A stretch of DNA of 64,000 nucleotides from the NCBI GenBank assembly GCA_031261085.1, contig JAISKB010000024.1, forward strand, positions 22,247-86,246, in the 5' to 3' direction. This stretch comes from Christensenellaceae bacterium (GTDB lineage Bacteria > Bacillota > Clostridia > Christensenellales > CAG-138). The notes below the pieces were generated by a model. That model did no database searches. It saw only the letters and a program-made list of their open reading frames with translations, and was not told where the DNA came from. The position numbers were made by a program, and so were the translations under genes. Positions 1 to 64,000 of the stretch are shown here, piece by piece (within the stretch, counting starts at the first letter, position 1; each line of letters starts with the position of its first letter).

Positions 1-1430
1 CGCTTGAGTGTAAAGCGAAAGCTGGTGCCGCTCCCCAATTGGCTGTCTACCGTGATGTTTTGCCCGTGCGCATCCACGATGCGCTTTACGATGCTCAAAC
101 CCAGGCCTGTCCCGCTCTGCGCGCCCGGCGTATGCGCCTTTTCGGCCTTGTAAAACCGGTCGAATAAATAGGGTATGTCCTCTTTGGCGATGCCCTGCCC
201 GCTATCGGTCACGGTAACGGCGGCCGTACGCCTATCCGCCGCAATGGTCGAAATCGAAAGGCTGCCCTCTTCGGCGGTGAATTTTAGGGCGTTGTCGATG
301 AGGTTGCGCACCACCTGCGCAATCTGTCCCACATCTGCTTCAACATAGCAGTATGGGTCCAATAAGTCAAGCGCAATTTGTATTTTTTTCGCATCGATGC
401 GCGCTTCGAACGTGAGCAGCGTGCGGGCGATCAGCTCATTGACGTCGAACACCTCCGGCGTGAACACGTTTTGGCCGGATTCGATGCGCGCCAAATCCAG
501 CAGGCCGTTCACCATGCCGGTCATGCGCCGGTTTTCGTTTATCACGATTTCAAGATACTTGGGCGTTTCCTCCGCCGAAATGGTGCCATCCTGCATGGCC
601 TCCAAAAAACCGCGCATCGAGGTGAGCGGCGAGCGCAGCTCATGCGATACGTTGGCCACAAAGCTGCGGCGCGCCTGCTCCAGCGTGTTCAGCTCATCGG
701 CCATGATGTTGAAGCTCTTGCTCAGCTGGCCCACCTCATCGGCGCCGCCATCGGGTATGCGCAGCCCAAACTCGCCCTTCGAAAAGCGCATCACGGTGCT
801 GCTCATATTGGTGATGGGCTTGGTGATGCGCCCCGTGAGGTAGCTTACCGCCATAAACGCCAGCACCACCGCGATGCAGCCATACAGCAGCACATCCATC
901 CACACCTGGCGGATGGAGGCGTTGATGCGGCTCATATCGGTATGCAAAAACAGCGCCGCCACGCGCGTATCGCCATCGGATATGGCGGTGGATAGCGAGA
1001 TGACGGGTATGTTCGCCTGGCCGCTGAGCATGTTTTTGTATATGCCGCCCGCATCGGCGCCGCTTAGCAGGCGTGCCGCCGCCGCTTCAATATCCAGCTC
1101 CGGCGCCCCGTTCCATTTGGCCTGATCCTCGGCATCGATAAATACGCGCTTGCCATATTTATCGTCGGCAAAGCGCAGCACAATCAGCGCGTCGTATTGG
1201 CGGGCAATGGTAAGCAGCTCCCGCTCGGCCACGGGGCGCTTATCGTCATCCATATACCGGTTGCGCACCGTATCGGCAATCTCCGCCGCCTCGCGCTGCA
1301 GTTCGCCCTCTTTTTCGCTCACATATTGCTGTTGAAACATACTGCCCACCGTCACGCCCAGCAGCGCAAGCAAACCCAGCGTAACGGACAGATAGGTTAT
1401 CAGCATACGGGAGAACAGTGTTTTCATCAT
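1..1430 (-). CDS. Sensor histidine kinase (HAMP/HisKA/HATPase), C-terminus cut by window edge
   Basis: Not in the ORF track because it runs off the window. Reverse-complement translation gives MMKTLFSRMLITYLSVTLGLLALLGVTVG... (TM), ...SFVANVSHELRSPLTSMRGFLE... (H-box), ...GTGLGLSIVKRIVDAHGQNI (G-box). Sits directly upstream of a response regulator on the same strand. Confidence 0.93.
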   Translation of the reverse strand, partial: MMKTLFSRMLITYLSVTLGLLALLGVTVGSMFQQQYVSEKEGELQREAAEIADTVRNRYMDDDKRPVAERELLTIARQYDALIVLRFADDKYGKRVFIDAEDQAKWNGAPELDIEAAAARLLSGADAGGIYKNMLSGQANIPVISLSTAISDGDTRVAALFLHTDMSRINASIRQVWMDVLLYGCIAVVLAFMAVSYLTGRITKPITNMSSTVMRFSKGEFGLRIPDGGADEVGQLSKSFNIMADELNTLEQARRSFVANVSHELRSPLTSMRGFLEAMQDGTISAEETPKYLEIVINENRRMTGMVNGLLDLARIESGQNVFTPEVFDVNELIARTLLTFEARIDAKKIQIALDLLDPYCYVEADVGQIAQVVRNLIDNALKFTAEEGSLSISTIAADRRTAAVTVTDSGQGIAKEDIPYLFDRFYKAEKAHTPGAQSGTGLGLSIVKRIVDAHGQNITVDSQLGSGTSFRFTLK

Positions 1431-1445
1431 GCGGAAAGAATCCTT

Positions 1446-2126
1446 TTATTTGCAGGCTTCGAATTTATAGCCCACACCCCATACGGTTTTGATCTGCCAT
1501 GCATCGCGCTCGCCCAGCTTTTCGCGGATGCGCTTTACATGCACATCCACCGTGCGGGAATCGCCGAAGAAGTCGAAGCCCCACACCTGCTCCAAAAGCT
1601 GCTCGCGCGTGAACACCTTGCCTTCGCGCGCGGCCAAAAAGAACAGCAGCTCTATCTCTTTGGGTGGCATTTCGACCTGCTTGCCATCGAGTATGACGGA
1701 ATAATGGTCGAGCGACACGCTCAGCCCCTCAAAGGCGATGGCGCGCTCGCTTTCGGGCGCGGCGCTGCGCCGCAGCACCGCCTTTATGCGGGCCAGCAGC
1801 TCCTTGGCGTCAAACGGTTTTACGATGTAGTCATCCGCGCCCAAATCAAGGCCCTGCACCCGGTCGAGCGTATCGCCCTTGGCGGTAAGCATGATGACGG
1901 GCACGCCGCTTTCGGCGCGCAGCTTGGATAGCACCTCCCAGCCATCCAGGCCGGGCAGCATAACATCGAGCACCACCAGCGCGGGCTGTACCTTGCGGAA
2001 CAGCTGCAGCGCATCATCCCCGCGCTCGCCGCACGCCACGTTGTACCCTTCTTTGCGCAAATACATCTCTATAATCGCGAGTATATTGCGATCGTCGTCG
2101 ATAACCAGTATCGTGTTATTTTCCAT
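1446..2126 (-). CDS. OmpR/PhoB-family response regulator
   Basis: ORF 226 aa; ILVIDDDRNILAIIEMYL receiver start, VVLDVMLPGLDGW phospho-acceptor, C-terminal winged helix (TVDVHVKRIREKLG...VWGVGYKFE). Confidence 0.95.
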   Translation of the reverse strand: MENNTILVIDDDRNILAIIEMYLRKEGYNVACGERGDDALQLFRKVQPALVVLDVMLPGLDGWEVLSKLRAESGVPVIMLTAKGDTLDRVQGLDLGADDYIVKPFDAKELLARIKAVLRRSAAPESERAIAFEGLSVSLDHYSVILDGKQVEMPPKEIELLFFLAAREGKVFTREQLLEQVWGFDFFGDSRTVDVHVKRIREKLGERDAWQIKTVWGVGYKFEACK

Positions 2127-2128
2127 AT

Positions 2129-2614
2129 CTACAGCACCTCCGCTTTTTCGCCTCGTTGCCCGCCATAGGGCCGGAGAGATTCGGTTACCACCTGTATGCC
2201 GTTTTGCTTGAGCAGCGCGGCGGTCACGCCATCGCCGCCCCTTAGCGCGCCGCTAAAGCTGCCGTCGTAAATTTTGCCCGTGCCGCACGAGGGGCTGCGC
2301 GCCTTGAGTATGGCATAGCCTATGCCCTGCGCCTTGCAGATAGCCAACGCGGCATAGGCGCCCTGTATAAACCGCTCGCTCACATCCTGGCCGGCACGGT
2401 TTAAAACCTTGGCCCTGCCCGCCAAAACATCAGCGCCCTCGCCGCCTATGATTTCGCTGGGCTCGCGCGGGGTGGGCAGGCCGCCCAGGCATTCCGGGCA
2501 GATGCACACCGCTTCTCCCTGCCGCACCAGCTCCAAAACCGCGGCATTGGGCTTGCTGCCGCCATCATAGCGGCAGGCCTCCCCGGCCAGGCATTGCGAA
2601 ACCGCTATTTTCAT
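2129..2614 (-). CDS. DUF523-family protein
   Basis: MKIAVSQCLAGEACRYDGGSKPN...CICPECLGGLPTPREPSEI...KARSPSCGTGKIYDG is a typical DUF523 signature. Start chosen at MKIAVS rather than the upstream ATG. Confidence 0.85.
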   Translation of the reverse strand: MKIAVSQCLAGEACRYDGGSKPNAAVLELVRQGEAVCICPECLGGLPTPREPSEIIGGEGADVLAGRAKVLNRAGQDVSERFIQGAYAALAICKAQGIGYAILKARSPSCGTGKIYDGSFSGALRGGDGVTAALLKQNGIQVVTESLRPYGGQRGEKAEVL

Positions 2615-2691
2615 TTTATCATACCATCCTCCCCGGCGGCGAGTATGAACGCCATGTAAATTCTCCGCCATAAGACGGTGATTTATCGCGT

Positions 2692-5043
2692 TTATTTTTT
2701 TAAAGTGACCACCGTAACGCCGGCGTCCCCCTCACCATAGTTCCCTATGCGGAAGGTTCGTACGCGCTTATGATGCCGCAAATAATCCTGTATGCCGCTG
2801 CGCAGCGCCCCCGTGCCCTTGCCGTGCAGTATGCTGACCTCGCTTAAGCCGTGCATCGCCGCGTTGTCGAGGTAGCGATCCACCGCCAGCACGGCCTCAT
2901 CCACCAAAAGGCCCCGCACATCCAGCTGCAAGCCGGCCTGCTCGTTGGTTTCGAGCTGTATTTTGCCCAAGCCCTTTTGCGGCGTGTTATCCTGCGCCAA
3001 GCGCAAATCCGCAAGCGGCACCGTCAGCTTTACGATGCCGGCCTGCACCAAAACATCGCCCTTGGCATCCGGCTTCGTTAGCACACTCGCCTTTTGCTCC
3101 AGCGATACGATGCGCACCGTATCCCCCGGTGAGACGGTTTTGGGCGGGCTGCCCGCCGCGTGCTTTTTGGGGGCCGCCAGCTCCGCAAGGCCGGCTTCCT
3201 GCGCCCTAAGCGCATCCCGCGCGCGCTGAATCTCTCTATCCGCACTGCTTTGGCTTATGCCCTTGCTGCCGCGCAGCTCCTTGATGAGCTTTTCCGTTTC
3301 ATCGCGCGCGGCGGAAACGATTTTGCGCGCTTCCTCCCGCGCCTTGGCGCGCAGCCTATCCTGCTCGGCGCCGAGCTTTTCGCGCTCGGCATCCACCTCG
3401 CGGCGCAGCCTTTCGAGCTCCTGCCGCGCCCGCGCCGCCATATCCTTTTCCTCTTCGGCCAAGCGGCGCTGCGCCTGCGCGCCCGAAATGATATCCTCAA
3501 AGCGGATATCCTCATTTTTGAGGTACCCCTTTGCCGCCTCGATAAGATGCGGCTGCAGCCCCAGCCTGCTGGATATTTCGAACGCGTTGGATTTGCCCGG
3601 TATGCCTATGAACAGCCGGTAGGTGGGGCACAGCCTATCCACATCAAATTCCATCGATGCGTTTTCCATGCCCGCTTTGGTGAGCGCAAACGCCTTTATT
3701 TCGCTATAATGCGTGGTGGCCACCGTGCGCACGCCCCGCGCGTGCAGCTCCTCCAATATGCTCATGGCCAGCGCGGCGCCCTCTATGGGGTCGGTCCCCG
3801 CGCCCAGCTCATCGAGCAGCACCAGCGCGCCCGGGGTTGCCGCGGCCAATATCTCCACGATGTTGGTCATATGGCCCGAGAACGTCGAAAGGCTTTGCTC
3901 GATGCTCTGCTCATCGCCAATATCGGCATACACCGCGTCGAACACGCTCAGCTCGCTGCCCTCATCCGCCGGGATGAACATGCCGCTGTGCGCCATGAGC
4001 ACAAACAAGCCCACGGTTTTAAGCGTGACGGTTTTACCGCCGGTATTGGGCCCGGTGATGATGAGCGTGGTAAAATCGCGGCCCAGCCAAATATCTATGG
4101 GCTGCACGCGGTTGGCGGGTATGAGCGGATGCCGCCCGCGCAGTATGCGCACATAGCCCTCGTCGTTGAGCTTGGGCCGCACGGCGCGCATATCCTTGGC
4201 GAGCTTCGCCTTGGCGAACGCCAGGTCGATATCGCCCAATACCGCCAGCGCATGGTAGATATCCTCGCCATAGGGGGCGCACAGCGCGGTGAGCTCGGCG
4301 AGTATGCGCTCTATCTCCTCGGCCTCTTCGCCCAGCAGTTTTTTATATTCGTTGCCCAACTCCACCACCGCCGCCGGTTCGATAAACAGCGTCGCCCCGC
4401 TGCCGGATTGATCGTGCACCAGCCCCGGCACGTTTTGACGGTATTCCTGCTTGATGGGCAGCACGAAGCGGCCGCTGCGGATGGTGATGAGCGGCTCCTG
4501 CAAATATTTTTGGAACGAGGTGGATCGTATCATGGCGTCCAGGCGTTCCCGCACCTTTTCGTTGGTGAGCCGCATACTGCGGCGGATGCGGGACAGCGCG
4601 GGGGACGCACCGTCGAATATCTCCTCCTCGCCGATGATACAGCGGGCAATCTCCTCCTCGATGCTGCGGTGCGTAGGCAAATACGCGGCCATATTTTGGA
4701 GCAAATCGCAGTTTTCTTGCGCCTCTACCGCCTCTTTGCACAGCCGCGCCGCGCGCAGGCAGCGGCTTACGCCCAGCAGCTCCCCGGGGGTTAGGTACAG
4801 CGCCGCGTGCATGCGCTTAAGGCAAACGCGCATATCGGGGAAATCATCCACCGGGGCATGCCCCGTGCGCAGGTAAATCCCCTCCGCCTCGGCGGTACAC
4901 GCCAGCTGCCGCCGCACGCCATCGGCCTGCGCGCAAGGCTCGATTGCCTCCGCCAATTCGCGGCCCACGCAACAGCCGGCCCGCTCGGCAAGCATCGCCC
5001 TAATTTTATCGTATTCCAGCGTTTTAAGCACTCTATCCTGCAT
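2692..5043 (-). CDS. mutS2: Endonuclease MutS2
   Basis: 783 aa; ITGPNTGGKTVTLKTVGL Walker A, DIGDEQSIEQSLSTFSGHM, LLDELGAGTDPIEGAALA, C-terminal Smr domain (LDVRGLLVDEAV...ILHGKGTGALR). Confidence 0.96.
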   Translation of the reverse strand: MQDRVLKTLEYDKIRAMLAERAGCCVGRELAEAIEPCAQADGVRRQLACTAEAEGIYLRTGHAPVDDFPDMRVCLKRMHAALYLTPGELLGVSRCLRAARLCKEAVEAQENCDLLQNMAAYLPTHRSIEEEIARCIIGEEEIFDGASPALSRIRRSMRLTNEKVRERLDAMIRSTSFQKYLQEPLITIRSGRFVLPIKQEYRQNVPGLVHDQSGSGATLFIEPAAVVELGNEYKKLLGEEAEEIERILAELTALCAPYGEDIYHALAVLGDIDLAFAKAKLAKDMRAVRPKLNDEGYVRILRGRHPLIPANRVQPIDIWLGRDFTTLIITGPNTGGKTVTLKTVGLFVLMAHSGMFIPADEGSELSVFDAVYADIGDEQSIEQSLSTFSGHMTNIVEILAAATPGALVLLDELGAGTDPIEGAALAMSILEELHARGVRTVATTHYSEIKAFALTKAGMENASMEFDVDRLCPTYRLFIGIPGKSNAFEISSRLGLQPHLIEAAKGYLKNEDIRFEDIISGAQAQRRLAEEEKDMAARARQELERLRREVDAEREKLGAEQDRLRAKAREEARKIVSAARDETEKLIKELRGSKGISQSSADREIQRARDALRAQEAGLAELAAPKKHAAGSPPKTVSPGDTVRIVSLEQKASVLTKPDAKGDVLVQAGIVKLTVPLADLRLAQDNTPQKGLGKIQLETNEQAGLQLDVRGLLVDEAVLAVDRYLDNAAMHGLSEVSILHGKGTGALRSGIQDYLRHHKRVRTFRIGNYGEGDAGVTVVTLKK

Positions 5044-5064
5044 ACTGCTACCCTATCGTATGTA

Positions 5065-7149
5065 TTAAATGACCGTGCGGTTCCAGTGCCCGCGCGTAAA
5101 ATTCTGCGGCGGGGCCACCGTTTCGCCCCCGCGCGCCAGTACCGCCGCGCGCACCCGCCCCGTTACCTGCGCGGGCGTTTCATCGTAAAAGGCCAGCTGC
5201 AAGCCCTCGGGCGGCGGGAGCTCGCCCACCAGGTCGAGTATATCGGTGGGCAGGCAATTGAGCATGCGCACCAGACAGCCGCCGTTTTGGCGTATGCCGC
5301 TGAGCGGAAACGCGCGCCCCGCCTCATCGTAGAGTATACCCTCGCCCTCGCACCCCTTGCAGCCCCGGCTCTCCTTTAAAGGGCAATGCAGCAGCTGCAT
5401 AAGCTGCGCGCGGCCATATACGCTTACCGCCGCGCCCTGTGCCGCCAGTATATCACGCATTTGCGGTTTTGTCAGTTCCAACGATAGCGTTACGCGGGTA
5501 AATCCCCTATCCTGCAGCGCGCGCAGGGCGGCCGTGTTCAGCACGTTCATCTGCGTGCCCGCAATGCGCAGCTCCAGCCCCTGCAGCCACGCCAGCTGGC
5601 CGATGTTGGCCGCGATGCCGCCATCCACCAGGCCAAGGGCCGCAATATCCCGCAGGCGTTCGCATTCCCCCGCGTGCATGGCCGCCGCCGGCAAGGATAT
5701 GAGCAGCTTCGCGCGCCGCCGAATATCTTGCAAGGCCTGCCACTCCCGCGCATCATACCGCCAAGGCTCCAGCGCGATTTCATCGGCCCCGGCTTGGGCC
5801 GCCGCGTAGGCCTGCGTCGCACAGCGCACGATTGCCGTGACGCGCGGCTTGCCCGCTTCGCCCGGCCCACGCGGCTTTGGCGCACTATAGGTTGGCGCGG
5901 CCGCGACGGCACGCCGCACGCAAAGCGCTTGCAGCAAGGCCTCTGTCGCCTGCCGCCGCAGCTCGTTAAGGGCGCGCAGGGGCAAAAAGGCATACGCATC
6001 CACATCGGCTTCCACCTTCCGCGCAAAAAACGGCGTATCCCCCAGCTTTTGCACCTGCTCGGCATAGCGCGCCGCCTGCTGCGGCTTTTGCGCCACTTCG
6101 GGCACCTCGCCCTGTGCGGTAACCGCCGCATCGCCCAGCGCCATGGTAAGCGTGGCGGGCTGGTTTTGCCGCACGCAAAGCCGCAAATCCACAGGCTGCT
6201 TGCGCGCTTCCTGCGCATAGGTTTGCGCCGCGGCCCTGCACAGCGCCGCGGGCGGCTCCGCGCCGGCCACGCAGCCGGTAACGCCGTCATCGCCATAAAA
6301 GTACCCGGTGCGGCCCTCGCCCCGGTTGAACATCGCCAGCATATCCCGTTTTAGCGCGCGCCGCTCCTCTAAAGAGGCGCCATCGAGCGCGCGGCGGTAG
6401 GCGTGCGTAACCACCGCCACATATTCGGCCCGCTTCATGCGCCCCTCGATCTTGAGCCAATCTACGCCCGCCTGCGCCATATCATCGAGGCAGTCGAGCA
6501 TACAAAGGTCGCTCAGGCTTAAGCAATAATCACCCTGCCCCGGCAGCGCCTTCACGCAGGCGCGCTTGCGGCAGGGCTGGGCGCAAACGCCGCGGTTGCC
6601 GCTGCGCTCCCCCACCATGGAGGAATATAAGCACGCGCCCGAAACGCTCATGCACAGCGCCCCGTGCGCAAATGCTTCCAGCGCTATGGGCACCGCGTCG
6701 TGTATGGCGCGTATCCGCCCCAGGGGCAGCTCCCGCGCCAATACCGCGCATTGTAAGCCCATGCCCTCCGCCGCCCGCGCGCCCTCTATGCTGTGTATGC
6801 CCATCTGCGTGCTGGCATGCAACGGCAGCTCGGGCAGCTCGCGCCGCAGTATGTCGGCCAAGCCCCAATCCTGCACGATGGCGGCATCCGCCCCGGCGCG
6901 GCACAAAAACGCCGCAAAGCCGCGCGCCTCGGGGAGCTCTCTATCGGTAAGCAGCGTGTTGAGCGCGATGAAAGCGCGCACGCCCCGCGCATGGCAATAA
7001 TCTATCGCGGCCTGTATCTCTTCCTCGCTAAAATTAGCGGCGTTACGCCGCGCGTTAAACGCGCCGCCGCCAAAGTATACGCCATCCGCCCCGTTTTGCA
7101 CGGCGGCGATAAGGCTTTGCATGTTGCCCGCAGGGGATAAAAGCTGCAT
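5065..7149 (-). CDS. U32 family peptidase (DUF3656-containing type)
   Basis: 694 aa; MQLLSPAGNMQSLIAAVQNGADGVYFGGGAFNAR, SGACLYSSMVGERSGNRGVCAQPCRK, DWLKIEGRMKRAEYVA. Confidence 0.94.
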   Translation of the reverse strand: MQLLSPAGNMQSLIAAVQNGADGVYFGGGAFNARRNAANFSEEEIQAAIDYCHARGVRAFIALNTLLTDRELPEARGFAAFLCRAGADAAIVQDWGLADILRRELPELPLHASTQMGIHSIEGARAAEGMGLQCAVLARELPLGRIRAIHDAVPIALEAFAHGALCMSVSGACLYSSMVGERSGNRGVCAQPCRKRACVKALPGQGDYCLSLSDLCMLDCLDDMAQAGVDWLKIEGRMKRAEYVAVVTHAYRRALDGASLEERRALKRDMLAMFNRGEGRTGYFYGDDGVTGCVAGAEPPAALCRAAAQTYAQEARKQPVDLRLCVRQNQPATLTMALGDAAVTAQGEVPEVAQKPQQAARYAEQVQKLGDTPFFARKVEADVDAYAFLPLRALNELRRQATEALLQALCVRRAVAAAPTYSAPKPRGPGEAGKPRVTAIVRCATQAYAAAQAGADEIALEPWRYDAREWQALQDIRRRAKLLISLPAAAMHAGECERLRDIAALGLVDGGIAANIGQLAWLQGLELRIAGTQMNVLNTAALRALQDRGFTRVTLSLELTKPQMRDILAAQGAAVSVYGRAQLMQLLHCPLKESRGCKGCEGEGILYDEAGRAFPLSGIRQNGGCLVRMLNCLPTDILDLVGELPPPEGLQLAFYDETPAQVTGRVRAAVLARGGETVAPPQNFTRGHWNRTVI

Positions 7150-7167
7150 GTGGCCTCCTAAAGCTGC

Positions 7168-7202
7168 TAAAAAGCGGCCCGGGGAAACGTCCCTGAGCCG
7201 CT
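7168..7202 (-). terminator. Rho-independent terminator downstream of zapA
   Basis: Minus strand AGCGGC-T-CAGGGA-CGTT-TCCCCG-G-GCCGCT followed by TTTTTAG. Confidence 0.7.
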
Positions 7203-7218
7203 ATAACGCACAGCGGGG

Positions 7219-7554
7219 TTATTTGTTGGGGATGGGCTGCTTGCTCTCTTGCTGGGTTTCGAATGGGCGTTTGACCGGGGTGACCATGCGCGGCATCTCC
7301 CGCAGTTGGGAAATGCGGGAATCCAGCGCGTCATAATCCTCCCGCAGCTTATGCAGCTCATCAGAGATATTGAGCGCCGCCAGCAACGCGCAGTTACCCG
7401 TGCTCAGGGTGGGGTAAGCGCGCTGCAATTCATCTATTTTCGTGTTTACATATTCGGCGATGCGGCATATATAGGCTTCGTTTTCTTCTGCCGACAGGCG
7501 AAATTCCTGCCCGCCAATATGCACCGTAACGTGTGTTTTTTCAGTCTGATCCAT
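7219..7554 (-). CDS. zapA: Cell division protein ZapA
   Basis: 111 aa; VTVHIGGQEFRLSAEENEAYICRIAEYVNTKIDEL...ALLAALNISDELHKLREDYDAL matches the ZapA pattern. Confidence 0.85.
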   Translation of the reverse strand: MDQTEKTHVTVHIGGQEFRLSAEENEAYICRIAEYVNTKIDELQRAYPTLSTGNCALLAALNISDELHKLREDYDALDSRISQLREMPRMVTPVKRPFETQQESKQPIPNK

Positions 7555-7679
7555 ATATCAGCAGCTCCCAAGCAATATATTGTATCGTTGTTGCCTAATT
7601 ATACAATAACTTGTGCCTGCTTGCAAGCACACATACCGCATATTTTAACATATTTGTGATAAAATACGCCTTTTTTCTA

Positions 7680-8330
7680 TTAATCTCGCAGCTGCGCCAC
7701 GACATGCAGCGTGCCTTCGCCGCCCTCCTGCATTTTATAGCAGGAAAAATCGATGCCGCTCGCCTTGCGCTCGCCCTTATCGCCGGTTTGCAGCGTGCGC
7801 TGCACAAGGTAGGCCATGCCATCCTTATCCGCCGCGGCCAGCGTCTCCTCAACATCCAGCGCGGACAGCAGCGCCGCCAATGCGGTTTGCCGCCACGCTT
7901 CCTCCGCCATATAGCGCGCCAAGCGCTGTTCATACAAGTCCATTTCGATGAGCGTGGCGTTTGGGGAAGGCTCCTTGGGCGCCTCCAAAAACGGCGTCAC
8001 CAGCACAAAGCCGCTCACGCCGCCTTGCCGCAGCGATAGCTGCAGGCGCGCGGGCTCTTCCCCTTCCCGCTTTAGCGCATACTCACTGCCCGGCAACTCG
8101 CTCTCGACAGCTTCCCATTGCGCGCGCAGGCCATAGCCCTGGGCGTTTTGCACGAATATATCCTCGGCGGGGTATATGCGCGCCGGCAGCGCGGGCGTTT
8201 CCTCCGCCGCCGCTTGCTTTGCGGGCAAGCCCTCCCGCAAAAGGTACAGCGCGGCGCAAAGCGCGATCATCACCGCGGTAAACAGCATGCCAAACAGCTT
8301 GTTTCTCTTCGCGTCGCCCTTGTTTCCCAT
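7680..8330 (-). CDS. Hypothetical single-TM protein
   Basis: 216 aa ORF with N-terminal TM; host-like composition, co-directional with rluD-like/lspA. Confidence 0.6.
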   Translation of the reverse strand: MGNKGDAKRNKLFGMLFTAVMIALCAALYLLREGLPAKQAAAEETPALPARIYPAEDIFVQNAQGYGLRAQWEAVESELPGSEYALKREGEEPARLQLSLRQGGVSGFVLVTPFLEAPKEPSPNATLIEMDLYEQRLARYMAEEAWRQTALAALLSALDVEETLAAADKDGMAYLVQRTLQTGDKGERKASGIDFSCYKMQEGGEGTLHVVAQLRD

Positions 8331-8333
8331 ACT

Positions 8334-9296
8334 TCACTCCCCAAAGCTCTGCCGCAAAAAGGCTTCAATATCGCCGGTGTACCCCGCCCGCTTGAGCGCG
8401 GATAGAAAATGCCCCGGCACCGGCGCGGCGAACGTCATCTCTTCGCCGGTGCGCGGGTGCCGCAGCGTTAGCCGCGCGGCGTGCAGCGCCTGACCCTTTA
8501 GCCCCAGCTTGGGCTTAGCCGGCCCATATACCGTATCCCCCGCCACGGGGTGACCCAAGCTCGCCAAATGCACGCGGATTTGGTGTGTGCGGCCGGTTTC
8601 CAGCCGCGCCTCCACCAGCGTAAAATCGCCGTACCGCATAAGCACCCGCCAATGGGTGATGGCCGCGCGGCCGCCCGATGTGACGGCCATCTTTTTGCGG
8701 TCGAGCCTATGCCGCCCGATGGGCGCGTTCACGGTGCCTTCCTCCTGCTTTATGTTGCCCTCCACCAGGGCGAGATAGGTGCGCCGGGCCGTATGCGCTT
8801 TGAGCTGCGCGCTTAAGGATTGATGCGCCACGTCGTTTTTGGCCATCACGATAAGGCCGCTGGTGAGCTTGTCGATGCGGTGCACGATGCCCGGGCGCAT
8901 TTCGCCGCCTATACCCGAAAGGTCTTTTAAGTGATAGAGCGCGGCGTTCACCAGCGTGCCGCCCGCATTGCCTGCCGCCGGGTGCACAACCATGCCCTGC
9001 GGCTTATCGATAACCGCCATATCGGCATCTTCATATATAATGGAAAGTGGAATATCCTCGGGCGCAATATCCACCGGCGCGGGTGCCGGCAACGCGATGC
9101 ACACGCTATCGCCCAATTTGAGCTTATGATTGGCTTTGGCCGGCTGCCCATTCACCTGTACCGCCGCGCTTTCGATAACACGCTGCATCTGCGCCCGCGT
9201 TTGCCCGGCCGTGCGCGCGCAAAAAACATCCAGCCGCTCGCCGGCCAAATCGGCCGCGGCAAGTAACGGCTGCCCGGTTTGCGCATCGCAGGTCAC
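8334..9296 (-). CDS. RluA/RluD-family pseudouridine synthase
   Basis: 320 aa; S4-like N-terminus and GIVHRIDKLTSGLIVMAKND catalytic motif, ETGRTHQIRVHLASLGHPVAGDTVYG. Confidence 0.95.
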   Translation of the reverse strand: MTCDAQTGQPLLAAADLAGERLDVFCARTAGQTRAQMQRVIESAAVQVNGQPAKANHKLKLGDSVCIALPAPAPVDIAPEDIPLSIIYEDADMAVIDKPQGMVVHPAAGNAGGTLVNAALYHLKDLSGIGGEMRPGIVHRIDKLTSGLIVMAKNDVAHQSLSAQLKAHTARRTYLALVEGNIKQEEGTVNAPIGRHRLDRKKMAVTSGGRAAITHWRVLMRYGDFTLVEARLETGRTHQIRVHLASLGHPVAGDTVYGPAKPKLGLKGQALHAARLTLRHPRTGEEMTFAAPVPGHFLSALKRAGYTGDIEAFLRQSFGE

Positions 9297-9799
9297 GCGT
9301 TCTCCTCCGGGGGTTCTGGCGAGGGCTTGGGTTTATCCTCTAAATATACCTTGCCCCGCAAAAACAGCAGGTCGAGGAACAGCAATACGCTGCCCACGCT
9401 CACGGCGGCATCCGCCACGTTGAAGATGGCGAAGTCCACAAGTATGACATAGAACATATCCCGCACATAGCCCAGCACGGCGCGATCGATAAAATTGCCC
9501 AGCGCGCCGCCCAGTATAAGCGCCAAGGATACCTTCATGAGCAGATGCATCCGCTTGCGCTCGCGGCGCAAAAACCATATTATGCCGCCGCAGCACAGCA
9601 CCGTAATGATGAGAAAAAACCAGCGCGCGTTTTGCAGCATGCCGAACGCCGCGCCAAAGTTTTGCGCATAGGTAAGGTGAAACACGCCCTCCCACAGGGG
9701 GAATGTGTTGTTGGGCAGCTGCGCAAGCCAGCCTGCGGCCAGCGCCTTAACCGCCTGATCCGCAAGGACGACCGAACCCGCGATGATAAAAACCAACAT
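9293..9799 (-). CDS. lspA: Lipoprotein signal peptidase (SPase II)
   Basis: 168 aa; NFGAAFGMLQNARWFF, GGALGNFIDRAVLGYVRDMFYV...FAIFNVADAAVSVG. Overlaps the downstream rluA-family gene by 4 nt. Confidence 0.95.
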   Translation of the reverse strand: MLVFIIAGSVVLADQAVKALAAGWLAQLPNNTFPLWEGVFHLTYAQNFGAAFGMLQNARWFFLIITVLCCGGIIWFLRRERKRMHLLMKVSLALILGGALGNFIDRAVLGYVRDMFYVILVDFAIFNVADAAVSVGSVLLFLDLLFLRGKVYLEDKPKPSPEPPEENA

Positions 9800-9860
9800 A
9801 TTATCCCTCCGCTACCGCAAAACATTACAACCACTATGATATACGAAAGGGACAGGCGCG

Positions 9861-11483
9861 TCAATTCGCCTTGCCCGACTCGTTGGTGTAAACATACCAT
9901 TTATCCGCCGTTTGCATGATATTCGGTTCCCGCACATCGGCAAGGCCCTGAATATCCGCCGCATACACGATGCTGTCCAGCCTGAAATACAGCATGATGA
10001 AGGGCAGCTCCTCCACAAATTTAAGCTGCAGCGCCGATGCGGCCTTGCGAAACGCCGCTTGGTCGGCGGCCCGCATCACATCCTCCGCCAGCGCGCGCAG
10101 GGCCGGGTTGGCGTAGTTGCCGTAATGCGCCGCGCCATCCACCGCAAACACCGGCGTTAAATCGCAGTTTCGGCTTAGGTTGATGCCTATGAGCGCCAGG
10201 TCATAATTGCCCGCCCGCAGCGCGTCGAGGTAATCGCTGTTGCGGCTCGACAAGGAATAGGCGGCGGCAGTCAGCTCCACCTGCATGCCCAGCTCGGTCA
10301 GTTGATCCGCTATCAGCTGCGCGGCTTCGCTGCGCGCGCTGTCGCTGGACTCGCTGGTAAGCAGGCGGACCGCAAACGGCTGGCCCTCCTTGATGAGCTT
10401 GCCCGCCTCATCCCGCTCCCAGCCCGCTTCGGCCAGCAGCTCATACGCGCGGGCAAGGTTGTAATCATACACCTTGGATTTGCTCTCGTAGGCCAAGCTA
10501 TCCGGCGGGAAGGGCACATCGCAGGCCTGCGCCCGGTTCATATATATGTTGGATATGATTTTGCCCCTGTCGAGCGCATAGGCCAGCGCCTTGCGCACGC
10601 TCGCGTTTTTGAGGCTGCTGTTCCTGTCGTTTATCAGCATCATCTCGGCGGTTTGCGTCATGATATCCAGCACGTTGGTAACGCCCTCCTGGCGGTATTT
10701 CCCCACGCCGGCGTTGGAGGTAAGCACCATGTTCAGCTGCCCCGCCGCATAGGACGCCAAAGCGATATCGTTGTTGTCCCGCTCCAAAAACAGTATGGTA
10801 TCGATATAGGGGCGCTGCTTCCACCAGTTTTTGTTGGCTGTTAATCTCACTTGCTGCGAGCTCATCTCGTCCACGCGATAGGGCCCCGTGCCGCTCGGCG
10901 CCGCCTTGGCTATGCCGCCCTCCAAAATGGGGAAGGACAGCGCGTAAATCGATGCGTAACCGGGCTGGCTCATGGTAACCTCCAGGGTGGTATCGTCCAG
11001 CGCGAGCATGCTTTGGATGGCCTGCGCGCAAATGGCATAGTAGCTGTTTTCGCCCAAGTCCCGCAACCGTTCGAAGGTATGCAGCACATCCATCGCCGTA
11101 AACAGGTTGCCGGAGTGCCAATATACGTTTGCGCGCAGGTGCACCGTCCACACACGGCCCTCGTCGTCGCTGCTCCAGCTTTCGGCCAGCTCCGCCACCG
11201 GCGTACCATCCGTTGCGATGCCAACCAGCTTTTCATACACCAGTGAAAACAGCGAGTACATCTCTTTGGTGTTCACCTTGAGCGGGTCGGTTTCCTCGGC
11301 ATTGGTGGGGATGGCCATGCGCAGCTCGCCGCCGTTGAGCGGCACTGGCGCCGGGGTGGGCGTGGGCAGCGTGAGCGCGCCGTTCTCCGCAGGGGCGGCT
11401 TCGCCCCCCGCGCAGGCGCACAAAAGCAGCGCGCACAGCGCCAGCAGCAGCGCAAACGCGCGCTTAGCCCAATTCTTCGGCAT
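9861..11483 (-). CDS. ABC transporter substrate-binding lipoprotein, family 5 (peptide type)
   Basis: MPKNWAKRAFALLLALCALLLCACAGGEAAP lipobox; ...ESWSSDDEGRVWTVHLRANVYWHSGNLFTAMDVLHTFERL...; start moved to the signal peptide Met. Confidence 0.85.
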   Translation of the reverse strand: MPKNWAKRAFALLLALCALLLCACAGGEAAPAENGALTLPTPTPAPVPLNGGELRMAIPTNAEETDPLKVNTKEMYSLFSLVYEKLVGIATDGTPVAELAESWSSDDEGRVWTVHLRANVYWHSGNLFTAMDVLHTFERLRDLGENSYYAICAQAIQSMLALDDTTLEVTMSQPGYASIYALSFPILEGGIAKAAPSGTGPYRVDEMSSQQVRLTANKNWWKQRPYIDTILFLERDNNDIALASYAAGQLNMVLTSNAGVGKYRQEGVTNVLDIMTQTAEMMLINDRNSSLKNASVRKALAYALDRGKIISNIYMNRAQACDVPFPPDSLAYESKSKVYDYNLARAYELLAEAGWERDEAGKLIKEGQPFAVRLLTSESSDSARSEAAQLIADQLTELGMQVELTAAAYSLSSRNSDYLDALRAGNYDLALIGINLSRNCDLTPVFAVDGAAHYGNYANPALRALAEDVMRAADQAAFRKAASALQLKFVEELPFIMLYFRLDSIVYAADIQGLADVREPNIMQTADKWYVYTNESGKAN

Positions 11484-12030
11484 ACAATTTTTTGTATTTC
11501 GCATAGGCATTTTCCACCCTGTCGATATAGGTTTCCGTCTCGGCAAACGGTATACTCACCAGCTTGCCATCCACCGCGAGCGCGTCATCCCCCAGCCACT
11601 TGGCCAGGTTGCCCGGGCCCGCATTATACGCGATGACCGCATGGCGGCGCACGCCCTCGAATTTGTTGAGCAGGTAGTTTAAGTACCAGCATCCAAAGCG
11701 TATATTCACATCCGGGTCATAGAGCATATCCGTTTCAAACGGCGTTACACCCAGCTTTTCCGCAATCCAGGCGCCGGTATCCGGCATAATCTGCATGAGG
11801 CCCATCGCGCCGCGCGGGGAGGTAGCCTGGGCCGCATTGCCGCTTTCGCAGTGAATCATGGCCGCCACGAGGTAAGGATCCACGGTAAATTCTTCGGCAT
11901 ACCGCAATATTTGCTCCTTATATTCAAGCTTATATTTTCTCTTTTCCATGCGGATATTCAGCGCGTGCGCGGCAAATATACCGCCGCACAGCAGCAATAT
12001 GCTCAATAGTACAACGATCGCTTTTTTCAT
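11464..12030 (-). CDS. Lytic transglycosylase (SLT domain)
   Basis: 188 aa; VDPYLVAAMIHCESGNAAQATSPRGAMGLMQIMPDTGAWIAEKLG...NIRFGCWYLNYLL...AVIAYNAGPGN. Confidence 0.93.
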   Translation of the reverse strand: MKKAIVVLLSILLLCGGIFAAHALNIRMEKRKYKLEYKEQILRYAEEFTVDPYLVAAMIHCESGNAAQATSPRGAMGLMQIMPDTGAWIAEKLGVTPFETDMLYDPDVNIRFGCWYLNYLLNKFEGVRRHAVIAYNAGPGNLAKWLGDDALAVDGKLVSIPFAETETYIDRVENAYAKYKKLYAEELG

Positions 12031-12623
12031 AGCTCCATCACCCGCGCATATTGCGCATCCACGGCAAAAAGCAACGCCTCCACCGTGCTGTCGTTTTCAA
12101 AAATCACATCCGCAAGCGCGCGCTTTTCGGCCTCCGGCATCTGCGCGTCCATGCGCCTTTGCGCCTGTTCTTCGGTCAAACCATCCCGCTGCCGCATGCG
12201 GGCCATGCGAACCGGCTTTGGCGCGCAAACCAGCCATACTTCCCCCGCCTCGCGCTGCAAGCCCCCCTCGAGCAGCAGCGGCACATCCAGCACCGCCACC
12301 CTGGCGCCGCTCGCTTGGGCCGCGGCCACCTGCCGCCGCATCTCCCGCAAAACCAGCGGGTGCACGATGGCGTTTAGCTCCGATAGCGCCGCGGCATCGT
12401 CAAACACCAGCTCACCCAGAGCGCGCCTGTTTAGCGCGCCGTTTGGCAGCAGAATATCCGCGCCAAAGCGGGCGGTTAGGGCGGCCAAGCCCGCCGTGCC
12501 CGGCGCCACCACATCGTGCGCGATGGCGTCCGCATCGATGATATAGGCGCCCAGCTCCCGCAGCCTTTGCGAAACGGTGCTTTTCCCCGCGGCGATGCCG
12601 CCGGTAAGTCCTATTGTAATCAT
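12027..12623 (-). CDS. coaE: Dephospho-CoA kinase
   Basis: 198 aa; MITIGLTGGIAAGKSTVSQRLRELGAYIIDADAIAHDVVAPG. Confidence 0.96.
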   Translation of the reverse strand: MITIGLTGGIAAGKSTVSQRLRELGAYIIDADAIAHDVVAPGTAGLAALTARFGADILLPNGALNRRALGELVFDDAAALSELNAIVHPLVLREMRRQVAAAQASGARVAVLDVPLLLEGGLQREAGEVWLVCAPKPVRMARMRQRDGLTEEQAQRRMDAQMPEAEKRALADVIFENDSTVEALLFAVDAQYARVMEL

Positions 12624-12640
12624 ACGAAACTGCTTCCCTT

Positions 12641-15217
12641 TTATTTGGTATCGTACCAGCTTTTGCCCACGCGCACATCGGCCAGCAGCGGCACGCGCAG
12701 TTGCATAACATCCTGCATACAGGCGCGAAGCAGCGGTTCCACCCGCGCCACCTCCGCCTCGGGCGTGTCGATGATGAGCTCATCGTGTATCTGCAAAATC
12801 AGCTTGGCGCGCAGCCCTTCGCCCTGCAGCGCCGCGTGCACCCGCACCATGGCCAGCTTGATGATATCCGCCGCCGTGCCCTGTATGGGCATGTTCATCG
12901 CCACCCGCTCGCCAAAGCTGCGGGTGTTGAAGTTGGACGCGCGCAGCTCGGGCAGCTCGCGCCGGCGCCCCAAAAGCGTTTTGGCGTAGCCCGCCTGCCT
13001 GCCCTCCTTCACACATTGCTGCATAAAGGCGTGTACGCCCGGGTAGCGTTCAAAATACTTGGCAATATACGCCCCCGCTTCCTTGCGGCTCACGCCGATG
13101 TTGCGCGCAAGCCCATAGTCGCTGATGCCGTATACGATGCCGAAGTTGACCGCCTTGGCCGCGCTGCGCTGCGCGCCCGTCACCTGCTCCACCGGCACAT
13201 CGAGCACCTCGCTGGCCGTGCGCGCGTGTATATCCACCCCCGAAAGGAACGCGTCTATCATGGCGGCGTCGCCGCTCATATGCGCCAGCAGCCGCAGCTC
13301 GATTTGAGAATAATCCGCGCCCACCAGCAAATTGCCGGGGCTGGATACGAATGCGCGGCGAATCTCCCGCCCCTGCTCGGTGCGCACGGGTATGTTCTGC
13401 AAATTGGGCTCGGCGCTGGATATGCGCCCCGTCGCAGTCACGTTTTGGTTGAAGCTGGTGTGTATGCGGCCCTCCGGGCGGAGCAGCGCAAGCAGGCCGT
13501 CGATAAACGTGCTTTTGAGCTTGGCCAAAAAGCGGTATTCCAGTAGCAGCGGCACGATGGGGTGCAGCTCGCTGATAGCCTCCAGCACCTCCGCATCGGT
13601 AGAATAGCCCGACTTGGTTTTTTTCTGCGGCGGCAGGCCCAGTTTTTCGAACAGGATGCCTCCCAGCTGCTTGGGTGAGAGTATGTTGAACTCCTCCCCC
13701 GCCAGCTCGTATATCCGCCGCTGCATGGCGGCAAGGCGCGCGGCAAAATCCTGGCTCAGGCCATCGAGCACGGTGCGGTCCACAGCGAAGCCGATGCGCT
13801 CCATGTCGTATAGCACCCCTACCAGCGGCAGCTCCATCGCGGTATACAGCGCTTCCATGCCCTTTTCGCGCAGCTCCTGCAGCATCTGCCCCGATAGGCC
13901 CAGCAGGCCGGCCGCATCGGCGCTTGTGCCCCGCTCGGCGCACAGGGTGGTGAGCGTACCTGCCGGATGTATGGCGTGCAGCAGGTAATCCTGTATCATA
14001 GCATCCTGCACGCCGCCGCAAAGCTCCACGCCATAGCGGGCCAGCACATGCCGCAGCCGCTTGGCGTCAAATACGATTTTTTCTATGCCGGCATCCTCTA
14101 ACAGCGGACGCAGCGCGCGCAGCGTAGCCGCTTCATCCAACCCCGGTTCAAACAGCGTGGCCCCGCCCAATGTGATTTTATATTGCGTATCGGGCTCCGC
14201 GCACAAATACAGATGTTCCCCCAAGGTTACCGCCAGCCGCTCCTGCCCGTTTAGGGCTTGTACGGCGGCCGCAAGCGCGGCTTCTTCAGATGCCATGATG
14301 GTTTTGGCCTGCACGGCCAAAACGGGCGGGGGCGGCGGCGCATCACCGCCGGGCAGGCGGTTGATGATGGCGCGCAGCTCCAGCTCGCGCAGCAGGGGCA
14401 GCGCGCTTGCAAAACGCTCGGTATAAAGCGCGCAATCCGCCAGCGAGGTCGTGACCGGCGCGGCGGTATCGATAAGCCCCAGCCGGTAGCTCATGCGGGC
14501 GGATTCGCCCCCCGTCTCCAGCTTTTGGCGGAGCGCGCCCTTTTCCTGCGCGGCGTTTTGCAGCGCGTTTTCCATCGTGCCATATTTTTCGAGCAGCTTT
14601 TGCGCGGTCTTTTCCCCCACGCCGGGTATGCCGGGCAGGTTGTCGGAAGCATCCCCCATCAAGCCCTTCAAATCGGGCATACGGTTTGGCGTTAGGCCAT
14701 AGCGTTCGAGCAGAGCCGCTTCATCATATTCCACCGTTTCGCTTATGCCCTTATGCGTCATCAGCACATGGGTTTGGGGGGTAATCAGCTGCAGCGCATC
14801 GCGGTCGCCCGTCACCAGCAGGGCATCCACCCCTTGCGCGTTGGCCATGCGGGAAAACGTGCCCAATATATCATCCGCTTCGTAACGCTCGCATTCGCAC
14901 TGGCATATGCCCATTGCGCCCAGCACCTGCTTGAGCAGCGGGAACTGCGTGCGCAGGTCATCCGGCGTGGCCTGCCGCCCGGCCTTATAAGCGGCATACG
15001 TTTCGTGCCGAAAGGTGGGGCCGTGCATATCGAAAGCCACCAGCAGATATTGCGGCTCCATGGCGATGAGCTTTAATAGCATGCTCAAAAAGCCGAATAC
15101 CGCGCCGGTGGGCACTCCATTTTTTGTGGTCATGGAGGGCAGGGCATAAAATGCCCTGTATAGCAAGCTGTTGCCGTCTATCGCAATAAGCCTTTTCAAT
15201 CGTGTCACCTCGCGCAA
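12641..15217 (-). CDS. polA: DNA polymerase I
   Basis: 858 aa; N-terminal 5'-nuclease (IDGNSLLYRAFYALP), polymerase motifs (DYSQIELRLLAHMSGD, RSAAKAVNFGIVYGISDYGLARNIGV, LILQIHDELIID). Confidence 0.97.
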   Translation of the reverse strand: MREVTRLKRLIAIDGNSLLYRAFYALPSMTTKNGVPTGAVFGFLSMLLKLIAMEPQYLLVAFDMHGPTFRHETYAAYKAGRQATPDDLRTQFPLLKQVLGAMGICQCECERYEADDILGTFSRMANAQGVDALLVTGDRDALQLITPQTHVLMTHKGISETVEYDEAALLERYGLTPNRMPDLKGLMGDASDNLPGIPGVGEKTAQKLLEKYGTMENALQNAAQEKGALRQKLETGGESARMSYRLGLIDTAAPVTTSLADCALYTERFASALPLLRELELRAIINRLPGGDAPPPPPVLAVQAKTIMASEEAALAAAVQALNGQERLAVTLGEHLYLCAEPDTQYKITLGGATLFEPGLDEAATLRALRPLLEDAGIEKIVFDAKRLRHVLARYGVELCGGVQDAMIQDYLLHAIHPAGTLTTLCAERGTSADAAGLLGLSGQMLQELREKGMEALYTAMELPLVGVLYDMERIGFAVDRTVLDGLSQDFAARLAAMQRRIYELAGEEFNILSPKQLGGILFEKLGLPPQKKTKSGYSTDAEVLEAISELHPIVPLLLEYRFLAKLKSTFIDGLLALLRPEGRIHTSFNQNVTATGRISSAEPNLQNIPVRTEQGREIRRAFVSSPGNLLVGADYSQIELRLLAHMSGDAAMIDAFLSGVDIHARTASEVLDVPVEQVTGAQRSAAKAVNFGIVYGISDYGLARNIGVSRKEAGAYIAKYFERYPGVHAFMQQCVKEGRQAGYAKTLLGRRRELPELRASNFNTRSFGERVAMNMPIQGTAADIIKLAMVRVHAALQGEGLRAKLILQIHDELIIDTPEAEVARVEPLLRACMQDVMQLRVPLLADVRVGKSWYDTK

Positions 15218-15257
15218 AGCTTTTACAGCTTCACTTTCATTAGAACCATTAAAACAT

Positions 15258-15289
15258 ACGAACCGTTAAAAAGCAATTTAACGGTTCGT
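15258..15289. repeat. Perfect 13-bp inverted repeat between pyrimidine-nucleoside phosphorylase and polA
   Basis: ACGAACCGTTAAA-AAGCAA-TTTAACGGTTCGT read directly. Confidence 0.8.
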
Positions 15290-15331
15290 GAATTATCGTA
15301 ATTCGCCCGCGTTTGCCAAGCGATTTTTACT

Positions 15332-16657
15332 CTACCGCTCTTGTGCCGCCCGCACAACATCATAAACCAGCGGCGCGGGCGCGGGTTGCTCACTTTCAAG
15401 CCGTATGGCGCCCTTGAGCGCCTGCATGGCTTCCTCCAGCCGCGCTTCGTCATTGACATAGAGCGTAGCGACCGGCTCATCCTTTAAAACATAGTCGCCC
15501 TGCCGTTTGTGCATCACCAGGCCCACCGCCGGGTCGATGGCATCGGTCTTTTTTGCGCGGCCCGCCCCCAGCATTTGCGCCGCCTGGCCTATGGCCTCGG
15601 CCTGCATACCGCCCACGAAGCCGGCCCGCCCCAGCGTGACTGGCACCTGCCTGCGCACGGTGCAAAGCGCGTCGATATTTTCGAGACAATTCTCTTGCGC
15701 GCCCAGCGCCACCAGCATTTCGCGCAGCTTTTTTAGCCCCGCGCCATCGTATAGCGCCCGGTTGAGCAGCGCTTCCGCCACCGCCTGCGTATGGGCGACG
15801 CCGCCCAGCAGCAGCATGTTGGTAGCGAGCAGCATGCATACCTTATACAGCGGGTCGCCCTCGGGTATTTCCCCGCGCAGCATCTGCACCGCCTCCCGCA
15901 CCTCCAGCGCGTTGCCTACCGCACAGCCCAGCGGTTGGTTCATATCCGTGAGTATAGCCACGGTTTTGCGCCCCACATGCTCGCCGATTTGCACCATGGT
16001 TTGGGCGAGCTCCCGCGCCTCCTCCACCGCTTGCATAAACGCGCCGCTGCCCACCTTCACATCCAGCACGATGGCATCCGTGCCGGCGGCCAGCTTTTTA
16101 CTCATGATGCTCGATGCGATGAGCGGTATGCTCTGCACCGTGCCCGTCACATCCCGCAGGGCGTACATCAGCTTATCGGCCGGCACCAAGTCCCCCGTTT
16201 GCCCCGTTACGCACAGGCCCGTTTGGCGCACGATGCGCTTAAAGTCCTCGATGGGCTGGGCGATGTTTACGCCGGGTATGGCTTCGAGCTTATCGATTGT
16301 GCCGCCGGTATGGCCCAAGCCCCGCCCGCTCATCTTGGCGACGGTGCCCCCGCAGGCTGCCACCAGCGGCGCGATTACCAGCGTGGTGGTATCCCCCACG
16401 CCGCCGGTAGAGTGTTTATCGAGCTTGACGCCGGGCAGATCGCTTAAATCCACCACCTCGCCGGAATGCCACATGGCGCGGGTGAGCTCGCCGGTTTCCG
16501 CCGCGGTCATGCCGTTGAAGCAAACGGCCATCATCCAGGCGGACATCTGATAATCCTTCACATCACCCTGTACAAAGCCATCCACCAAAAAGCGGATTTC
16601 CTCCGGCGTATGCGCGCCGCCCGCTCGCTTCTTTAAAATAAGGTCTACCATTCGCAT
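15332..16657 (-). CDS. Pyrimidine-nucleoside / thymidine phosphorylase
   Basis: 441 aa; KLDKHSTGGVGDTTTLVIAPLVAACGGTVAKMSGRGLGHTGGTIDKLEAIPG. Confidence 0.95.
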   Translation of the reverse strand: MRMVDLILKKRAGGAHTPEEIRFLVDGFVQGDVKDYQMSAWMMAVCFNGMTAAETGELTRAMWHSGEVVDLSDLPGVKLDKHSTGGVGDTTTLVIAPLVAACGGTVAKMSGRGLGHTGGTIDKLEAIPGVNIAQPIEDFKRIVRQTGLCVTGQTGDLVPADKLMYALRDVTGTVQSIPLIASSIMSKKLAAGTDAIVLDVKVGSGAFMQAVEEARELAQTMVQIGEHVGRKTVAILTDMNQPLGCAVGNALEVREAVQMLRGEIPEGDPLYKVCMLLATNMLLLGGVAHTQAVAEALLNRALYDGAGLKKLREMLVALGAQENCLENIDALCTVRRQVPVTLGRAGFVGGMQAEAIGQAAQMLGAGRAKKTDAIDPAVGLVMHKRQGDYVLKDEPVATLYVNDEARLEEAMQALKGAIRLESEQPAPAPLVYDVVRAAQER

Positions 16658-16805
16658 GGATATACGCTCCTGTTAGTGTATAATATTAATGTATATATCG
16701 CCGATGGTAAAATAATGTTAACCATCCCTTAAAGTGTATCACACACCACTCGCTTCTTCAACCAAATAGCGGTATCATCGCGCGCGGGCAGGGCATACTA
16801 ACAAC

Positions 16806-17024
16806 ATGAAAAATTGGGAAGAGCTTACAACCGAGCTGATAGCCGCCCTGGAGCGCAGCCGCGTGCGCGAGTTGGCGCAAATCATGAGCAACACCCGCCG
16901 CCTGCTGTGGAACAGCTTCCTTTCGGGCATATTTCGCGGGCTGGGCGCGGCGCTGGGGTTTTCGGTGCTGGGCGCCATTGCGCTGCTGATTCTTGCCCGC
17001 ATATTCGGCGTAGAGCTCGCTTAG
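16806..17024 (+). CDS. Small membrane protein, DUF5665-like
   Basis: 72 aa; MKNWEELTTELIAALERSRVRELAQIMSNTRRLLWNSFLSGIFRGLGAALGFSVLGAIALLIL. Confidence 0.75.
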   Translation: MKNWEELTTELIAALERSRVRELAQIMSNTRRLLWNSFLSGIFRGLGAALGFSVLGAIALLILARIFGVELA

Positions 17025-17063
17025 CCGCGCCGCGTTTTTTGCCCGGCGCGCGAAATTGCCCTC

Positions 17064-17092
17064 TTGTCAAAACGCATTCCATACATTATAAT
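17064..17092 (+). promoter_or_regulatory. Sigma-70-type promoter of tRNA-Val
   Basis: TTGTCA-N17-TATAAT, 13 nt before the tRNA 5' end. Confidence 0.75.
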
Positions 17093-17104
17093 TATATGCG
17101 TTCG

Positions 17105-17181
17105 GGGGATATAGCTCAGCTGGTTAGAGCGCTTCGCTCACATCGAAGAGGTCGGGGGTTCGAGTCCCTCTATCCCCACCA
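17105..17181 (+). tRNA. tRNA-Val (anticodon CAC), CCA encoded
   Basis: GGGGATA...TATCCCC-A-CCA acceptor; D stem GCTC/GAGC; anticodon arm CTTCG-CTCACAT-CGAAG; T loop TTCGAGT. Confidence 0.94.
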
Positions 17182-17188
17182 AAAATCA

Positions 17189-17220
17189 AGGGTCGCCCAT
17201 CAGGTGGCCCTTTGTTGTTG
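17189..17220 (+). terminator. Probable terminator after tRNA-Val
   Basis: AGGGTCGCC-CATCA-GGTGGCCCT followed by TTGTTGTTG (stem includes G-U pairs). Confidence 0.5.
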
Positions 17221-17523
17221 CATACAGTCGCGGAACTCGAAGTCGTGACCTCATTTTGCGTTTGATATTGTATTTCGCCCAAAAAAATAATTGTTGTTGC
17301 GCACCTCCCAATCCCCCGCCTTAAAAACCGCTTGACCGCAGGTAAAAAATATATTAACATATTAAACATATAAATATACTATGATTATCGGGGTGTCGTG
17401 CCCGAAATTCCCGTATTATGCCTTGTATTAGGGCAGCGCCCGCACCACAACAAATGGATTTTGCTGGGCACGGGTTACAATATGAAGCCAATTGGGGTAT
17501 CCTAGTGAAAGAAGGGCATTTTT

Positions 17524-18036
17524 ATGGCGGATGCACAGAATAAAAAATGGCTACCAAGCATACAGGGTTGGTCTTGGATCATCACCATCGTATGGGTTGC
17601 GATTGCAAACCTATGGCACCCGTTTGGCTTATATGGGCTGGTGTGCATGTTCACGCCCATTATTATCGCGCTTTCCGGCAGGGGAAAAATGCACTGCGCC
17701 CGCATCTGCCCGCGTGGGTCGTTCATCGGCTTATTCACGCGGAAAATATCCATTGGGCTGAAAAAGCCGGCGTTTATGAAATCCCGCGCCTTCCACTGGG
17801 CTTTGTGGGGCGTGATGATGGGCGCTTTCGCGGGGCTGCTGGTTTGGTCGGTTCCAAAGGGTGTGTATATCGTTGGCAACACCATCCTGGTATTTATGGA
17901 AGCCGCCACCGTGCTGGCATTTTTGTTCGGCATTCTGTTTACGCCCAGGGCCTGGTGCACCGTGTGCCCCATGGGCTTCACCTCCGGGAATTTACGCGGC
18001 CTTGTGGAAAGGGCCAGTAAGGAGAAACCGCAATGA
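17524..18036 (+). CDS. Membrane 4Fe-4S binding protein (NapH/CcoG-like)
   Basis: 170 aa with TM segments; CARICPRGSFIGLF and CTVCPMGF cysteine motifs. Confidence 0.75.
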   Translation: MADAQNKKWLPSIQGWSWIITIVWVAIANLWHPFGLYGLVCMFTPIIIALSGRGKMHCARICPRGSFIGLFTRKISIGLKKPAFMKSRAFHWALWGVMMGAFAGLLVWSVPKGVYIVGNTILVFMEAATVLAFLFGILFTPRAWCTVCPMGFTSGNLRGLVERASKEKPQ

Positions 18037-19148
18037 GCCAAACCCGCTTATGGGAAACCTTTTCCTCACTCATAACGATAGACAGCCCCTCCTTTAAAGA
18101 GCGGCTGTTTTGTGACGCGCTGAAGGAGCGCCTTAACGCCTTGGGTGTGGAAACCTATGAGGATAGTGCAGGAGAAAGCATCGGCGGTGACTGCGGCAAT
18201 TTACACGGTTTTTTGCCCGGGAGCTTGTCGCTCCCTCCCCTGCTGTTTTCCGCGCATATGGATACTGTGGAGCCGGGGCGCGGCAAGCGGGCGGTTTTGG
18301 GCGAGGAGGGCCGAATAACCTCCGCCGGAGATACGATTTTGGGCGCGGATGACGCCGCGGGCATTGCGGCGATTTTGGAAGCGCTGACCCGCCTGAAAGA
18401 GCGAAACCTCCCCCACCGCCCCATTGAGCTGCTGTTCCCCGTGGCGGAGGAACGCTATGGCCTGGGTTCAGCCGTGGCGGATTATGGCCGGATTCACGCC
18501 AAAGAGGCTTACACGCTGGATTTGGGCGGCGCCATTGGCGAAGCCGCGCATGCGGCGCCCACCTTGCTCGCCTTCGAAATAACCGTCACGGGGAAGGCGG
18601 CCCACGCGGGCTTTGCACCCAAGGAGGGCATACACGCCATCGCGGCGGCGGCAAAGTCCATCGCCCGCATACCGGTTGGCGAGCCTGAACCCGGGGTTAC
18701 CTGCAACATCGGGGGTATTGAAGGCGGCGAGGCAGCCAACATCATCCCCGCCCTATGCAGGGTGAGCGGAGAGATCCGAAGTCTTTCGCACGCCAAGGTT
18801 TTGGCATGGTGGGAAGCGGTGCAGGCCATTTTTGAGGAAGAAGCGCGCGCGGCAGGGGCAAGGATTGCCGCAGAGGGGCGCTGTGAAATAACCGCCTACG
18901 AAACGCCGCTCAGCAGCCCGGTTGTACGCCGCTTTAAAGAGGCCTGCCAAAAGACGGGGGTTGCGGCCAGCATCCACCCCACCCTGGGCGGGAGCGACCA
19001 GAATAACTTTGCGCAGCACGGCATAGAGGGCTTGGTCATCGCCTGCTCTATGCATGATGTGCACAGCACCCGCGAATATGCAAACCTGAACGAAATACAG
19101 CAATGCGCTGAATTGGTTTTGGCGCTTATATTGGAGGAAGTGCCATGA
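18033..19148 (+). CDS. M20-family metallopeptidase (PepT-like)
   Basis: 371 aa; LLFSAHMDTVEPG, DTILGADDAAGIAAILEAL, FPVAEERYGLGSA, TLGGSDQNNFAQHGIEGLVI. Overlaps previous CDS by 4 nt. Confidence 0.9.
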   Translation: MSQTRLWETFSSLITIDSPSFKERLFCDALKERLNALGVETYEDSAGESIGGDCGNLHGFLPGSLSLPPLLFSAHMDTVEPGRGKRAVLGEEGRITSAGDTILGADDAAGIAAILEALTRLKERNLPHRPIELLFPVAEERYGLGSAVADYGRIHAKEAYTLDLGGAIGEAAHAAPTLLAFEITVTGKAAHAGFAPKEGIHAIAAAAKSIARIPVGEPEPGVTCNIGGIEGGEAANIIPALCRVSGEIRSLSHAKVLAWWEAVQAIFEEEARAAGARIAAEGRCEITAYETPLSSPVVRRFKEACQKTGVAASIHPTLGGSDQNNFAQHGIEGLVIACSMHDVHSTREYANLNEIQQCAELVLALILEEVP

Positions 19149-19765
19149 GAAACCCATTGCAATACCAACGCACGGAATATGACTGCGGGCCGACAGCCTT
19201 GCTCAACGCAGTCAGCTTCCTGTTCGGCAGGAATCAAATCCCGCCGGATATTTTAAAATATGTGATGATGTATTCGCTGGATACTTATAACGAGCAGGGC
19301 GAGGCTTGCAAGGAGGGCACCTCCGCCATGGCGATGATGTTCCTTTCGAACTGGCTCAACCAATACGCAAAAATCGGGAAGCTGCCCATAGCCAGTGAAT
19401 TTATCAGCAAGGAACAGGTGGGCCTGAGCGAGAACAGCCGTATCGTTTCGGCGCTCCAGCAGGGTGGCGCGGTCGTGCTGCGGCTGTGGCATGGCTGCGG
19501 CCATTATGTTACCCTAACCGGGATTTCAAGCAACAGCATAACCCTGTTTGACCCATATTTCCGCTGCCAATCTTTTAAGGAGAATGGAATTGTCGTAATA
19601 AAGGATAAGCCCTGCGCCGCCAACCGCCGCGTGAATTTTGCCGTGTTTAACCAGCCGGGCAAGCACCCTTATTCACTGGAGGGGCTGGAGAAGCGGGAAG
19701 CGGTGATTTTGTTCAACACCCAAACCCGCAAAACGCCCGAAAGCACAATTGAGTATTTTTTGTGA
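19145..19765 (+). CDS. C39-like papain-fold peptidase / transglutaminase-like protein
   Basis: 206 aa; YQRTEYDCGPTALLNAV (Cys region), GGAVVLRLWHGCGHYVTLTGISSNSITLFDPY (His/Asp region). Overlaps previous CDS by 4 nt. Confidence 0.75.
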   Translation: MRNPLQYQRTEYDCGPTALLNAVSFLFGRNQIPPDILKYVMMYSLDTYNEQGEACKEGTSAMAMMFLSNWLNQYAKIGKLPIASEFISKEQVGLSENSRIVSALQQGGAVVLRLWHGCGHYVTLTGISSNSITLFDPYFRCQSFKENGIVVIKDKPCAANRRVNFAVFNQPGKHPYSLEGLEKREAVILFNTQTRKTPESTIEYFL

Positions 19766-20018
19766 GATGGGGGCGCGGTTGGGGGGATGCTGCATAAGCC
19801 AACCCACCAACGCGCAGCCCGGGCAACGCGCCGTTTTCGGCGTTCCATACGCCGCGCCGGGGAACACGGCCTTTTTGTTGTGATTTTTAGCGTACCCGCT
19901 ATTGACCTATGTCTTAAAATGGTTTAAACTCTCACTATCAGAAAAAATTGTAAAAAACATCTTGTGATGCAATTCTAAATTTATGATAATTGTTATTTCG
20001 AGTAAATGAGGTACGATA

Positions 20019-20609
20019 ATGAAGAAATTTAATTACTGCCAATTGTTTTTGGTGGGCATTGTCCTAGTTCTTGTTTTATCAGGATGCCAATCTTACCTTT
20101 GGAAATTTGCGTGGAGACATTATTTTTTCCATATTGACGCAATTGAAGAATCAGAGCTGTCAATACGTGAGCAGGTGGAAAGTGAGAATTTCAAAACCGG
20201 TAAAATTGCAGATGTTTATTTGCGGCCTTTAATGTATGAGCGCGGTGACCCTAACCCTATTATGCTTGACTTTTGGATATATGGGAAGAATCCAGATTTG
20301 CATTTTTCGGTGAGTGCAGTGGAGATACTGGACACAGATACCGCGCAAGCAGTATTTTATTACGATGACACAGTAGCATCCTACTGGAAGCCGCCTTCGG
20401 ATGCAGATGAAGATTCTATATACAGTGCGCTTTTACAGTTTGACAAACATGTTGTAAATCTTGATGAAGAATTTCTTGAGAGCAAAGATAACTTCTTGCT
20501 GCGCGTTACGGTATGCGACATAGAAACCGAAGAGGATATTGGCACGATAGATTATATGGTGCGCCTAGTAAAAGCAACGAATTACGGGCCATGGTTTATA
20601 TTCCAATAA
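20019..20609 (+). CDS. Lipoprotein family A, copy 1 (accessory island)
   Basis: 196 aa; MKKFNYCQLFLVGIVLVLVLSGCQSYLWKFAWRHYFFHIDA lipobox; close paralog at 23503-24099. Confidence 0.85.
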   Translation: MKKFNYCQLFLVGIVLVLVLSGCQSYLWKFAWRHYFFHIDAIEESELSIREQVESENFKTGKIADVYLRPLMYERGDPNPIMLDFWIYGKNPDLHFSVSAVEILDTDTAQAVFYYDDTVASYWKPPSDADEDSIYSALLQFDKHVVNLDEEFLESKDNFLLRVTVCDIETEEDIGTIDYMVRLVKATNYGPWFIFQ

Positions 20610-20694
20610 AACGTTAAACCAGTGGGCTGCGCAATGGGTGGGTGCGGTGGAGTTGCCACAGGTGGCAAATCCTATTGATATGGGGGATAAAAGC

Positions 20695-21129
20695 ATGCGT
20701 AAAAAATTAACGATTCATCCATTCACTATATTTACGATACTGGCGACATTGTCCCCGATTGTATTCGGGTTAATCACTTTGGAAATGGCAATATCCATAT
20801 CCCCAATGATAATTGTGTTTCTTGTAATGAAATATTCTATTTATGGAAGCGGCCTGTTCTATTGGAAGCTTTTCAACTGGAAGGCTGAAAAACTTCGATT
20901 TCACATGAAATGCTTCTTGGGAATAGCGTGCTTGATGCTTTTTGTATCATTGCTTAGTGCTTTAAGTGGCGCAAGTGGTATGCAGAGTTTCACTGCATTC
21001 TTCATGCTTTGGTTTATAAACGGTATAGTAGTGTTTTTGGCCAAACTGAAAGCAGCGGAGCAAGCAGCAGCACCAACTTTTTTGAAAGATGAAGCAGAGC
21101 CAAAACAAGATGCGATGGATAAAGAATAG
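20695..21129 (+). CDS. Hypothetical multi-TM protein
   Basis: Starts MRKKLTIHPFTIFTILATLSP; several hydrophobic segments. The 5' extension in the ORF track overlaps an RHS-like scar, so the start was moved. Confidence 0.6.
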   Translation: MRKKLTIHPFTIFTILATLSPIVFGLITLEMAISISPMIIVFLVMKYSIYGSGLFYWKLFNWKAEKLRFHMKCFLGIACLMLFVSLLSALSGASGMQSFTAFFMLWFINGIVVFLAKLKAAEQAAAPTFLKDEAEPKQDAMDKE

Positions 21130-21323
21130 TTGCATTGGTTTATCTCCAGCAACTATTGAAGGGAAGCATGCCCTGCATCTTGACAAGGCAATAGCCCCGA
21201 ACCAACAGTGAGCTGCGCAACCGTATCCGGCAAGGGCACGGCGCAGTACGCGTATGACGCAGTTCTAACCGGCGCACCCGCACCGCAGCCTCAGTATCAA
21301 GGTGCTTAGTAAATGGAGGGAAA

Positions 21324-21980
21324 ATGTATTATTTTCGTTGGGCAATATCTTTATTTGGCATTATACTCGTTTTGATATTTATTAAAGCGAGAAAAAATTC
21401 TATGAAGAAGTTGCTTAAGCCTCTTAAATGGGCCATAGGCTCTATTATTGGCTTTTTGCTGATACTGTCATATTTGGATCAATATGTTTTGCCGGAAAGC
21501 AAAACCTTCACTTTTGATACACCACAACGGGCCTATGAATATGTTCATGGCCCCAAAGCTTTTCTTGGGACAATATATGGTAAGGAATCCGCGCTCGTGT
21601 TTTCCAGTCCAGAATGGGGTTCTGTCGTAAAAGAAATGGTTATCATTGGCGGTGACCAAGTTTGGAGCATCACGAAACCAAAAGATGCTCAATTCGAACG
21701 ATTGGCGACTTATGAAGGGATAACCATTATCAGTGTTTCTCATTCTAACGTACAGGATAGATATTTGATTGTATGGATAGACAATGAACCGGAAAAGTTA
21801 ACAGATATAGAGATAAATGGGAACTATGCGCGGATAGAAAAACCAAATGTACCGAACAGTTCCCTAGTTGATACATACATGTTTTGCATTGATAAGGATA
21901 CGAAGGAAGTTCAGTTAAGCGTTGGTGGCGAAATAATGTTAGCGGTGCCGTTAGGGGCAGCAATGTTAGCTGGAGGATGA
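21324..21980 (+). CDS. Hypothetical protein with N-terminal TM segments
   Basis: 218 aa ORF in AT-rich island; RBS-like GGAGGGAAA upstream. Confidence 0.6.
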   Translation: MYYFRWAISLFGIILVLIFIKARKNSMKKLLKPLKWAIGSIIGFLLILSYLDQYVLPESKTFTFDTPQRAYEYVHGPKAFLGTIYGKESALVFSSPEWGSVVKEMVIIGGDQVWSITKPKDAQFERLATYEGITIISVSHSNVQDRYLIVWIDNEPEKLTDIEINGNYARIEKPNVPNSSLVDTYMFCIDKDTKEVQLSVGGEIMLAVPLGAAMLAGG

Positions 21981-22262
21981 TGTATATGATAAGAGGCGTT
22001 ACATTTAAAATACCGCAAGCAAGGGAACCCGTTTTGTTCCGAATTCTTGATTGTACCAACAAGGAAGCAGCCGTTATCCAAGCTCTATATACAAACGCCT
22101 TCGCAAATGGGTTTACCGAAATTGAGTATATTGATGATGACAACGATGCGCGCACAAAGATGGATATTCGTTGAAGGATATTTGGTGATGGGATTAGTGC
22201 CCGAAGAAAACATGAAAGATTTACCTGAACGGGCTGCGAACGGAGAGGATGGCAACGCATGA
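21977..22262 (+). pseudogene. Small hypothetical gene split by a probable 1-nt frameshift
   Basis: Frame 1 gives ...GFTEIEYIDDDNDARTKMDIR*. A second frame resumes with AQRWIFVEGYLVMGLVPEENMKDLPERAANGEDGNA*, whose stop overlaps the next ATG. Confidence 0.5.
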
Positions 22263-22300
22263 TAGGCTTTCAATTTAAGTTCCCTAAGAAGGGGAATCGC

Positions 22301-22837
22301 ATGAGTAACACAGCTGCAGTTATACTTGTATGTTTCGCTGCAATTATAGCTGTGTCGCTATTTATTTATATGATATACGGGCATAAAGAAAGCAGTATGT
22401 ATAAAGTGGCCAAAACTATACTTATAGCTGCGGTTGCATTGATAGTTGTTTATGTAATATGCACATTTGCTTTGGTGCAACATGGGCAGGAACCAAACGG
22501 AAAAGGAATACCATATAAAGTTCTTTATGACGACGACCCGCTTTATGTTCACTTAGTAAAGCACCATTGCCCTCAATGCGGCAGCCGCTTGACGATTGGC
22601 TATGATGGCATTATCGTGCATTCAGCATCGCCAGAGGCGAAAAATTATGATTTTTCAACCGCGAATGATGTGTCGTTTAAAGGCAATTTGGAGTTCCGAA
22701 AATGTCATTTTGCTTGCCCCAATTGTGGGTTTGCGATTCCCTTTCCTGAGATGAGGAAGCTGGAAAGAGAACAGAAGAAACTGGAGAAAGAGCAAAAGAA
22801 ACTGGAAAAATCAGAGAACAGAGATGATGACGGTTAA
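22301..22837 (+). CDS. Membrane protein with C-terminal zinc-ribbon
   Basis: MSNTAAVILVCFAAIIAVSLFIYMIYG...HHCPQCGSRLTIG...CHFACPNCGFAIPF...; C-terminal KLEREQKKLEKEQKKLEK. Confidence 0.65.
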   Translation: MSNTAAVILVCFAAIIAVSLFIYMIYGHKESSMYKVAKTILIAAVALIVVYVICTFALVQHGQEPNGKGIPYKVLYDDDPLYVHLVKHHCPQCGSRLTIGYDGIIVHSASPEAKNYDFSTANDVSFKGNLEFRKCHFACPNCGFAIPFPEMRKLEREQKKLEKEQKKLEKSENRDDDG

Positions 22838-22858
22838 ATTTGGTCTGAGAGAGATAGA

Positions 22859-22915
22859 GACTTACTGGGCAGCGTAGACGGTCCTGGCGGAACTGCCTAT
22901 TACCTGTTACCATAA
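22859..22915 (+). pseudogene. RHS-core scar
   Basis: Conceptual translation DLLGSVDGPGGTAYYLLP*; nucleotide match to the DLLGSV segment of the 24108-24299 fragment. Confidence 0.5.
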
Positions 22916-22992
22916 GATTAATGAAGAAGAAGGAAGGCAGATAAACATAACATGTCCATTACTATAAATTCTTTCGAAAGGGTATCTGTCAT

Positions 22993-23406
22993 ATGAATAA
23001 AAATAAGTTTATTGCTGTGGGACGTGCTCTGTCTACATTGTTAGTGTTTATTGTGGCAGCGTTCCTATGTATTTGTTCGCACGTTGTTTTGGTGTTTATT
23101 TTTGACGATATAAGGCATGTCAATTTTTGGATTATCCTTCCCTATGCCATTTGTGCATTGCTTATCATATTGATTTTTTTCGTTGTCTTCCGTTGGAAAT
23201 GGTTGCAGAGTAAGTTTTTTGATATTGCTTATATTTGCTTTTTGGTTGTATATTTGGCATTTGATATTTGGTTTATAGTTTCGTGGTTATCTATTTTTGA
23301 CAGCATCCAGTATCAAAATGTAATTTTCCTGCTCGTGACTTTGATTGAACCTGCCGCTATAATGATATTGCATCGAATTATCAAAAAGAGAGAGAACGCA
23401 GAATAG
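22993..23406 (+). CDS. Hypothetical multi-TM protein
   Basis: 137 aa hydrophobic ORF in AT-rich island. Confidence 0.6.
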   Translation: MNKNKFIAVGRALSTLLVFIVAAFLCICSHVVLVFIFDDIRHVNFWIILPYAICALLIILIFFVVFRWKWLQSKFFDIAYICFLVVYLAFDIWFIVSWLSIFDSIQYQNVIFLLVTLIEPAAIMILHRIIKKRENAE

Positions 23407-23502
23407 AATTTCATGTGGAAAAATTCGCCTGAAGATACAACGGCGCTCCCGCAACGTATAGGCGGGCCGAATTTCCTAGCACCTAGCACAGCGAAATGAG
23501 GT

Positions 23503-24099
23503 ATGATAATGAAGAAATTTAATTACTGCCGATTGTTTTTGGTGGGCATTGTCCTAGTTCTTGTTTTATCAGGATGCCAATCTTATTATTGGAAATTTGC
23601 GTGGAGACATTACTTTTTTCACATTGATGCGTTTGAAAAATCCGAGCTATCACCACGTGAGAAATTAGAAAGCGACGATTTCAAAACCGGTAAAATCGCG
23701 GATGTTTATTTGCGCCCTTTAATGAACGAGCGCGGTAATCCAAATCCAATTTTGCTTGAGTTTGGGATATATAGCAAGGATCCAGATTTGCATTTTTCGG
23801 TGAGCGCAGTGGAAATACTGGACACAGACACCGAACAAACAGTATTTTATTACGATGACACAGTAGCATATTATTGGAACCCACCTTCGGATTCAGATGA
23901 CGATGCTATATACAGCGCACTCTTACAGTTTGATGATGATATTGTAAACCTCGATAAAGAATTCCTCGAGAGCGTAGATTATTTCTTGCTGCGCATCACG
24001 GTATGCGATATAGAAACCGAGGAGGATATTGGCACGATAGATTATATGGTGCGCCTAGTAAAAGCAACGAATTACGGGCCATGGTTTATATTCCAATAA
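23503..24099 (+). CDS. Lipoprotein family A, copy 2
   Basis: Near-duplicate of 20019-20609; likely start MKKFNYC at 23509. Confidence 0.85.
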   Translation: MIMKKFNYCRLFLVGIVLVLVLSGCQSYYWKFAWRHYFFHIDAFEKSELSPREKLESDDFKTGKIADVYLRPLMNERGNPNPILLEFGIYSKDPDLHFSVSAVEILDTDTEQTVFYYDDTVAYYWNPPSDSDDDAIYSALLQFDDDIVNLDKEFLESVDYFLLRITVCDIETEEDIGTIDYMVRLVKATNYGPWFIFQ

Positions 24100-24107
24100 A
24101 GCGTTAA

Positions 24108-24299
24108 ACCAACGAGACGCGTAACGGCGCGGGTGTGGTGGAGCTGCCGCAGGTGGAAAACTCCGTGGAGAAGAACACACGATTCGTGAACGACCTGACG
24201 CTTTCTTACAACAACCTGCTGGAAGCCAACGACCGGCAGTTCATTTGGGGCGAGCAGGACTTACTGGGCAGCGTGAGCGAAAGCGGGGAGAGCACCTAA
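24108..24299 (+). pseudogene. RHS-repeat core fragment
   Basis: Open frame without start: TNETRNGAGVVELPQVENSVEKNTRFVNDLTLSYNNLLEANDRQFIWGEQDLLGSVSESGEST*, which resembles the RHS pattern 'RFVND...YNNLL...Q-IWG-..LLGSV'. GC-rich in contrast to its AT-rich surroundings. Confidence 0.6.
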
Positions 24300-24353
24300 G
24301 ATGCGGAAGCTGGAAAGGAATCAAAAGAAACCATACTAACTTTAATTCATGTC

Positions 24354-24572
24354 TTTTTTTCCATATCTGTTGAATTATGTAAAATAAGATGTTAGAATAA
24401 GCATAATTAGTTCATTTACCACATTTTCACCTTATTGCATGGTTATGGTTCGCTATACCTTGCCCTTTTCAAAAAAACACTTTTCGCAATGGAAGGATAT
24501 TCCCGCCGTATAAGGGAATCCATTCCAAATATACGCAATACAAAGGAGAATAACGTTATGGCCGGACAGATT
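24354..24572 (+). repeat. Inverted copy of the WXG100 promoter, leader and first five codons
   Basis: Matches the reverse complement of 53188-53406 with only a couple of differences by eye; ends just after ATG GCC GGA CAG ATT (MAGQI). Confidence 0.93.
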
Positions 24573-24630
24573 CCATAAGCGCAAAGTGCTTTTTAGATTT
24601 CCTCAACTGCAACATGCGTTAGGAGTGTAT

Positions 24631-25227
24631 ATGGATCTATATAGGGTGAACTATAGCCGAGTGGTTGATTTATATTGCGAAGAAAACAGTACCCTTGCCG
24701 TTGGTTATGACATTGATTCCCATGTGCTATGGTACAGAGATGGGAAATATGACAAAGATAACGCAAAAATGAAATTGTCACATAGAATTGTTTTTTATGT
24801 GGCGCTTTTTGCGGCCTATTGGTTTCAACCTTCTTATCGTGCTGTAGCGACAGCGTTGACCGATACTTTGCTTATGCTGCTCATAAATGCGCTGGTAATT
24901 TTATGGTTCTCTAATATTATGAAAAAGCAAGCACAAATCGGAGAATTGCTACAAAAAGCAACCAATATCACAAACTTAATATTGCTTAAAAATCTACCGG
25001 CAATTAAAAAAAGGTTTAGCTTGCAAATTTCGGGTATGTTCGCTAGTATGGTTTGCTGTGTACTAGGGATATATTTGTTTTTTAAATCTCATTATTTTGT
25101 ATTTGCAGCAATAGAGTTAATCTTTTGGATGTTATTATGCGTGTTTTTTGCTATTCGTCACAAGTTATTTAATAAAAAGTACATCATTCGTCAGATAGAG
25201 CAGGGAACTTTGCCGCTGGCAAAATGA
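24631..25227 (+). CDS. Multi-TM protein family B, copy 1
   Basis: MDLYRVNYSRVVDLY...YWFQPSYRAVATALTDTLLMLLINALVILW...RQIEQGTLPLAK; paralog at 25358. Confidence 0.75.
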   Translation: MDLYRVNYSRVVDLYCEENSTLAVGYDIDSHVLWYRDGKYDKDNAKMKLSHRIVFYVALFAAYWFQPSYRAVATALTDTLLMLLINALVILWFSNIMKKQAQIGELLQKATNITNLILLKNLPAIKKRFSLQISGMFASMVCCVLGIYLFFKSHYFVFAAIELIFWMLLCVFFAIRHKLFNKKYIIRQIEQGTLPLAK

Positions 25228-25357
25228 AACCAGCTGGCGCGCGCCCATGCCACGGTGGTATTATGAACCCGCGCGTAGGAGGTCCGTTCCAATAGGTTAA
25301 ATAAGTTCAAAGTGCTTATTAAGATTTCCCCAGTTGCAACACGCGTTAGGAGTGTAT

Positions 25358-25951
25358 ATGGATCTATATAAAGTGCTTTCCAATCGCATAATTGATTTAT
25401 ATCATATCAAAGATCATGATTCTGTTATTTATTACGACCTTGATACTCATGTGCTATGGCAAAAATGCCATGTGCACAAAAAAAATAATGATAGCACTTC
25501 CAAGCATTGGATTATCTTCTACAGCTTGCTTTTGGGTTACTATTGGTTTCAGCCTAGTTATTCCGTGAATGCGACAATAATAACAGATATTTTAATTATA
25601 CTACTACTAAACATACTCATAACTATCTGGGCATACAAATTCAACAAAAAACATGCTCAGATACAAGAACTGGTACAAGCAACATCAGATATTACAAAGG
25701 TGGTGTTATTACAAAAACTGCCATTAATCAAAGGAAGGTTTTATCGGCAAGCTATGTGGCCATTTGTGAGCATATTTTGCGGCATATTAGGCGGGGGCTT
25801 ATTTTTAAGATTTCATAATCTTTGTTTCGCACTGATAGAAGTCCTTGGCTGGATGCTTATATGCGCATTTTTTACTGCTCGTCATAGGTTTATACAGAAA
25901 TGGTGTATTATTCAGCAAATTGAGCAAGGCACACTGCCGCTGACGGAATAA
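25358..25951 (+). CDS. Multi-TM protein family B, copy 2
   Basis: MDLYKVLSNRIIDLY...YWFQPSYSVNATIITDILIILLLNILITIW...QQIEQGTLPLTE; shared 5' flank GTTAGGAGTGTATATGGATCTATAT. Confidence 0.75.
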   Translation: MDLYKVLSNRIIDLYHIKDHDSVIYYDLDTHVLWQKCHVHKKNNDSTSKHWIIFYSLLLGYYWFQPSYSVNATIITDILIILLLNILITIWAYKFNKKHAQIQELVQATSDITKVVLLQKLPLIKGRFYRQAMWPFVSIFCGILGGGLFLRFHNLCFALIEVLGWMLICAFFTARHRFIQKWCIIQQIEQGTLPLTE

Positions 25952-25967
25952 AAGGAACTTGGCTAGG

Positions 25968-26110
25968 AAATATAGCGGTGGGCCATCTGAAAAGGTTCGT
26001 GAAACGGACCTACCGAAGCTGGAATACCCACATGGGATTTATCTAAATTCGAAAGCCAAATCGTTGGCAAAGTGACAGATAATGATGGAAATCTTGTAAA
26101 AACTGAATAA
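25968..26110 (+). pseudogene. Toxin-tip remnant (module 0), frameshifted
   Basis: KYSGGPSEKVRETDL... then frame change to WDLSKFESQIVGKVTDNDGNLVKTE*, matching the C-terminus of module 1 (WDFSKFGSQSVGKVKDSDGNLVKTE*). Confidence 0.6.
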
Positions 26111-26135
26111 AATTTGAGAATGAGAGGGGGTACTT

Positions 26136-26822
26136 ATGAAAACTAGAAGTGTACGGAAAATGCTAATATTGTCAATTGTAATCCTATGGTGCATCTTTAT
26201 TATTCAGGGATGCTTTAGCAGGTTTACATTAGAGTTTTTAGGTAATGGAGCCCGTTTATTCATCAATGGTGAGGAGTATATTGATGAATTTAGCGATACT
26301 ACATGGATTGCCTACCCAGATCACAATATAGTAGACTGGGAATATATTGGGAAGGTAAAGGCTTCTGAAAGAAACAAAAGCTATAAAATATATCAGTGCG
26401 ACCAGGTCCCATTGGTTTTTTTGGTGCCCATAAGCAGCATTTTCAACTATGATGACATGGCTCACTATTCTTTCCGCAAAAAGGATATGATCTTTCCTGA
26501 ATTAACAATAGAGCAAATCGCAAGTATTAATTTGCGGAGAGAATCTAATGGTGAGTGGTTGCGTGCAGAGTATAATACTGATGTCGAAATAATTTCGAAA
26601 GTACTTGAAGTTATTAAAAACAGCTCTCTAGCAGAAAATTATGGCTATGATGAATTTGATTTAACCCTAAAAAGTAATAAAACACCAACATATATTTCAT
26701 GGCATAAGGTCAGCAAAAATGACGATGGCCAGTATTTTATCCAAGTCGCCCCCGGCAACAACTATGCCCCCATCCCCCTCGAACTCCTCGAGGAAATCAT
26801 CGGCGGGCCGCTGCCGGAATAG
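26136..26822 (+). CDS. Putative immunity lipoprotein, family C copy 1
   Basis: 228 aa; signal peptide/lipobox (IIQGCFS), GNGARLFINGEEYIDEFSDTTW, C-term FIQVAPGNNYAPIPLELLEEIIGGPLPE. Confidence 0.75.
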   Translation: MKTRSVRKMLILSIVILWCIFIIQGCFSRFTLEFLGNGARLFINGEEYIDEFSDTTWIAYPDHNIVDWEYIGKVKASERNKSYKIYQCDQVPLVFLVPISSIFNYDDMAHYSFRKKDMIFPELTIEQIASINLRRESNGEWLRAEYNTDVEIISKVLEVIKNSSLAENYGYDEFDLTLKSNKTPTYISWHKVSKNDDGQYFIQVAPGNNYAPIPLELLEEIIGGPLPE

Positions 26823-26838
26823 CAGAGCCCACCACTGA

Positions 26839-27261
26839 AAGGAACCGCGCAGCCATGATACATATGTCGGCGCGCATAACAACGTGGTGGCTGCGGTGCT
26901 GTTGAAAACGCAAGGCATACGGGATAAGAGTGACCATGATGTTGCGGTTATGCATACACATCCAAATCAGTGGAACAATTGGAGCGAGGCATTCTCGGGA
27001 GGTATAGATGATGAGGGGAAATTCGAATTTGGAGATGCAACAGTGCCAAGTATACCCGGTGTAAATAGTATCTATGTTGCTACGCCAAAGGGCGTTATTA
27101 AAAAATATAGCGGTGGGCCATTTGAAACAGTGCGGGAAGTGAAATATACTGAAACAGACAATGGAAACAAAGTAGCAGAGGGGTGGGATTTTTCTAAGTT
27201 TGGAAGCCAATCTGTCGGAAAAGTAAAAGACAGTGATGGGAATCTCGTGAAAACAGAATGA
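26839..27261 (+). pseudogene. Start-less toxin C-terminal module 1 (DUF4329/JAB-like)
   Basis: Open frame from after TGA 26836-26838: KEPRSHDTYVGAHNNVVAAVLLKTQGIRDKSDHDVAVMHTHP...AFSGG...FGDATVPSIPGVNSIYVATPKGVIKKYSGGP. Confidence 0.65.
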
Positions 27262-27311
27262 TTTCACTAAATATTCGCGCAGGTCGCACATCATAGTTTT
27301 TAGGAGGGGAA

Positions 27312-28001
27312 ATGTTGGATTTCTTTGCCAAACGAGTGTTTCTCACGGTAGTTTTGTTTATCTATCTGGCTATATTCGCTGTTACTGGTTGTTCCCAAGA
27401 GGATGACCGTTTTCGAGTGAACTTTTCAGGCGATGGAATGCATCTGTTTATTGAGCAAGAAGAATTTGTAGAAATGTATAGAATTACTCTTTGGAGACGA
27501 AGGCCCGAAATAGCCGTAGATGGGGATTTTATTGGAATTACCTATAGTGGGGTTAGGAAATATGAGATTTATCAATATGAGAACCTGCCCATTATGCTAA
27601 TTCTGCCTGGGCATAAATGGACTGATACTGAAATAATACCTCCGCGTTACTACTTGCAAAGCAAGATTTGGAGTTTCCCTGAATTGTCTAATGATACGAT
27701 TAGCGGTGTTAATGTTGTCTCTGCATTGAATTACCGTTATTTACGCAAAGAATATAATACAAATAGAGCAACAATTGCGGAGGTACTTAGAATAATAAGT
27801 GAAGGAGAAAAATTCAAAAATACAGGGGAAGAAGTATATATATTATTGTTAAGTAGTGATAGTATCTCCGAATTTGTTTCAGGGCATAGTATTATGAAAG
27901 ATAGCGATAAGTATTTTATCCAAATTGCTCCCGGAGAGAACTACACATCAATTTCCAAGGAACTCCTCGAGGAAATCATCGGCGGGCCGCTGCCGGAATA
28001 G
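27312..28001 (+). CDS. Putative immunity lipoprotein, family C copy 2
   Basis: 229 aa; AVTGCSQ lipobox, GDGMHLFIEQEEFVEMYRITLW, ELLEEIIGGPLPE. Confidence 0.75.
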   Translation: MLDFFAKRVFLTVVLFIYLAIFAVTGCSQEDDRFRVNFSGDGMHLFIEQEEFVEMYRITLWRRRPEIAVDGDFIGITYSGVRKYEIYQYENLPIMLILPGHKWTDTEIIPPRYYLQSKIWSFPELSNDTISGVNVVSALNYRYLRKEYNTNRATIAEVLRIISEGEKFKNTGEEVYILLLSSDSISEFVSGHSIMKDSDKYFIQIAPGENYTSISKELLEEIIGGPLPE

Positions 28002-28017
28002 CAGAGCCCACCGCTGA

Positions 28018-28422
28018 AAGGAGCCGCGCAGCCATGCTGCATATGTCGGCGCGCATAACAACGTGGTGGCTGCGGTGCTGTTGAAAACGCAAGGCATACG
28101 AGATAAGAGTGACCATGATGTTGCGGTTGTGCATACGCATCCGCGTAGTGATGAGACTGTAGATGGCGAAGTGTTTTCAGGGGGAATCAATCCACAAAAT
28201 AAAAAGTTGGAGATTGGAGATGGAACAGTGCCAAGCATACCGGGAGTGAGCAGCATATATGTTGCTACTCCGAACGGAAACATTTTAAAATATGATGGGT
28301 CAGCGACAGAAGAGGTGCGTGGATATGAAAAGGGAAAATGGTCAGTGCCTGAAAACCAAAAAATTGGCACAGTAACAGACGACAGTGGCAGCAAAGTCAC
28401 GGTAGATTCTAATATGCAATGA
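28018..28422 (+). pseudogene. Start-less toxin C-terminal module 2 (DUF4329/JAB-like)
   Basis: YVGAHNNVVAAVLLKTQGIRDKSDHDVAVVHTHPRSDETVDGEVFSGGINPQNKKLEIGDGTVPSIPGVSSIYVATPNGNILKYDG. Confidence 0.65.
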
Positions 28423-28463
28423 TAATAAACGAAAAATTTATTATGTGGATGGATATACAGATG

Positions 28464-29171
28464 AATGGAATAAAGAATATGAAGACGATAAAGCGACTTA
28501 AATCTCTACTGGTGCTCATGCTTGCTGTGATATGCCTTGCGCTGGGATGTACCAAGAACAGCCATAACCTGAAGCTAGAGGATACGGACGATGGTGGGCG
28601 ATTGTATATTGATGGTATAGAATATGTGCGGGAATTCAGTACAACGCTGTGGACAAAAGAATATGTGGCTACCGAAGAAGAATATATAGGCAAGGTTTCT
28701 GTAAGATGGGCTCCCTGGAATGACCTGTACAAATACGAAGTATATGCATATAAAAATCAACCGTTTGTTTATCTAATGCCAAAACAACCGTTTATATCGG
28801 GATTGGTGCGCGCGATACTCCATTTTCAAAGAAAGGACATTATATTCCCAGAATTATCTGTTGAAGCGATAGACAAGATTCGTTTAATAAATGCTGCAGA
28901 CTATGAACCACTGAACACAAAATATAATACCAATAAAGAAACACTGCAAAAATTGCTCGAAATAATCCACGGAAACGAGCGAGCACATGATATTGGATGG
29001 GAAAAACTCTATTTAACATTAGTTAGTGACGCAAGCCCAGAATATTGTTCTTGGCACTCTATATCCGAAAACAACGGGCAATATTACATCCAAGTCGCCC
29101 CCGGCAACAACTATGCCCCCATCCCCCGCGAACTCCTCGAGGAAATCATCGGCGGGCCGCTGCCGGAATAG
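28464..29171 (+). CDS. Putative immunity lipoprotein, family C copy 3
   Basis: MKTIKRLKSLLVLMLAVICLALGCTKN lipobox; GRLYIDGIEYVREFSTTLW; HSISENNGQYYIQVAPGNNYAPIPRELLEEIIGGPLPE. Exact start uncertain (28419/28464/28479). Confidence 0.75.
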   Translation, partial: NGIKNMKTIKRLKSLLVLMLAVICLALGCTKNSHNLKLEDTDDGGRLYIDGIEYVREFSTTLWTKEYVATEEEYIGKVSVRWAPWNDLYKYEVYAYKNQPFVYLMPKQPFISGLVRAILHFQRKDIIFPELSVEAIDKIRLINAADYEPLNTKYNTNKETLQKLLEIIHGNERAHDIGWEKLYLTLVSDASPEYCSWHSISENNGQYYIQVAPGNNYAPIPRELLEEIIGGPLPE

Positions 29172-29187
29172 TAGCGTCCACCGCTGA

Positions 29188-29622
29188 AAGGAGCCGCGCA
29201 GCCATGCTGCATATGTCGGCGCACATAACAATGTGGTAGCTGCGGTGCTGTTGAAAACGCAAGGCATACGGGATAAGAGTGACCATGATGTTGCGGTTGT
29301 GCATACGCATCCGACTTTGGATTATGATGGCGGCGAAGTGTTCTCCGGCGGACAATATACCTTAAATGGGCAAACTTATTCCGATCACTTTTTTGGAGAT
29401 GCAACAGTACCAAGCATGCTAGGTATTGACAGCATATATGTGGCTACCCCAAAAGGTGATATTTTGAAATGGAGCGGAAGCCCCTCTGGCCCGGTGCGTG
29501 GAACAGAAGAAATAAAAATCTCTGAAACAGAAACAGTAAACGCATGGACAAGACTTGACGGGCAAAAAGCAGGAATAGTTACGGATAAAAATGGTAACAA
29601 AGTGCAAAATGTTGAGGATTAA
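29188..29622 (+). pseudogene. Start-less toxin C-terminal module 3 (DUF4329/JAB-like)
   Basis: VVAAVLLKTQGIRDKSDHDVAVVHTHPTLDYDGGEVFSGG...FFGDATVPSMLGIDSIYVATPKGDILKWSGSPSGPVRG. Confidence 0.65.
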
Positions 29623-29655
29623 CGTTGCACGCAATAACGAAAGGAGATAGGAAGA

Positions 29656-30384
29656 ATGGGCTTTTCTAGTTTTCGAAGCAGCGTTTTTCTATTGCTCACG
29701 GTTCTTTCACTCATCTTGAGCGGATGTTATGCACCGAAAAACAGAGTCAACATAAGTAAAGCTGCCGATGGCATACACGTATTTATTAATGACGAAGAGT
29801 ATGCGGAGCATACAGTAGAAAGCCTTCAGTCCCCAACTATATGGAATGTATTGAACCGAGTAAAGCGGGAAAAATTGGGTGTTTTCGAAGAAGATGGAGT
29901 AATATATGAGATATACCAATATGAAGATTCGCCGCACTTATTCGTTATGGATACCCCGAAGTTTTTAGGGAAAATAGGCATCGGCGTGCCAGGAATGCAT
30001 AATTTGGCGAAGAAAGACTTTATCTATCCTGAGCTAACTACTGAAGCGATAACAGGCGTCAACATTGTAGACTTTCAATCTGCAGAGTGTTTGCGTGCAG
30101 AGCACAACACTGATGTGGAGACTATAGCCAAGGTGCTTAAAATTATAAATGGAAGCCCTCAAACAACCGACATAACAGAACTTCAAATCGTTCGGGAAGA
30201 ATATGACTTAATATTGGCCAGCGATGCATTACCTAATTGTGTTGCTTGGCATGTTATACTTAAGAAGGATGACCAATATTTCATAAGGATTTCTAGGGAA
30301 AAAGAGTACTCCATTATTCCAAAGGAGCTTTTAGAGGAGGTTGTCGGCGGTCCATTACCTGCGGAAGTAGGGTATCAGCACTGA
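29656..30384 (+). CDS. Putative immunity lipoprotein, family C copy 4
   Basis: 242 aa; LILSGCYAP lipobox, ADGIHVFINDEEYAEH, ELLEEVVGGPLPAEVGYQH. Confidence 0.75.
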   Translation: MGFSSFRSSVFLLLTVLSLILSGCYAPKNRVNISKAADGIHVFINDEEYAEHTVESLQSPTIWNVLNRVKREKLGVFEEDGVIYEIYQYEDSPHLFVMDTPKFLGKIGIGVPGMHNLAKKDFIYPELTTEAITGVNIVDFQSAECLRAEHNTDVETIAKVLKIINGSPQTTDITELQIVREEYDLILASDALPNCVAWHVILKKDDQYFIRISREKEYSIIPKELLEEVVGGPLPAEVGYQH

Positions 30385-30390
30385 GCAAAC

Positions 30391-30561
30391 TACACAGCGC
30401 ATAGCATATATGTAGCTACACCTATAGGTGATATTAGAAAATATAGCGGAAATCCAATTGGGCCAGTGCGCGGATATGAAGAAGGAAGATGGACAGAACC
30501 GGAAGAACAAACAGTGGGTACAATAGTGGATGGTGAAGGTAATCCTGTAAAAATACAATAA
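30391..30561 (+). pseudogene. Toxin-tip remnant (module 4), 3' half only
   Basis: NYTAHSIYVATPIGDIRKYSGNPIGPVRGYEEGRWTEPEEQTVGTIVDGEGNPVKIQ*; the HTHP half is missing. Confidence 0.6.
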
Positions 30562-30616
30562 TTAATCGAACTGCTCGATCTTAGTATACCAACCGTTTTT
30601 TCTTGGAGGTTTTTAT

Positions 30617-31336
30617 ATGCGCACAGCACAATTACGCAAAGTTTTAAGGTTGATTGTTTTCTCCTGCGTTTGCACTCTGCTTTTTACGGGCTGTTTCAGA
30701 ACTAGTGATAATTTGCGCTTAGAATATGGCGAAGATGGTATGCATTTGTATGTTGATGGGATTGAGTATGTGGAACGATTTAGTAGCGAGACACTATGGG
30801 ATAATTGGAGTAACCATGATACGGCCATGGAATCGGAACCGGAATGCATTGGCCAAGTTGTTGCCACAATACGAAATAAGAAAATACAGTATGACGTGTA
30901 TCGGTACAAGGATTTCCAAGACTTTATATTCACCATGCCACGGCAAACGATGTTTGATTTTGAACTGCTTCCGCTTTTTCATTTTTTCCAAAAAGATATT
31001 GTTTTCCCGGAATTAAGTGCTAACACAGTAAATCATATAGGAATATTGCGTTCATCGGATCTTAAATTGCTAGGTATTACGGGCATTGAAAATAATGAGG
31101 TAATCTCCAAAGTATTAGCCATTATTAATGGAAAAGCAAGAGTAAAAGACAATGGGTGGGAAAATTTCTATATAATGCTCACCAGTGATGCCGTGCCCGG
31201 ATTTGCTTCTTGGCACTCCATATCCGAAAACAACGGGCAATATTACATCCAAGTCGCCCCCGGCAACAACTATGCCCCCATCCCCCGCGAACTCCTCGAG
31301 GAAATCATCGGCGGGCCGCTGCCGGTGAAACCGTAA
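30617..31336 (+). CDS. Putative immunity lipoprotein, family C copy 5
   Basis: 239 aa; LLFTGCFRTSD lipobox, GEDGMHLYVDGIEYVERFSSETLW, HSISENNGQYYIQVAPGNNYAPIPRELLEEIIGGPLP. Confidence 0.75.
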   Translation: MRTAQLRKVLRLIVFSCVCTLLFTGCFRTSDNLRLEYGEDGMHLYVDGIEYVERFSSETLWDNWSNHDTAMESEPECIGQVVATIRNKKIQYDVYRYKDFQDFIFTMPRQTMFDFELLPLFHFFQKDIVFPELSANTVNHIGILRSSDLKLLGITGIENNEVISKVLAIINGKARVKDNGWENFYIMLTSDAVPGFASWHSISENNGQYYIQVAPGNNYAPIPRELLEEIIGGPLPVKP

Positions 31337-31391
31337 AGCGGACAACCAACAATAAGGCTGGTATAAACGAATATGCTGAGTATTAATACAA

Positions 31392-31488
31392 AATGCAATG
31401 TCCCGCTTGCTAATCGCCGGATTGCAAAAACGGGGTTTTGCTAATTTTTTGCTAATTGGCACTTGTAACGCGCGCAGTCCCTTGCGTT
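31392..31488 (+). repeat. Inverted partial copy of 53766-53904 with 42-nt internal deletion
   Basis: ATGCAATGTCCCGCTTGCTAATCGCCGGATTGCAAAAACGGGG...GCTAATTGGCACTTGTAACGCGC.CAGTCCCTTGCGTTA read in both places. Confidence 0.9.
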
Positions 31489-31581
31489 ATACGGATTCAC
31501 CGATTTTATAGGACACATTTCGCTATGGCGCCGGAACATTTTAGAATACAATTGCTTCAGGTCACTTGAGGAGAGAATTTA

Positions 31582-31650
31582 GTGTACTGTAAAAAATGTA
31601 GGAGCATTTTTGCTGACGAAATAAATATTGATCCATACAGACTCCCTTGA
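31582..31650 (+). pseudogene. Truncated zinc-ribbon ORF
   Basis: GTG start after GAGGAGAG: V/M-YCKKCRSIFADEINIDPYRLP*; only the first CxxC knuckle remains. Confidence 0.4.
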
Positions 31651-31708
31651 CATCCCACCGAATTGTACATACAATAGTCAAAATAAACTGCGGAGGCTAT
31701 ATTATATA

Positions 31709-32173
31709 ATGAAACGATATATCGCAATGTCGATGGCCGCCCTGTTATGCATGCTTGCGGGTTGTGCTGGTTTGCGCACCCGTCATGTGATAACCGCCGA
31801 AAAGTTCCAAAAGGTTATGGAAAAAGCCGGGTATACAGTGTTGGATATGGGCAGCGAGGCATATAAAGCCGCAGGGGTGACGCAGGTTTTGCAGGCAGTA
31901 AAGGGTGCGGATGTAGGCGCCATCTTTTTTGTGGGTGAAACGACAGAAAAGGCGGAAAAAGTATTTGGCAGTTATAAGGAGCTCTCCGATATCAACCGGG
32001 AAGCGAACGATACGCTGGAGGAAACCGCCGGTAAAAACTTTGTGGCCTACGAGCTATCCTCCAGCGGTTCGTATTATTATTTTGCCCGGGTAGACAACAC
32101 CCTGCTCTATTTCTTTGGCCCTGCCGATGAAAAAAATGAAATCGATCGGCAGATTAAAGCCTTAGGTTATTAG
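31709..32173 (+). CDS. Hypothetical lipoprotein
   Basis: MKRYIAMSMAALLCMLAGCAGLRTRHVITAEKFQKVMEKAGYTV; lipobox LAGC. Confidence 0.75.
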   Translation: MKRYIAMSMAALLCMLAGCAGLRTRHVITAEKFQKVMEKAGYTVLDMGSEAYKAAGVTQVLQAVKGADVGAIFFVGETTEKAEKVFGSYKELSDINREANDTLEETAGKNFVAYELSSSGSYYYFARVDNTLLYFFGPADEKNEIDRQIKALGY

Positions 32174-32337
32174 AAACCATCGTTATTCAGGATTAAGAAG
32201 GTTTATTTTGGAACCCCCTATGATGTAAAGTCGGAGTGTTCCTCTATTTTCGTGCGTTCACAACATATATAATTACATTTACAACAGAATTCTATTTTAA
32301 AAAATAAAAAATATTATAATTAGTTAGTTTATATGTT

Positions 32338-32372
32338 ATATTTGTACGGATTTTTGATGTCCGTACAAATAT
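32338..32372. repeat. Perfect 13-bp inverted repeat upstream of the giant surface protein
   Basis: ATATTTGTACGGA-TTTTTGATG-TCCGTACAAATAT read directly, about 135 bp upstream of the start codon. Confidence 0.8.
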
Positions 32373-32506
32373 TCTGTGTATTCTCGCCTAAAATGGTTTA
32401 TTTATGTTACGTCGATATATAACGGCAGACAGCGAGACGAGTGCTCATATAGCCACAATACAAGGTCTTATTAATCGTTACAACATGGATGTGGGGGAAT
32501 AAAAGG

Positions 32507-35500
32507 ATGATAAAGAGCGGCACTTCGTTTAAGGGCAGGGCAGCTGCGGCGCTTCTTGCGCTGTTGATGGCATTGAGCACCATAACAACCACCGTCATGC
32601 CGCTGATATCCGTGGCATATGCGGAGGAGGAAGAAGACGGCGAAACCGAGGAACCATCCGGCGGTTTTATGGCGCTGGGTATTACCCCGCCGGCGAACTT
32701 TGTGTTTGTGCCGGAAACCGGTACGATTACAGGGTATATCGGCACGGATACCGATATCGAGATACCGGATATGATCGAGGGCACGGCGGTTACCGCCATA
32801 GGCCCCAGCGCTTTCTTCCAAAAAGGACTCACTTCGGTTATACTGCCGGAGGGGCTGGTGAGCATTGGCGCCAACGCCTTTGCGGATAACCAAATTACCT
32901 CCATCACACCGTTGCCTTCCACGCTCGCGAGCATCGGCGCCAGCGCCTTCCAAAGCAACCTGCTCACATCGCTTACGCTGGAGAGCGGCATATCCATAGG
33001 GAATTATGCCTTTCGCAACAACAGCCTAACAACGCTGGTGCTGCCTTCAAGCCTAACGTCTATACCCAGGGGCGCGTTTATGGAAAACGAGTTATCTTCG
33101 GTGGATCTATCCAACATAACGGAGCTGGGTGATTCCGCATTTGAGGCCAACAGCTTTGACACGGTGGCTTTGCCAAACACGCTTACCGCCTATGGCAACC
33201 GTGTGTTTGCCGGTAACGGCAAGTATGTTATAGTGACCGGCGGCAACGGCTTGCCCTACACATATTCCGTCGCCGGCAGATTTGGTGAGTTGGTGAACCC
33301 CCGCACCCTCACGATTAAGTTCCAAACGCTGGAAGGGCAAACCCTGATGTCCGACAAGGTGCTCACCAACAACGTGAATGTACAAGCCGCCGACATAAGC
33401 GGCCTCATTTACGAGGGCAGCACCTATTCCTATACGCCAGCGGCAATAACCGGCTATGCGTATGCCGGGGAATCCCCGGTGCTGATACCCATACAGGGCA
33501 ACACCACGCATATCGCGCAATATATGGATGACAACCACCCGCCGATTTTTCAGGGCCTAACCACCATCATTGTGGAGCCGGGCGGCACGGTGGACTTGCG
33601 CGCCGGGGTAACGGCGATGGACGTGCACGGCAACGACCTTACCGACCGCATCAATATCAATTCCTCCTTACTCGACCTAAACTACGCGGGCATTTATTCG
33701 ATAACATATAAGGTGACCGATGAAGACGGCCGCACCACCACCGCTTACCGCCGCGTGATAGTGGGCAGCGACCCGCTGCTGCTAAGCGTGGGCAACGGTT
33801 GGATTTATGGCGACTTTACCTATGATGGGGATATTCTTACCGGCCTTTCGGATGCTGGCAAAACCAAATATGCCACCAAAAAAGATGTAGTCCTGCCGGG
33901 TGAAAACCCGCTTACGGGCGACCCGTTGGTGACCATAGCGGATAACGCGTTTAACGAGGATGGTTACAGCGGCTGGCGGAGCGTTGACTTTAACAAGCTC
34001 ACCGCGCTGCGCACGATAGGCGCCGGCGCGTTTGCCCGCGCGCCCATCACCGCGCTGGATGTTACCCGCAACAAGGCGCTGGTCACGATTGGCGAGGCCG
34101 CGTTCCGCGATGCGCAATTGTTATGGCTCGATTTGGCCGGCTTGCCCAACCTCGAAAGCATAGGCGACGCGGCGTTCAACAGCTCGCCCTTAATCGAGCT
34201 GTTTGTGCATGACTGCCCAAACCTGCGCTTTATAGGCACCGAAAACGCCACCAGCGCCGCGCAGGGCGTGTTTGCCAACGCCGTGCTGACCGCGCTCGAT
34301 TTTACCGGCGATGCCAAGCTCGAAACCATAGGCGGCTGGGCGTTTAACAAATCGCCTATCACCCTGCTCGACTTCACACTCCTTGCGGGCTCGCTCAAAG
34401 TGCTGGGCAACGCGGCGTTCCATAGGGTGCCGCTTTCGCGCATGACGGGGCTTGCGAGCTGCGTAAACATAGAGGTGCTGGGCAACCTCACCAGCGGCGG
34501 CAACGCGGACGCCTCTATTTTTGCGACCAATTCAGCGAGCATGAACAACATCTTCTATTCCTATCAAATTATCGATGGCGCGGGCATGACCAAGCTGCGG
34601 CAGATAGGCAACTATGCGCTTGCAAACCTTCAGATGGTAGCGGGCTTCCAGGAGCTCATTATCAACAGGCCCAATTTGGTATATATTGGCGACTATGCCT
34701 TTTATATGACCTCTATTATACCTATTAGCGACCTTACGCCATACGATGGTTACTCTTCCTTCTCCTCCTCCTTTTCCTCCATGTATGCCTATCCGGATAT
34801 CAACCTATCCGCCAGCAAAAACCTTGCCTATGTGGGCGACTACGCGTTTTTCCTTGGCACGGTGCAGATGTTTCGCCCCAGGGATGGGGCTTTCCCTTCG
34901 CTGGCGAATTACGCCGGAGCCGTGGGCGCTGGCACTGGCAGCTACCCGGGAACACTGGTTTTAACGGGCCTTAATAAGCTGCGGTATATCGGCGACTATG
35001 CGTTTACTTCTATGGGTCGCTCTGTACTAAGCATATCCGGCTTAACGGGGTTGGAGCATTTGGGCGCGTACGCGTTTGAGCAGTTGTATGCCGTAGACAG
35101 CGTGGATTTTTCGGATATGAAAAAACTGCGGGAGATCCCCGCTGAGGTTTTGCGCGGCATGAACAGCGACGGCGCGCTGTATATTACCGATGATATTACG
35201 GCCTTGGATGGCAGCATAGTGCGCAAGCCCAGCACGGATGCGGCGCTAATTGACCCGCAGCGCAGGCTGTGGGTGTATACCGAAACAGTGGAAGGCACCC
35301 CGCTGGTGGATTTCTTATATACCTACGACGCGGCGGCCAGCGCCGCAACCTCTACGATGATATACATCAATAAGCTGGGCTATCGTGCCAACATCGTGGA
35401 TGAAAACGGGATCCCCATCACCAACCCCCGGCAGCAGGTAATACCGCTTTCGTACTTGGGCCGGCCCTACGAGGCGCCGGCGCCCAATGTGGCGGGCTAT

Positions 35501-38500
35501 GTGCTGGTGGGCGACGCCACCAAAACAATACCCTCGGTAGAGCGCGGCAACAAGCAAACCGTCACCTTCGTATATAAAAAGGCCTCTGGGGTGGTGGCGC
35601 CAAATATCACGCTGGAGCTGCAAAATGCGGCCACTACCCGCTACCTAATCAACACCGAGGCGCAAATGAACCTGCAGTTTAGCCTTTCCGGCTACGCTGC
35701 GCAGCTGCTGCCCGGCGCTGAAATCGTGATACATTACCGGGATGAATACCTGAGCCACGACACCATCATATGCAATCCCACCGGCGGCGGCGCCATCGAA
35801 TCGGTGAATATAGAAAAGAACATGATCCATCTTATGTTGGATCCAAACCGGCAGGGCGGCGGCACCGTGACCGTACCGTTTACCTTTAAAGACCCATACT
35901 ATACCACGCCCTATAACAACCGGACGTATTTTGACGCCTATTTGGTGGATGGGGATGGCACGATTTTGGCCTCCACCCCCCTAAACGCCTCCAAATGGGT
36001 GGAATGGTATTATAGTGCGGGTGAGTATGCGCTCTCGAGCAGCATTAGCTTCCTCACGGAGTATATGGCCAACGGTCAGAACATGACCGGCGGCGTGACG
36101 ACGGACGGCAACAATTATTACACCCTCGGCACCGAAAAGAGCGTGCCCATCTATTTGGGTATGCGATATGATCAGGCCGTCTCTACCGCTTATTTTTACC
36201 GAAACATAGGGGCTTATGATGTTACGATTCCGCTGCCCACCTATATCAATCGGTATGGCATCACCGTGACCGCGCAGTTTGTGTCGTCGACAGGCTACCC
36301 CTGGGTGCTTTCGCCCGATGGTAAAACGGTCACGCTCCATGTGGAGCAAAGCCCAGGCAGTGGCTATTCTCGGGTACTCACGGGTATCCCCGGCTTACCT
36401 CTTCGTTTCCCCGAGGCGAGGATCAACCAAAGAATTACCGTTAACTCCTCCATCGTGCTAACGCCCAGCAACGCCAACGCGACCGAGCTGGCCATGGTCG
36501 CCAACAGCAGGGATACGATCCTGCATTACAGCGACTCAATCTACTTTAACCTTATTGGCGCATCCCAAGCCGTAAAGGATGGTTCCTTCGAAAAATACCC
36601 GCAGGCCAGCGCATCGTATTTTTACGACGATGAGAATTTGGCGGCAAAGGAATTTCAATGGCGGTTTGAGGTGTTTGCCAACCCCAATGATATTGGCGTC
36701 CAGGGCATGAAGGATATTGTGATTACCGATCACGACATGGACGCGCGCCTGTACTACTATAGGGTGCAAAACTCCAATGCGTTCTCCATGCGCATCACCT
36801 CCTACAACTCGCAGGGGCAGGTGCTGGCGGAAGATATATTGGAGGCAAGCCAAAACGAGTACTTCTTCCCGGAAGATATACGAACCAACATTCATCATGT
36901 GCAGATGGAGTGGTTGGATGGCGCTATCGTGCCCTACAACACCAGTACCTATACTTATATTTACGCCAAGCTGCGCAACCCCAACGCTTTAGAGTATTAT
37001 TCGCTGATGGACAGCCAGACGCTGACGTTCTCCAACTCCGCCACGCTGGCCTGCGAGGGCACCAGCGTGCACATTGCCAACACGGTAACGAGCACGGGCG
37101 GGCATACCATGCGCCATCGCGTGGTCGAAGAATGGTTTAGGGTATCCAAAACCAGCAGCAAAGCCGGCGCCGTGTGGAACGGCGACGATGTAACGTTTAC
37201 GCTGAGCATTGCCGGCAACGCGCGCCGCATAAGGCAGTTGAACAACTTCGTTATGGTGGATCTACTGCCCGACGGTCTGCTGATAAAGGACGTGCAAATC
37301 AGCGGCCTGCTGTTAACCGCGGTAAACGGCCGGTATCAAATCATACAAAACTACAAGGGCACCGGCCATACCGCCATCGTGTTTATGGCCGACCGCCTTA
37401 CGCCATCAGGGGGGAGCAACCTGCAGGTTGGCTTTTCATCAGCCGTAGCCACCATAACCACCGTGGCGGATTATACCTTCACGGCGGATGTAATCAACCA
37501 GGTATACGCCAAGGTAGACAACCTCCCCCTTACCAACACGACGTCGGATGTATACAGCATCAACGGCGGCCGGGCGGTAAGCTATGCCAAAACGGAAAGC
37601 AGATATTTTACCGTTGAGGAATCGCTCATACAAAAATATGTTCGCACGACCGGCAGCGATTGGTCGCTTATAGGCGCAAAGGGCAAGGCCAACGCCCCGG
37701 TGGATTATAAAATATCGCTGATCAACCTAACCAACTTCCCCAAGGATAACGCGGTAGTTTATGATATCTTCCCCTTCATAGGCGATACTTCCATCGATAC
37801 CCGCACGTTTGGCGGCACGGATTACATCGCCCGCGGTTCGCAATTCCGCAACGCGCTGATTGCCGCGCCCACGGCGCCCGCCGGGTGGACGATTTACTAT
37901 GTGGAAGATCCCGCTGCGGTCAACACCAAGACTTACTATCAAGCGGCATCCTGGAGCCTAAGCTACAGCAGCTTGGCCAACGTGACGGGGGTCAAGTTTG
38001 TGGCAGCCGGGCCCATGGCGCCCAACAGCAGGGCGGATTTTTTCCTTAGCATGCGGGCTCCGGCAGATGCCCCCCGCCTGTTGGAAGGCAAGCGCGCCTA
38101 CAATACGGCTTCCCAAAGCGATAGCACGATCTCCTTGGTGCAGTTCAATGCGCTGGAGGGAAACATCGTTTTCAACGAGATTATTTCGCCTACCACCAAT
38201 ATCCGCGCCCGCAAGATAGACACGGATACCAAAGCGGGCTTGGGCGGTGCGGTGTTCGAGCTGTGGGATACCGATACCAACAAGCTCATCGCCACCAATC
38301 AGAGCAACGATTTGGGCTGGGTGGTATTTTCGGATGTGCCGATGATTCATCACTATAAAATCATCGAAAAAACGCCGCCGGCCAACTATGATTTATCGAG
38401 TGATGTGCTGCTGATCGATTCGGACGAAATGGTCGAGGGCGTCACCTACGAGGCCGGTAGTATCGAAAACAAGGCAACCCCTCCGCCCGTGCCAACCGCC

Positions 38501-40870
38501 ACGGCCAGGCTTACCAAAAACAGTCTGGCGGGTACGGCAATATCCGGCGCGCGCTTCTTAATAACGGGCACCGAACCGGCTACCAGCGCAATATCCGTGT
38601 ATGGCACCACCACATCCTCCGGCGTTGTATCGTTTTACAACCTGCCGCTGGGGTCTTACCACATTGCCGAAGTGTATGCGCCCGGCTTTTTGGCGCCCAC
38701 TTATGAAGAGGATTTTACGCTGACGATTGAAAACCGGGTATACTTGCTTGGCACCGCGGGCGTGGTGCTCAATGAAACGGCTAAAATCGACTTGGTGAAA
38801 ATCGGCATTTACAGCGCGACGTTCCAAGCCTTGCCCAATACCAAGCTGGATGTATCCATGGGCAAACGGCTGGAGAATGTGGAATTCAGGCTGGTCGATG
38901 AAGCCACCAGCGGCGCTGCCTACGATGAAACCTCCCTCACATCTTCAGATGGGCGGCTTACGTTTGAAGGCTTGGCGCTGAACACCAATTATATCCTAAC
39001 GGAGGATCCGGCGAGCGTCCCCATTGGGTTCCTGCCCCGCACCACGCCTTACACCATCCTTGTGGATGCGCATGGCACGCTTTGGCTGGATGGCGTGGAA
39101 TACACCAATGCCGATTCGGAGCTGGTGATTGGCAATAATTCCGACAACGCCGAATTCACGGCCGACTTGTTTAAGGTTGATCAAGATGGTGCGCCGATGC
39201 TGGGCGTGCAGTTTAGTATCGATACGAGCAAAGCCGGCAGCGGCAACCCGCTGATTAAGACGACAGATGAAAATGGCATCGTTTCGATTGCCGAAGCCGA
39301 GCTGTTGGCACATTTTGGCCAGGCGGCGCTGGATAATGATTTTTATGTCACCGAGATAAAGGCCTTGGATGGTTACTTTAAGGACGATACAGCGTGGAAA
39401 ATTAACGTTGTATCGGGCTATGTCAGCCGCACCTTTGTAAACACCGCGACCCGCCTGGATATATTCAAGTATACGCAGTTAACAAACACCACGGCGCAAA
39501 CCCTGCAGTACCTTGATTTGACCGATTTGTTTGTTCTGCTTGGCGGCGAAGCCACGGCGGATGATTTGGATCGGCAGGATATTGTGGAAATGCTCACAGC
39601 CGCGCAAGGCAAGAATGTGCGGTTGGCCGTGGAGGGTAATCACATCGTGGTGCGCAAGGCGGTAGCCGGCGCCAGGATTAAAGTATATGAAGTGGATGAC
39701 GAAACCAACTCCTTTGAGGCCTATACCGATGCGGACGGCAATTTGCCTATCCCTGGCAGCTACAAGCTCGATGAGGAAAAGGAATATGCGGTAGTTGAAG
39801 CGCAAGCGCCTTCTGGGTATAAGCGCAACAGTGCCATACAGACGTTTAAGGTGGCCGATTTAAAGAAGCTGAGCGTGCCGGGGGATATATTGTCTCAGTC
39901 CAATGGGTCCGACAATGCCAGCTTTGATGGAACGATATCTATACTGATTTCAAATGATCCGATACGCGGCAATCTGCGCATCGTCAAGCTCGACATCAAA
40001 ACCGGCGAGCCGCTTAGTGGGGCGGAGTTCGCGTTGTATAATCTATCGAACACGATGGTTGGGAGCCCGCAATTCAGCGATGAAAACGGCGTTGTGGAGT
40101 TCAACGATCTTGAGATTGGCTCATACCAGCTGTGGGAAGTAAATCCGCCTGCGGACTACGAGCCTTTGGTACTGCCAATTGCCGTTGTTACCAGCAACGA
40201 CAGCCCGTATGTTTACCGGGCGATATATAACCGCGCAATTTTGGACGAGCCCGAAGCCCATAAGGATGTGGAAGGCGTACAGCTGTATACGCTGGCCAAT
40301 CGCGGGGACGCGTTCACGTGGAATATCACGGTGGACTTCGGCAGCGATACCAGCGCATGGACCAAGGCGGAAATCACCGACCAAATCAACGCCGCGCTCG
40401 AGGTACAGGGCTACACCATAAAGGATGCTCGGGGCGTACCCGTTGCCCCGACGCTGTACAGCTACAGCGATGTCGGCAATCTGATTACAGTGGAGCTGAA
40501 CAAGGATAATGGCACCTACGACTACCTCGCGGGCCAAAGCTACACCCTCGCGCTGACGACCAAAATCAAGGCCAGCGTGACCAATGCCGAGCTCATGGCG
40601 TTTGCTGAGGCTGGCGGTATCCCCAACCAAGCTGAGTTCGACTTCGGTGGCGCCGCCGCGCTTGTGACCGAGATTCCCAAGGCGATACCGCCGTATGACA
40701 CGAGAAACCCTCCTAAAGATCCACCGAGAGAGCCAAGACGTTTCATCATTCCGCCGTACTTGCCGCCTAAGACCGGCGATGCTGCGGCGGCGACGTGGGC
40801 GATGCTGATGCTTGCGATGGCAATCGCAAGCTGGGTGTGTGTCGGTCGGCGTAAGAAGAACCGGGCATAG
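32507..40870 (+). CDS. Giant sortase-anchored surface protein (BspA-type LRR_5 N-terminal half, SpaA/Cna_B repeats C-terminal)
   Basis: Signal peptide (MIKSGTSFKGRAAAALLALLMALSTITTTVMPLISVAYAEEEE); LRR_5-like repeats (IGANAFADNQITSIT, IGDAAFNSSPLIEL); repeated SpaA-type segments (KIDTDTKAGLGGAVFELWDT...); LPPKTGD-TM-RRKKNRA sorting signal. AAAAGG before ATG at 32507. Confidence 0.92.
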   Translation: MIKSGTSFKGRAAAALLALLMALSTITTTVMPLISVAYAEEEEDGETEEPSGGFMALGITPPANFVFVPETGTITGYIGTDTDIEIPDMIEGTAVTAIGPSAFFQKGLTSVILPEGLVSIGANAFADNQITSITPLPSTLASIGASAFQSNLLTSLTLESGISIGNYAFRNNSLTTLVLPSSLTSIPRGAFMENELSSVDLSNITELGDSAFEANSFDTVALPNTLTAYGNRVFAGNGKYVIVTGGNGLPYTYSVAGRFGELVNPRTLTIKFQTLEGQTLMSDKVLTNNVNVQAADISGLIYEGSTYSYTPAAITGYAYAGESPVLIPIQGNTTHIAQYMDDNHPPIFQGLTTIIVEPGGTVDLRAGVTAMDVHGNDLTDRININSSLLDLNYAGIYSITYKVTDEDGRTTTAYRRVIVGSDPLLLSVGNGWIYGDFTYDGDILTGLSDAGKTKYATKKDVVLPGENPLTGDPLVTIADNAFNEDGYSGWRSVDFNKLTALRTIGAGAFARAPITALDVTRNKALVTIGEAAFRDAQLLWLDLAGLPNLESIGDAAFNSSPLIELFVHDCPNLRFIGTENATSAAQGVFANAVLTALDFTGDAKLETIGGWAFNKSPITLLDFTLLAGSLKVLGNAAFHRVPLSRMTGLASCVNIEVLGNLTSGGNADASIFATNSASMNNIFYSYQIIDGAGMTKLRQIGNYALANLQMVAGFQELIINRPNLVYIGDYAFYMTSIIPISDLTPYDGYSSFSSSFSSMYAYPDINLSASKNLAYVGDYAFFLGTVQMFRPRDGAFPSLANYAGAVGAGTGSYPGTLVLTGLNKLRYIGDYAFTSMGRSVLSISGLTGLEHLGAYAFEQLYAVDSVDFSDMKKLREIPAEVLRGMNSDGALYITDDITALDGSIVRKPSTDAALIDPQRRLWVYTETVEGTPLVDFLYTYDAAASAATSTMIYINKLGYRANIVDENGIPITNPRQQVIPLSYLGRPYEAPAPNVAGYVLVGDATKTIPSVERGNKQTVTFVYKKASGVVAPNITLELQNAATTRYLINTEAQMNLQFSLSGYAAQLLPGAEIVIHYRDEYLSHDTIICNPTGGGAIESVNIEKNMIHLMLDPNRQGGGTVTVPFTFKDPYYTTPYNNRTYFDAYLVDGDGTILASTPLNASKWVEWYYSAGEYALSSSISFLTEYMANGQNMTGGVTTDGNNYYTLGTEKSVPIYLGMRYDQAVSTAYFYRNIGAYDVTIPLPTYINRYGITVTAQFVSSTGYPWVLSPDGKTVTLHVEQSPGSGYSRVLTGIPGLPLRFPEARINQRITVNSSIVLTPSNANATELAMVANSRDTILHYSDSIYFNLIGASQAVKDGSFEKYPQASASYFYDDENLAAKEFQWRFEVFANPNDIGVQGMKDIVITDHDMDARLYYYRVQNSNAFSMRITSYNSQGQVLAEDILEASQNEYFFPEDIRTNIHHVQMEWLDGAIVPYNTSTYTYIYAKLRNPNALEYYSLMDSQTLTFSNSATLACEGTSVHIANTVTSTGGHTMRHRVVEEWFRVSKTSSKAGAVWNGDDVTFTLSIAGNARRIRQLNNFVMVDLLPDGLLIKDVQISGLLLTAVNGRYQIIQNYKGTGHTAIVFMADRLTPSGGSNLQVGFSSAVATITTVADYTFTADVINQVYAKVDNLPLTNTTSDVYSINGGRAVSYAKTESRYFTVEESLIQKYVRTTGSDWSLIGAKGKANAPVDYKISLINLTNFPKDNAVVYDIFPFIGDTSIDTRTFGGTDYIARGSQFRNALIAAPTAPAGWTIYYVEDPAAVNTKTYYQAASWSLSYSSLANVTGVKFVAAGPMAPNSRADFFLSMRAPADAPRLLEGKRAYNTASQSDSTISLVQFNALEGNIVFNEIISPTTNIRARKIDTDTKAGLGGAVFELWDTDTNKLIATNQSNDLGWVVFSDVPMIHHYKIIEKTPPANYDLSSDVLLIDSDEMVEGVTYEAGSIENKATPPPVPTATARLTKNSLAGTAISGARFLITGTEPATSAISVYGTTTSSGVVSFYNLPLGSYHIAEVYAPGFLAPTYEEDFTLTIENRVYLLGTAGVVLNETAKIDLVKIGIYSATFQALPNTKLDVSMGKRLENVEFRLVDEATSGAAYDETSLTSSDGRLTFEGLALNTNYILTEDPASVPIGFLPRTTPYTILVDAHGTLWLDGVEYTNADSELVIGNNSDNAEFTADLFKVDQDGAPMLGVQFSIDTSKAGSGNPLIKTTDENGIVSIAEAELLAHFGQAALDNDFYVTEIKALDGYFKDDTAWKINVVSGYVSRTFVNTATRLDIFKYTQLTNTTAQTLQYLDLTDLFVLLGGEATADDLDRQDIVEMLTAAQGKNVRLAVEGNHIVVRKAVAGARIKVYEVDDETNSFEAYTDADGNLPIPGSYKLDEEKEYAVVEAQAPSGYKRNSAIQTFKVADLKKLSVPGDILSQSNGSDNASFDGTISILISNDPIRGNLRIVKLDIKTGEPLSGAEFALYNLSNTMVGSPQFSDENGVVEFNDLEIGSYQLWEVNPPADYEPLVLPIAVVTSNDSPYVYRAIYNRAILDEPEAHKDVEGVQLYTLANRGDAFTWNITVDFGSDTSAWTKAEITDQINAALEVQGYTIKDARGVPVAPTLYSYSDVGNLITVELNKDNGTYDYLAGQSYTLALTTKIKASVTNAELMAFAEAGGIPNQAEFDFGGAAALVTEIPKAIPPYDTRNPPKDPPREPRRFIIPPYLPPKTGDAAAATWAMLMLAMAIASWVCVGRRKKNRA

Positions 40871-40878
40871 GGTAAACG

Positions 40879-40920
40879 AATCAACAAGGGCCGCCATTTG
40901 GCGGCCCTTGTTGATTTGTT
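40879..40920 (+). terminator. Strong terminator after giant surface protein
   Basis: AATCAACAAGGGCCGCC-ATTT-GGCGGCCCTTGTTGATT then TGTT; near-perfect 17-bp stem, probably bidirectional. Confidence 0.8.
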
Positions 40921-40939
40921 CAATAAAGTGTGTTGCTTT

Positions 40940-41107
40940 TTATTTCCTCTCCCGCATTGGCACATATTTCTTTTCTGCATCTGTAGAGGACGTAGTTTTC
41001 CAACCAATACTACGCTCCGCATGACGCTTCCTAGTCTCTTCCTGCTGATCGAGTTTCCTAATTCTATGCACCATTATGACGATTAATCCTAGCCAAAACC
41101 ACCACAT
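40940..41107 (-). CDS. Micro-ORF: 55-aa single-TM protein (below ORF-track cutoff)
   Basis: MWWFWLGLIVIMVHRIRKLDQQEETRKRHAERSIGWKTTSSTDAEKKYVPMRERK*; minus-strand RBS AGAGGTG upstream of ATG; located just before the shared hairpin terminator. Confidence 0.6.
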   Translation of the reverse strand: MWWFWLGLIVIMVHRIRKLDQQEETRKRHAERSIGWKTTSSTDAEKKYVPMRERK

Positions 41108-41344
41108 ATCATTCACCTCTTATTCTTCCCACATATTTTGCAATGTAAATGTTATGCATACCACCAACGGCTCCCGTATGCTCATAGAAATGCCATCACA
41201 GAATTTTATCATTTTCTTTAGTTTACATCGTTTCTTACGAAACAGCAACCTTTGTGTTTTCCATCGTTAGTCATTAACGATATATGACAAATAAAGCGGA
41301 ATAATCTGCCGTTTGACCAAACGCAAAACGGGCTTCACTGCCAC

Positions 41345-41386
41345 AAAAAAAGGCGCCGGTCGATTTGCTCAACAGGCGCCCTTTTT
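41345..41386 (-). terminator. Terminator downstream of oppF
   Basis: AAAAAGGGCGCC...GGCGCCTTTTTTT on the minus strand. Confidence 0.7.
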
Positions 41387-41436
41387 CAGTATCGCTTCAC
41401 CCACCACCGCTTACGCGAAGCCGGGCAAATGGCGGT

Positions 41437-42387
41437 TCATCCATGCAGGAAGCATGCCACGAAATGGTTTGGGGTCACCTCGCGCAGCTGCGGTATGCCC
41501 TCGCGGCAACCGTCCTGGCAATCGAAGCACCGGTTTGCGAAGCGGCACGCATCGGGCAGGTTTATCGGGCTGGTAATCTCGCCCTTTAAGGAGATGCGCT
41601 GGCGCTTTTCGCTCAAGTCCGGCACGGGTATAGCCGAGAGCAGCGCCTTTGTATACGGGTGGATAGGGTTGGCAAACAGCTCTTCGGCAGGGGCCTTTTC
41701 CACGATTTGACCCAGGTACATAACCGCTATATCGTTGGAAAAGTGGTTTACTACAGATAGGTCATGCGTGATGAAAATATAGGTGAGGCCCATCTTTTCT
41801 TGCAGGGTTTTGAGCAGGTTGAGTATTTGCGCCTGTATCGAAACATCCAGCGCGGATACCGGCTCGTCGCACACGATAAGCTTGGGCTGCATGGCCAGCG
41901 CCCGGGCAATGCCAATGCGCTGCCTGCGCCCGCCATCCAGCTCATGCGGGTAGCTGTTGATAAGCCGCTCGGCAAGGCCCACCGTCTCCATCAGCTCGAG
42001 CACCTTTTCCTCGATGGCATGCTTTTTTGTGAGGATGCGGTTTTCGCGGATGGGCTCGGAAATAATCTGGTTGACGGTCTTTTTAGGATCCAGCGAAGAA
42101 AATGGATCCTGGAAGATGATCTGCATATCCTTGCGCTTCTTGCGCATCTCGCCGCTGCTCAGCTTGCAGATATCGGTGCCGTCAAACAACACCTCGCCGG
42201 CGCTCGGTTCAATCAGCCGCAAAATGCTGCGCCCCGTGGTGGATTTGCCGCAGCCGCTTTCGCCTACCAGCCCCAGCGTTTTGCCGCGTTCCAGCGTGAA
42301 GCTTATGTCGTCCACCGCGTGGAGCATACCCCGTGCGGTTTTGAAGTATTTTTTTAAGTTGCGAACCTCAAGTATTGTATCCGCCAT
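41437..42387 (-). CDS. oppF: Oligopeptide ABC transporter ATP-binding protein (OppF-like)
   Basis: 316 aa; LVGESGCGKSTTGRSILRLIEP, DGGRRQRIGIARALAMQPKLIVCDEPVSALDVSIQAQ. Confidence 0.93.
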   Translation of the reverse strand: MADTILEVRNLKKYFKTARGMLHAVDDISFTLERGKTLGLVGESGCGKSTTGRSILRLIEPSAGEVLFDGTDICKLSSGEMRKKRKDMQIIFQDPFSSLDPKKTVNQIISEPIRENRILTKKHAIEEKVLELMETVGLAERLINSYPHELDGGRRQRIGIARALAMQPKLIVCDEPVSALDVSIQAQILNLLKTLQEKMGLTYIFITHDLSVVNHFSNDIAVMYLGQIVEKAPAEELFANPIHPYTKALLSAIPVPDLSEKRQRISLKGEITSPINLPDACRFANRCFDCQDGCREGIPQLREVTPNHFVACFLHG

Positions 42388-43394
42388 TACGCATCCCTCC
42401 CTTTTTCGATGTGGAAGCCGGGGGTATTGTAGGCCGCGCAGGCTACGCTGTGCGTATCGCTCACGGCGCGCAAAGCCGGCGGTTCGCCCAGGCAGGCCTC
42501 GGTAGCGTAATTGCAGCGCGGGGCAAAGGCACAGCCGCTGGGTAAATTGGTCGGGTCCGGCATAAGCCCCCTTATGGGTTTGAGCATGGCTGTACGGTTT
42601 TTAACGTTTGGAAGCGAATTGAACAGGCCCTCGGTATAAGGGTGCAGGGTGTGGTTGAACACATCCTCCAAAAGGCCCTGCTCCACAATCCGCCCGGCGT
42701 ACATTACGGCTACCTTATCGCACACCTCGGCAACAATGCCCAAATCGTGTGTGATCATAATCATGGAAGTATCGTATTTATCCTTCAACTGGCTCATGAG
42801 TTCCAGCACCTGCGCCTGTATGGTTACATCCAGCGCGGTGGTTGGTTCGTCGGCAATCAACAGCTTGGGGCTGCAGGCCAGCGCTATGGCGATAACCACG
42901 CGCTGCTTCATGCCGCCGGAAAACTGGTGCGGGTATTCGTTGGCGCGGCTGCCGGGTATGCCCACCAGCTCCAGCATGGATTCGGCGCGCTGCAGCGCAT
43001 CCTTATGCGAAAGGTGCTCGTGTATTTCCAAGCTCTCGGCGATTTGCTCGCCCACGGTAAACACGGGGTTGAGCACCGTCATCGGGTCCTGGAAAATCAT
43101 GGAGACCTCTTTGCCGCGCACCTCTTCCATTTTGTGGTCGGGCAGGCTTAGTATATCCAGCCCGTCGATGTGCAGCAAATCGCATTCCACAACGCCGGGG
43201 GGGCTGGGTACCAGTCGCAGTATGGATAGCGCCGCCGTGGTTTTACCCGCGCCGGTTTCGCCCACCAGGCCCAGCGTCTGCTTATACCCCAGCTGGATAT
43301 CTATACCGTTGATCGCACGGACGATGCCGTCCTCGGTTTCGTATCGCACAACGAGATTTTTAACATCTAAAATGTGCTTTTCAGTTTCGCTCAT
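42387..43394 (-). CDS. oppD: Oligopeptide ABC transporter ATP-binding protein (OppD-like)
   Basis: 335 aa; [58 protein letters not shown]. Confidence 0.93.
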
Positions 43395-43417
43395 CGTATC
43401 CTCCTTTGCACGGTCGC

Positions 43418-44311
43418 TTATCGCTTAAGCTTGGGATCCAGCGCATCGCGCAGCCCGTCGCCTATCAGGTTAAGTGAAAGCACGGCAAGCATAATGGCCA
43501 AGCCCGGGTACAGCGTTAGGTAGCTGTAATCGCGGATGTAGGAACGGCCCGCCGAAAGCATGCTGCCCCATTCCGGCGCGGGCGCGGGCACGCCCAAGCC
43601 CAAAAAGCTAAGCTGTGCCGCCGCTATAATGGCCTGGCCTACGCGCAGCGTGGCTTGCACGATAATTTGCGACACGCAGTTGGGCAGAATATGTGTGAGC
43701 ACGATCTTGCCTTCCTGCATGCCGATGGCGCGGGCCGACTCCACATATTCTTCCCCGCGCACGGTAAGCACGGCGGCGCGGGTTATGCGCACAAAGGGCG
43801 CCATACTCGCTATGCCCACGGCTATCATCAGGTTGACGGTGCTTTTGCCCATCGCCGAAACCACGGCTATCGCCAGCAGCACGCTGGGCAGGGATGAGAA
43901 TATATCGCACACGCGCATGATGATGTTTTCGAACACGCCGCCTACATAGCCCGCCGCCGCGCCCAGCGTAACGCCCACCGCCAAGGCTATCAGCACGGCT
44001 ACCACGCCCACCGCCAGCGAATACCGGGTGCCATACATAACGCGGGCAAACACATCGCGGCCCATGTCATCGGTGCCAAACCAGTGCGCCGCCGAGGGCG
44101 ATTGCAGGCGTTCCTGCAGGTTTTGGGCGGTGATATCCGCTTTATAATCGAATATAAGCGGGCTGATCAGCGCCATGATAATCAGGAAAAGCACCAGCAC
44201 CAGGCCGATGATGGCGCCCTTGTTCTTGCGCAGCTGCCGCCAAATAGCACCCAAGGCGCTGCGCTTTTTATACTGCTTCGAAATTGTTTTTTGCTTTATA
44301 ACAGCTTCCAT
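43418..44311 (-). CDS. oppC: Oligopeptide ABC transporter permease (OppC-like)
   Basis: [42 protein letters not shown]...[27 protein letters not shown]. Confidence 0.92.
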
Positions 44312-44324
44312 ATATAGCGCCCCC

Positions 44325-45257
44325 CTACTTGGTGTATTGCGCCTTGATGCGCGGATCCACATATGCGTAGATAATATCTACGACCAGATTCACGATGCTC
44401 ACCAGCATCGTCGTCATTACCAGCGCGCCGGTTACCGTGGGTATATCGCGCTGGTCTATGGCATCTACCACCAGCCGGCCTACGCCCGGCCAGGAAAACA
44501 CGGTTTCCGCCAGAACGGAGCCGCCCAACACATTGCTGAACTGCACGCCAAACACGGTGATGATGGGTATGAGTGCGTTTTTGAGCGCGTGCTTGCGGAT
44601 GACCTTGCGCTCGGACACACCCTTGGCGCGGGCCATCAGCAGATAATCCTGCCGAATAACATCCAGCATGGAGGCGCGGGTGGTGCGCGTCATAAGCGCC
44701 GCCAGCCCTGCGCCTATCGTAAAGGCGGGCAATACGAGGCTCTTTAGCCCGGCGGTATAGCCCCCCGAAGGGAACCACCCCAGGCCCAGTGAAAATACAA
44801 TGATCAACAGCAAGCCCAGCCAAAAGTTGGGCATGGATAAGCCCAGCAAGGCCAGCACCATGGAGGCGGTATCCTTAAGGGAGTTTTGGTGAACCGCCGC
44901 TATAATGCCCAATGGTATCGACATGCCCACCGCTATGAGCATGGTGAGCGAAGCGAGCTTTAGCGTGTTGGGCAGCCGCTCCATATAGGTTTTCATCACA
45001 TCCCGCTTCGATACATAGGATGTGCCAAGGTCCCCCTTGAGCATTTTGCCGATATACCGAAAATAGCGCGTCAGCAAGCTGCCATCCAGGCCCATTTCCT
45101 TGCGCAGCGCATCCAGCTCTTCGGGGGTGGCGTCGGCGCTGGCCACCGAATATACCGGGTCGCCATCCGCAACGTTCATGATAGCGAAAATCACAAACGC
45201 CACGCATAACAGCACCGGTATAAGCATCAACAATCGTTTTAGTATATAGCGATGCAT
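44325..45257 (-). CDS. oppB: Oligopeptide ABC transporter permease (OppB-like)
   Basis: 310 aa; MHRYILKRLLMLIPVLLCVAFVIFAIMNVADGDP. Confidence 0.93.
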   Translation of the reverse strand: MHRYILKRLLMLIPVLLCVAFVIFAIMNVADGDPVYSVASADATPEELDALRKEMGLDGSLLTRYFRYIGKMLKGDLGTSYVSKRDVMKTYMERLPNTLKLASLTMLIAVGMSIPLGIIAAVHQNSLKDTASMVLALLGLSMPNFWLGLLLIIVFSLGLGWFPSGGYTAGLKSLVLPAFTIGAGLAALMTRTTRASMLDVIRQDYLLMARAKGVSERKVIRKHALKNALIPIITVFGVQFSNVLGGSVLAETVFSWPGVGRLVVDAIDQRDIPTVTGALVMTTMLVSIVNLVVDIIYAYVDPRIKAQYTK

Positions 45258-45328
45258 AAATTCCTCCTTGTTACGCGGCCCTAGTCCGCGTCATCTAAAA
45301 CCGCCATGCGGCGGATGCAAATAAAATA

Positions 45329-45368
45329 TTTACGGGAAGGCCGGCTTAAAGCGCCGGCCCCCCGTAAA
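45329..45368 (-). promoter_or_regulatory. Strong intercistronic hairpin between oppA and oppBCDF
   Basis: TTTACGGG-AA-GGCCGGC-TTAAAGC-GCCGGCC-C-CCCGTAAA; no U-tract directly after the stem on the minus strand. Confidence 0.7.
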
Positions 45369-45383
45369 CATCTGTGCGTTGGG

Positions 45384-46985
45384 TTATGCTTCGGGCAGGG
45401 CTATATAGCGGTAATCGTGCTTGGCGGTGCCAACCCACTTTACGCCGTCGAGGCCCTTCTTTACGCCGATGTTGATCATGGAGGTGCAAATGGGGACGAC
45501 GGGCATAATTTCATTCAGGTACAGCTCGATGTCGTAATACATTTGCTCGCGCTTGGCGGTATCCAGTTCCACCAATGCATCATCGATCATCTTGTTGAGC
45601 ACGGCATCTTCCAATACGGCGCGGTTGGAGCCGTTCTTTACGAGCTTGCCACCCTGCTCCGAGCTGCCATACATGTTGCGCACGGTGAAGTCGGTGCCGT
45701 CCGCATCCGTCCATTGGTAGAGGCACAGCTCATAATCCAGCGCGGCGTCATTGAGTATGCCCTTGAGCGCGGCGGTTTCCAGCTTGCTCAGCTCCAGGTT
45801 GATGCCTATTTTGCTCAGGTCCTCCTGCAGCACCAAGGCGATGTTCTCCTTGGCGGAGCCGTTGTAAATCACGTTGAACTTGAGCTGACCTTCGGCATAG
45901 CCCGAGGCCGCGAGCGCAGCCTTTGCCTTATCGAGGTCATATTCATATACCGGCAGGTCTTCATACAGGCCGAACTGCCCGCGGTTGATGAAGTTGTTGT
46001 GCACGGTGCCTTCGCCGTTGTAACCGGCGATAATCATGGCTTCTTTATTGGTGGCATATGCGATTGCCTTGCGGACATTCACATTATCCAACCCGGGCTT
46101 TTTGTTGTTGATGGCGATATACAGCATCACCACGTTGGGGACCTTGATAAGCTCCAAATTGGAATCATCCTCGATGTAGCCAAGGTCGGTTACCAGCGGG
46201 TCGATACATACGTCGATTTCGCCCGTTTGCAGGGCCACGAGGCGGGAGGATTCCTCTTTAATCAGGCGGAATATGATGCTGCGGGTGGGGGCGATGGTGC
46301 CGCGATACCCATCGTTGCGCAGGAAGGATATTTGGTCGCCCGGTATCCATTCATCCACGGCGAATACGCCGGAGCCCACCTGGTAGCCAAACTCATCGGC
46401 CTTTACGAGCGCCTCGGAGAGTATGCTCATGGAGCGGTGCGCGAGCAGGGTGAGGAACTCCTGGCTGGGCTTGGAAATCGTGATTTCGATGTGCGTATCA
46501 TCCACCACGTTGATGCCGGTGATTAAATCTACCTTCGTTTTGGTGAAGGAAGATTCGGCCGCACGCTCGTAGGTATACTTAATATCGTTGGTTGTAAGGG
46601 GCGTGCCGTCGGTGAAGGTAACGCCGGCGGGGATGGTGAAGCTAAACACGCAGCCATCGCTGGACATGGACCACTCGGTTGCCAGGCCCGGGATGATTTC
46701 GCCGGTGTCCGGGTCGATCTCTACGATGGTATCATGCGTCAGAGCGAAAACCATCATGTTGGAATCTGTATTGGAACCCTGCGGATCCAGCGTGGTTACA
46801 TCGTTGGCCACACCTATGATGATCGTATCTTGGTAGGAAGCGGGCGCCGCATCGCTGCCGCTGCCGGCGGGTGCGTTTGCCGCGGGTGTGGAGGGAGAGG
46901 TCGTGTTGCCACCGCCGCAGGCCGCAAGGCCAAGCAGCATCAGGGTGCATAAAAGCAGAGCAATTGTCTTTGTGATGTGTTTCAT
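45384..46985 (-). CDS. oppA: Oligopeptide-binding lipoprotein (OppA/DppA-like)
   Basis: MKHITKTIALLLCTLMLLGLAACGGGNTT lipobox; ALTHDTIVEIDPDTGEIIPGLATEWSMSSDGCVFSFTIPAGVTFTDGTPLTTNDIKYTYE. Confidence 0.93.
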   Translation of the reverse strand: MKHITKTIALLLCTLMLLGLAACGGGNTTSPSTPAANAPAGSGSDAAPASYQDTIIIGVANDVTTLDPQGSNTDSNMMVFALTHDTIVEIDPDTGEIIPGLATEWSMSSDGCVFSFTIPAGVTFTDGTPLTTNDIKYTYERAAESSFTKTKVDLITGINVVDDTHIEITISKPSQEFLTLLAHRSMSILSEALVKADEFGYQVGSGVFAVDEWIPGDQISFLRNDGYRGTIAPTRSIIFRLIKEESSRLVALQTGEIDVCIDPLVTDLGYIEDDSNLELIKVPNVVMLYIAINNKKPGLDNVNVRKAIAYATNKEAMIIAGYNGEGTVHNNFINRGQFGLYEDLPVYEYDLDKAKAALAASGYAEGQLKFNVIYNGSAKENIALVLQEDLSKIGINLELSKLETAALKGILNDAALDYELCLYQWTDADGTDFTVRNMYGSSEQGGKLVKNGSNRAVLEDAVLNKMIDDALVELDTAKREQMYYDIELYLNEIMPVVPICTSMINIGVKKGLDGVKWVGTAKHDYRYIALPEA

Positions 46986-47047
46986 AGAATTTCCTCCTAA
47001 AATAATTGACGTTTTTTTGGGTGGAGTATCTGCTATATAAACAATAC

Positions 47048-47064
47048 AGCAAAAACTGTGCCAA
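47048..47064 (-). promoter_or_regulatory. Sigma-54 (-24/-12) promoter for the opp operon
   Basis: Minus strand TTGGCAC-AGTTT-TTGCT, ~63 nt before oppA ATG; consensus TGGCAC-N5-TTGCW. Confidence 0.85.
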
Positions 47065-47166
47065 CTTTTTATAGCCATGCGTTGCACGCGTAAAAACAAA
47101 GCGATACAGGCGAAAATTTGATTTGCAGGATTTTGCGCAGGGGTGGGCACGCGAGGCGATATATAT

Positions 47167-47191
47167 AAAAAATTCCGGCAAAAATTGCCGG
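47167..47191 (-). terminator. rpoN terminator
   Basis: Minus strand CCGGCAA-TTT-TTGCCGG-AATTTTTT. Confidence 0.8.
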
Positions 47192-47219
47192 TTATCCGCA
47201 AAAAATGCCGATGGCGGCG

Positions 47220-48491
47220 TCACTTGCGCCGGGTGGAATTGGGGATGTGCAGCGCGGCGCGATATTTTGCGATGGTGCGGCGGGATACCTGCCAGCCCTC
47301 GGCGGCGAGCAGGCTTGCGATGCGCATATCGCTTAGGGGCCGCGCCTTGTTTTCCGCCGCGATCAATTGCGCCATGCGCCCGCGCAGCTGGGCGCTGCTA
47401 AAGCCCGCCTCACTTTTGTGCAGGGCGCCGCAAAAGCAATGCCGCAGCGGGTAGACGCCGTGCGGCGTTTGCATGTATTTATCCTTCACGATGCGGCTCA
47501 CGGTGGATATGTGCAGGCCAAGCTCCTGCGCCGCGTCGCCCAGCAGCAGGGCGCCGGGGCTTTCGCCTTGCGCGATGCACGCAAACTGCCGCTTTAGCAG
47601 CAGCTCGGCCATGCGCAGCAAGGAATTTTCCCGCAGGGCAAGCGCGCGCACCATCGCCTGCGCGCGCAGGTATGCCTGCGACAGGTAGGTTTTATCCGCC
47701 TGTTCCTGCATATCCGCGCGGTACTCGGTATAGAGTGCGGATAGGCGCACGCGGCTGTATGCCGTATGCTGCAGCGCGACCTGCCACCCGCTTTCATCTT
47801 CGTAGAACACGATATCCGGCACTACATATACGCTGCCGCCGCCGGACATCCCGCGCACGGGGTATGGTTCGCACGCGCGTATTTGCTCCACCGCCCGCCG
47901 TACCTGCGCAACGGATATTTTGAGCGCGTCGGCTATGCGCTGCAGGCGGCCCGCGGCAATATCCGCAAGGTGCTCGCGCACCACCCGCTCCAGCATGGGC
48001 GAAAGCTGCCCCCTGGCCTGCAGCTGGGCGCACAGGCAGGCCGCGGAATCCTGCGCGGCGATGCCGGCAGGCTCCATGCCGCGCAGCAATGCGAGGCAGC
48101 GCTCCAGCGCGGGCAGGGGGCAGCCCAGCAGGTCGCTAAGCTCCGGCGCGCCTTCGGGCAGGTAGCCGGTGTGCCGGTCCACCATATCGACCAGGCGCTT
48201 GAGTATATGGATTTCGGCCTGCTGCAATTTGTGATAGGGTATTTGCGCCAGCAGGTGTTCGCGCAGGCGGTCGGCGGATAGGTCGGGGATATCCTCGGCG
48301 GGCGCGCCGGGCAGGTAGGGCGCCGCCGGCAGGTGGTGGTGCAGGGTTTCAGGGAGCTCCAGCAAGGGGTTTTGCAGCAGCTCCTCCTGCACATATTGCT
48401 GCAGCTGCTCCAAATTGCAGGCGAGCAAATATAGCGCCTGCTGCTGCGCGGCGCTGATGGTTTGGCGGGTTTTTAATTCTTGATGTAGCAC
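47220..48491 (-). CDS. rpoN: RNA polymerase sigma-54 factor
   Basis: LKTRQTISAAQQQALYLLACNLEQLQQYVQEELLQNPLLE; DIAAGRLQRIADALKISVAQVRRAVEQIRACEPYPVRG; C-terminal RpoN-box-like ASLLAAEGWQVSRRTIAKYRAALHIPNSTRRK. GTG start at 48491 proposed; ORF track start is 48557. Confidence 0.94.
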   Translation of the reverse strand: MLHQELKTRQTISAAQQQALYLLACNLEQLQQYVQEELLQNPLLELPETLHHHLPAAPYLPGAPAEDIPDLSADRLREHLLAQIPYHKLQQAEIHILKRLVDMVDRHTGYLPEGAPELSDLLGCPLPALERCLALLRGMEPAGIAAQDSAACLCAQLQARGQLSPMLERVVREHLADIAAGRLQRIADALKISVAQVRRAVEQIRACEPYPVRGMSGGGSVYVVPDIVFYEDESGWQVALQHTAYSRVRLSALYTEYRADMQEQADKTYLSQAYLRAQAMVRALALRENSLLRMAELLLKRQFACIAQGESPGALLLGDAAQELGLHISTVSRIVKDKYMQTPHGVYPLRHCFCGALHKSEAGFSSAQLRGRMAQLIAAENKARPLSDMRIASLLAAEGWQVSRRTIAKYRAALHIPNSTRRK

Positions 48492-48669
48492 ACGCCGCCT
48501 CCCCGCCGCAAGCTGCACTTTGCGGTGCAGGGAAGGCGGCGCTTCAATAAAAAACAATTGTATGCTATAATTTTAAAAAACGAATTTCATGCCACTATAT
48601 CCTATACATATTAACAGCTGCGTGCCTATTACGTCAATATGACAGGCTGGGCAGCGAAAGGGTTCCGTT

Positions 48670-50676
48670 TTGAAAAAGCGCGTTTTATGCCTGCTTGTAC
48701 TATGCCTATGTTTGGCGGCCGCCGTTTGCCCAGGCAGGGCGGCGGCTTTGCAGCGGTACCTGCGGGTAGCCATAAACTGCAACCTGCCTCCGTTCCAGTT
48801 TTTGGATGCCTCCGGCCAATGCGTGGGCATGCACATACAGATGCTGGATGCCATCGCGCAGAGCCGGGGCTATGTTTTTGATTATATCCCCCTGCAAACA
48901 AACCGCGAATGCTTGGAAGCGCTGCAGGAAGGCAAGGCGGATGTTATTGCGGGCATGATAGAGGGCGCGGCGGATACACTGGGGTATCAGGTGCGCTATA
49001 CCGAGCCTTTAACCGCCTCGCAGCTGTGCGTGGTGGTGCAAAACGACCTGTTGCAGGCTGGGGAAGGGCAGGGCGATTATGACACACGGCTGTATACCGC
49101 CGTGTTTTCGGCGGATACGGCCCGCTATACCCTGCTTGCCAACCTGCGTTTTAACAAGTATATTGTGGTGGGCAACCAAAGCGATGTGGTGGAGCGGCAG
49201 CGGGAAGAAAGCGACATGGCCATGATAGGCATAAAGGACAGCCTGCTGTACCAGCTCGATCAGCTTGGCATATTGGACGACTACGCCATACGGAACAATT
49301 ACCTGGGCACCATACACTTTACCTTGGCGGTGCGGCCAGAGGATGGGGAGCTTTTGCGCTCGCTCAACAGCATCATCGACCAATTCCGCGTGAGCACGCA
49401 ATATGAGGATATTTATAACCGGTGGATCGTGGTGGCGGATTCGGACCTGCGGGCCGCGGCGCTGCGGCAGGTGGGCATAGCGGTGGGCATAGCGGCCGTG
49501 GTGCTGCTGGGGTATGGGTGGGCGACCACCCAGCTGCGCAACGTGCTAAAAAAGCGGGTTGCACAGCAAACCCAGCAGATACAAACCGCGAACCAGGAGC
49601 TGGAACGGCAGCTGACGCAAATACAGGATGAAAATGACCTTAGAAACCGCATCATCAAGTATTCCCCCAACGCCATGCTGCTGTTTGATGAAAACCACGC
49701 CATCGTGCTCACGAACAAAAGCGCGCAGGTGATGGCGGGCACCGAGGAAATGCTGGGGCGCAGTATATTGCAGGTGCCGGTATTTTGCGAGATTGTAACG
49801 CAGCTGGGGCGCGACATGTTTTTGCCGGATGCCACCATTGAAAACCGCAGCATCCGCTTGGAAATCGGCACGGTACAGCGCAGCTACAGGTGCACCACGC
49901 ATCAGGTACACCAATATGGGCGCATCTCCGGCATATTGCTCACCGTGCAGGATATTACCGAGGAGGAGCAGGCCCAGCAGGCGGCCTTCGAATCCGAAAA
50001 AAACAGCGCGCTGATGCGGATTGCCGCCGGCATCGCGCATGAAATCCGCAACCCGCTCATGTCCATTCGCACCTTCGCCTCCCTGATAGGCAGCCGCGGG
50101 AACGACCGGGAGGTGCAGGAGAGCTTTGCGCATTATGTACCCAACGAGGTGGATAGGATAAACCGCCTGATCGAAAGCTTAATCCATTACGCCAAGCCCA
50201 CGAGCCGCCGCGTGGACCGCATATTGGTGAGCGAATTGGTGGAGGAAGCGCTGTATTTGGCCAATCCGCTCATAAAAGCGCCGGCGCAGTTTATACAGGA
50301 GCTGGATCCTTCCCTGTACATAACGGCGGATAGGGACCAGGTTAAGCAAATGGTCATCAACCTGCTGATGAACAGCGTGGAGGCCACCAACCGCCGCCTG
50401 GCGGAAAGCCCCTGTGCGCAGCCGCTTATGATTTATGTGCGCGCGCAGGCAGAGGGCGAGTGGGCGCGCATCACCGTGCGGGATGAAGGCGTGGGGATGA
50501 CCCCGGCGGAAATCGCGCAGTGCACCGAGCCGTTTTTTACCACCAAGGATAACGGCACGGGCTTGGGCCTGGCGCTTATTGAGCAGGATGTGGGCAAAAA
50601 CGGCGGGCATATGAGCATAGAGAGCGAAAAGGGCGTGTATACGCAAATCACCTTGCGGTTTCGGAGGAATATATGA
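48670..50676 (+). CDS. Sensor histidine kinase with extracellular SBP_bac_3-like domain, PAS, HisKA, HATPase (NtrB-like)
   Basis: 668 aa; LRVAINCNLPPFQFLDASGQCVGMHIQMLDAIAQSRGY; AAGIAHEIRNPLMSIRTFASLIG; FFTTKDNGTGLGLALIEQDV. Confidence 0.92.
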   Translation: MKKRVLCLLVLCLCLAAAVCPGRAAALQRYLRVAINCNLPPFQFLDASGQCVGMHIQMLDAIAQSRGYVFDYIPLQTNRECLEALQEGKADVIAGMIEGAADTLGYQVRYTEPLTASQLCVVVQNDLLQAGEGQGDYDTRLYTAVFSADTARYTLLANLRFNKYIVVGNQSDVVERQREESDMAMIGIKDSLLYQLDQLGILDDYAIRNNYLGTIHFTLAVRPEDGELLRSLNSIIDQFRVSTQYEDIYNRWIVVADSDLRAAALRQVGIAVGIAAVVLLGYGWATTQLRNVLKKRVAQQTQQIQTANQELERQLTQIQDENDLRNRIIKYSPNAMLLFDENHAIVLTNKSAQVMAGTEEMLGRSILQVPVFCEIVTQLGRDMFLPDATIENRSIRLEIGTVQRSYRCTTHQVHQYGRISGILLTVQDITEEEQAQQAAFESEKNSALMRIAAGIAHEIRNPLMSIRTFASLIGSRGNDREVQESFAHYVPNEVDRINRLIESLIHYAKPTSRRVDRILVSELVEEALYLANPLIKAPAQFIQELDPSLYITADRDQVKQMVINLLMNSVEATNRRLAESPCAQPLMIYVRAQAEGEWARITVRDEGVGMTPAEIAQCTEPFFTTKDNGTGLGLALIEQDVGKNGGHMSIESEKGVYTQITLRFRRNI

Positions 50677-52031
50677 TAAACCCCAATATCCTTATAATAG
50701 ACGACGAGGCGGGCATCTGCGTTTCGCTTGCGCTGGCGTTGCAGGCGGACTATAACGTGGCGTGGGAAACGGACCCGCGCGAGGGCATGCGGCGCCTGCA
50801 GGCGGAGTCCTTCGATTTGGTGCTGCTGGACCTTATGCTGGGCGGTCAGGATGGGCTGGGCGTGCTCAAGCGTATCAAGGAGGAATACCCGCAGACGGCC
50901 GTGATTATGATGACGGCGTATGGCAGCATCCGCTCCTCGGTAGAGGCTATGAAGCACGGCGCGTTCACCTATTTATCGAAGCCGCTGGATATGGAAGAGC
51001 TGCAGATTCACATAAAGCAGGCACTGGAGTTTCGCGCGCTAAACGAAAAGGTTACCCTGCTTAGCGACGCGCTGCGCGGCAGCGACCCATACGGCGGCAT
51101 CGTGGGGGATAGCCCCGCCATGCAGCAGGTATATGGCATGATAGAAAAGCTGAAGGATGTGGATGCCTCCGTAACCATATCCGGCGAGAGCGGCACGGGC
51201 AAGGAGATGGTGGCCAAGGCCATACATTTTATGGGCAACCGCGCAAACGAGCGCTTTGTTGCGGTAAACTGCGCGGCCATCCCCGAAGGCCTGCTGGAGG
51301 AGGAGTTTTTTGGGCATAAGCGCGGCGCGTTCACGGGCGCTGTGAGCGATAAGCGCGGCAAGTTCGATATAGCCGATAAGGGCACCGTTTTTTTGGATGA
51401 AATAGGGGATATGCCGTTGGGCATGCAGGGCAAGCTGCTGCGCGCGCTGCAGGAGCGGGCGTTTTGCCCTATAGGCGGGCACGATATGCACCGGTTTGAC
51501 GCGCGCGTAATCGTTGCGACCAACCGCGACCTAAAGGATATGATGCTGAAAGGGATGTTTCGGCAGGATTTATACTATCGCATCAACGTGATAGAAATCA
51601 AGATGCCGCCCTTGCGGGAACGCCGGCAGGATATCCCACTGCTGTGCGAACGGTTCATTCAATTGAACAATGTGCGGCAAAAACGCCAAAAACCGATTTT
51701 GGGGGTCACCAAAGAGGTGGAGGCCATGCTGCTTGCCTACGATTACCCGGGAAATGTGCGGGAGCTTGCCAACGCGTTGGAATACGCCGGTATTGTGGCG
51801 ATGGATGAATGGATACACCTGGAGGATCTCCCCGCGCGCATGACGGAGCGTTTGCGCGCCGATGTGCTGGCGCAGGACCCGCTGACCGGCAAAACCATAC
51901 AGCAATTGGAGCGCGAGGCGATATTGGCGGCCTATAAGCGCCACAACGGCAAGCGCAAAGACATCGCGGCCGAGCTGGGCATCAGCGAACGCAACCTGTG
52001 GAACAAGCTGAAGGAATATGGGGTGGGGTAA
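50673..52031 (+). CDS. Sigma-54-dependent response regulator (NtrC/AtoC-like)
   Basis: 452 aa; receiver ILIIDDEAGICVS, SGESGTGKEMVAKAIH, GAFTGA (GAFTGAVSDKRGKFDIADKGTVFLDEIGDM), C-terminal Fis-type HTH (RKDIAAELGISERNLWNKLKEYGV). Confidence 0.95.
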   Translation: MINPNILIIDDEAGICVSLALALQADYNVAWETDPREGMRRLQAESFDLVLLDLMLGGQDGLGVLKRIKEEYPQTAVIMMTAYGSIRSSVEAMKHGAFTYLSKPLDMEELQIHIKQALEFRALNEKVTLLSDALRGSDPYGGIVGDSPAMQQVYGMIEKLKDVDASVTISGESGTGKEMVAKAIHFMGNRANERFVAVNCAAIPEGLLEEEFFGHKRGAFTGAVSDKRGKFDIADKGTVFLDEIGDMPLGMQGKLLRALQERAFCPIGGHDMHRFDARVIVATNRDLKDMMLKGMFRQDLYYRINVIEIKMPPLRERRQDIPLLCERFIQLNNVRQKRQKPILGVTKEVEAMLLAYDYPGNVRELANALEYAGIVAMDEWIHLEDLPARMTERLRADVLAQDPLTGKTIQQLEREAILAAYKRHNGKRKDIAAELGISERNLWNKLKEYGVG

Positions 52032-52061
52032 GCAGCCTTTGCTATAGGGCCCCCAGCCCAC

Positions 52062-52823
52062 TTACGATATTACGCCCCACTCCTTCAGCGTTTGTGTGTT
52101 GGCAATTTTGCGCCGTTCCAGCTCCGCAAGGGCAGCCGCATATAATTCGGGGTCGTTGTAGACTTTGTCACGTGAACCGGCTATGGTTGCAACCACACCA
52201 TCGTAGATTAAATCGTAGTGTTGTTTATAATCTCCACCCGATTCGCCGCGTTCCACCCTTCCCATTGCATCATCTAAATGCTTTTGAAATTCTTTCATAA
52301 ATGTTTCATGGTTATCCGCTTTAATCAGCAAAAGCGAATCATATTTGAATTTTTCGGCACATCCAATCATATCTATGCGGTATTTCTTATAGAACGCAAT
52401 GCAGTCATTTAAGTCGTGAACGATTTCAAGTTTTGGCAATATGATTTCCTGTGTTTTTGTGCATGCAAAGTGCATTTTTTCGCATATATCAGATGGAACA
52501 TAATTAATTGCAACAATCTCCATGCGTTGCTCAAAATTGTAATCGTATCCCACATAGTTAATCAAATCACTTGCACCAAACGCTAACCATTCCTTTTCTA
52601 ATGTTTCGGTATAAATCGAACGAATGCCAGCGGAAATTGTAAAAGCTTTATACCTCGGCGTACCTGTAGGTAATTTTCGTAAACTTAAATAATGCAAAAC
52701 CTCATCACTAGCCATGCGCATAAAAAACTTATTCTGTTTCACATATAAGAAACCTTGCGGCAATAGAATTTGTCCAAGCATATTTTTAAAAGCAGTATTT
52801 AACGTTGGCATATTCCCTTGCAT
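52062..52823 (-). CDS. Hypothetical protein downstream of WXG100 gene
   Basis: 253 aa; MQGNMPTLNTAFKNMLGQILLPQGFLYVKQNKFFMRMASDEVLHYLSLRK...; AT-rich relative to flanks; same strand as the WXG100 gene. Confidence 0.7.
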   Translation of the reverse strand: MQGNMPTLNTAFKNMLGQILLPQGFLYVKQNKFFMRMASDEVLHYLSLRKLPTGTPRYKAFTISAGIRSIYTETLEKEWLAFGASDLINYVGYDYNFEQRMEIVAINYVPSDICEKMHFACTKTQEIILPKLEIVHDLNDCIAFYKKYRIDMIGCAEKFKYDSLLLIKADNHETFMKEFQKHLDDAMGRVERGESGGDYKQHYDLIYDGVVATIAGSRDKVYNDPELYAAALAELERRKIANTQTLKEWGVIS

Positions 52824-52908
52824 TTAGAATTCCTTCTTTAATTTATATTTATTGAATTACCCTATGGCGTTGAGGCCGCGTTTGTGTGTAAAACAGGGGT
52901 TCGGAGCA

Positions 52909-53202
52909 TTAGTTCCTAAACTTGCTGGCGATGTCCTGATCCAACTGTTCCACAGCATTGGCGGTGCCGTCCAGCTGCGAGCCGATGTCGTCGAGCAGCT
53001 GCTTCATCGAGTTAAAGGCAGGCTTGGGCGTTTCAAACTGCTGTGCAAACTGCGCGCTCGCTTGGCCTTCCCTCTCATCCTGCAGCACATTGATGATGCT
53101 CTGCATCTTGTTGACTACGTCCTGAAAGTTCTGCCCCTCCGTGCGTACTTCTCCCGCGCGGCCGCACATTTGTTCCGGGGTCATTCTAATCTGTCCGGCC
53201 AT
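52909..53202 (-). CDS. WXG100-family (ESAT-6-like) protein, REG in place of WXG
   Basis: MAGQIRMTPEQMCGRAGEVRTEGQNFQDVVNKMQSIINVLQDEREGQASAQFAQQFETPKPAFNSMKQLLDDIGSQLDGTANAVEQLDQDIASKFRN; RBS AAAGGAG. Confidence 0.8.
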   Translation of the reverse strand: MAGQIRMTPEQMCGRAGEVRTEGQNFQDVVNKMQSIINVLQDEREGQASAQFAQQFETPKPAFNSMKQLLDDIGSQLDGTANAVEQLDQDIASKFRN

Positions 53203-53406
53203 AACGTTATTCTCCTTTGTATTGCGTATATTTGGAATGGATTCCCTTATACGGCGGGAATATCCTTCCATTGCGAAAAGTGTTTTTTTGAAACAGGGCA
53301 AGGTATAGCGAGCCATAACCATGCAATAAGGTGAAAATGTGGTAAATGAACTAATTATGCTTATTCTAACATCTTATTTTACATAATTCAACAGATATGG
53401 AAAAAA
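53188..53406 (-). repeat. WXG100 promoter/leader cassette (inverted partner of 24354-24572)
   Basis: Reverse complement nearly identical to 24354-24572; includes TTGAAT-N17-TAGAAT. Confidence 0.93.
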
Positions 53407-53765
53407 TCCTGGCAACGTGGCAAGAGAAATATATTGTTGGACAATTCCCCTTCGGCGGCAGGAAGGCTTGGCAGGGGGATATAGGGGTGCTTTTCAGCGC
53501 AAGACGATAAAGCACTCCACGATGGAGACGGTGCACAATACAGGAGATGCACCTACGTTTGGCGCTTCTCTTTTCATATGCCGCATCGTCATCCTTATTC
53601 TGCGGCAGAAACAGCGAGAGCAGCAACCGCACAGACCGCTTCGCCTTGATACCGCATTATGATGCAGTCCACAGCAGCGTCGAGCGATGTCGCAAAGGTA
53701 CTGGAGCTGTTGAACAAATCGCCAGAGCTTACCGCCCAACTGCTGCAACTTTTGGACGGCGTGGT

Positions 53766-53904
53766 AACGCAAGGGACTGTGCGCGTTACAAGTGCCAATT
53801 AGCAAAAAATTAGCCCGAAAAAACGAGCGATTAGCAAAACGGGCTAAAAAATTAGCAAAGCCCCGTTTTTGCAATCCGGCGATTAGCAAGCGGGACATTG
53901 CATA
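53766..53904 (-). repeat. Inverted partner of 31392-31488, with extra 42-nt hairpin segment
   Basis: Direct comparison of both sequences. Confidence 0.9.
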
Positions 53905-53947
53905 AGGAGCGAAATTGAGGCAAAAGGCGTGTGTACTGATTAGCAAA
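53799..53947 (+). repeat. Cluster of five ATTAGCAA octamers
   Basis: ATTAGCAA at 53799, 53831, 53852, 53883 and 53940, plus one ATTAGCCC. Confidence 0.85.
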
Positions 53948-53978
53948 AATGCAATCGCGGCAAACATGTGGGGAACGA

Positions 53979-54003
53979 AAAAAGCCCCATTTCTGGGGCT
54001 TCG
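53979..54003 (-). terminator. tRNA-Arg terminator
   Basis: Minus strand GAAGCCCC-AGAAAT-GGGGCTTTTTTC. Confidence 0.75.
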
Positions 54004-54080
54004 TGGCGTTCCCGGCGCGATTCGAACGCGCGGCCTACCGCTTAGGAGGCGGTCGCTCTATCCTGCTGAGCTACGGGAAC
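54004..54080 (-). tRNA. tRNA-Arg (anticodon CCT), CCA encoded
   Basis: Minus strand GTTCCCG...CGGGAAC-G-CCA; anticodon arm ACCGC-CTCCTAA-GCGGT; T loop TTCGAAT. Confidence 0.94.
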
Positions 54081-54339
54081 ACAAACCGTATCTGCGACAT
54101 GTTTTATTATAGGGCGGGAGGATTGCCGTGTCAATAAGCCATTGCGCGCTTGTGTTGTGTATTAAAATGATATAAAATCTATAGCAAATACTTATATATT
54201 TTTACATACGCCGTTTAACGGGATCAGCCGCTGTGAAATTGGAGAAAAAGGCCAACCAACGGCTTTCGTTTCCCAAAATGATTTGTGGAATTTAAAAAAC
54301 AATCATCTTTCGTATGATTGCGCAAAGGAGGATACAATC

Positions 54340-55482
54340 ATGGCTAATTTTTGCACCAAATGCGGGACCGCGCTCCAGGAAGGCGCGCGCTTTTGCGGGA
54401 AATGCGGCGCCGCCGTGCAGGATGCGCCGCAGCCCGAAATGCCCCCTCCCCCTTTAGCGGAACCGGCGCAGGAACCGCCCGTGGCGGAGCAGCCCGCCGC
54501 CGTTCCCCAGGAGCAGCCGCAGCCTCCCTTTGGCGCGCAGCCGGGCGTTTACCCCGGCGCGGCATTTGCCCCCACCGCCCACGGCAGCGAGCAAGGGCAT
54601 AAGAAGCGGGGGTTGTTTGCGGTTTTGGGCGGCATCGCCGCCATCATAATCCTCGCGCTCATCCTCACGCTGGCGATTGACGGGGGCGAAAAGGACGTTG
54701 GATATTATCAAATCGGCGGGGAGCGAATCCAATCGGTCGCTTTCGCATTGGGCGAGAGCCGCAAGGTTCAAAGCATAAAGCGCAGTGTGAAAAACGGCGT
54801 CGAAACACTTAGCATCGACTATGGCGTGCCCGGCAAGGAGCAGGGCGAGGATGTGCGCACGTTTTTAGCCTACCTGCAGCGCAAGGATGGATTTACCGCA
54901 CTCGGGGATATAAACGACGTGACGTTTGCCAAAAAAACCGGCTCGAGAATACAGATTTGGCGCAGCGCCGAAGAGCCGGGCTATATGATCGTAGTGCAGG
55001 CGGATTATGACGCAAGGGGCTATACCATCACGCTCATGTACGGAGAAGGGCAAGTAGCCATGGGTGAAACGCCTGCCGGCACACCGGCGCCACAGCCGCA
55101 GACTACCCAGCCCCCGCCCTACGACCCGCCCGCCACCGAGCAGCCCGCAGCAACCGTGCCGCCAAACGATTTTTCGGCGCTGCTGCCCGCAGGGGAACCT
55201 GTCGACTCCGACACCATCAATGGCTATAAAATCGACATCTATAAAAACGGCACGGTCTCCCTCAATGACGGCAGAGGCATCATACTGCCCAATGGCACGG
55301 TCTACATCAACGGCACCCCGCGCGACAGCATCGACATGATAGAGATACCCGATGGCGGCACCATTGCTTACTATGATGAGTGCGCGGTGGCGATAGTGGA
55401 TGGGCAGCTTTATGTGGCCGCCAACGGCGGTTTGATCTGTGTGGATAGGGACGGCAACGCAAGCGTTTATTCTACGCCATAA
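54340..55482 (+). CDS. Zinc-ribbon domain membrane protein
   Basis: MANFCTKCGTALQEGARFCGKCGAAV; TM segment; AAAGGAGGATACAATC RBS. Confidence 0.85.
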   Translation: MANFCTKCGTALQEGARFCGKCGAAVQDAPQPEMPPPPLAEPAQEPPVAEQPAAVPQEQPQPPFGAQPGVYPGAAFAPTAHGSEQGHKKRGLFAVLGGIAAIIILALILTLAIDGGEKDVGYYQIGGERIQSVAFALGESRKVQSIKRSVKNGVETLSIDYGVPGKEQGEDVRTFLAYLQRKDGFTALGDINDVTFAKKTGSRIQIWRSAEEPGYMIVVQADYDARGYTITLMYGEGQVAMGETPAGTPAPQPQTTQPPPYDPPATEQPAATVPPNDFSALLPAGEPVDSDTINGYKIDIYKNGTVSLNDGRGIILPNGTVYINGTPRDSIDMIEIPDGGTIAYYDECAVAIVDGQLYVAANGGLICVDRDGNASVYSTP

Positions 55483-55550
55483 ACGATGGGCGGCGGCGTG
55501 ACGATACCGAGCCAACGCGCTTACACGCGCAGAAAGATGGTGTCAGGCTT

Positions 55551-57167
55551 ATGAAGAAGAAAGCATGTGCGGCGCTTGCGCTCCTATTCATTGCGGCGCT
55601 TTTGCTCGCGGGCTGCGAGGGTAAGCCCCCTCAATCGAAGGAGGGTGTGCCTCTGTTCGATTTTTTGAAGGACGGGGCCACCGCTTCCTTCGTGCGGAAT
55701 TTTGAAAAGAGCTTCCCTATATCGGTTGGCGTCGCTTCGTTCGAATACGCGGATTCCGGCGATTATAGGAAAACGACGGATGCGGAAACGATCCGCGCCG
55801 TGTTCAGCGCGCTTTCGGATATAAGGGTGTTTGAAAAAATCGGGGATTCCGGTACAGCCTACTATATGGAAACCATCCAATATATCTTCCAGCTGCCAAA
55901 CGATAAGCAGATTACCTTCGGGTTCCATGAAGGCGATCTTATCTACAAAGAGCAGCAGCGATATAGCATCGAAGGCTATTACAACCTGCGCGCCGCCTTC
56001 CCGCCGCCGGGCGGCAGCCTGGAGGGCCTTGAAGGGCCGGGGCCTATGTACCAACCCAACGGCAGCTTTGGCAACCGGCCCGGGAACACCGCCAACGGCG
56101 GCTGGGTGGTGGAGGGCATGCGTGACGAAACATATGTGGCGGCGCAGCAAGGGGTTTGGCGTGTTGCGGGGAATGGCGCGATAGAACAACTCTCCGGCAG
56201 GCGGGCCGGCTGGCTTTCGCTGTATGGGCCCGCCATATTGCTATATTGCGGGTATGACGCCGACACCATGGAGCCGGATGGTATATACGCGGTTTCCACC
56301 GAAACCCCGGCGGCGTTTGGCGAGGTAAAGCTCTACGATGGCTACGCATCCGCCCTGCAGATATATGGGAGCAGCGCCTACTTCCTCACCTCGCAGGCGC
56401 TGGTTAAGGCGGACATATCCGGCCTGGAAGGATGGCTGCAAACGCCCCCAACCGCCGATGAAACGGACACACTCGCTGCAAAGCCCATCAGCTGGGGCAC
56501 GCCCGCCGTTGGGCAGCCGGGCTACGACGCATCGGGGCTGCCGCACGACAGGCCGACAGGCTTTGCGATTGGCTATGGCGGCGTGTATGTGGCGCTTAGC
56601 CTGAGCGGCGCGCGCTATGAAGAATTTGTATATGTATATAGCTTGGACGGCGCGCAAGCGGAGCGGGAGGAGGCGCTTACGGATATCGCCTGCCGCAACA
56701 TGTTCTTCACGCAGGATGATTATCTGTTCTTCCGATATACGGGTGGCGCTTATGATACGCTGCGGGAGGATGTGCTGCCCGGCATTTATGGATATAGCCC
56801 GGGAAATGCCGCAGGCGGTATGATTTTCGACGAGGGCGACCTTGCCTTCACGCTCTGGACGGACATCACCTTCGAGAGCATTAAAAACGCGGCAAAAATA
56901 CTGCTGGTGGCGGCGGGTGACGGCGGTATAACGGGCGCGGGACGCACCGGGCTTTATACCATCGACATGGCCGGAGAAATGCCCGGCGAGCCGGTACAGC
57001 TTTATGACAGCGCGGCGCTGCTGCCCAACCTCGCTGGCAAGTATATCTACTTTTGCGCGCCAACGCCGCAAGGCGGCGCGCCATATGCCTATTACCGCAT
57101 CCCGATAGACGGGCTATCGGGGGTGGAGCGGCTGGATTTCGACAGCAAAACGATTGAGGCAGGCTAG
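55551..57167 (+). CDS. Hypothetical lipoprotein
   Basis: 538 aa; LLLAGCEGK lipobox; long host-composition ORF. Confidence 0.75.
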   Translation: MKKKACAALALLFIAALLLAGCEGKPPQSKEGVPLFDFLKDGATASFVRNFEKSFPISVGVASFEYADSGDYRKTTDAETIRAVFSALSDIRVFEKIGDSGTAYYMETIQYIFQLPNDKQITFGFHEGDLIYKEQQRYSIEGYYNLRAAFPPPGGSLEGLEGPGPMYQPNGSFGNRPGNTANGGWVVEGMRDETYVAAQQGVWRVAGNGAIEQLSGRRAGWLSLYGPAILLYCGYDADTMEPDGIYAVSTETPAAFGEVKLYDGYASALQIYGSSAYFLTSQALVKADISGLEGWLQTPPTADETDTLAAKPISWGTPAVGQPGYDASGLPHDRPTGFAIGYGGVYVALSLSGARYEEFVYVYSLDGAQAEREEALTDIACRNMFFTQDDYLFFRYTGGAYDTLREDVLPGIYGYSPGNAAGGMIFDEGDLAFTLWTDITFESIKNAAKILLVAAGDGGITGAGRTGLYTIDMAGEMPGEPVQLYDSAALLPNLAGKYIYFCAPTPQGGAPYAYYRIPIDGLSGVERLDFDSKTIEAG

Positions 57168-57211
57168 GGCGTTGCGCCATAGCTGTGGGAGCTTTGAGGC
57201 TGGCTTCGCCG

Positions 57212-58090
57212 CTATGCCCGCTCCCGCTTTTTGGGGAACTGCACGGAGCTGAGCGTTACGCCGGCCACCACGATGAGGCCCCCGATAATTTGCCGGGCGG
57301 AAATCGCTTCGTGCAAAATTACAAAGGAAAACACCAGCCCCAGCGCGGGCACTAAATTTACCATCGATACGGCAACGCCCGCGGAGATTTTTTGCAGGCC
57401 ATAGTTATACAGCACATAGGCAAGCAGCGAGCAGCCAACGCAAAGGAACAGTATCGCGCCGGCGGTGGATAGGGTGGGCAGCTGCCACGGTTTGCCCTCC
57501 AGCAGGGCGATGGGGATAAAGAATATACCGCCAAACAGCATTTGGTAAGTGGTTACAGTGGCGGCGGAGTATTTTTGGGCGACCGCCCGCGTGAGCATGC
57601 TGTAAACAGCCCAAACGAGCCCGGCGCCCAGCAGGCAAAGGTTGCCCAAGGCCTGGTTGGAGCTCCCCTCAGCGGTTGCGCCGGTGAGTATGCCCACGCC
57701 AATCATCGCAATCACGATGCCCGCGATTTTGTTGGCGGCGGGTACAACACGGTCAATCAGGCTTTCGAGCAGCAGCGTCATAGCGGGGAAAGACGCGGTA
57801 ATCAGCGCCGCATTAGAGGATGTGGTCATATCGACGCCTATATTTTGGAACGTAAAGTATAGCGTCACGCCGAACAGCCCGCTTAGCGCCACCCGCGGCA
57901 AATCACCCTTGCTTGGCCGCTCGCGGTTTTTTGTAAACAGCCGCATCACCGCAAAAAGAAAAGCCGGCAATATGCCCCGCACCATGCCAAGCTGCAAGGG
58001 TGCAATCGTTATATACGCAATGGATGTCGCAATAAAAGAAGCGCTCCAAAAAACAACAGCCGTTAAGGTCGCCAGGTAATACTTTTTCAC
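57212..58090 (-). CDS. EamA-family (DMT) transporter
   Basis: VKKYYLATLTAVVFWSASFIATSIAYITIAPLQLGMVRGILPA...; GTG start at 58090 proposed. Confidence 0.88.
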   Translation of the reverse strand: MKKYYLATLTAVVFWSASFIATSIAYITIAPLQLGMVRGILPAFLFAVMRLFTKNRERPSKGDLPRVALSGLFGVTLYFTFQNIGVDMTTSSNAALITASFPAMTLLLESLIDRVVPAANKIAGIVIAMIGVGILTGATAEGSSNQALGNLCLLGAGLVWAVYSMLTRAVAQKYSAATVTTYQMLFGGIFFIPIALLEGKPWQLPTLSTAGAILFLCVGCSLLAYVLYNYGLQKISAGVAVSMVNLVPALGLVFSFVILHEAISARQIIGGLIVVAGVTLSSVQFPKKRERA

Positions 58091-58284
58091 TATGTGCTCG
58101 TGCCCTGCTTTCCCAAATCTACTCCTGCATATTTTACCTCTATAATACGCGGTATACAATGAGAATTTATACATGTCACAACCCGCCAAACCGCCCCCTC
58201 CGATATGATATAATGATTTTTAACATAAGGCACTGGCTAAAAGCAAGGGAAACGGGGCTCTGTTTACAAACGATATTTTTCCGC

Positions 58285-58315
58285 TTGACTCTCCCGCTGC
58301 GGGAGAATGTAGACT
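58285..58315 (+). promoter_or_regulatory. MerR-type promoter/operator with 19-bp spacer
   Basis: TTGACT-CTCCCGCTGCGGGAGAATG-TAGACT; dyad CTCCCGC/GCGGGAG within a 19-bp spacer. Confidence 0.85.
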
Positions 58316-58343
58316 GAAAGTACGGAAGAAAGGAGGTGCGCCG

Positions 58344-59152
58344 ATGTACCGCATTGGTATGTTTTCGAAGCTGGGCAAGGTCACCATCAAAACGCTGCGG
58401 CACTATGACGAGGTGGGGTTGCTGCCCCCCGCGCAGGTGGATGCCGAAACCGGCTACCGGTATTACACGACGGAGCAGCTTTTTAAGCTGCATAAAATCG
58501 TTGCGCTGCGGCAGATGGGGTTTTCGCTAGCGGAAATTCGGATATATTGGACGGCCGCCATATAACCGAAATTTTGCTGCAACGGCAAGCGGAGCTCGAA
58601 ACCGCGGTGTCGGCGGCATCCAGCCAACTCTTCCGGCTCAAAAACTACATTGCACAAATGCAGGAAGGTGAAATTATGAAGTATCAGGCAATCATCAAGG
58701 AAATCCCAAAATGTATCGTTTTTTCGGCCCGGCAGACCATACCAAACTACGCGGCGCTGAACGCGCTGGTGCCCGCTCTGGGGGCAAAGGTGGCGGCGGC
58801 CAACCCCGGCCTTAAATGCGCGGAGCCGGATTATTGCTTCAACATCTATCACGACGGCGAATACAAAGAGAGCGATATCGATGTTGAAATATGCCAGGCG
58901 GTCACCTCGTTTGGGAAGGATGGCGAAGGCGTCGTCTTTAAAGAAATGCCCGCGGTTACCGTAGCCTCGGTGCTGCACAAGGGCGGGTACGACAGCTTGG
59001 GCGCGGCCTATGCCTTTACCTTCGCCTGGGTGCAGCAAAACGGATACACGGTATGCGGAGACCCGCGCGAGAGCTTTATCGACGGCATATGGAACAAAGA
59101 AAGCGAGGCCGACTGGCTGACCGAAATTCAGGTGCCGGTAGAAAAGAACTAG
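58344..59152 (+). pseudogene. MerR-family regulator with GyrI-like effector domain, split by frameshift
   Basis: 58344-58565 encodes MYRIGMFSKLGKVTIKTLRHYDEVGLLPPA...GFSLAEIRIYWTAAI*. 58547-59152 in another frame continues (I)LDGRHITEILLQRQAELE... plus a GyrI-like domain. Confidence 0.75.
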
Positions 59153-59240
59153 CGAGCAGATATGGCAAAACGACCCGTTTCCAAAGCGGAAGCGGGCCGT
59201 TTTTGTATGCCGGCAGCATGCCGGCAATCAGGCTAAAGCA

Positions 59241-60350
59241 TTAGCAAAAAATATCCTGCTCCTTGGTGAGCTTAATGCGGAACCGGCGCTCGATGGCCAT
59301 GATCTTTTGCCTATCCTGCGGGCAAACCAGCGTGCAAGCCCGGCCTGCGCGCCCCGCGCGGCCCGTCCGGCCTATGCGGTGGATGTAGGATTCCATCTTA
59401 TCGGGTATATCATAGTTGATGACGAGATCGATATTGTTCACATCGATGCCCCGCGCGGCCACATCCGTAGCCACCAGCACGGTCGTTTGGCCCTTGCGGA
59501 ACGTGTTCATGATGGCGTCACGCTGGCTTTGGCTCATGTCGCCATGCAGGCACGAGACCGGCATGCCCTGCTCCACCAAGCACTTTTGCAGGTTTTTGAC
59601 CCGCCTTCTCGTGTTGCAAAACACCAGCGCCAGCCGCGGATTTTCTTGGCTTATCAGGCTTTTCACCGCGCCCGACTTCTGTTTTTCGCTCGCGGTCATA
59701 TAGGATTGCTTCACCGTTTCGATAGGCTCGTTGCAGGGGCCAACCTCTACCCGCACGGGGTCATTTTGGAATTGCTGCGCAACGCCCAGCACATCCTTGT
59801 TCATGGTGGCCGCAAACAGCAGCGTTTGGTGCTCGCCTATCACGTTTGCGAGTATGCTCTTAATCTCCGGCAAAAAGCCGAAGTTCAGCATTTCATCCGC
59901 TTCATCCAGCACGACGGACCGCACGTTTTTCAGCTTTAAAACATCGCGGTTGATAAGATCCTTTACCCGGCCGGGCGTGCCCACCACGATTTGCGCGCCC
60001 GCACGCAGCGCGCGGATTTGTATACCGGCAGGCTGCCCGCCATACACGCTGACGATGCGGATCTTCAGGTTGGCCGAAAGCTTGCGGAACACCTCGGTGG
60101 TTTGCAGCACAAGCTCACGCGTGGGGCAAAGCACCAGGGTTTGTATTTTGCGGTTATCGGAGAACGTTTTTTCGAGCAGCGGCACCGCAAAAGCGGCGGT
60201 TTTGCCCGTGCCCGTTTGCGCAATGCCCAATAAATCCTGCTTGGCAAGGATATGCTCGAGCGTCTGCTCCTGTATGGGGGTGGGCGCTGTGTAGCCCGCG
60301 CTCTTGAGCGTAGCCTGCATCTCGGGGGTAAGTAGTTCGTAGTATTTCAA
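59241..60350 (-). CDS. DEAD-box RNA helicase
   Basis: TPTPIQEQTLEHILAKQDLLGIAQTGTGKTAAFAVP, VLDEADEML, HRIGRTGRAG. TTG start at 60350 proposed. Confidence 0.94.
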   Translation of the reverse strand: MKYYELLTPEMQATLKSAGYTAPTPIQEQTLEHILAKQDLLGIAQTGTGKTAAFAVPLLEKTFSDNRKIQTLVLCPTRELVLQTTEVFRKLSANLKIRIVSVYGGQPAGIQIRALRAGAQIVVGTPGRVKDLINRDVLKLKNVRSVVLDEADEMLNFGFLPEIKSILANVIGEHQTLLFAATMNKDVLGVAQQFQNDPVRVEVGPCNEPIETVKQSYMTASEKQKSGAVKSLISQENPRLALVFCNTRRRVKNLQKCLVEQGMPVSCLHGDMSQSQRDAIMNTFRKGQTTVLVATDVAARGIDVNNIDLVINYDIPDKMESYIHRIGRTGRAGRAGRACTLVCPQDRQKIMAIERRFRIKLTKEQDIFC

Positions 60351-60646
60351 ATTTCTCTCTTTTCTTTTCCGGTATTCACACAAAATAAAGACCTTGCCGA
60401 CACAGCAAAATCTTTCGAAGTTGTGTATGCGCCACAAGCTAAGTATTTATACGTTGGAGCCGAAAAACCCCAATACATTGCACAAGTCTCAATTCATGTG
60501 CATGTTGTATTATAAATACGATTCGCTGGAAGCACAGTTCATTATTACAGGATGATGGTATCACGCATAATAAGGCATTTTATAATACAAGTGTTATTGT
60601 ACATCAACCCGCGCAAAATGTAAAGCGTTGTTGTTGCTTTGCCCCT

Positions 60647-61651
60647 TTACCGCGCGCCGCGGAACAGGATTTTATTTTGCAAAATATAGTTGGCTATAAA
60701 CAGCACGCCATCTACCAAGGCTTTGGCGAGTATGGTATTAAGCCCCAAACGCGTCAAAAAGCTGACGCTTAGGCTGCCGATTATCAAAAAGCACACCGCC
60801 AGCGCAAAATACCCCACCGCGCTGCGGGCGGAGCGCTTTGCGCGAAACACGATGCGCCGGTTGATTTGGTAGTTGACATTTGCGCTGATTGCGCGGGCGG
60901 CCACATAGGCGCCCATCGCGGGGAGCCACAAAAGGAGCAAGGCATACAGGCCAAAATCGAGCAGCATACATAATAAGGAGGAAACGCAAAATTTCAGCAC
61001 GCGGGAAATCACCCGCGCGCCATCCCGCAGGGCGTTAAAATGCGATTGCTCGTTGTTGCCTATGTAAATCGTATCGATAGGGATTTGCTCCACCGCTATA
61101 TTCCACCCCTTGAGCGCGAGCAGCATGTTCATTTCGTATTCGTATCGGTTGCCGGGCACGCGCAGCAAACGGTCAAACAAAGCGGGGGGCAGCCCCCTAA
61201 GCCCCGTTTGCGTATCCGAAATATCGCGCTTGGTCGCAATCCAAAACACAAACCGCGTGATCGTATTGCCTAAGAAGGAACGCAGCGGCATTTTATTAAT
61301 ATCCCGCACGCCCAGTATCATCGCCTCGGGCTGCGCCTGCATCGCGTTTAGGATGCGCAGGATATCCTGCGCGCTATGCTGCCCATCGGCATCCGCGGTC
61401 ACGATGCCGGTGCCCTGCTCGTGCTCACACAGGTATCGTATGCCGGTTTTGATTGCCGCGCCCTTGCCGCAGTTTTGTTCGTGGCGCAAAACCGTCGCGC
61501 CAAGCCGCTGCGCGCTATCGAAAACATCGGCAAACTCCGCGCCGCTGCCATCATCCACCACCAGCGCTTCCGCCTGCGGTATCAGCTCTTTTAAAAGGAG
61601 CAGCAGCTCGTTCTGCGGCCGATATGCCGGTATCAATACCTTTACGCGCAT
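60647..61651 (-). CDS. Glycosyltransferase family 2 fused to GtrA-like membrane domain
   Basis: MRVKVLIPAYRPQNELLLLLKELIPQAEALVVDDGSG...ITADADGQH; C-terminal 4-TM GtrA-like region. Confidence 0.88.
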   Translation of the reverse strand: MRVKVLIPAYRPQNELLLLLKELIPQAEALVVDDGSGAEFADVFDSAQRLGATVLRHEQNCGKGAAIKTGIRYLCEHEQGTGIVTADADGQHSAQDILRILNAMQAQPEAMILGVRDINKMPLRSFLGNTITRFVFWIATKRDISDTQTGLRGLPPALFDRLLRVPGNRYEYEMNMLLALKGWNIAVEQIPIDTIYIGNNEQSHFNALRDGARVISRVLKFCVSSLLCMLLDFGLYALLLLWLPAMGAYVAARAISANVNYQINRRIVFRAKRSARSAVGYFALAVCFLIIGSLSVSFLTRLGLNTILAKALVDGVLFIANYILQNKILFRGAR

Positions 61652-61722
61652 TGCAAGGCCCCCTCTCATTCCCGGTTGGATATAGATATTATACAAGGGC
61701 AGCCCGCAAGTGTAAAATATAT

Positions 61723-62433
61723 TTAGTTATTCCGCAAAAAATCCAACAGCCCGGCATAATACGTCCTGCCCACCGGCAAAACCGTCCCATCATGCAAGGT
61801 CACGCTTCGGTCGCAAAGCTGTTTGATCACAGATGTGGCCACCAAATAAGAACGATGGATGCGCAGGAACGTATCCGTATGCAGCATGTTCTTCACATGG
61901 TCCAGCGTCGCGTAAAACTGGAAGGGTTCCTCCCCATCGCTGCTATGCAGGGTAACCAAGCGGTTTTCCACCTTAAAGTAGAGTATATCCTGTATATGGA
62001 TCACGCGGTTTTCTCCGTTGTGCACAAATGTTACCGCCTTGGGCGCTCTGGTATTGTGCCTTTGCAGCGCTTTTAAAAATACGGCTTCAAACTTCTCTTT
62101 GCGCACATTCCCGCTGATGAAATAATACAGGGCGTCTATATCATACCCGAACAACACATATTTAAGGGACGGCGCCATCAAGATAATCTCGCAGGGGCAT
62201 CCCTGATCCCGCAGCCACTTGGCAGCCCTCACACCCTCGGTTTCTGGCGTACAAAGGCTGAGCAACAGCAAATCCGGCCACATGCGGGCATCCTCCACCC
62301 GGAATATAAGCGCATCCGCGTTTTTATAATACTTAAGTTGAATATCTACACCATGCCGTCTGGCCAGTTGTTTGAGCTGCACAGCGCTCGCTTCCATCCT
62401 CAACTCATCGGCATCGCAAATTGCAATTTTCAC
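61723..62433 (-). CDS. LytTR-family response regulator
   Basis: 236 aa; receiver-like N-terminus, IHIQDILYFKVENRLVTLHSSDGEEPFQFYATLDHVKNMLHTDTFLRIHRSYLVATSVI. Confidence 0.87.
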   Translation of the reverse strand: MKIAICDADELRMEASAVQLKQLARRHGVDIQLKYYKNADALIFRVEDARMWPDLLLLSLCTPETEGVRAAKWLRDQGCPCEIILMAPSLKYVLFGYDIDALYYFISGNVRKEKFEAVFLKALQRHNTRAPKAVTFVHNGENRVIHIQDILYFKVENRLVTLHSSDGEEPFQFYATLDHVKNMLHTDTFLRIHRSYLVATSVIKQLCDRSVTLHDGTVLPVGRTYYAGLLDFLRNN

Positions 62434-62533
62434 AGTTTTTTACCTCTTTCCTGGTACCTCGGTGAACCATCTTTGTTTTATATGCCCCCCTTTATTTTTC
62501 TCTTCCATATCCATGGGCATACGCCATATTTTT

Positions 62534-63352
62534 TTATTGCACGCTCCCCGCGGGCAGAGGGCGCAAAACGCCAGCCACCACATAGCGGGCATCGTCAAAT
62601 TCATACGAGCAGGTGGACAGCACCACAAACTTATCGTCAGGGGTATACTGCGCCGGGCTCGTGAAGGTCGTGTTCTTGGCGGCATACGCCAAAAAAGCAT
62701 CTCGGTTTTCTTCATACATAAACGCCCGTTCGCGCCATTTCCCCGCGCCGATAACACAGCCGTATACCAGGTCTATTCGGTAATTACTTCCTCCCGCCGT
62801 GTAGAGGTATAAATAAGGATGTTCCTCAAAATATGCCTGCGCCTTATAACCCGTGAGCGAGCCGAACATCCGGCCGGATTTCATGTTGTGGCCGTAGATA
62901 ATCGTTAAGCCATCCGCAAAATCCGTCGCGTTGTTGTAGTCGATAAACAGCGTGCCGTTTGCGTTGGTTTTGCCATCTGGCAGGTGATGCAGGTAATAAT
63001 CATATTCCGACGCCCATACGATGGGGTAGTCTATAACCGTATCGGGGCAGTAAAGCCACGCGGCGGCATCCGGGTTTACCTTTTGCAGCGCGGCAAAGTC
63101 TATGGACATGCCCGGCGCCTGAATACCTTCATTAATATCTTCATTAGCATCTTCACGAATCGGCTCGACGCCGTTCGTCGGCGCCTGCCCCGCAGGGCGT
63201 ACCCGGTCGACCAAAGCGTCATAGCTCTCGTTGCCTTCCCGATAGGTTTGCTGGATCTCGTTCAGATGGTATCCGCATAGCGCTATAACGCCGATGGATA
63301 CGATTAACAGCAGCCACGCGAGGGCTCTGCCGTGCCTCTTTTTGTCCTTCAT
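62534..63352 (-). CDS. Class B sortase
   Basis: 272 aa; WLYCPDTVIDYPIVWASEYDYYLHHLPDGKTNANGTLFIDYNN, LTIIYGHNMKSGRMFGSL, VVLSTCSYEFDDARYVVAGVL. Confidence 0.92.
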   Translation of the reverse strand: MKDKKRHGRALAWLLLIVSIGVIALCGYHLNEIQQTYREGNESYDALVDRVRPAGQAPTNGVEPIREDANEDINEGIQAPGMSIDFAALQKVNPDAAAWLYCPDTVIDYPIVWASEYDYYLHHLPDGKTNANGTLFIDYNNATDFADGLTIIYGHNMKSGRMFGSLTGYKAQAYFEEHPYLYLYTAGGSNYRIDLVYGCVIGAGKWRERAFMYEENRDAFLAYAAKNTTFTSPAQYTPDDKFVVLSTCSYEFDDARYVVAGVLRPLPAGSVQ

Positions 63353-63357
63353 GCTCT

Positions 63358-64000
63358 CTACCTCGCTGTCCTGCGGCTCTGCCTGCCGCTTAGCAGCAAA
63401 TACGCCGCGGAGCCTAGCGCCACAGCGCCAGCCATGTAAAGCAGCACCCTATACAGCGTGGCCTGGGAATCATCGCCGGTCTTGGGGCCATTGGTTCCCG
63501 TGCCCGTGCCTGTGCCGGTACCGCCCTCTCCGCCACCGCCGCCGCTGCTTGAAGCCTTGTAGGTATTGATGAATGTGAGGAAGTTCGTGACCGGCTTGCC
63601 CGCGCCATTGGTTATCACGCGCGTAACCGCCAACTGCCCATCCACCGCCTTTACGGTATCCGTAAAGGTGTATACCGTCGTATCATAGGTATAGCCGCTC
63701 ACCTTGCCATTCACTTCACTCACCGTGTAGTAATAGGTGCCTTCCTTCGTATACGCCCAGGCACCAAAATCCGCTTGCCCCGCGCCGGTAATCGTAATGG
63801 TCTTTATGTCGTTCACGCTGCCCGCGGGCATGGGATTGAGCGGGTTGCCCGCCTTCAGCTGGAAGGTGAACTCGCTGTTTGCCGGCGGCTCGCCGGAAAC
63901 GGTCTTTTGAACCGGCGGGTCTACCATCAGCAGCGGGTCGCTGGGGAGCGGCGCAAAGGAATGCGTAAACCGTAAATCAGCCGTCTTACCGCCGCTCTTT
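63358..64000 (-). CDS. Sortase-anchored pilin/surface protein with Spy0128-type isopeptide domain (5' end outside window)
   Basis: EFTFQLKAGNPLNPMPAGSVNDIKTITITGAGQADFGAWAYTKEGTYYYTVSEVNGKVSGYTYDTTVYTFTDTV; GPKTGD-TM-RRTAR sorting signal; frame open to window end. Confidence 0.88.
   Translation of the reverse strand, partial: KSGGKTADLRFTHSFAPLPSDPLLMVDPPVQKTVSGEPPANSEFTFQLKAGNPLNPMPAGSVNDIKTITITGAGQADFGAWAYTKEGTYYYTVSEVNGKVSGYTYDTTVYTFTDTVKAVDGQLAVTRVITNGAGKPVTNFLTFINTYKASSSGGGGGEGGTGTGTGTGTNGPKTGDDSQATLYRVLLYMAGAVALGSAAYLLLSGRQSRRTAR

Follow-up and report, generated by a model that had tools for sequence, protein, structure and literature searches.

How the start of a WXG100 gene came to lie, cut off from the rest of that gene and in inverted orientation, in front of an array of immunity-like genes is the question raised by this locus. 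The window (the whole 64,000-nt stretch of DNA that was analyzed) was compared with itself by BLASTN, and the two copies of the repeated element, A and B (Table 1), aligned over 219 columns with 99.1% identity (E about 1e-107). The inter-arm distance was 28,615 bp, and the orientation was inverted. Base-level alignment showed one substitution (T/C) and one 1-nt indel, with all other positions identical. The initial annotation, which had described a 219-bp segment repeated in inverted orientation approximately 29 kb away with about two differences, was therefore accurate. It had also placed the end of homology right after codon 5 (MAGQI), and the boundary was indeed sharp: homology ended after ATG GCC GGA CAG ATT, i.e., ...ATGGCCGGACAGATT, beyond which copy A continues with CCATAAG and copy B with AGAATGA.

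Table 1 Features of the window that bear on the origin of the repeated element
Feature	Position	Strand	Basis or remark
Immunity-like lipoprotein unit	20004..20669	+	duplicated at 23494-24160, 86.8% over 667 bp
GC-rich (58%) fragment ...RFVNDLTLSYNNLLEANDRQFIWGEQDLLGSVSESGEST-stop just upstream of copy A, Rhs/YD-core-like by motif resemblance only	24101..24300	+	translation
Copy A of the 219-bp element: promoter, 5′ leader, RBS and WXG100 codons 1-5	24355..24572	+	99.1% to copy B
Predicted sigma-70-like extended -10 promoter, TTGAAT-N17-TAGAAT	copy A 24370..24398; copy B 53391-53363	+ (copy A)	consensus match 9/12 with TG; weak evidence
Local leader hairpin, same in both copies	24490..24527	+	z = -2.76 for 24484-24530, a stretch picked after looking
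Cut-off WXG100 reading frame MAGQIP-stop (copy A)	24558..24578	+	translation
Toxin-like 3′ tail ...SAKCFLDFLNCNMR-stop, out of frame with the WXG100 start	24575..24633	+	position and frame suggest a toxin
Putative membrane immunity gene, first downstream of copy A	24634..25227	+	paralogue at 25361-25951
Five paralogous immunity-like lipoprotein genes (26136, 27312, 28419, 29656, 30617)	26136..31336	+	aligned with two paralogues on contig C26
DUF4329-like toxin C-terminal fragment lacking the N-terminal half	26875..27258	+	PF14220 E = 3.7e-5, under the curated cut-off
Further DUF4329-like fragments	28054-28320, 29224-29607, 30400-30558		repeats by tblastn
Partial, inverted iteron element where the lipoprotein array ends on the right	31393..31489	+	58 bp 98.3%, 50 bp 98.0%
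Gene directly after the WXG100 gene	52062..52823	-	no Pfam, NCBIfam or PADLOC match
WXG100 (EsxA-like) gene, the only one in the genome	52909..53202	-	PF06013 E = 7.4e-18
Copy B of the 219-bp element, upstream of the intact WXG100 reading frame	53188..53406	-	
TTGCTAAT iteron element between the WXG100 gene and tRNA-Arg	53765..53903	-	5 iterons at 53798-53946
tRNA-Arg (CCT), boundary of island B	54004..54080	-	ARAGORN and Rfam

The element was not a common one. Further copies, which the initial annotation had proposed to look for, were not found: the whole 2.22-Mb assembly contained two. None was found in 40 relatives, and a search of 397 genomes of the order (own genome included) returned elsewhere only matches of 32-48 bp (38-43 bits), which occurred in four members of the order and were judged to be due to chance. 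The element was not found in phages, and no exact 25-mer of it was found in viral contigs. With two copies in the genome and none in the 396 other genomes of the order, a generic dispersed repeat or mobile element was ruled out; a generic repeat had been named in the initial annotation as a finding that would refute it.

The TTGAAT-N17-TAGAAT promoter motif, the AAAGGAG and the MAGQI start noted in the initial annotation are all present in both copies, together with an extended -10 TG. The leader, by contrast, did not live up to its description as structured. Taken entire, it folded no better than dinucleotide shuffles (z = -0.33), and the hairpin listed in Table 1 is local. A known riboswitch or other RNA family was ruled out for the leader, because Rfam matched two tRNAs in the window and nothing else. 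An open frame through the leader of copy B is disrupted by the 1-nt indel, so a leader peptide is not conserved.

Copy A lies in an island (island A, 19,766-32,488) of 41.0% GC, compared with 56.4% for the genome, in which no other stretch of 12.7 kb has so low a GC content. In island A, immunity-like genes for lipoproteins and membrane proteins, present as duplicates, take turns with toxin-like tail fragments that are truncated at the 5′ end. The proteins of the lipoprotein genes at 20019 and 23503 were 85% identical, and DUF4329-like fragments sit between the lipoprotein genes farther to the right (best PF14220 match, E = 3.7e-5, below the curated cut-off). No relatives of the lipoprotein family were found in species genomes. 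Judging from this arrangement, the lipoprotein and membrane genes of the array are putative immunity genes. The DNA between islands A and B is occupied by ordinary genes (adhesin, peptide transporter, sigma-54, NtrC-type regulator) at 55.8% GC; a 2793-aa surface protein with BspA-type LRRs and SpaA domains is encoded there (32489-40870). The flanking genes used to look for an empty site in genomes of the same genus (NtrC-type regulator, peptidase) had no clear syntenic orthologues there.

Paralogues of the lipoproteins encoded at 26-31 kb in island A were found on contig C26 (32258-32992 and 33160-33870), and further ones were found at the end of contig C2. The array on C26 is an Rhs cassette array and is the next lowest-GC contig region after island A; it contains three Rhs_assc_core matches over the cut-off (37.6-44.4 kb), with RNase and NlpC/P60 C-termini. 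These lipoproteins of island A are accordingly homologous to those of cassettes of a recognizable polymorphic toxin gene. The C26 array, with its lipoproteins and its cassettes for Rhs C-termini (RNase PF00545, NlpC/P60), corresponds to L024:8015-20000 and L025 (G000:C26:32-44.7 kb). Contig C26 ends within an Rhs gene, the 5′ part of which was not found in the assembly.

Copy B lies in a second island (island B, 52,032-53,999; 44.9% GC), which is bounded by tRNA-Arg and holds the WXG100 gene and a gene of unknown family, but no toxin. The WXG100 protein matched the family profiles over its whole length (PF06013, 65.1 bits, cut-off 27.3; TIGR03930, 66.9 bits, cut-off 44.85) and also matched the EsxA structure 3zbh in the PDB (E = 2.6e-16). 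On sequence, it is a clear relative of EsxA. The W-x-G motif was absent from it, and the position of the helical turn reads R-E-G. No relatives of the protein were found in species genomes or in viral contigs. Among the 61 genomes searched, WXG100 genes over the cut-off occurred only in this genome and in the relative G019, so the gene was probably imported. A weak WXG100 match in genome G001 was rejected as a chemoreceptor-like protein. No toxin gene is present between the WXG100 gene and the gene that directly follows it, which is possibly an orphan immunity gene.

An EssC was not found in the genome, the assembly of which is incomplete (95.5%; 28 contigs). One FtsK/SpoIIIE-domain protein was present (842 aa, contig C17, one domain match), and the EssC of G019, used as the query, matched nothing besides this protein. 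G019, which has an EssC-like ATPase and three WXG100 genes, encodes at L041:6833-10434 (G019:C14) three consecutive proteins with a common N-terminus (MRVFYSTAVRDD...) and differing C-terminal domains; these are probably T7SS substrates.

The 219-bp element was not the only segment shared by the two islands. The iteron element that lies between the WXG100 gene and tRNA-Arg has a partial, inverted copy in island A (iteron cluster at 31407-31456). The TTGCTAAT sequence occurred 21 times in the genome, with clusters of three or more at these two places only. The iterons beside the 3′ end of the tRNA resemble integrase arm sites and are possibly of that kind. No attL copy of the tRNA-Arg end was found within the window. 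Elsewhere, a 77-bp copy (93.5%) of the 3′ half of tRNA-Arg(CCT) and the adjoining downstream sequence, with no complete tRNA gene, was observed at L051:358-434 (G000:C9:358-434) and looks like the remnant of an integration site; a long tandem repeat of TGTC stands at the start of the same contig (L051:1-100, G000:C9). Leader copies and iteron copies were 98-99% identical, whereas the other duplications of island A were 80-88% identical, so these two copying events are more recent than the remaining duplications there. The source of both copied segments is a single 716-bp stretch, but islands A and B carry them in permuted order; one simple block duplication is therefore insufficient to account for them.

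The initial annotation had read the repeat as the recent copying of a regulatory cassette. Recent, sharp-ended copying of the promoter-leader-five-codon segment is upheld by the 99% identity, set against 80-88% for the other duplications of island A, and by the sharp ends. The part of the claim in which the cassette moves as a functional unit fared less well, because the surroundings of copy A fit a scar better. Copy A lies amid toxin-like fragments and orphan immunity-like genes and abuts the remnant of a toxin tail, and a second segment (the iterons) was copied as well. For these reasons, we consider that copy A is rather probably a scar, left by a WXG100-toxin-immunity module that was duplicated or displaced not long ago.

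If so, the WXG100 gene whose 5′ end forms the element would be the first gene of a polymorphic-toxin module in the order WXG100 helper, toxin, immunity. Duplication or displacement of such modules would have taken place between two related toxin-immunity islands, both acquired horizontally. Island B would have kept the entire WXG100 reading frame and lost the toxin. Island A would have kept only the severed WXG100 start, out of frame with a toxin-like tail and with a putative immunity gene behind it.

The junction to the right of copy A agrees with a scar of this kind. A duplicated family composed of a toxin-like tail and then a membrane gene begins there after 2 nt, and its tail reads ...DFLNCNMR-stop in a frame other than that of the WXG100 start. 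This repeat family, which starts at 24575, has a second member from 25301 (88.6% over 70 bp), and the membrane proteins encoded from 24634 and 25361 were 46% identical; the first of them had no Pfam match and no convincing NCBIfam match. The layout is that expected from a deletion that began at WXG100 codon 6 and stopped shortly before the end of the toxin behind it. On the left, copy A is flanked by the Rhs-like fragment and by a short fragment (37 bp, 84%) akin to the gene at 22259 in its 3′ part. Two further observations favor the scar: the only WXG100 gene of the genome is without the W and without a toxin, and the iteron segment, from the same source, is also inverted in island A (98%). 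The low GC content of island A, the kinship of its lipoproteins with those of the Rhs cassette array, the DUF4329-like fragments between the lipoprotein genes and the pairing of WXG100 with an Rhs toxin in Listeria (PMC10327511) point the same way.

Other observations count against it. Neither the rest of the WXG100 gene nor the segment 53407-53760 was found in island A, so we can only infer an earlier, longer copy of the module that was later deleted, and a recombinational event behind it. With 1% divergence between the copies, the loss of both flanks would need to have been quick. A distance of 6.8 kb separates the leader copy from the iteron copy, and their order is circularly permuted. The Rhs identity of 24101-24300 was read from the translation, with no support from HMM or tblastn searches (HMM/BLAST), and no direct link between the WXG100 gene of this genome and an Rhs toxin has been preserved.

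The first alternative is that the promoter, leader and start of the WXG100 gene were captured: copied ahead of orphan immunity-like genes and kept because the antidotes were then expressed with the toxin helper gene. In agreement with this, every base of the promoter, leader and RBS was kept except for one substitution and one indel, and the next gene has the same direction, starts 55-56 nt after the MAGQIP stop and has its own RBS-like TTAGGAG. There is also a parallel in E. coli EC93, in which an upstream promoter drives co-transcription of an orphan immunity region (PMC3150448). However, at 1% divergence too little time has passed for the conservation of copy A to be evidence of selection, and there is a weak terminator-like stem at 24577-24591. 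Promoter-like matches are, moreover, common in this AT-rich DNA, and their density in island A was near that expected by chance (50 found vs. 35 expected). We regard promoter capture as unlikely. The broader proposal that toxin islands reuse the promoter, leader and start of a helper gene as a portable expression head, by which stranded immunity genes come under the control of the WXG100 module, is a little more doubtful still. Were it true, orphan antidotes would be made when the weapon is. If the copied promoter is active, it would give orphan immunity genes a simple route to stay expressed after loss of the toxin, which is difficult to study in islands of Gram-positive bacteria.

Template switching during replication could have brought two short patches, one of 218 bp and one of about 100 bp, into island A as inverted copies of parts of 53.2-53.9 kb, with no larger module involved. 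Two short, sharp-ended, inverted patches of 98-99% identity from one 716-bp source are what it predicts, and a T-run at the left end is a possible microhomology. But the element stands right before a toxin-tail and immunity-like unit, which is where the remains of a module are expected and which random patches would reach by coincidence; we consider template switching improbable. A chimeric join in the draft assembly is very improbable, because, although there are 28 contigs and the Rhs-rich C26 breaks within an Rhs gene, the copies are not quite identical (one substitution, one indel), have wholly different flanks and lie deep inside an 86-kb contig, in which the flanks of copy A run into repeat families of the same island.

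A module scar thus remains the reading that we prefer. The locus is of an ordinary kind; what is of interest here is its recent rearrangement, in which the start of a T7SS helper gene meets a putative orphan immunity array at a clear junction. The T7SSb loci of Listeria, which pair a WXG100 gene with an Rhs toxin (the EssC8-linked LrhA), carry orphan immunity genes and include one variable region with a tRNA gene as its boundary (PMC10327511), are similar in the association of a WXG100 gene with toxin/immunity genes, in their orphan immunity genes and in their tRNA boundary. They differ in that the present locus has no EssC, no intact toxin and a degenerate WXG motif, and its islands share an inverted start segment. 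Orphan cdiA-CT/cdiI and rhs-CT/rhsI arrays contain serial immunity genes with toxin C-terminal fragments (PMC3150448, PMC3967940). Island A resembles them in its serial immunity-like genes after 5′-less toxin-like C-terminal fragments and in its paralogous cassettes on C26 in an Rhs region. Unlike those arrays, in which a fragment of the toxin core is left behind, island A has retained the start of a helper gene (WXG100) that is nearly identical to a distant inverted copy, and most of its families are unannotated.
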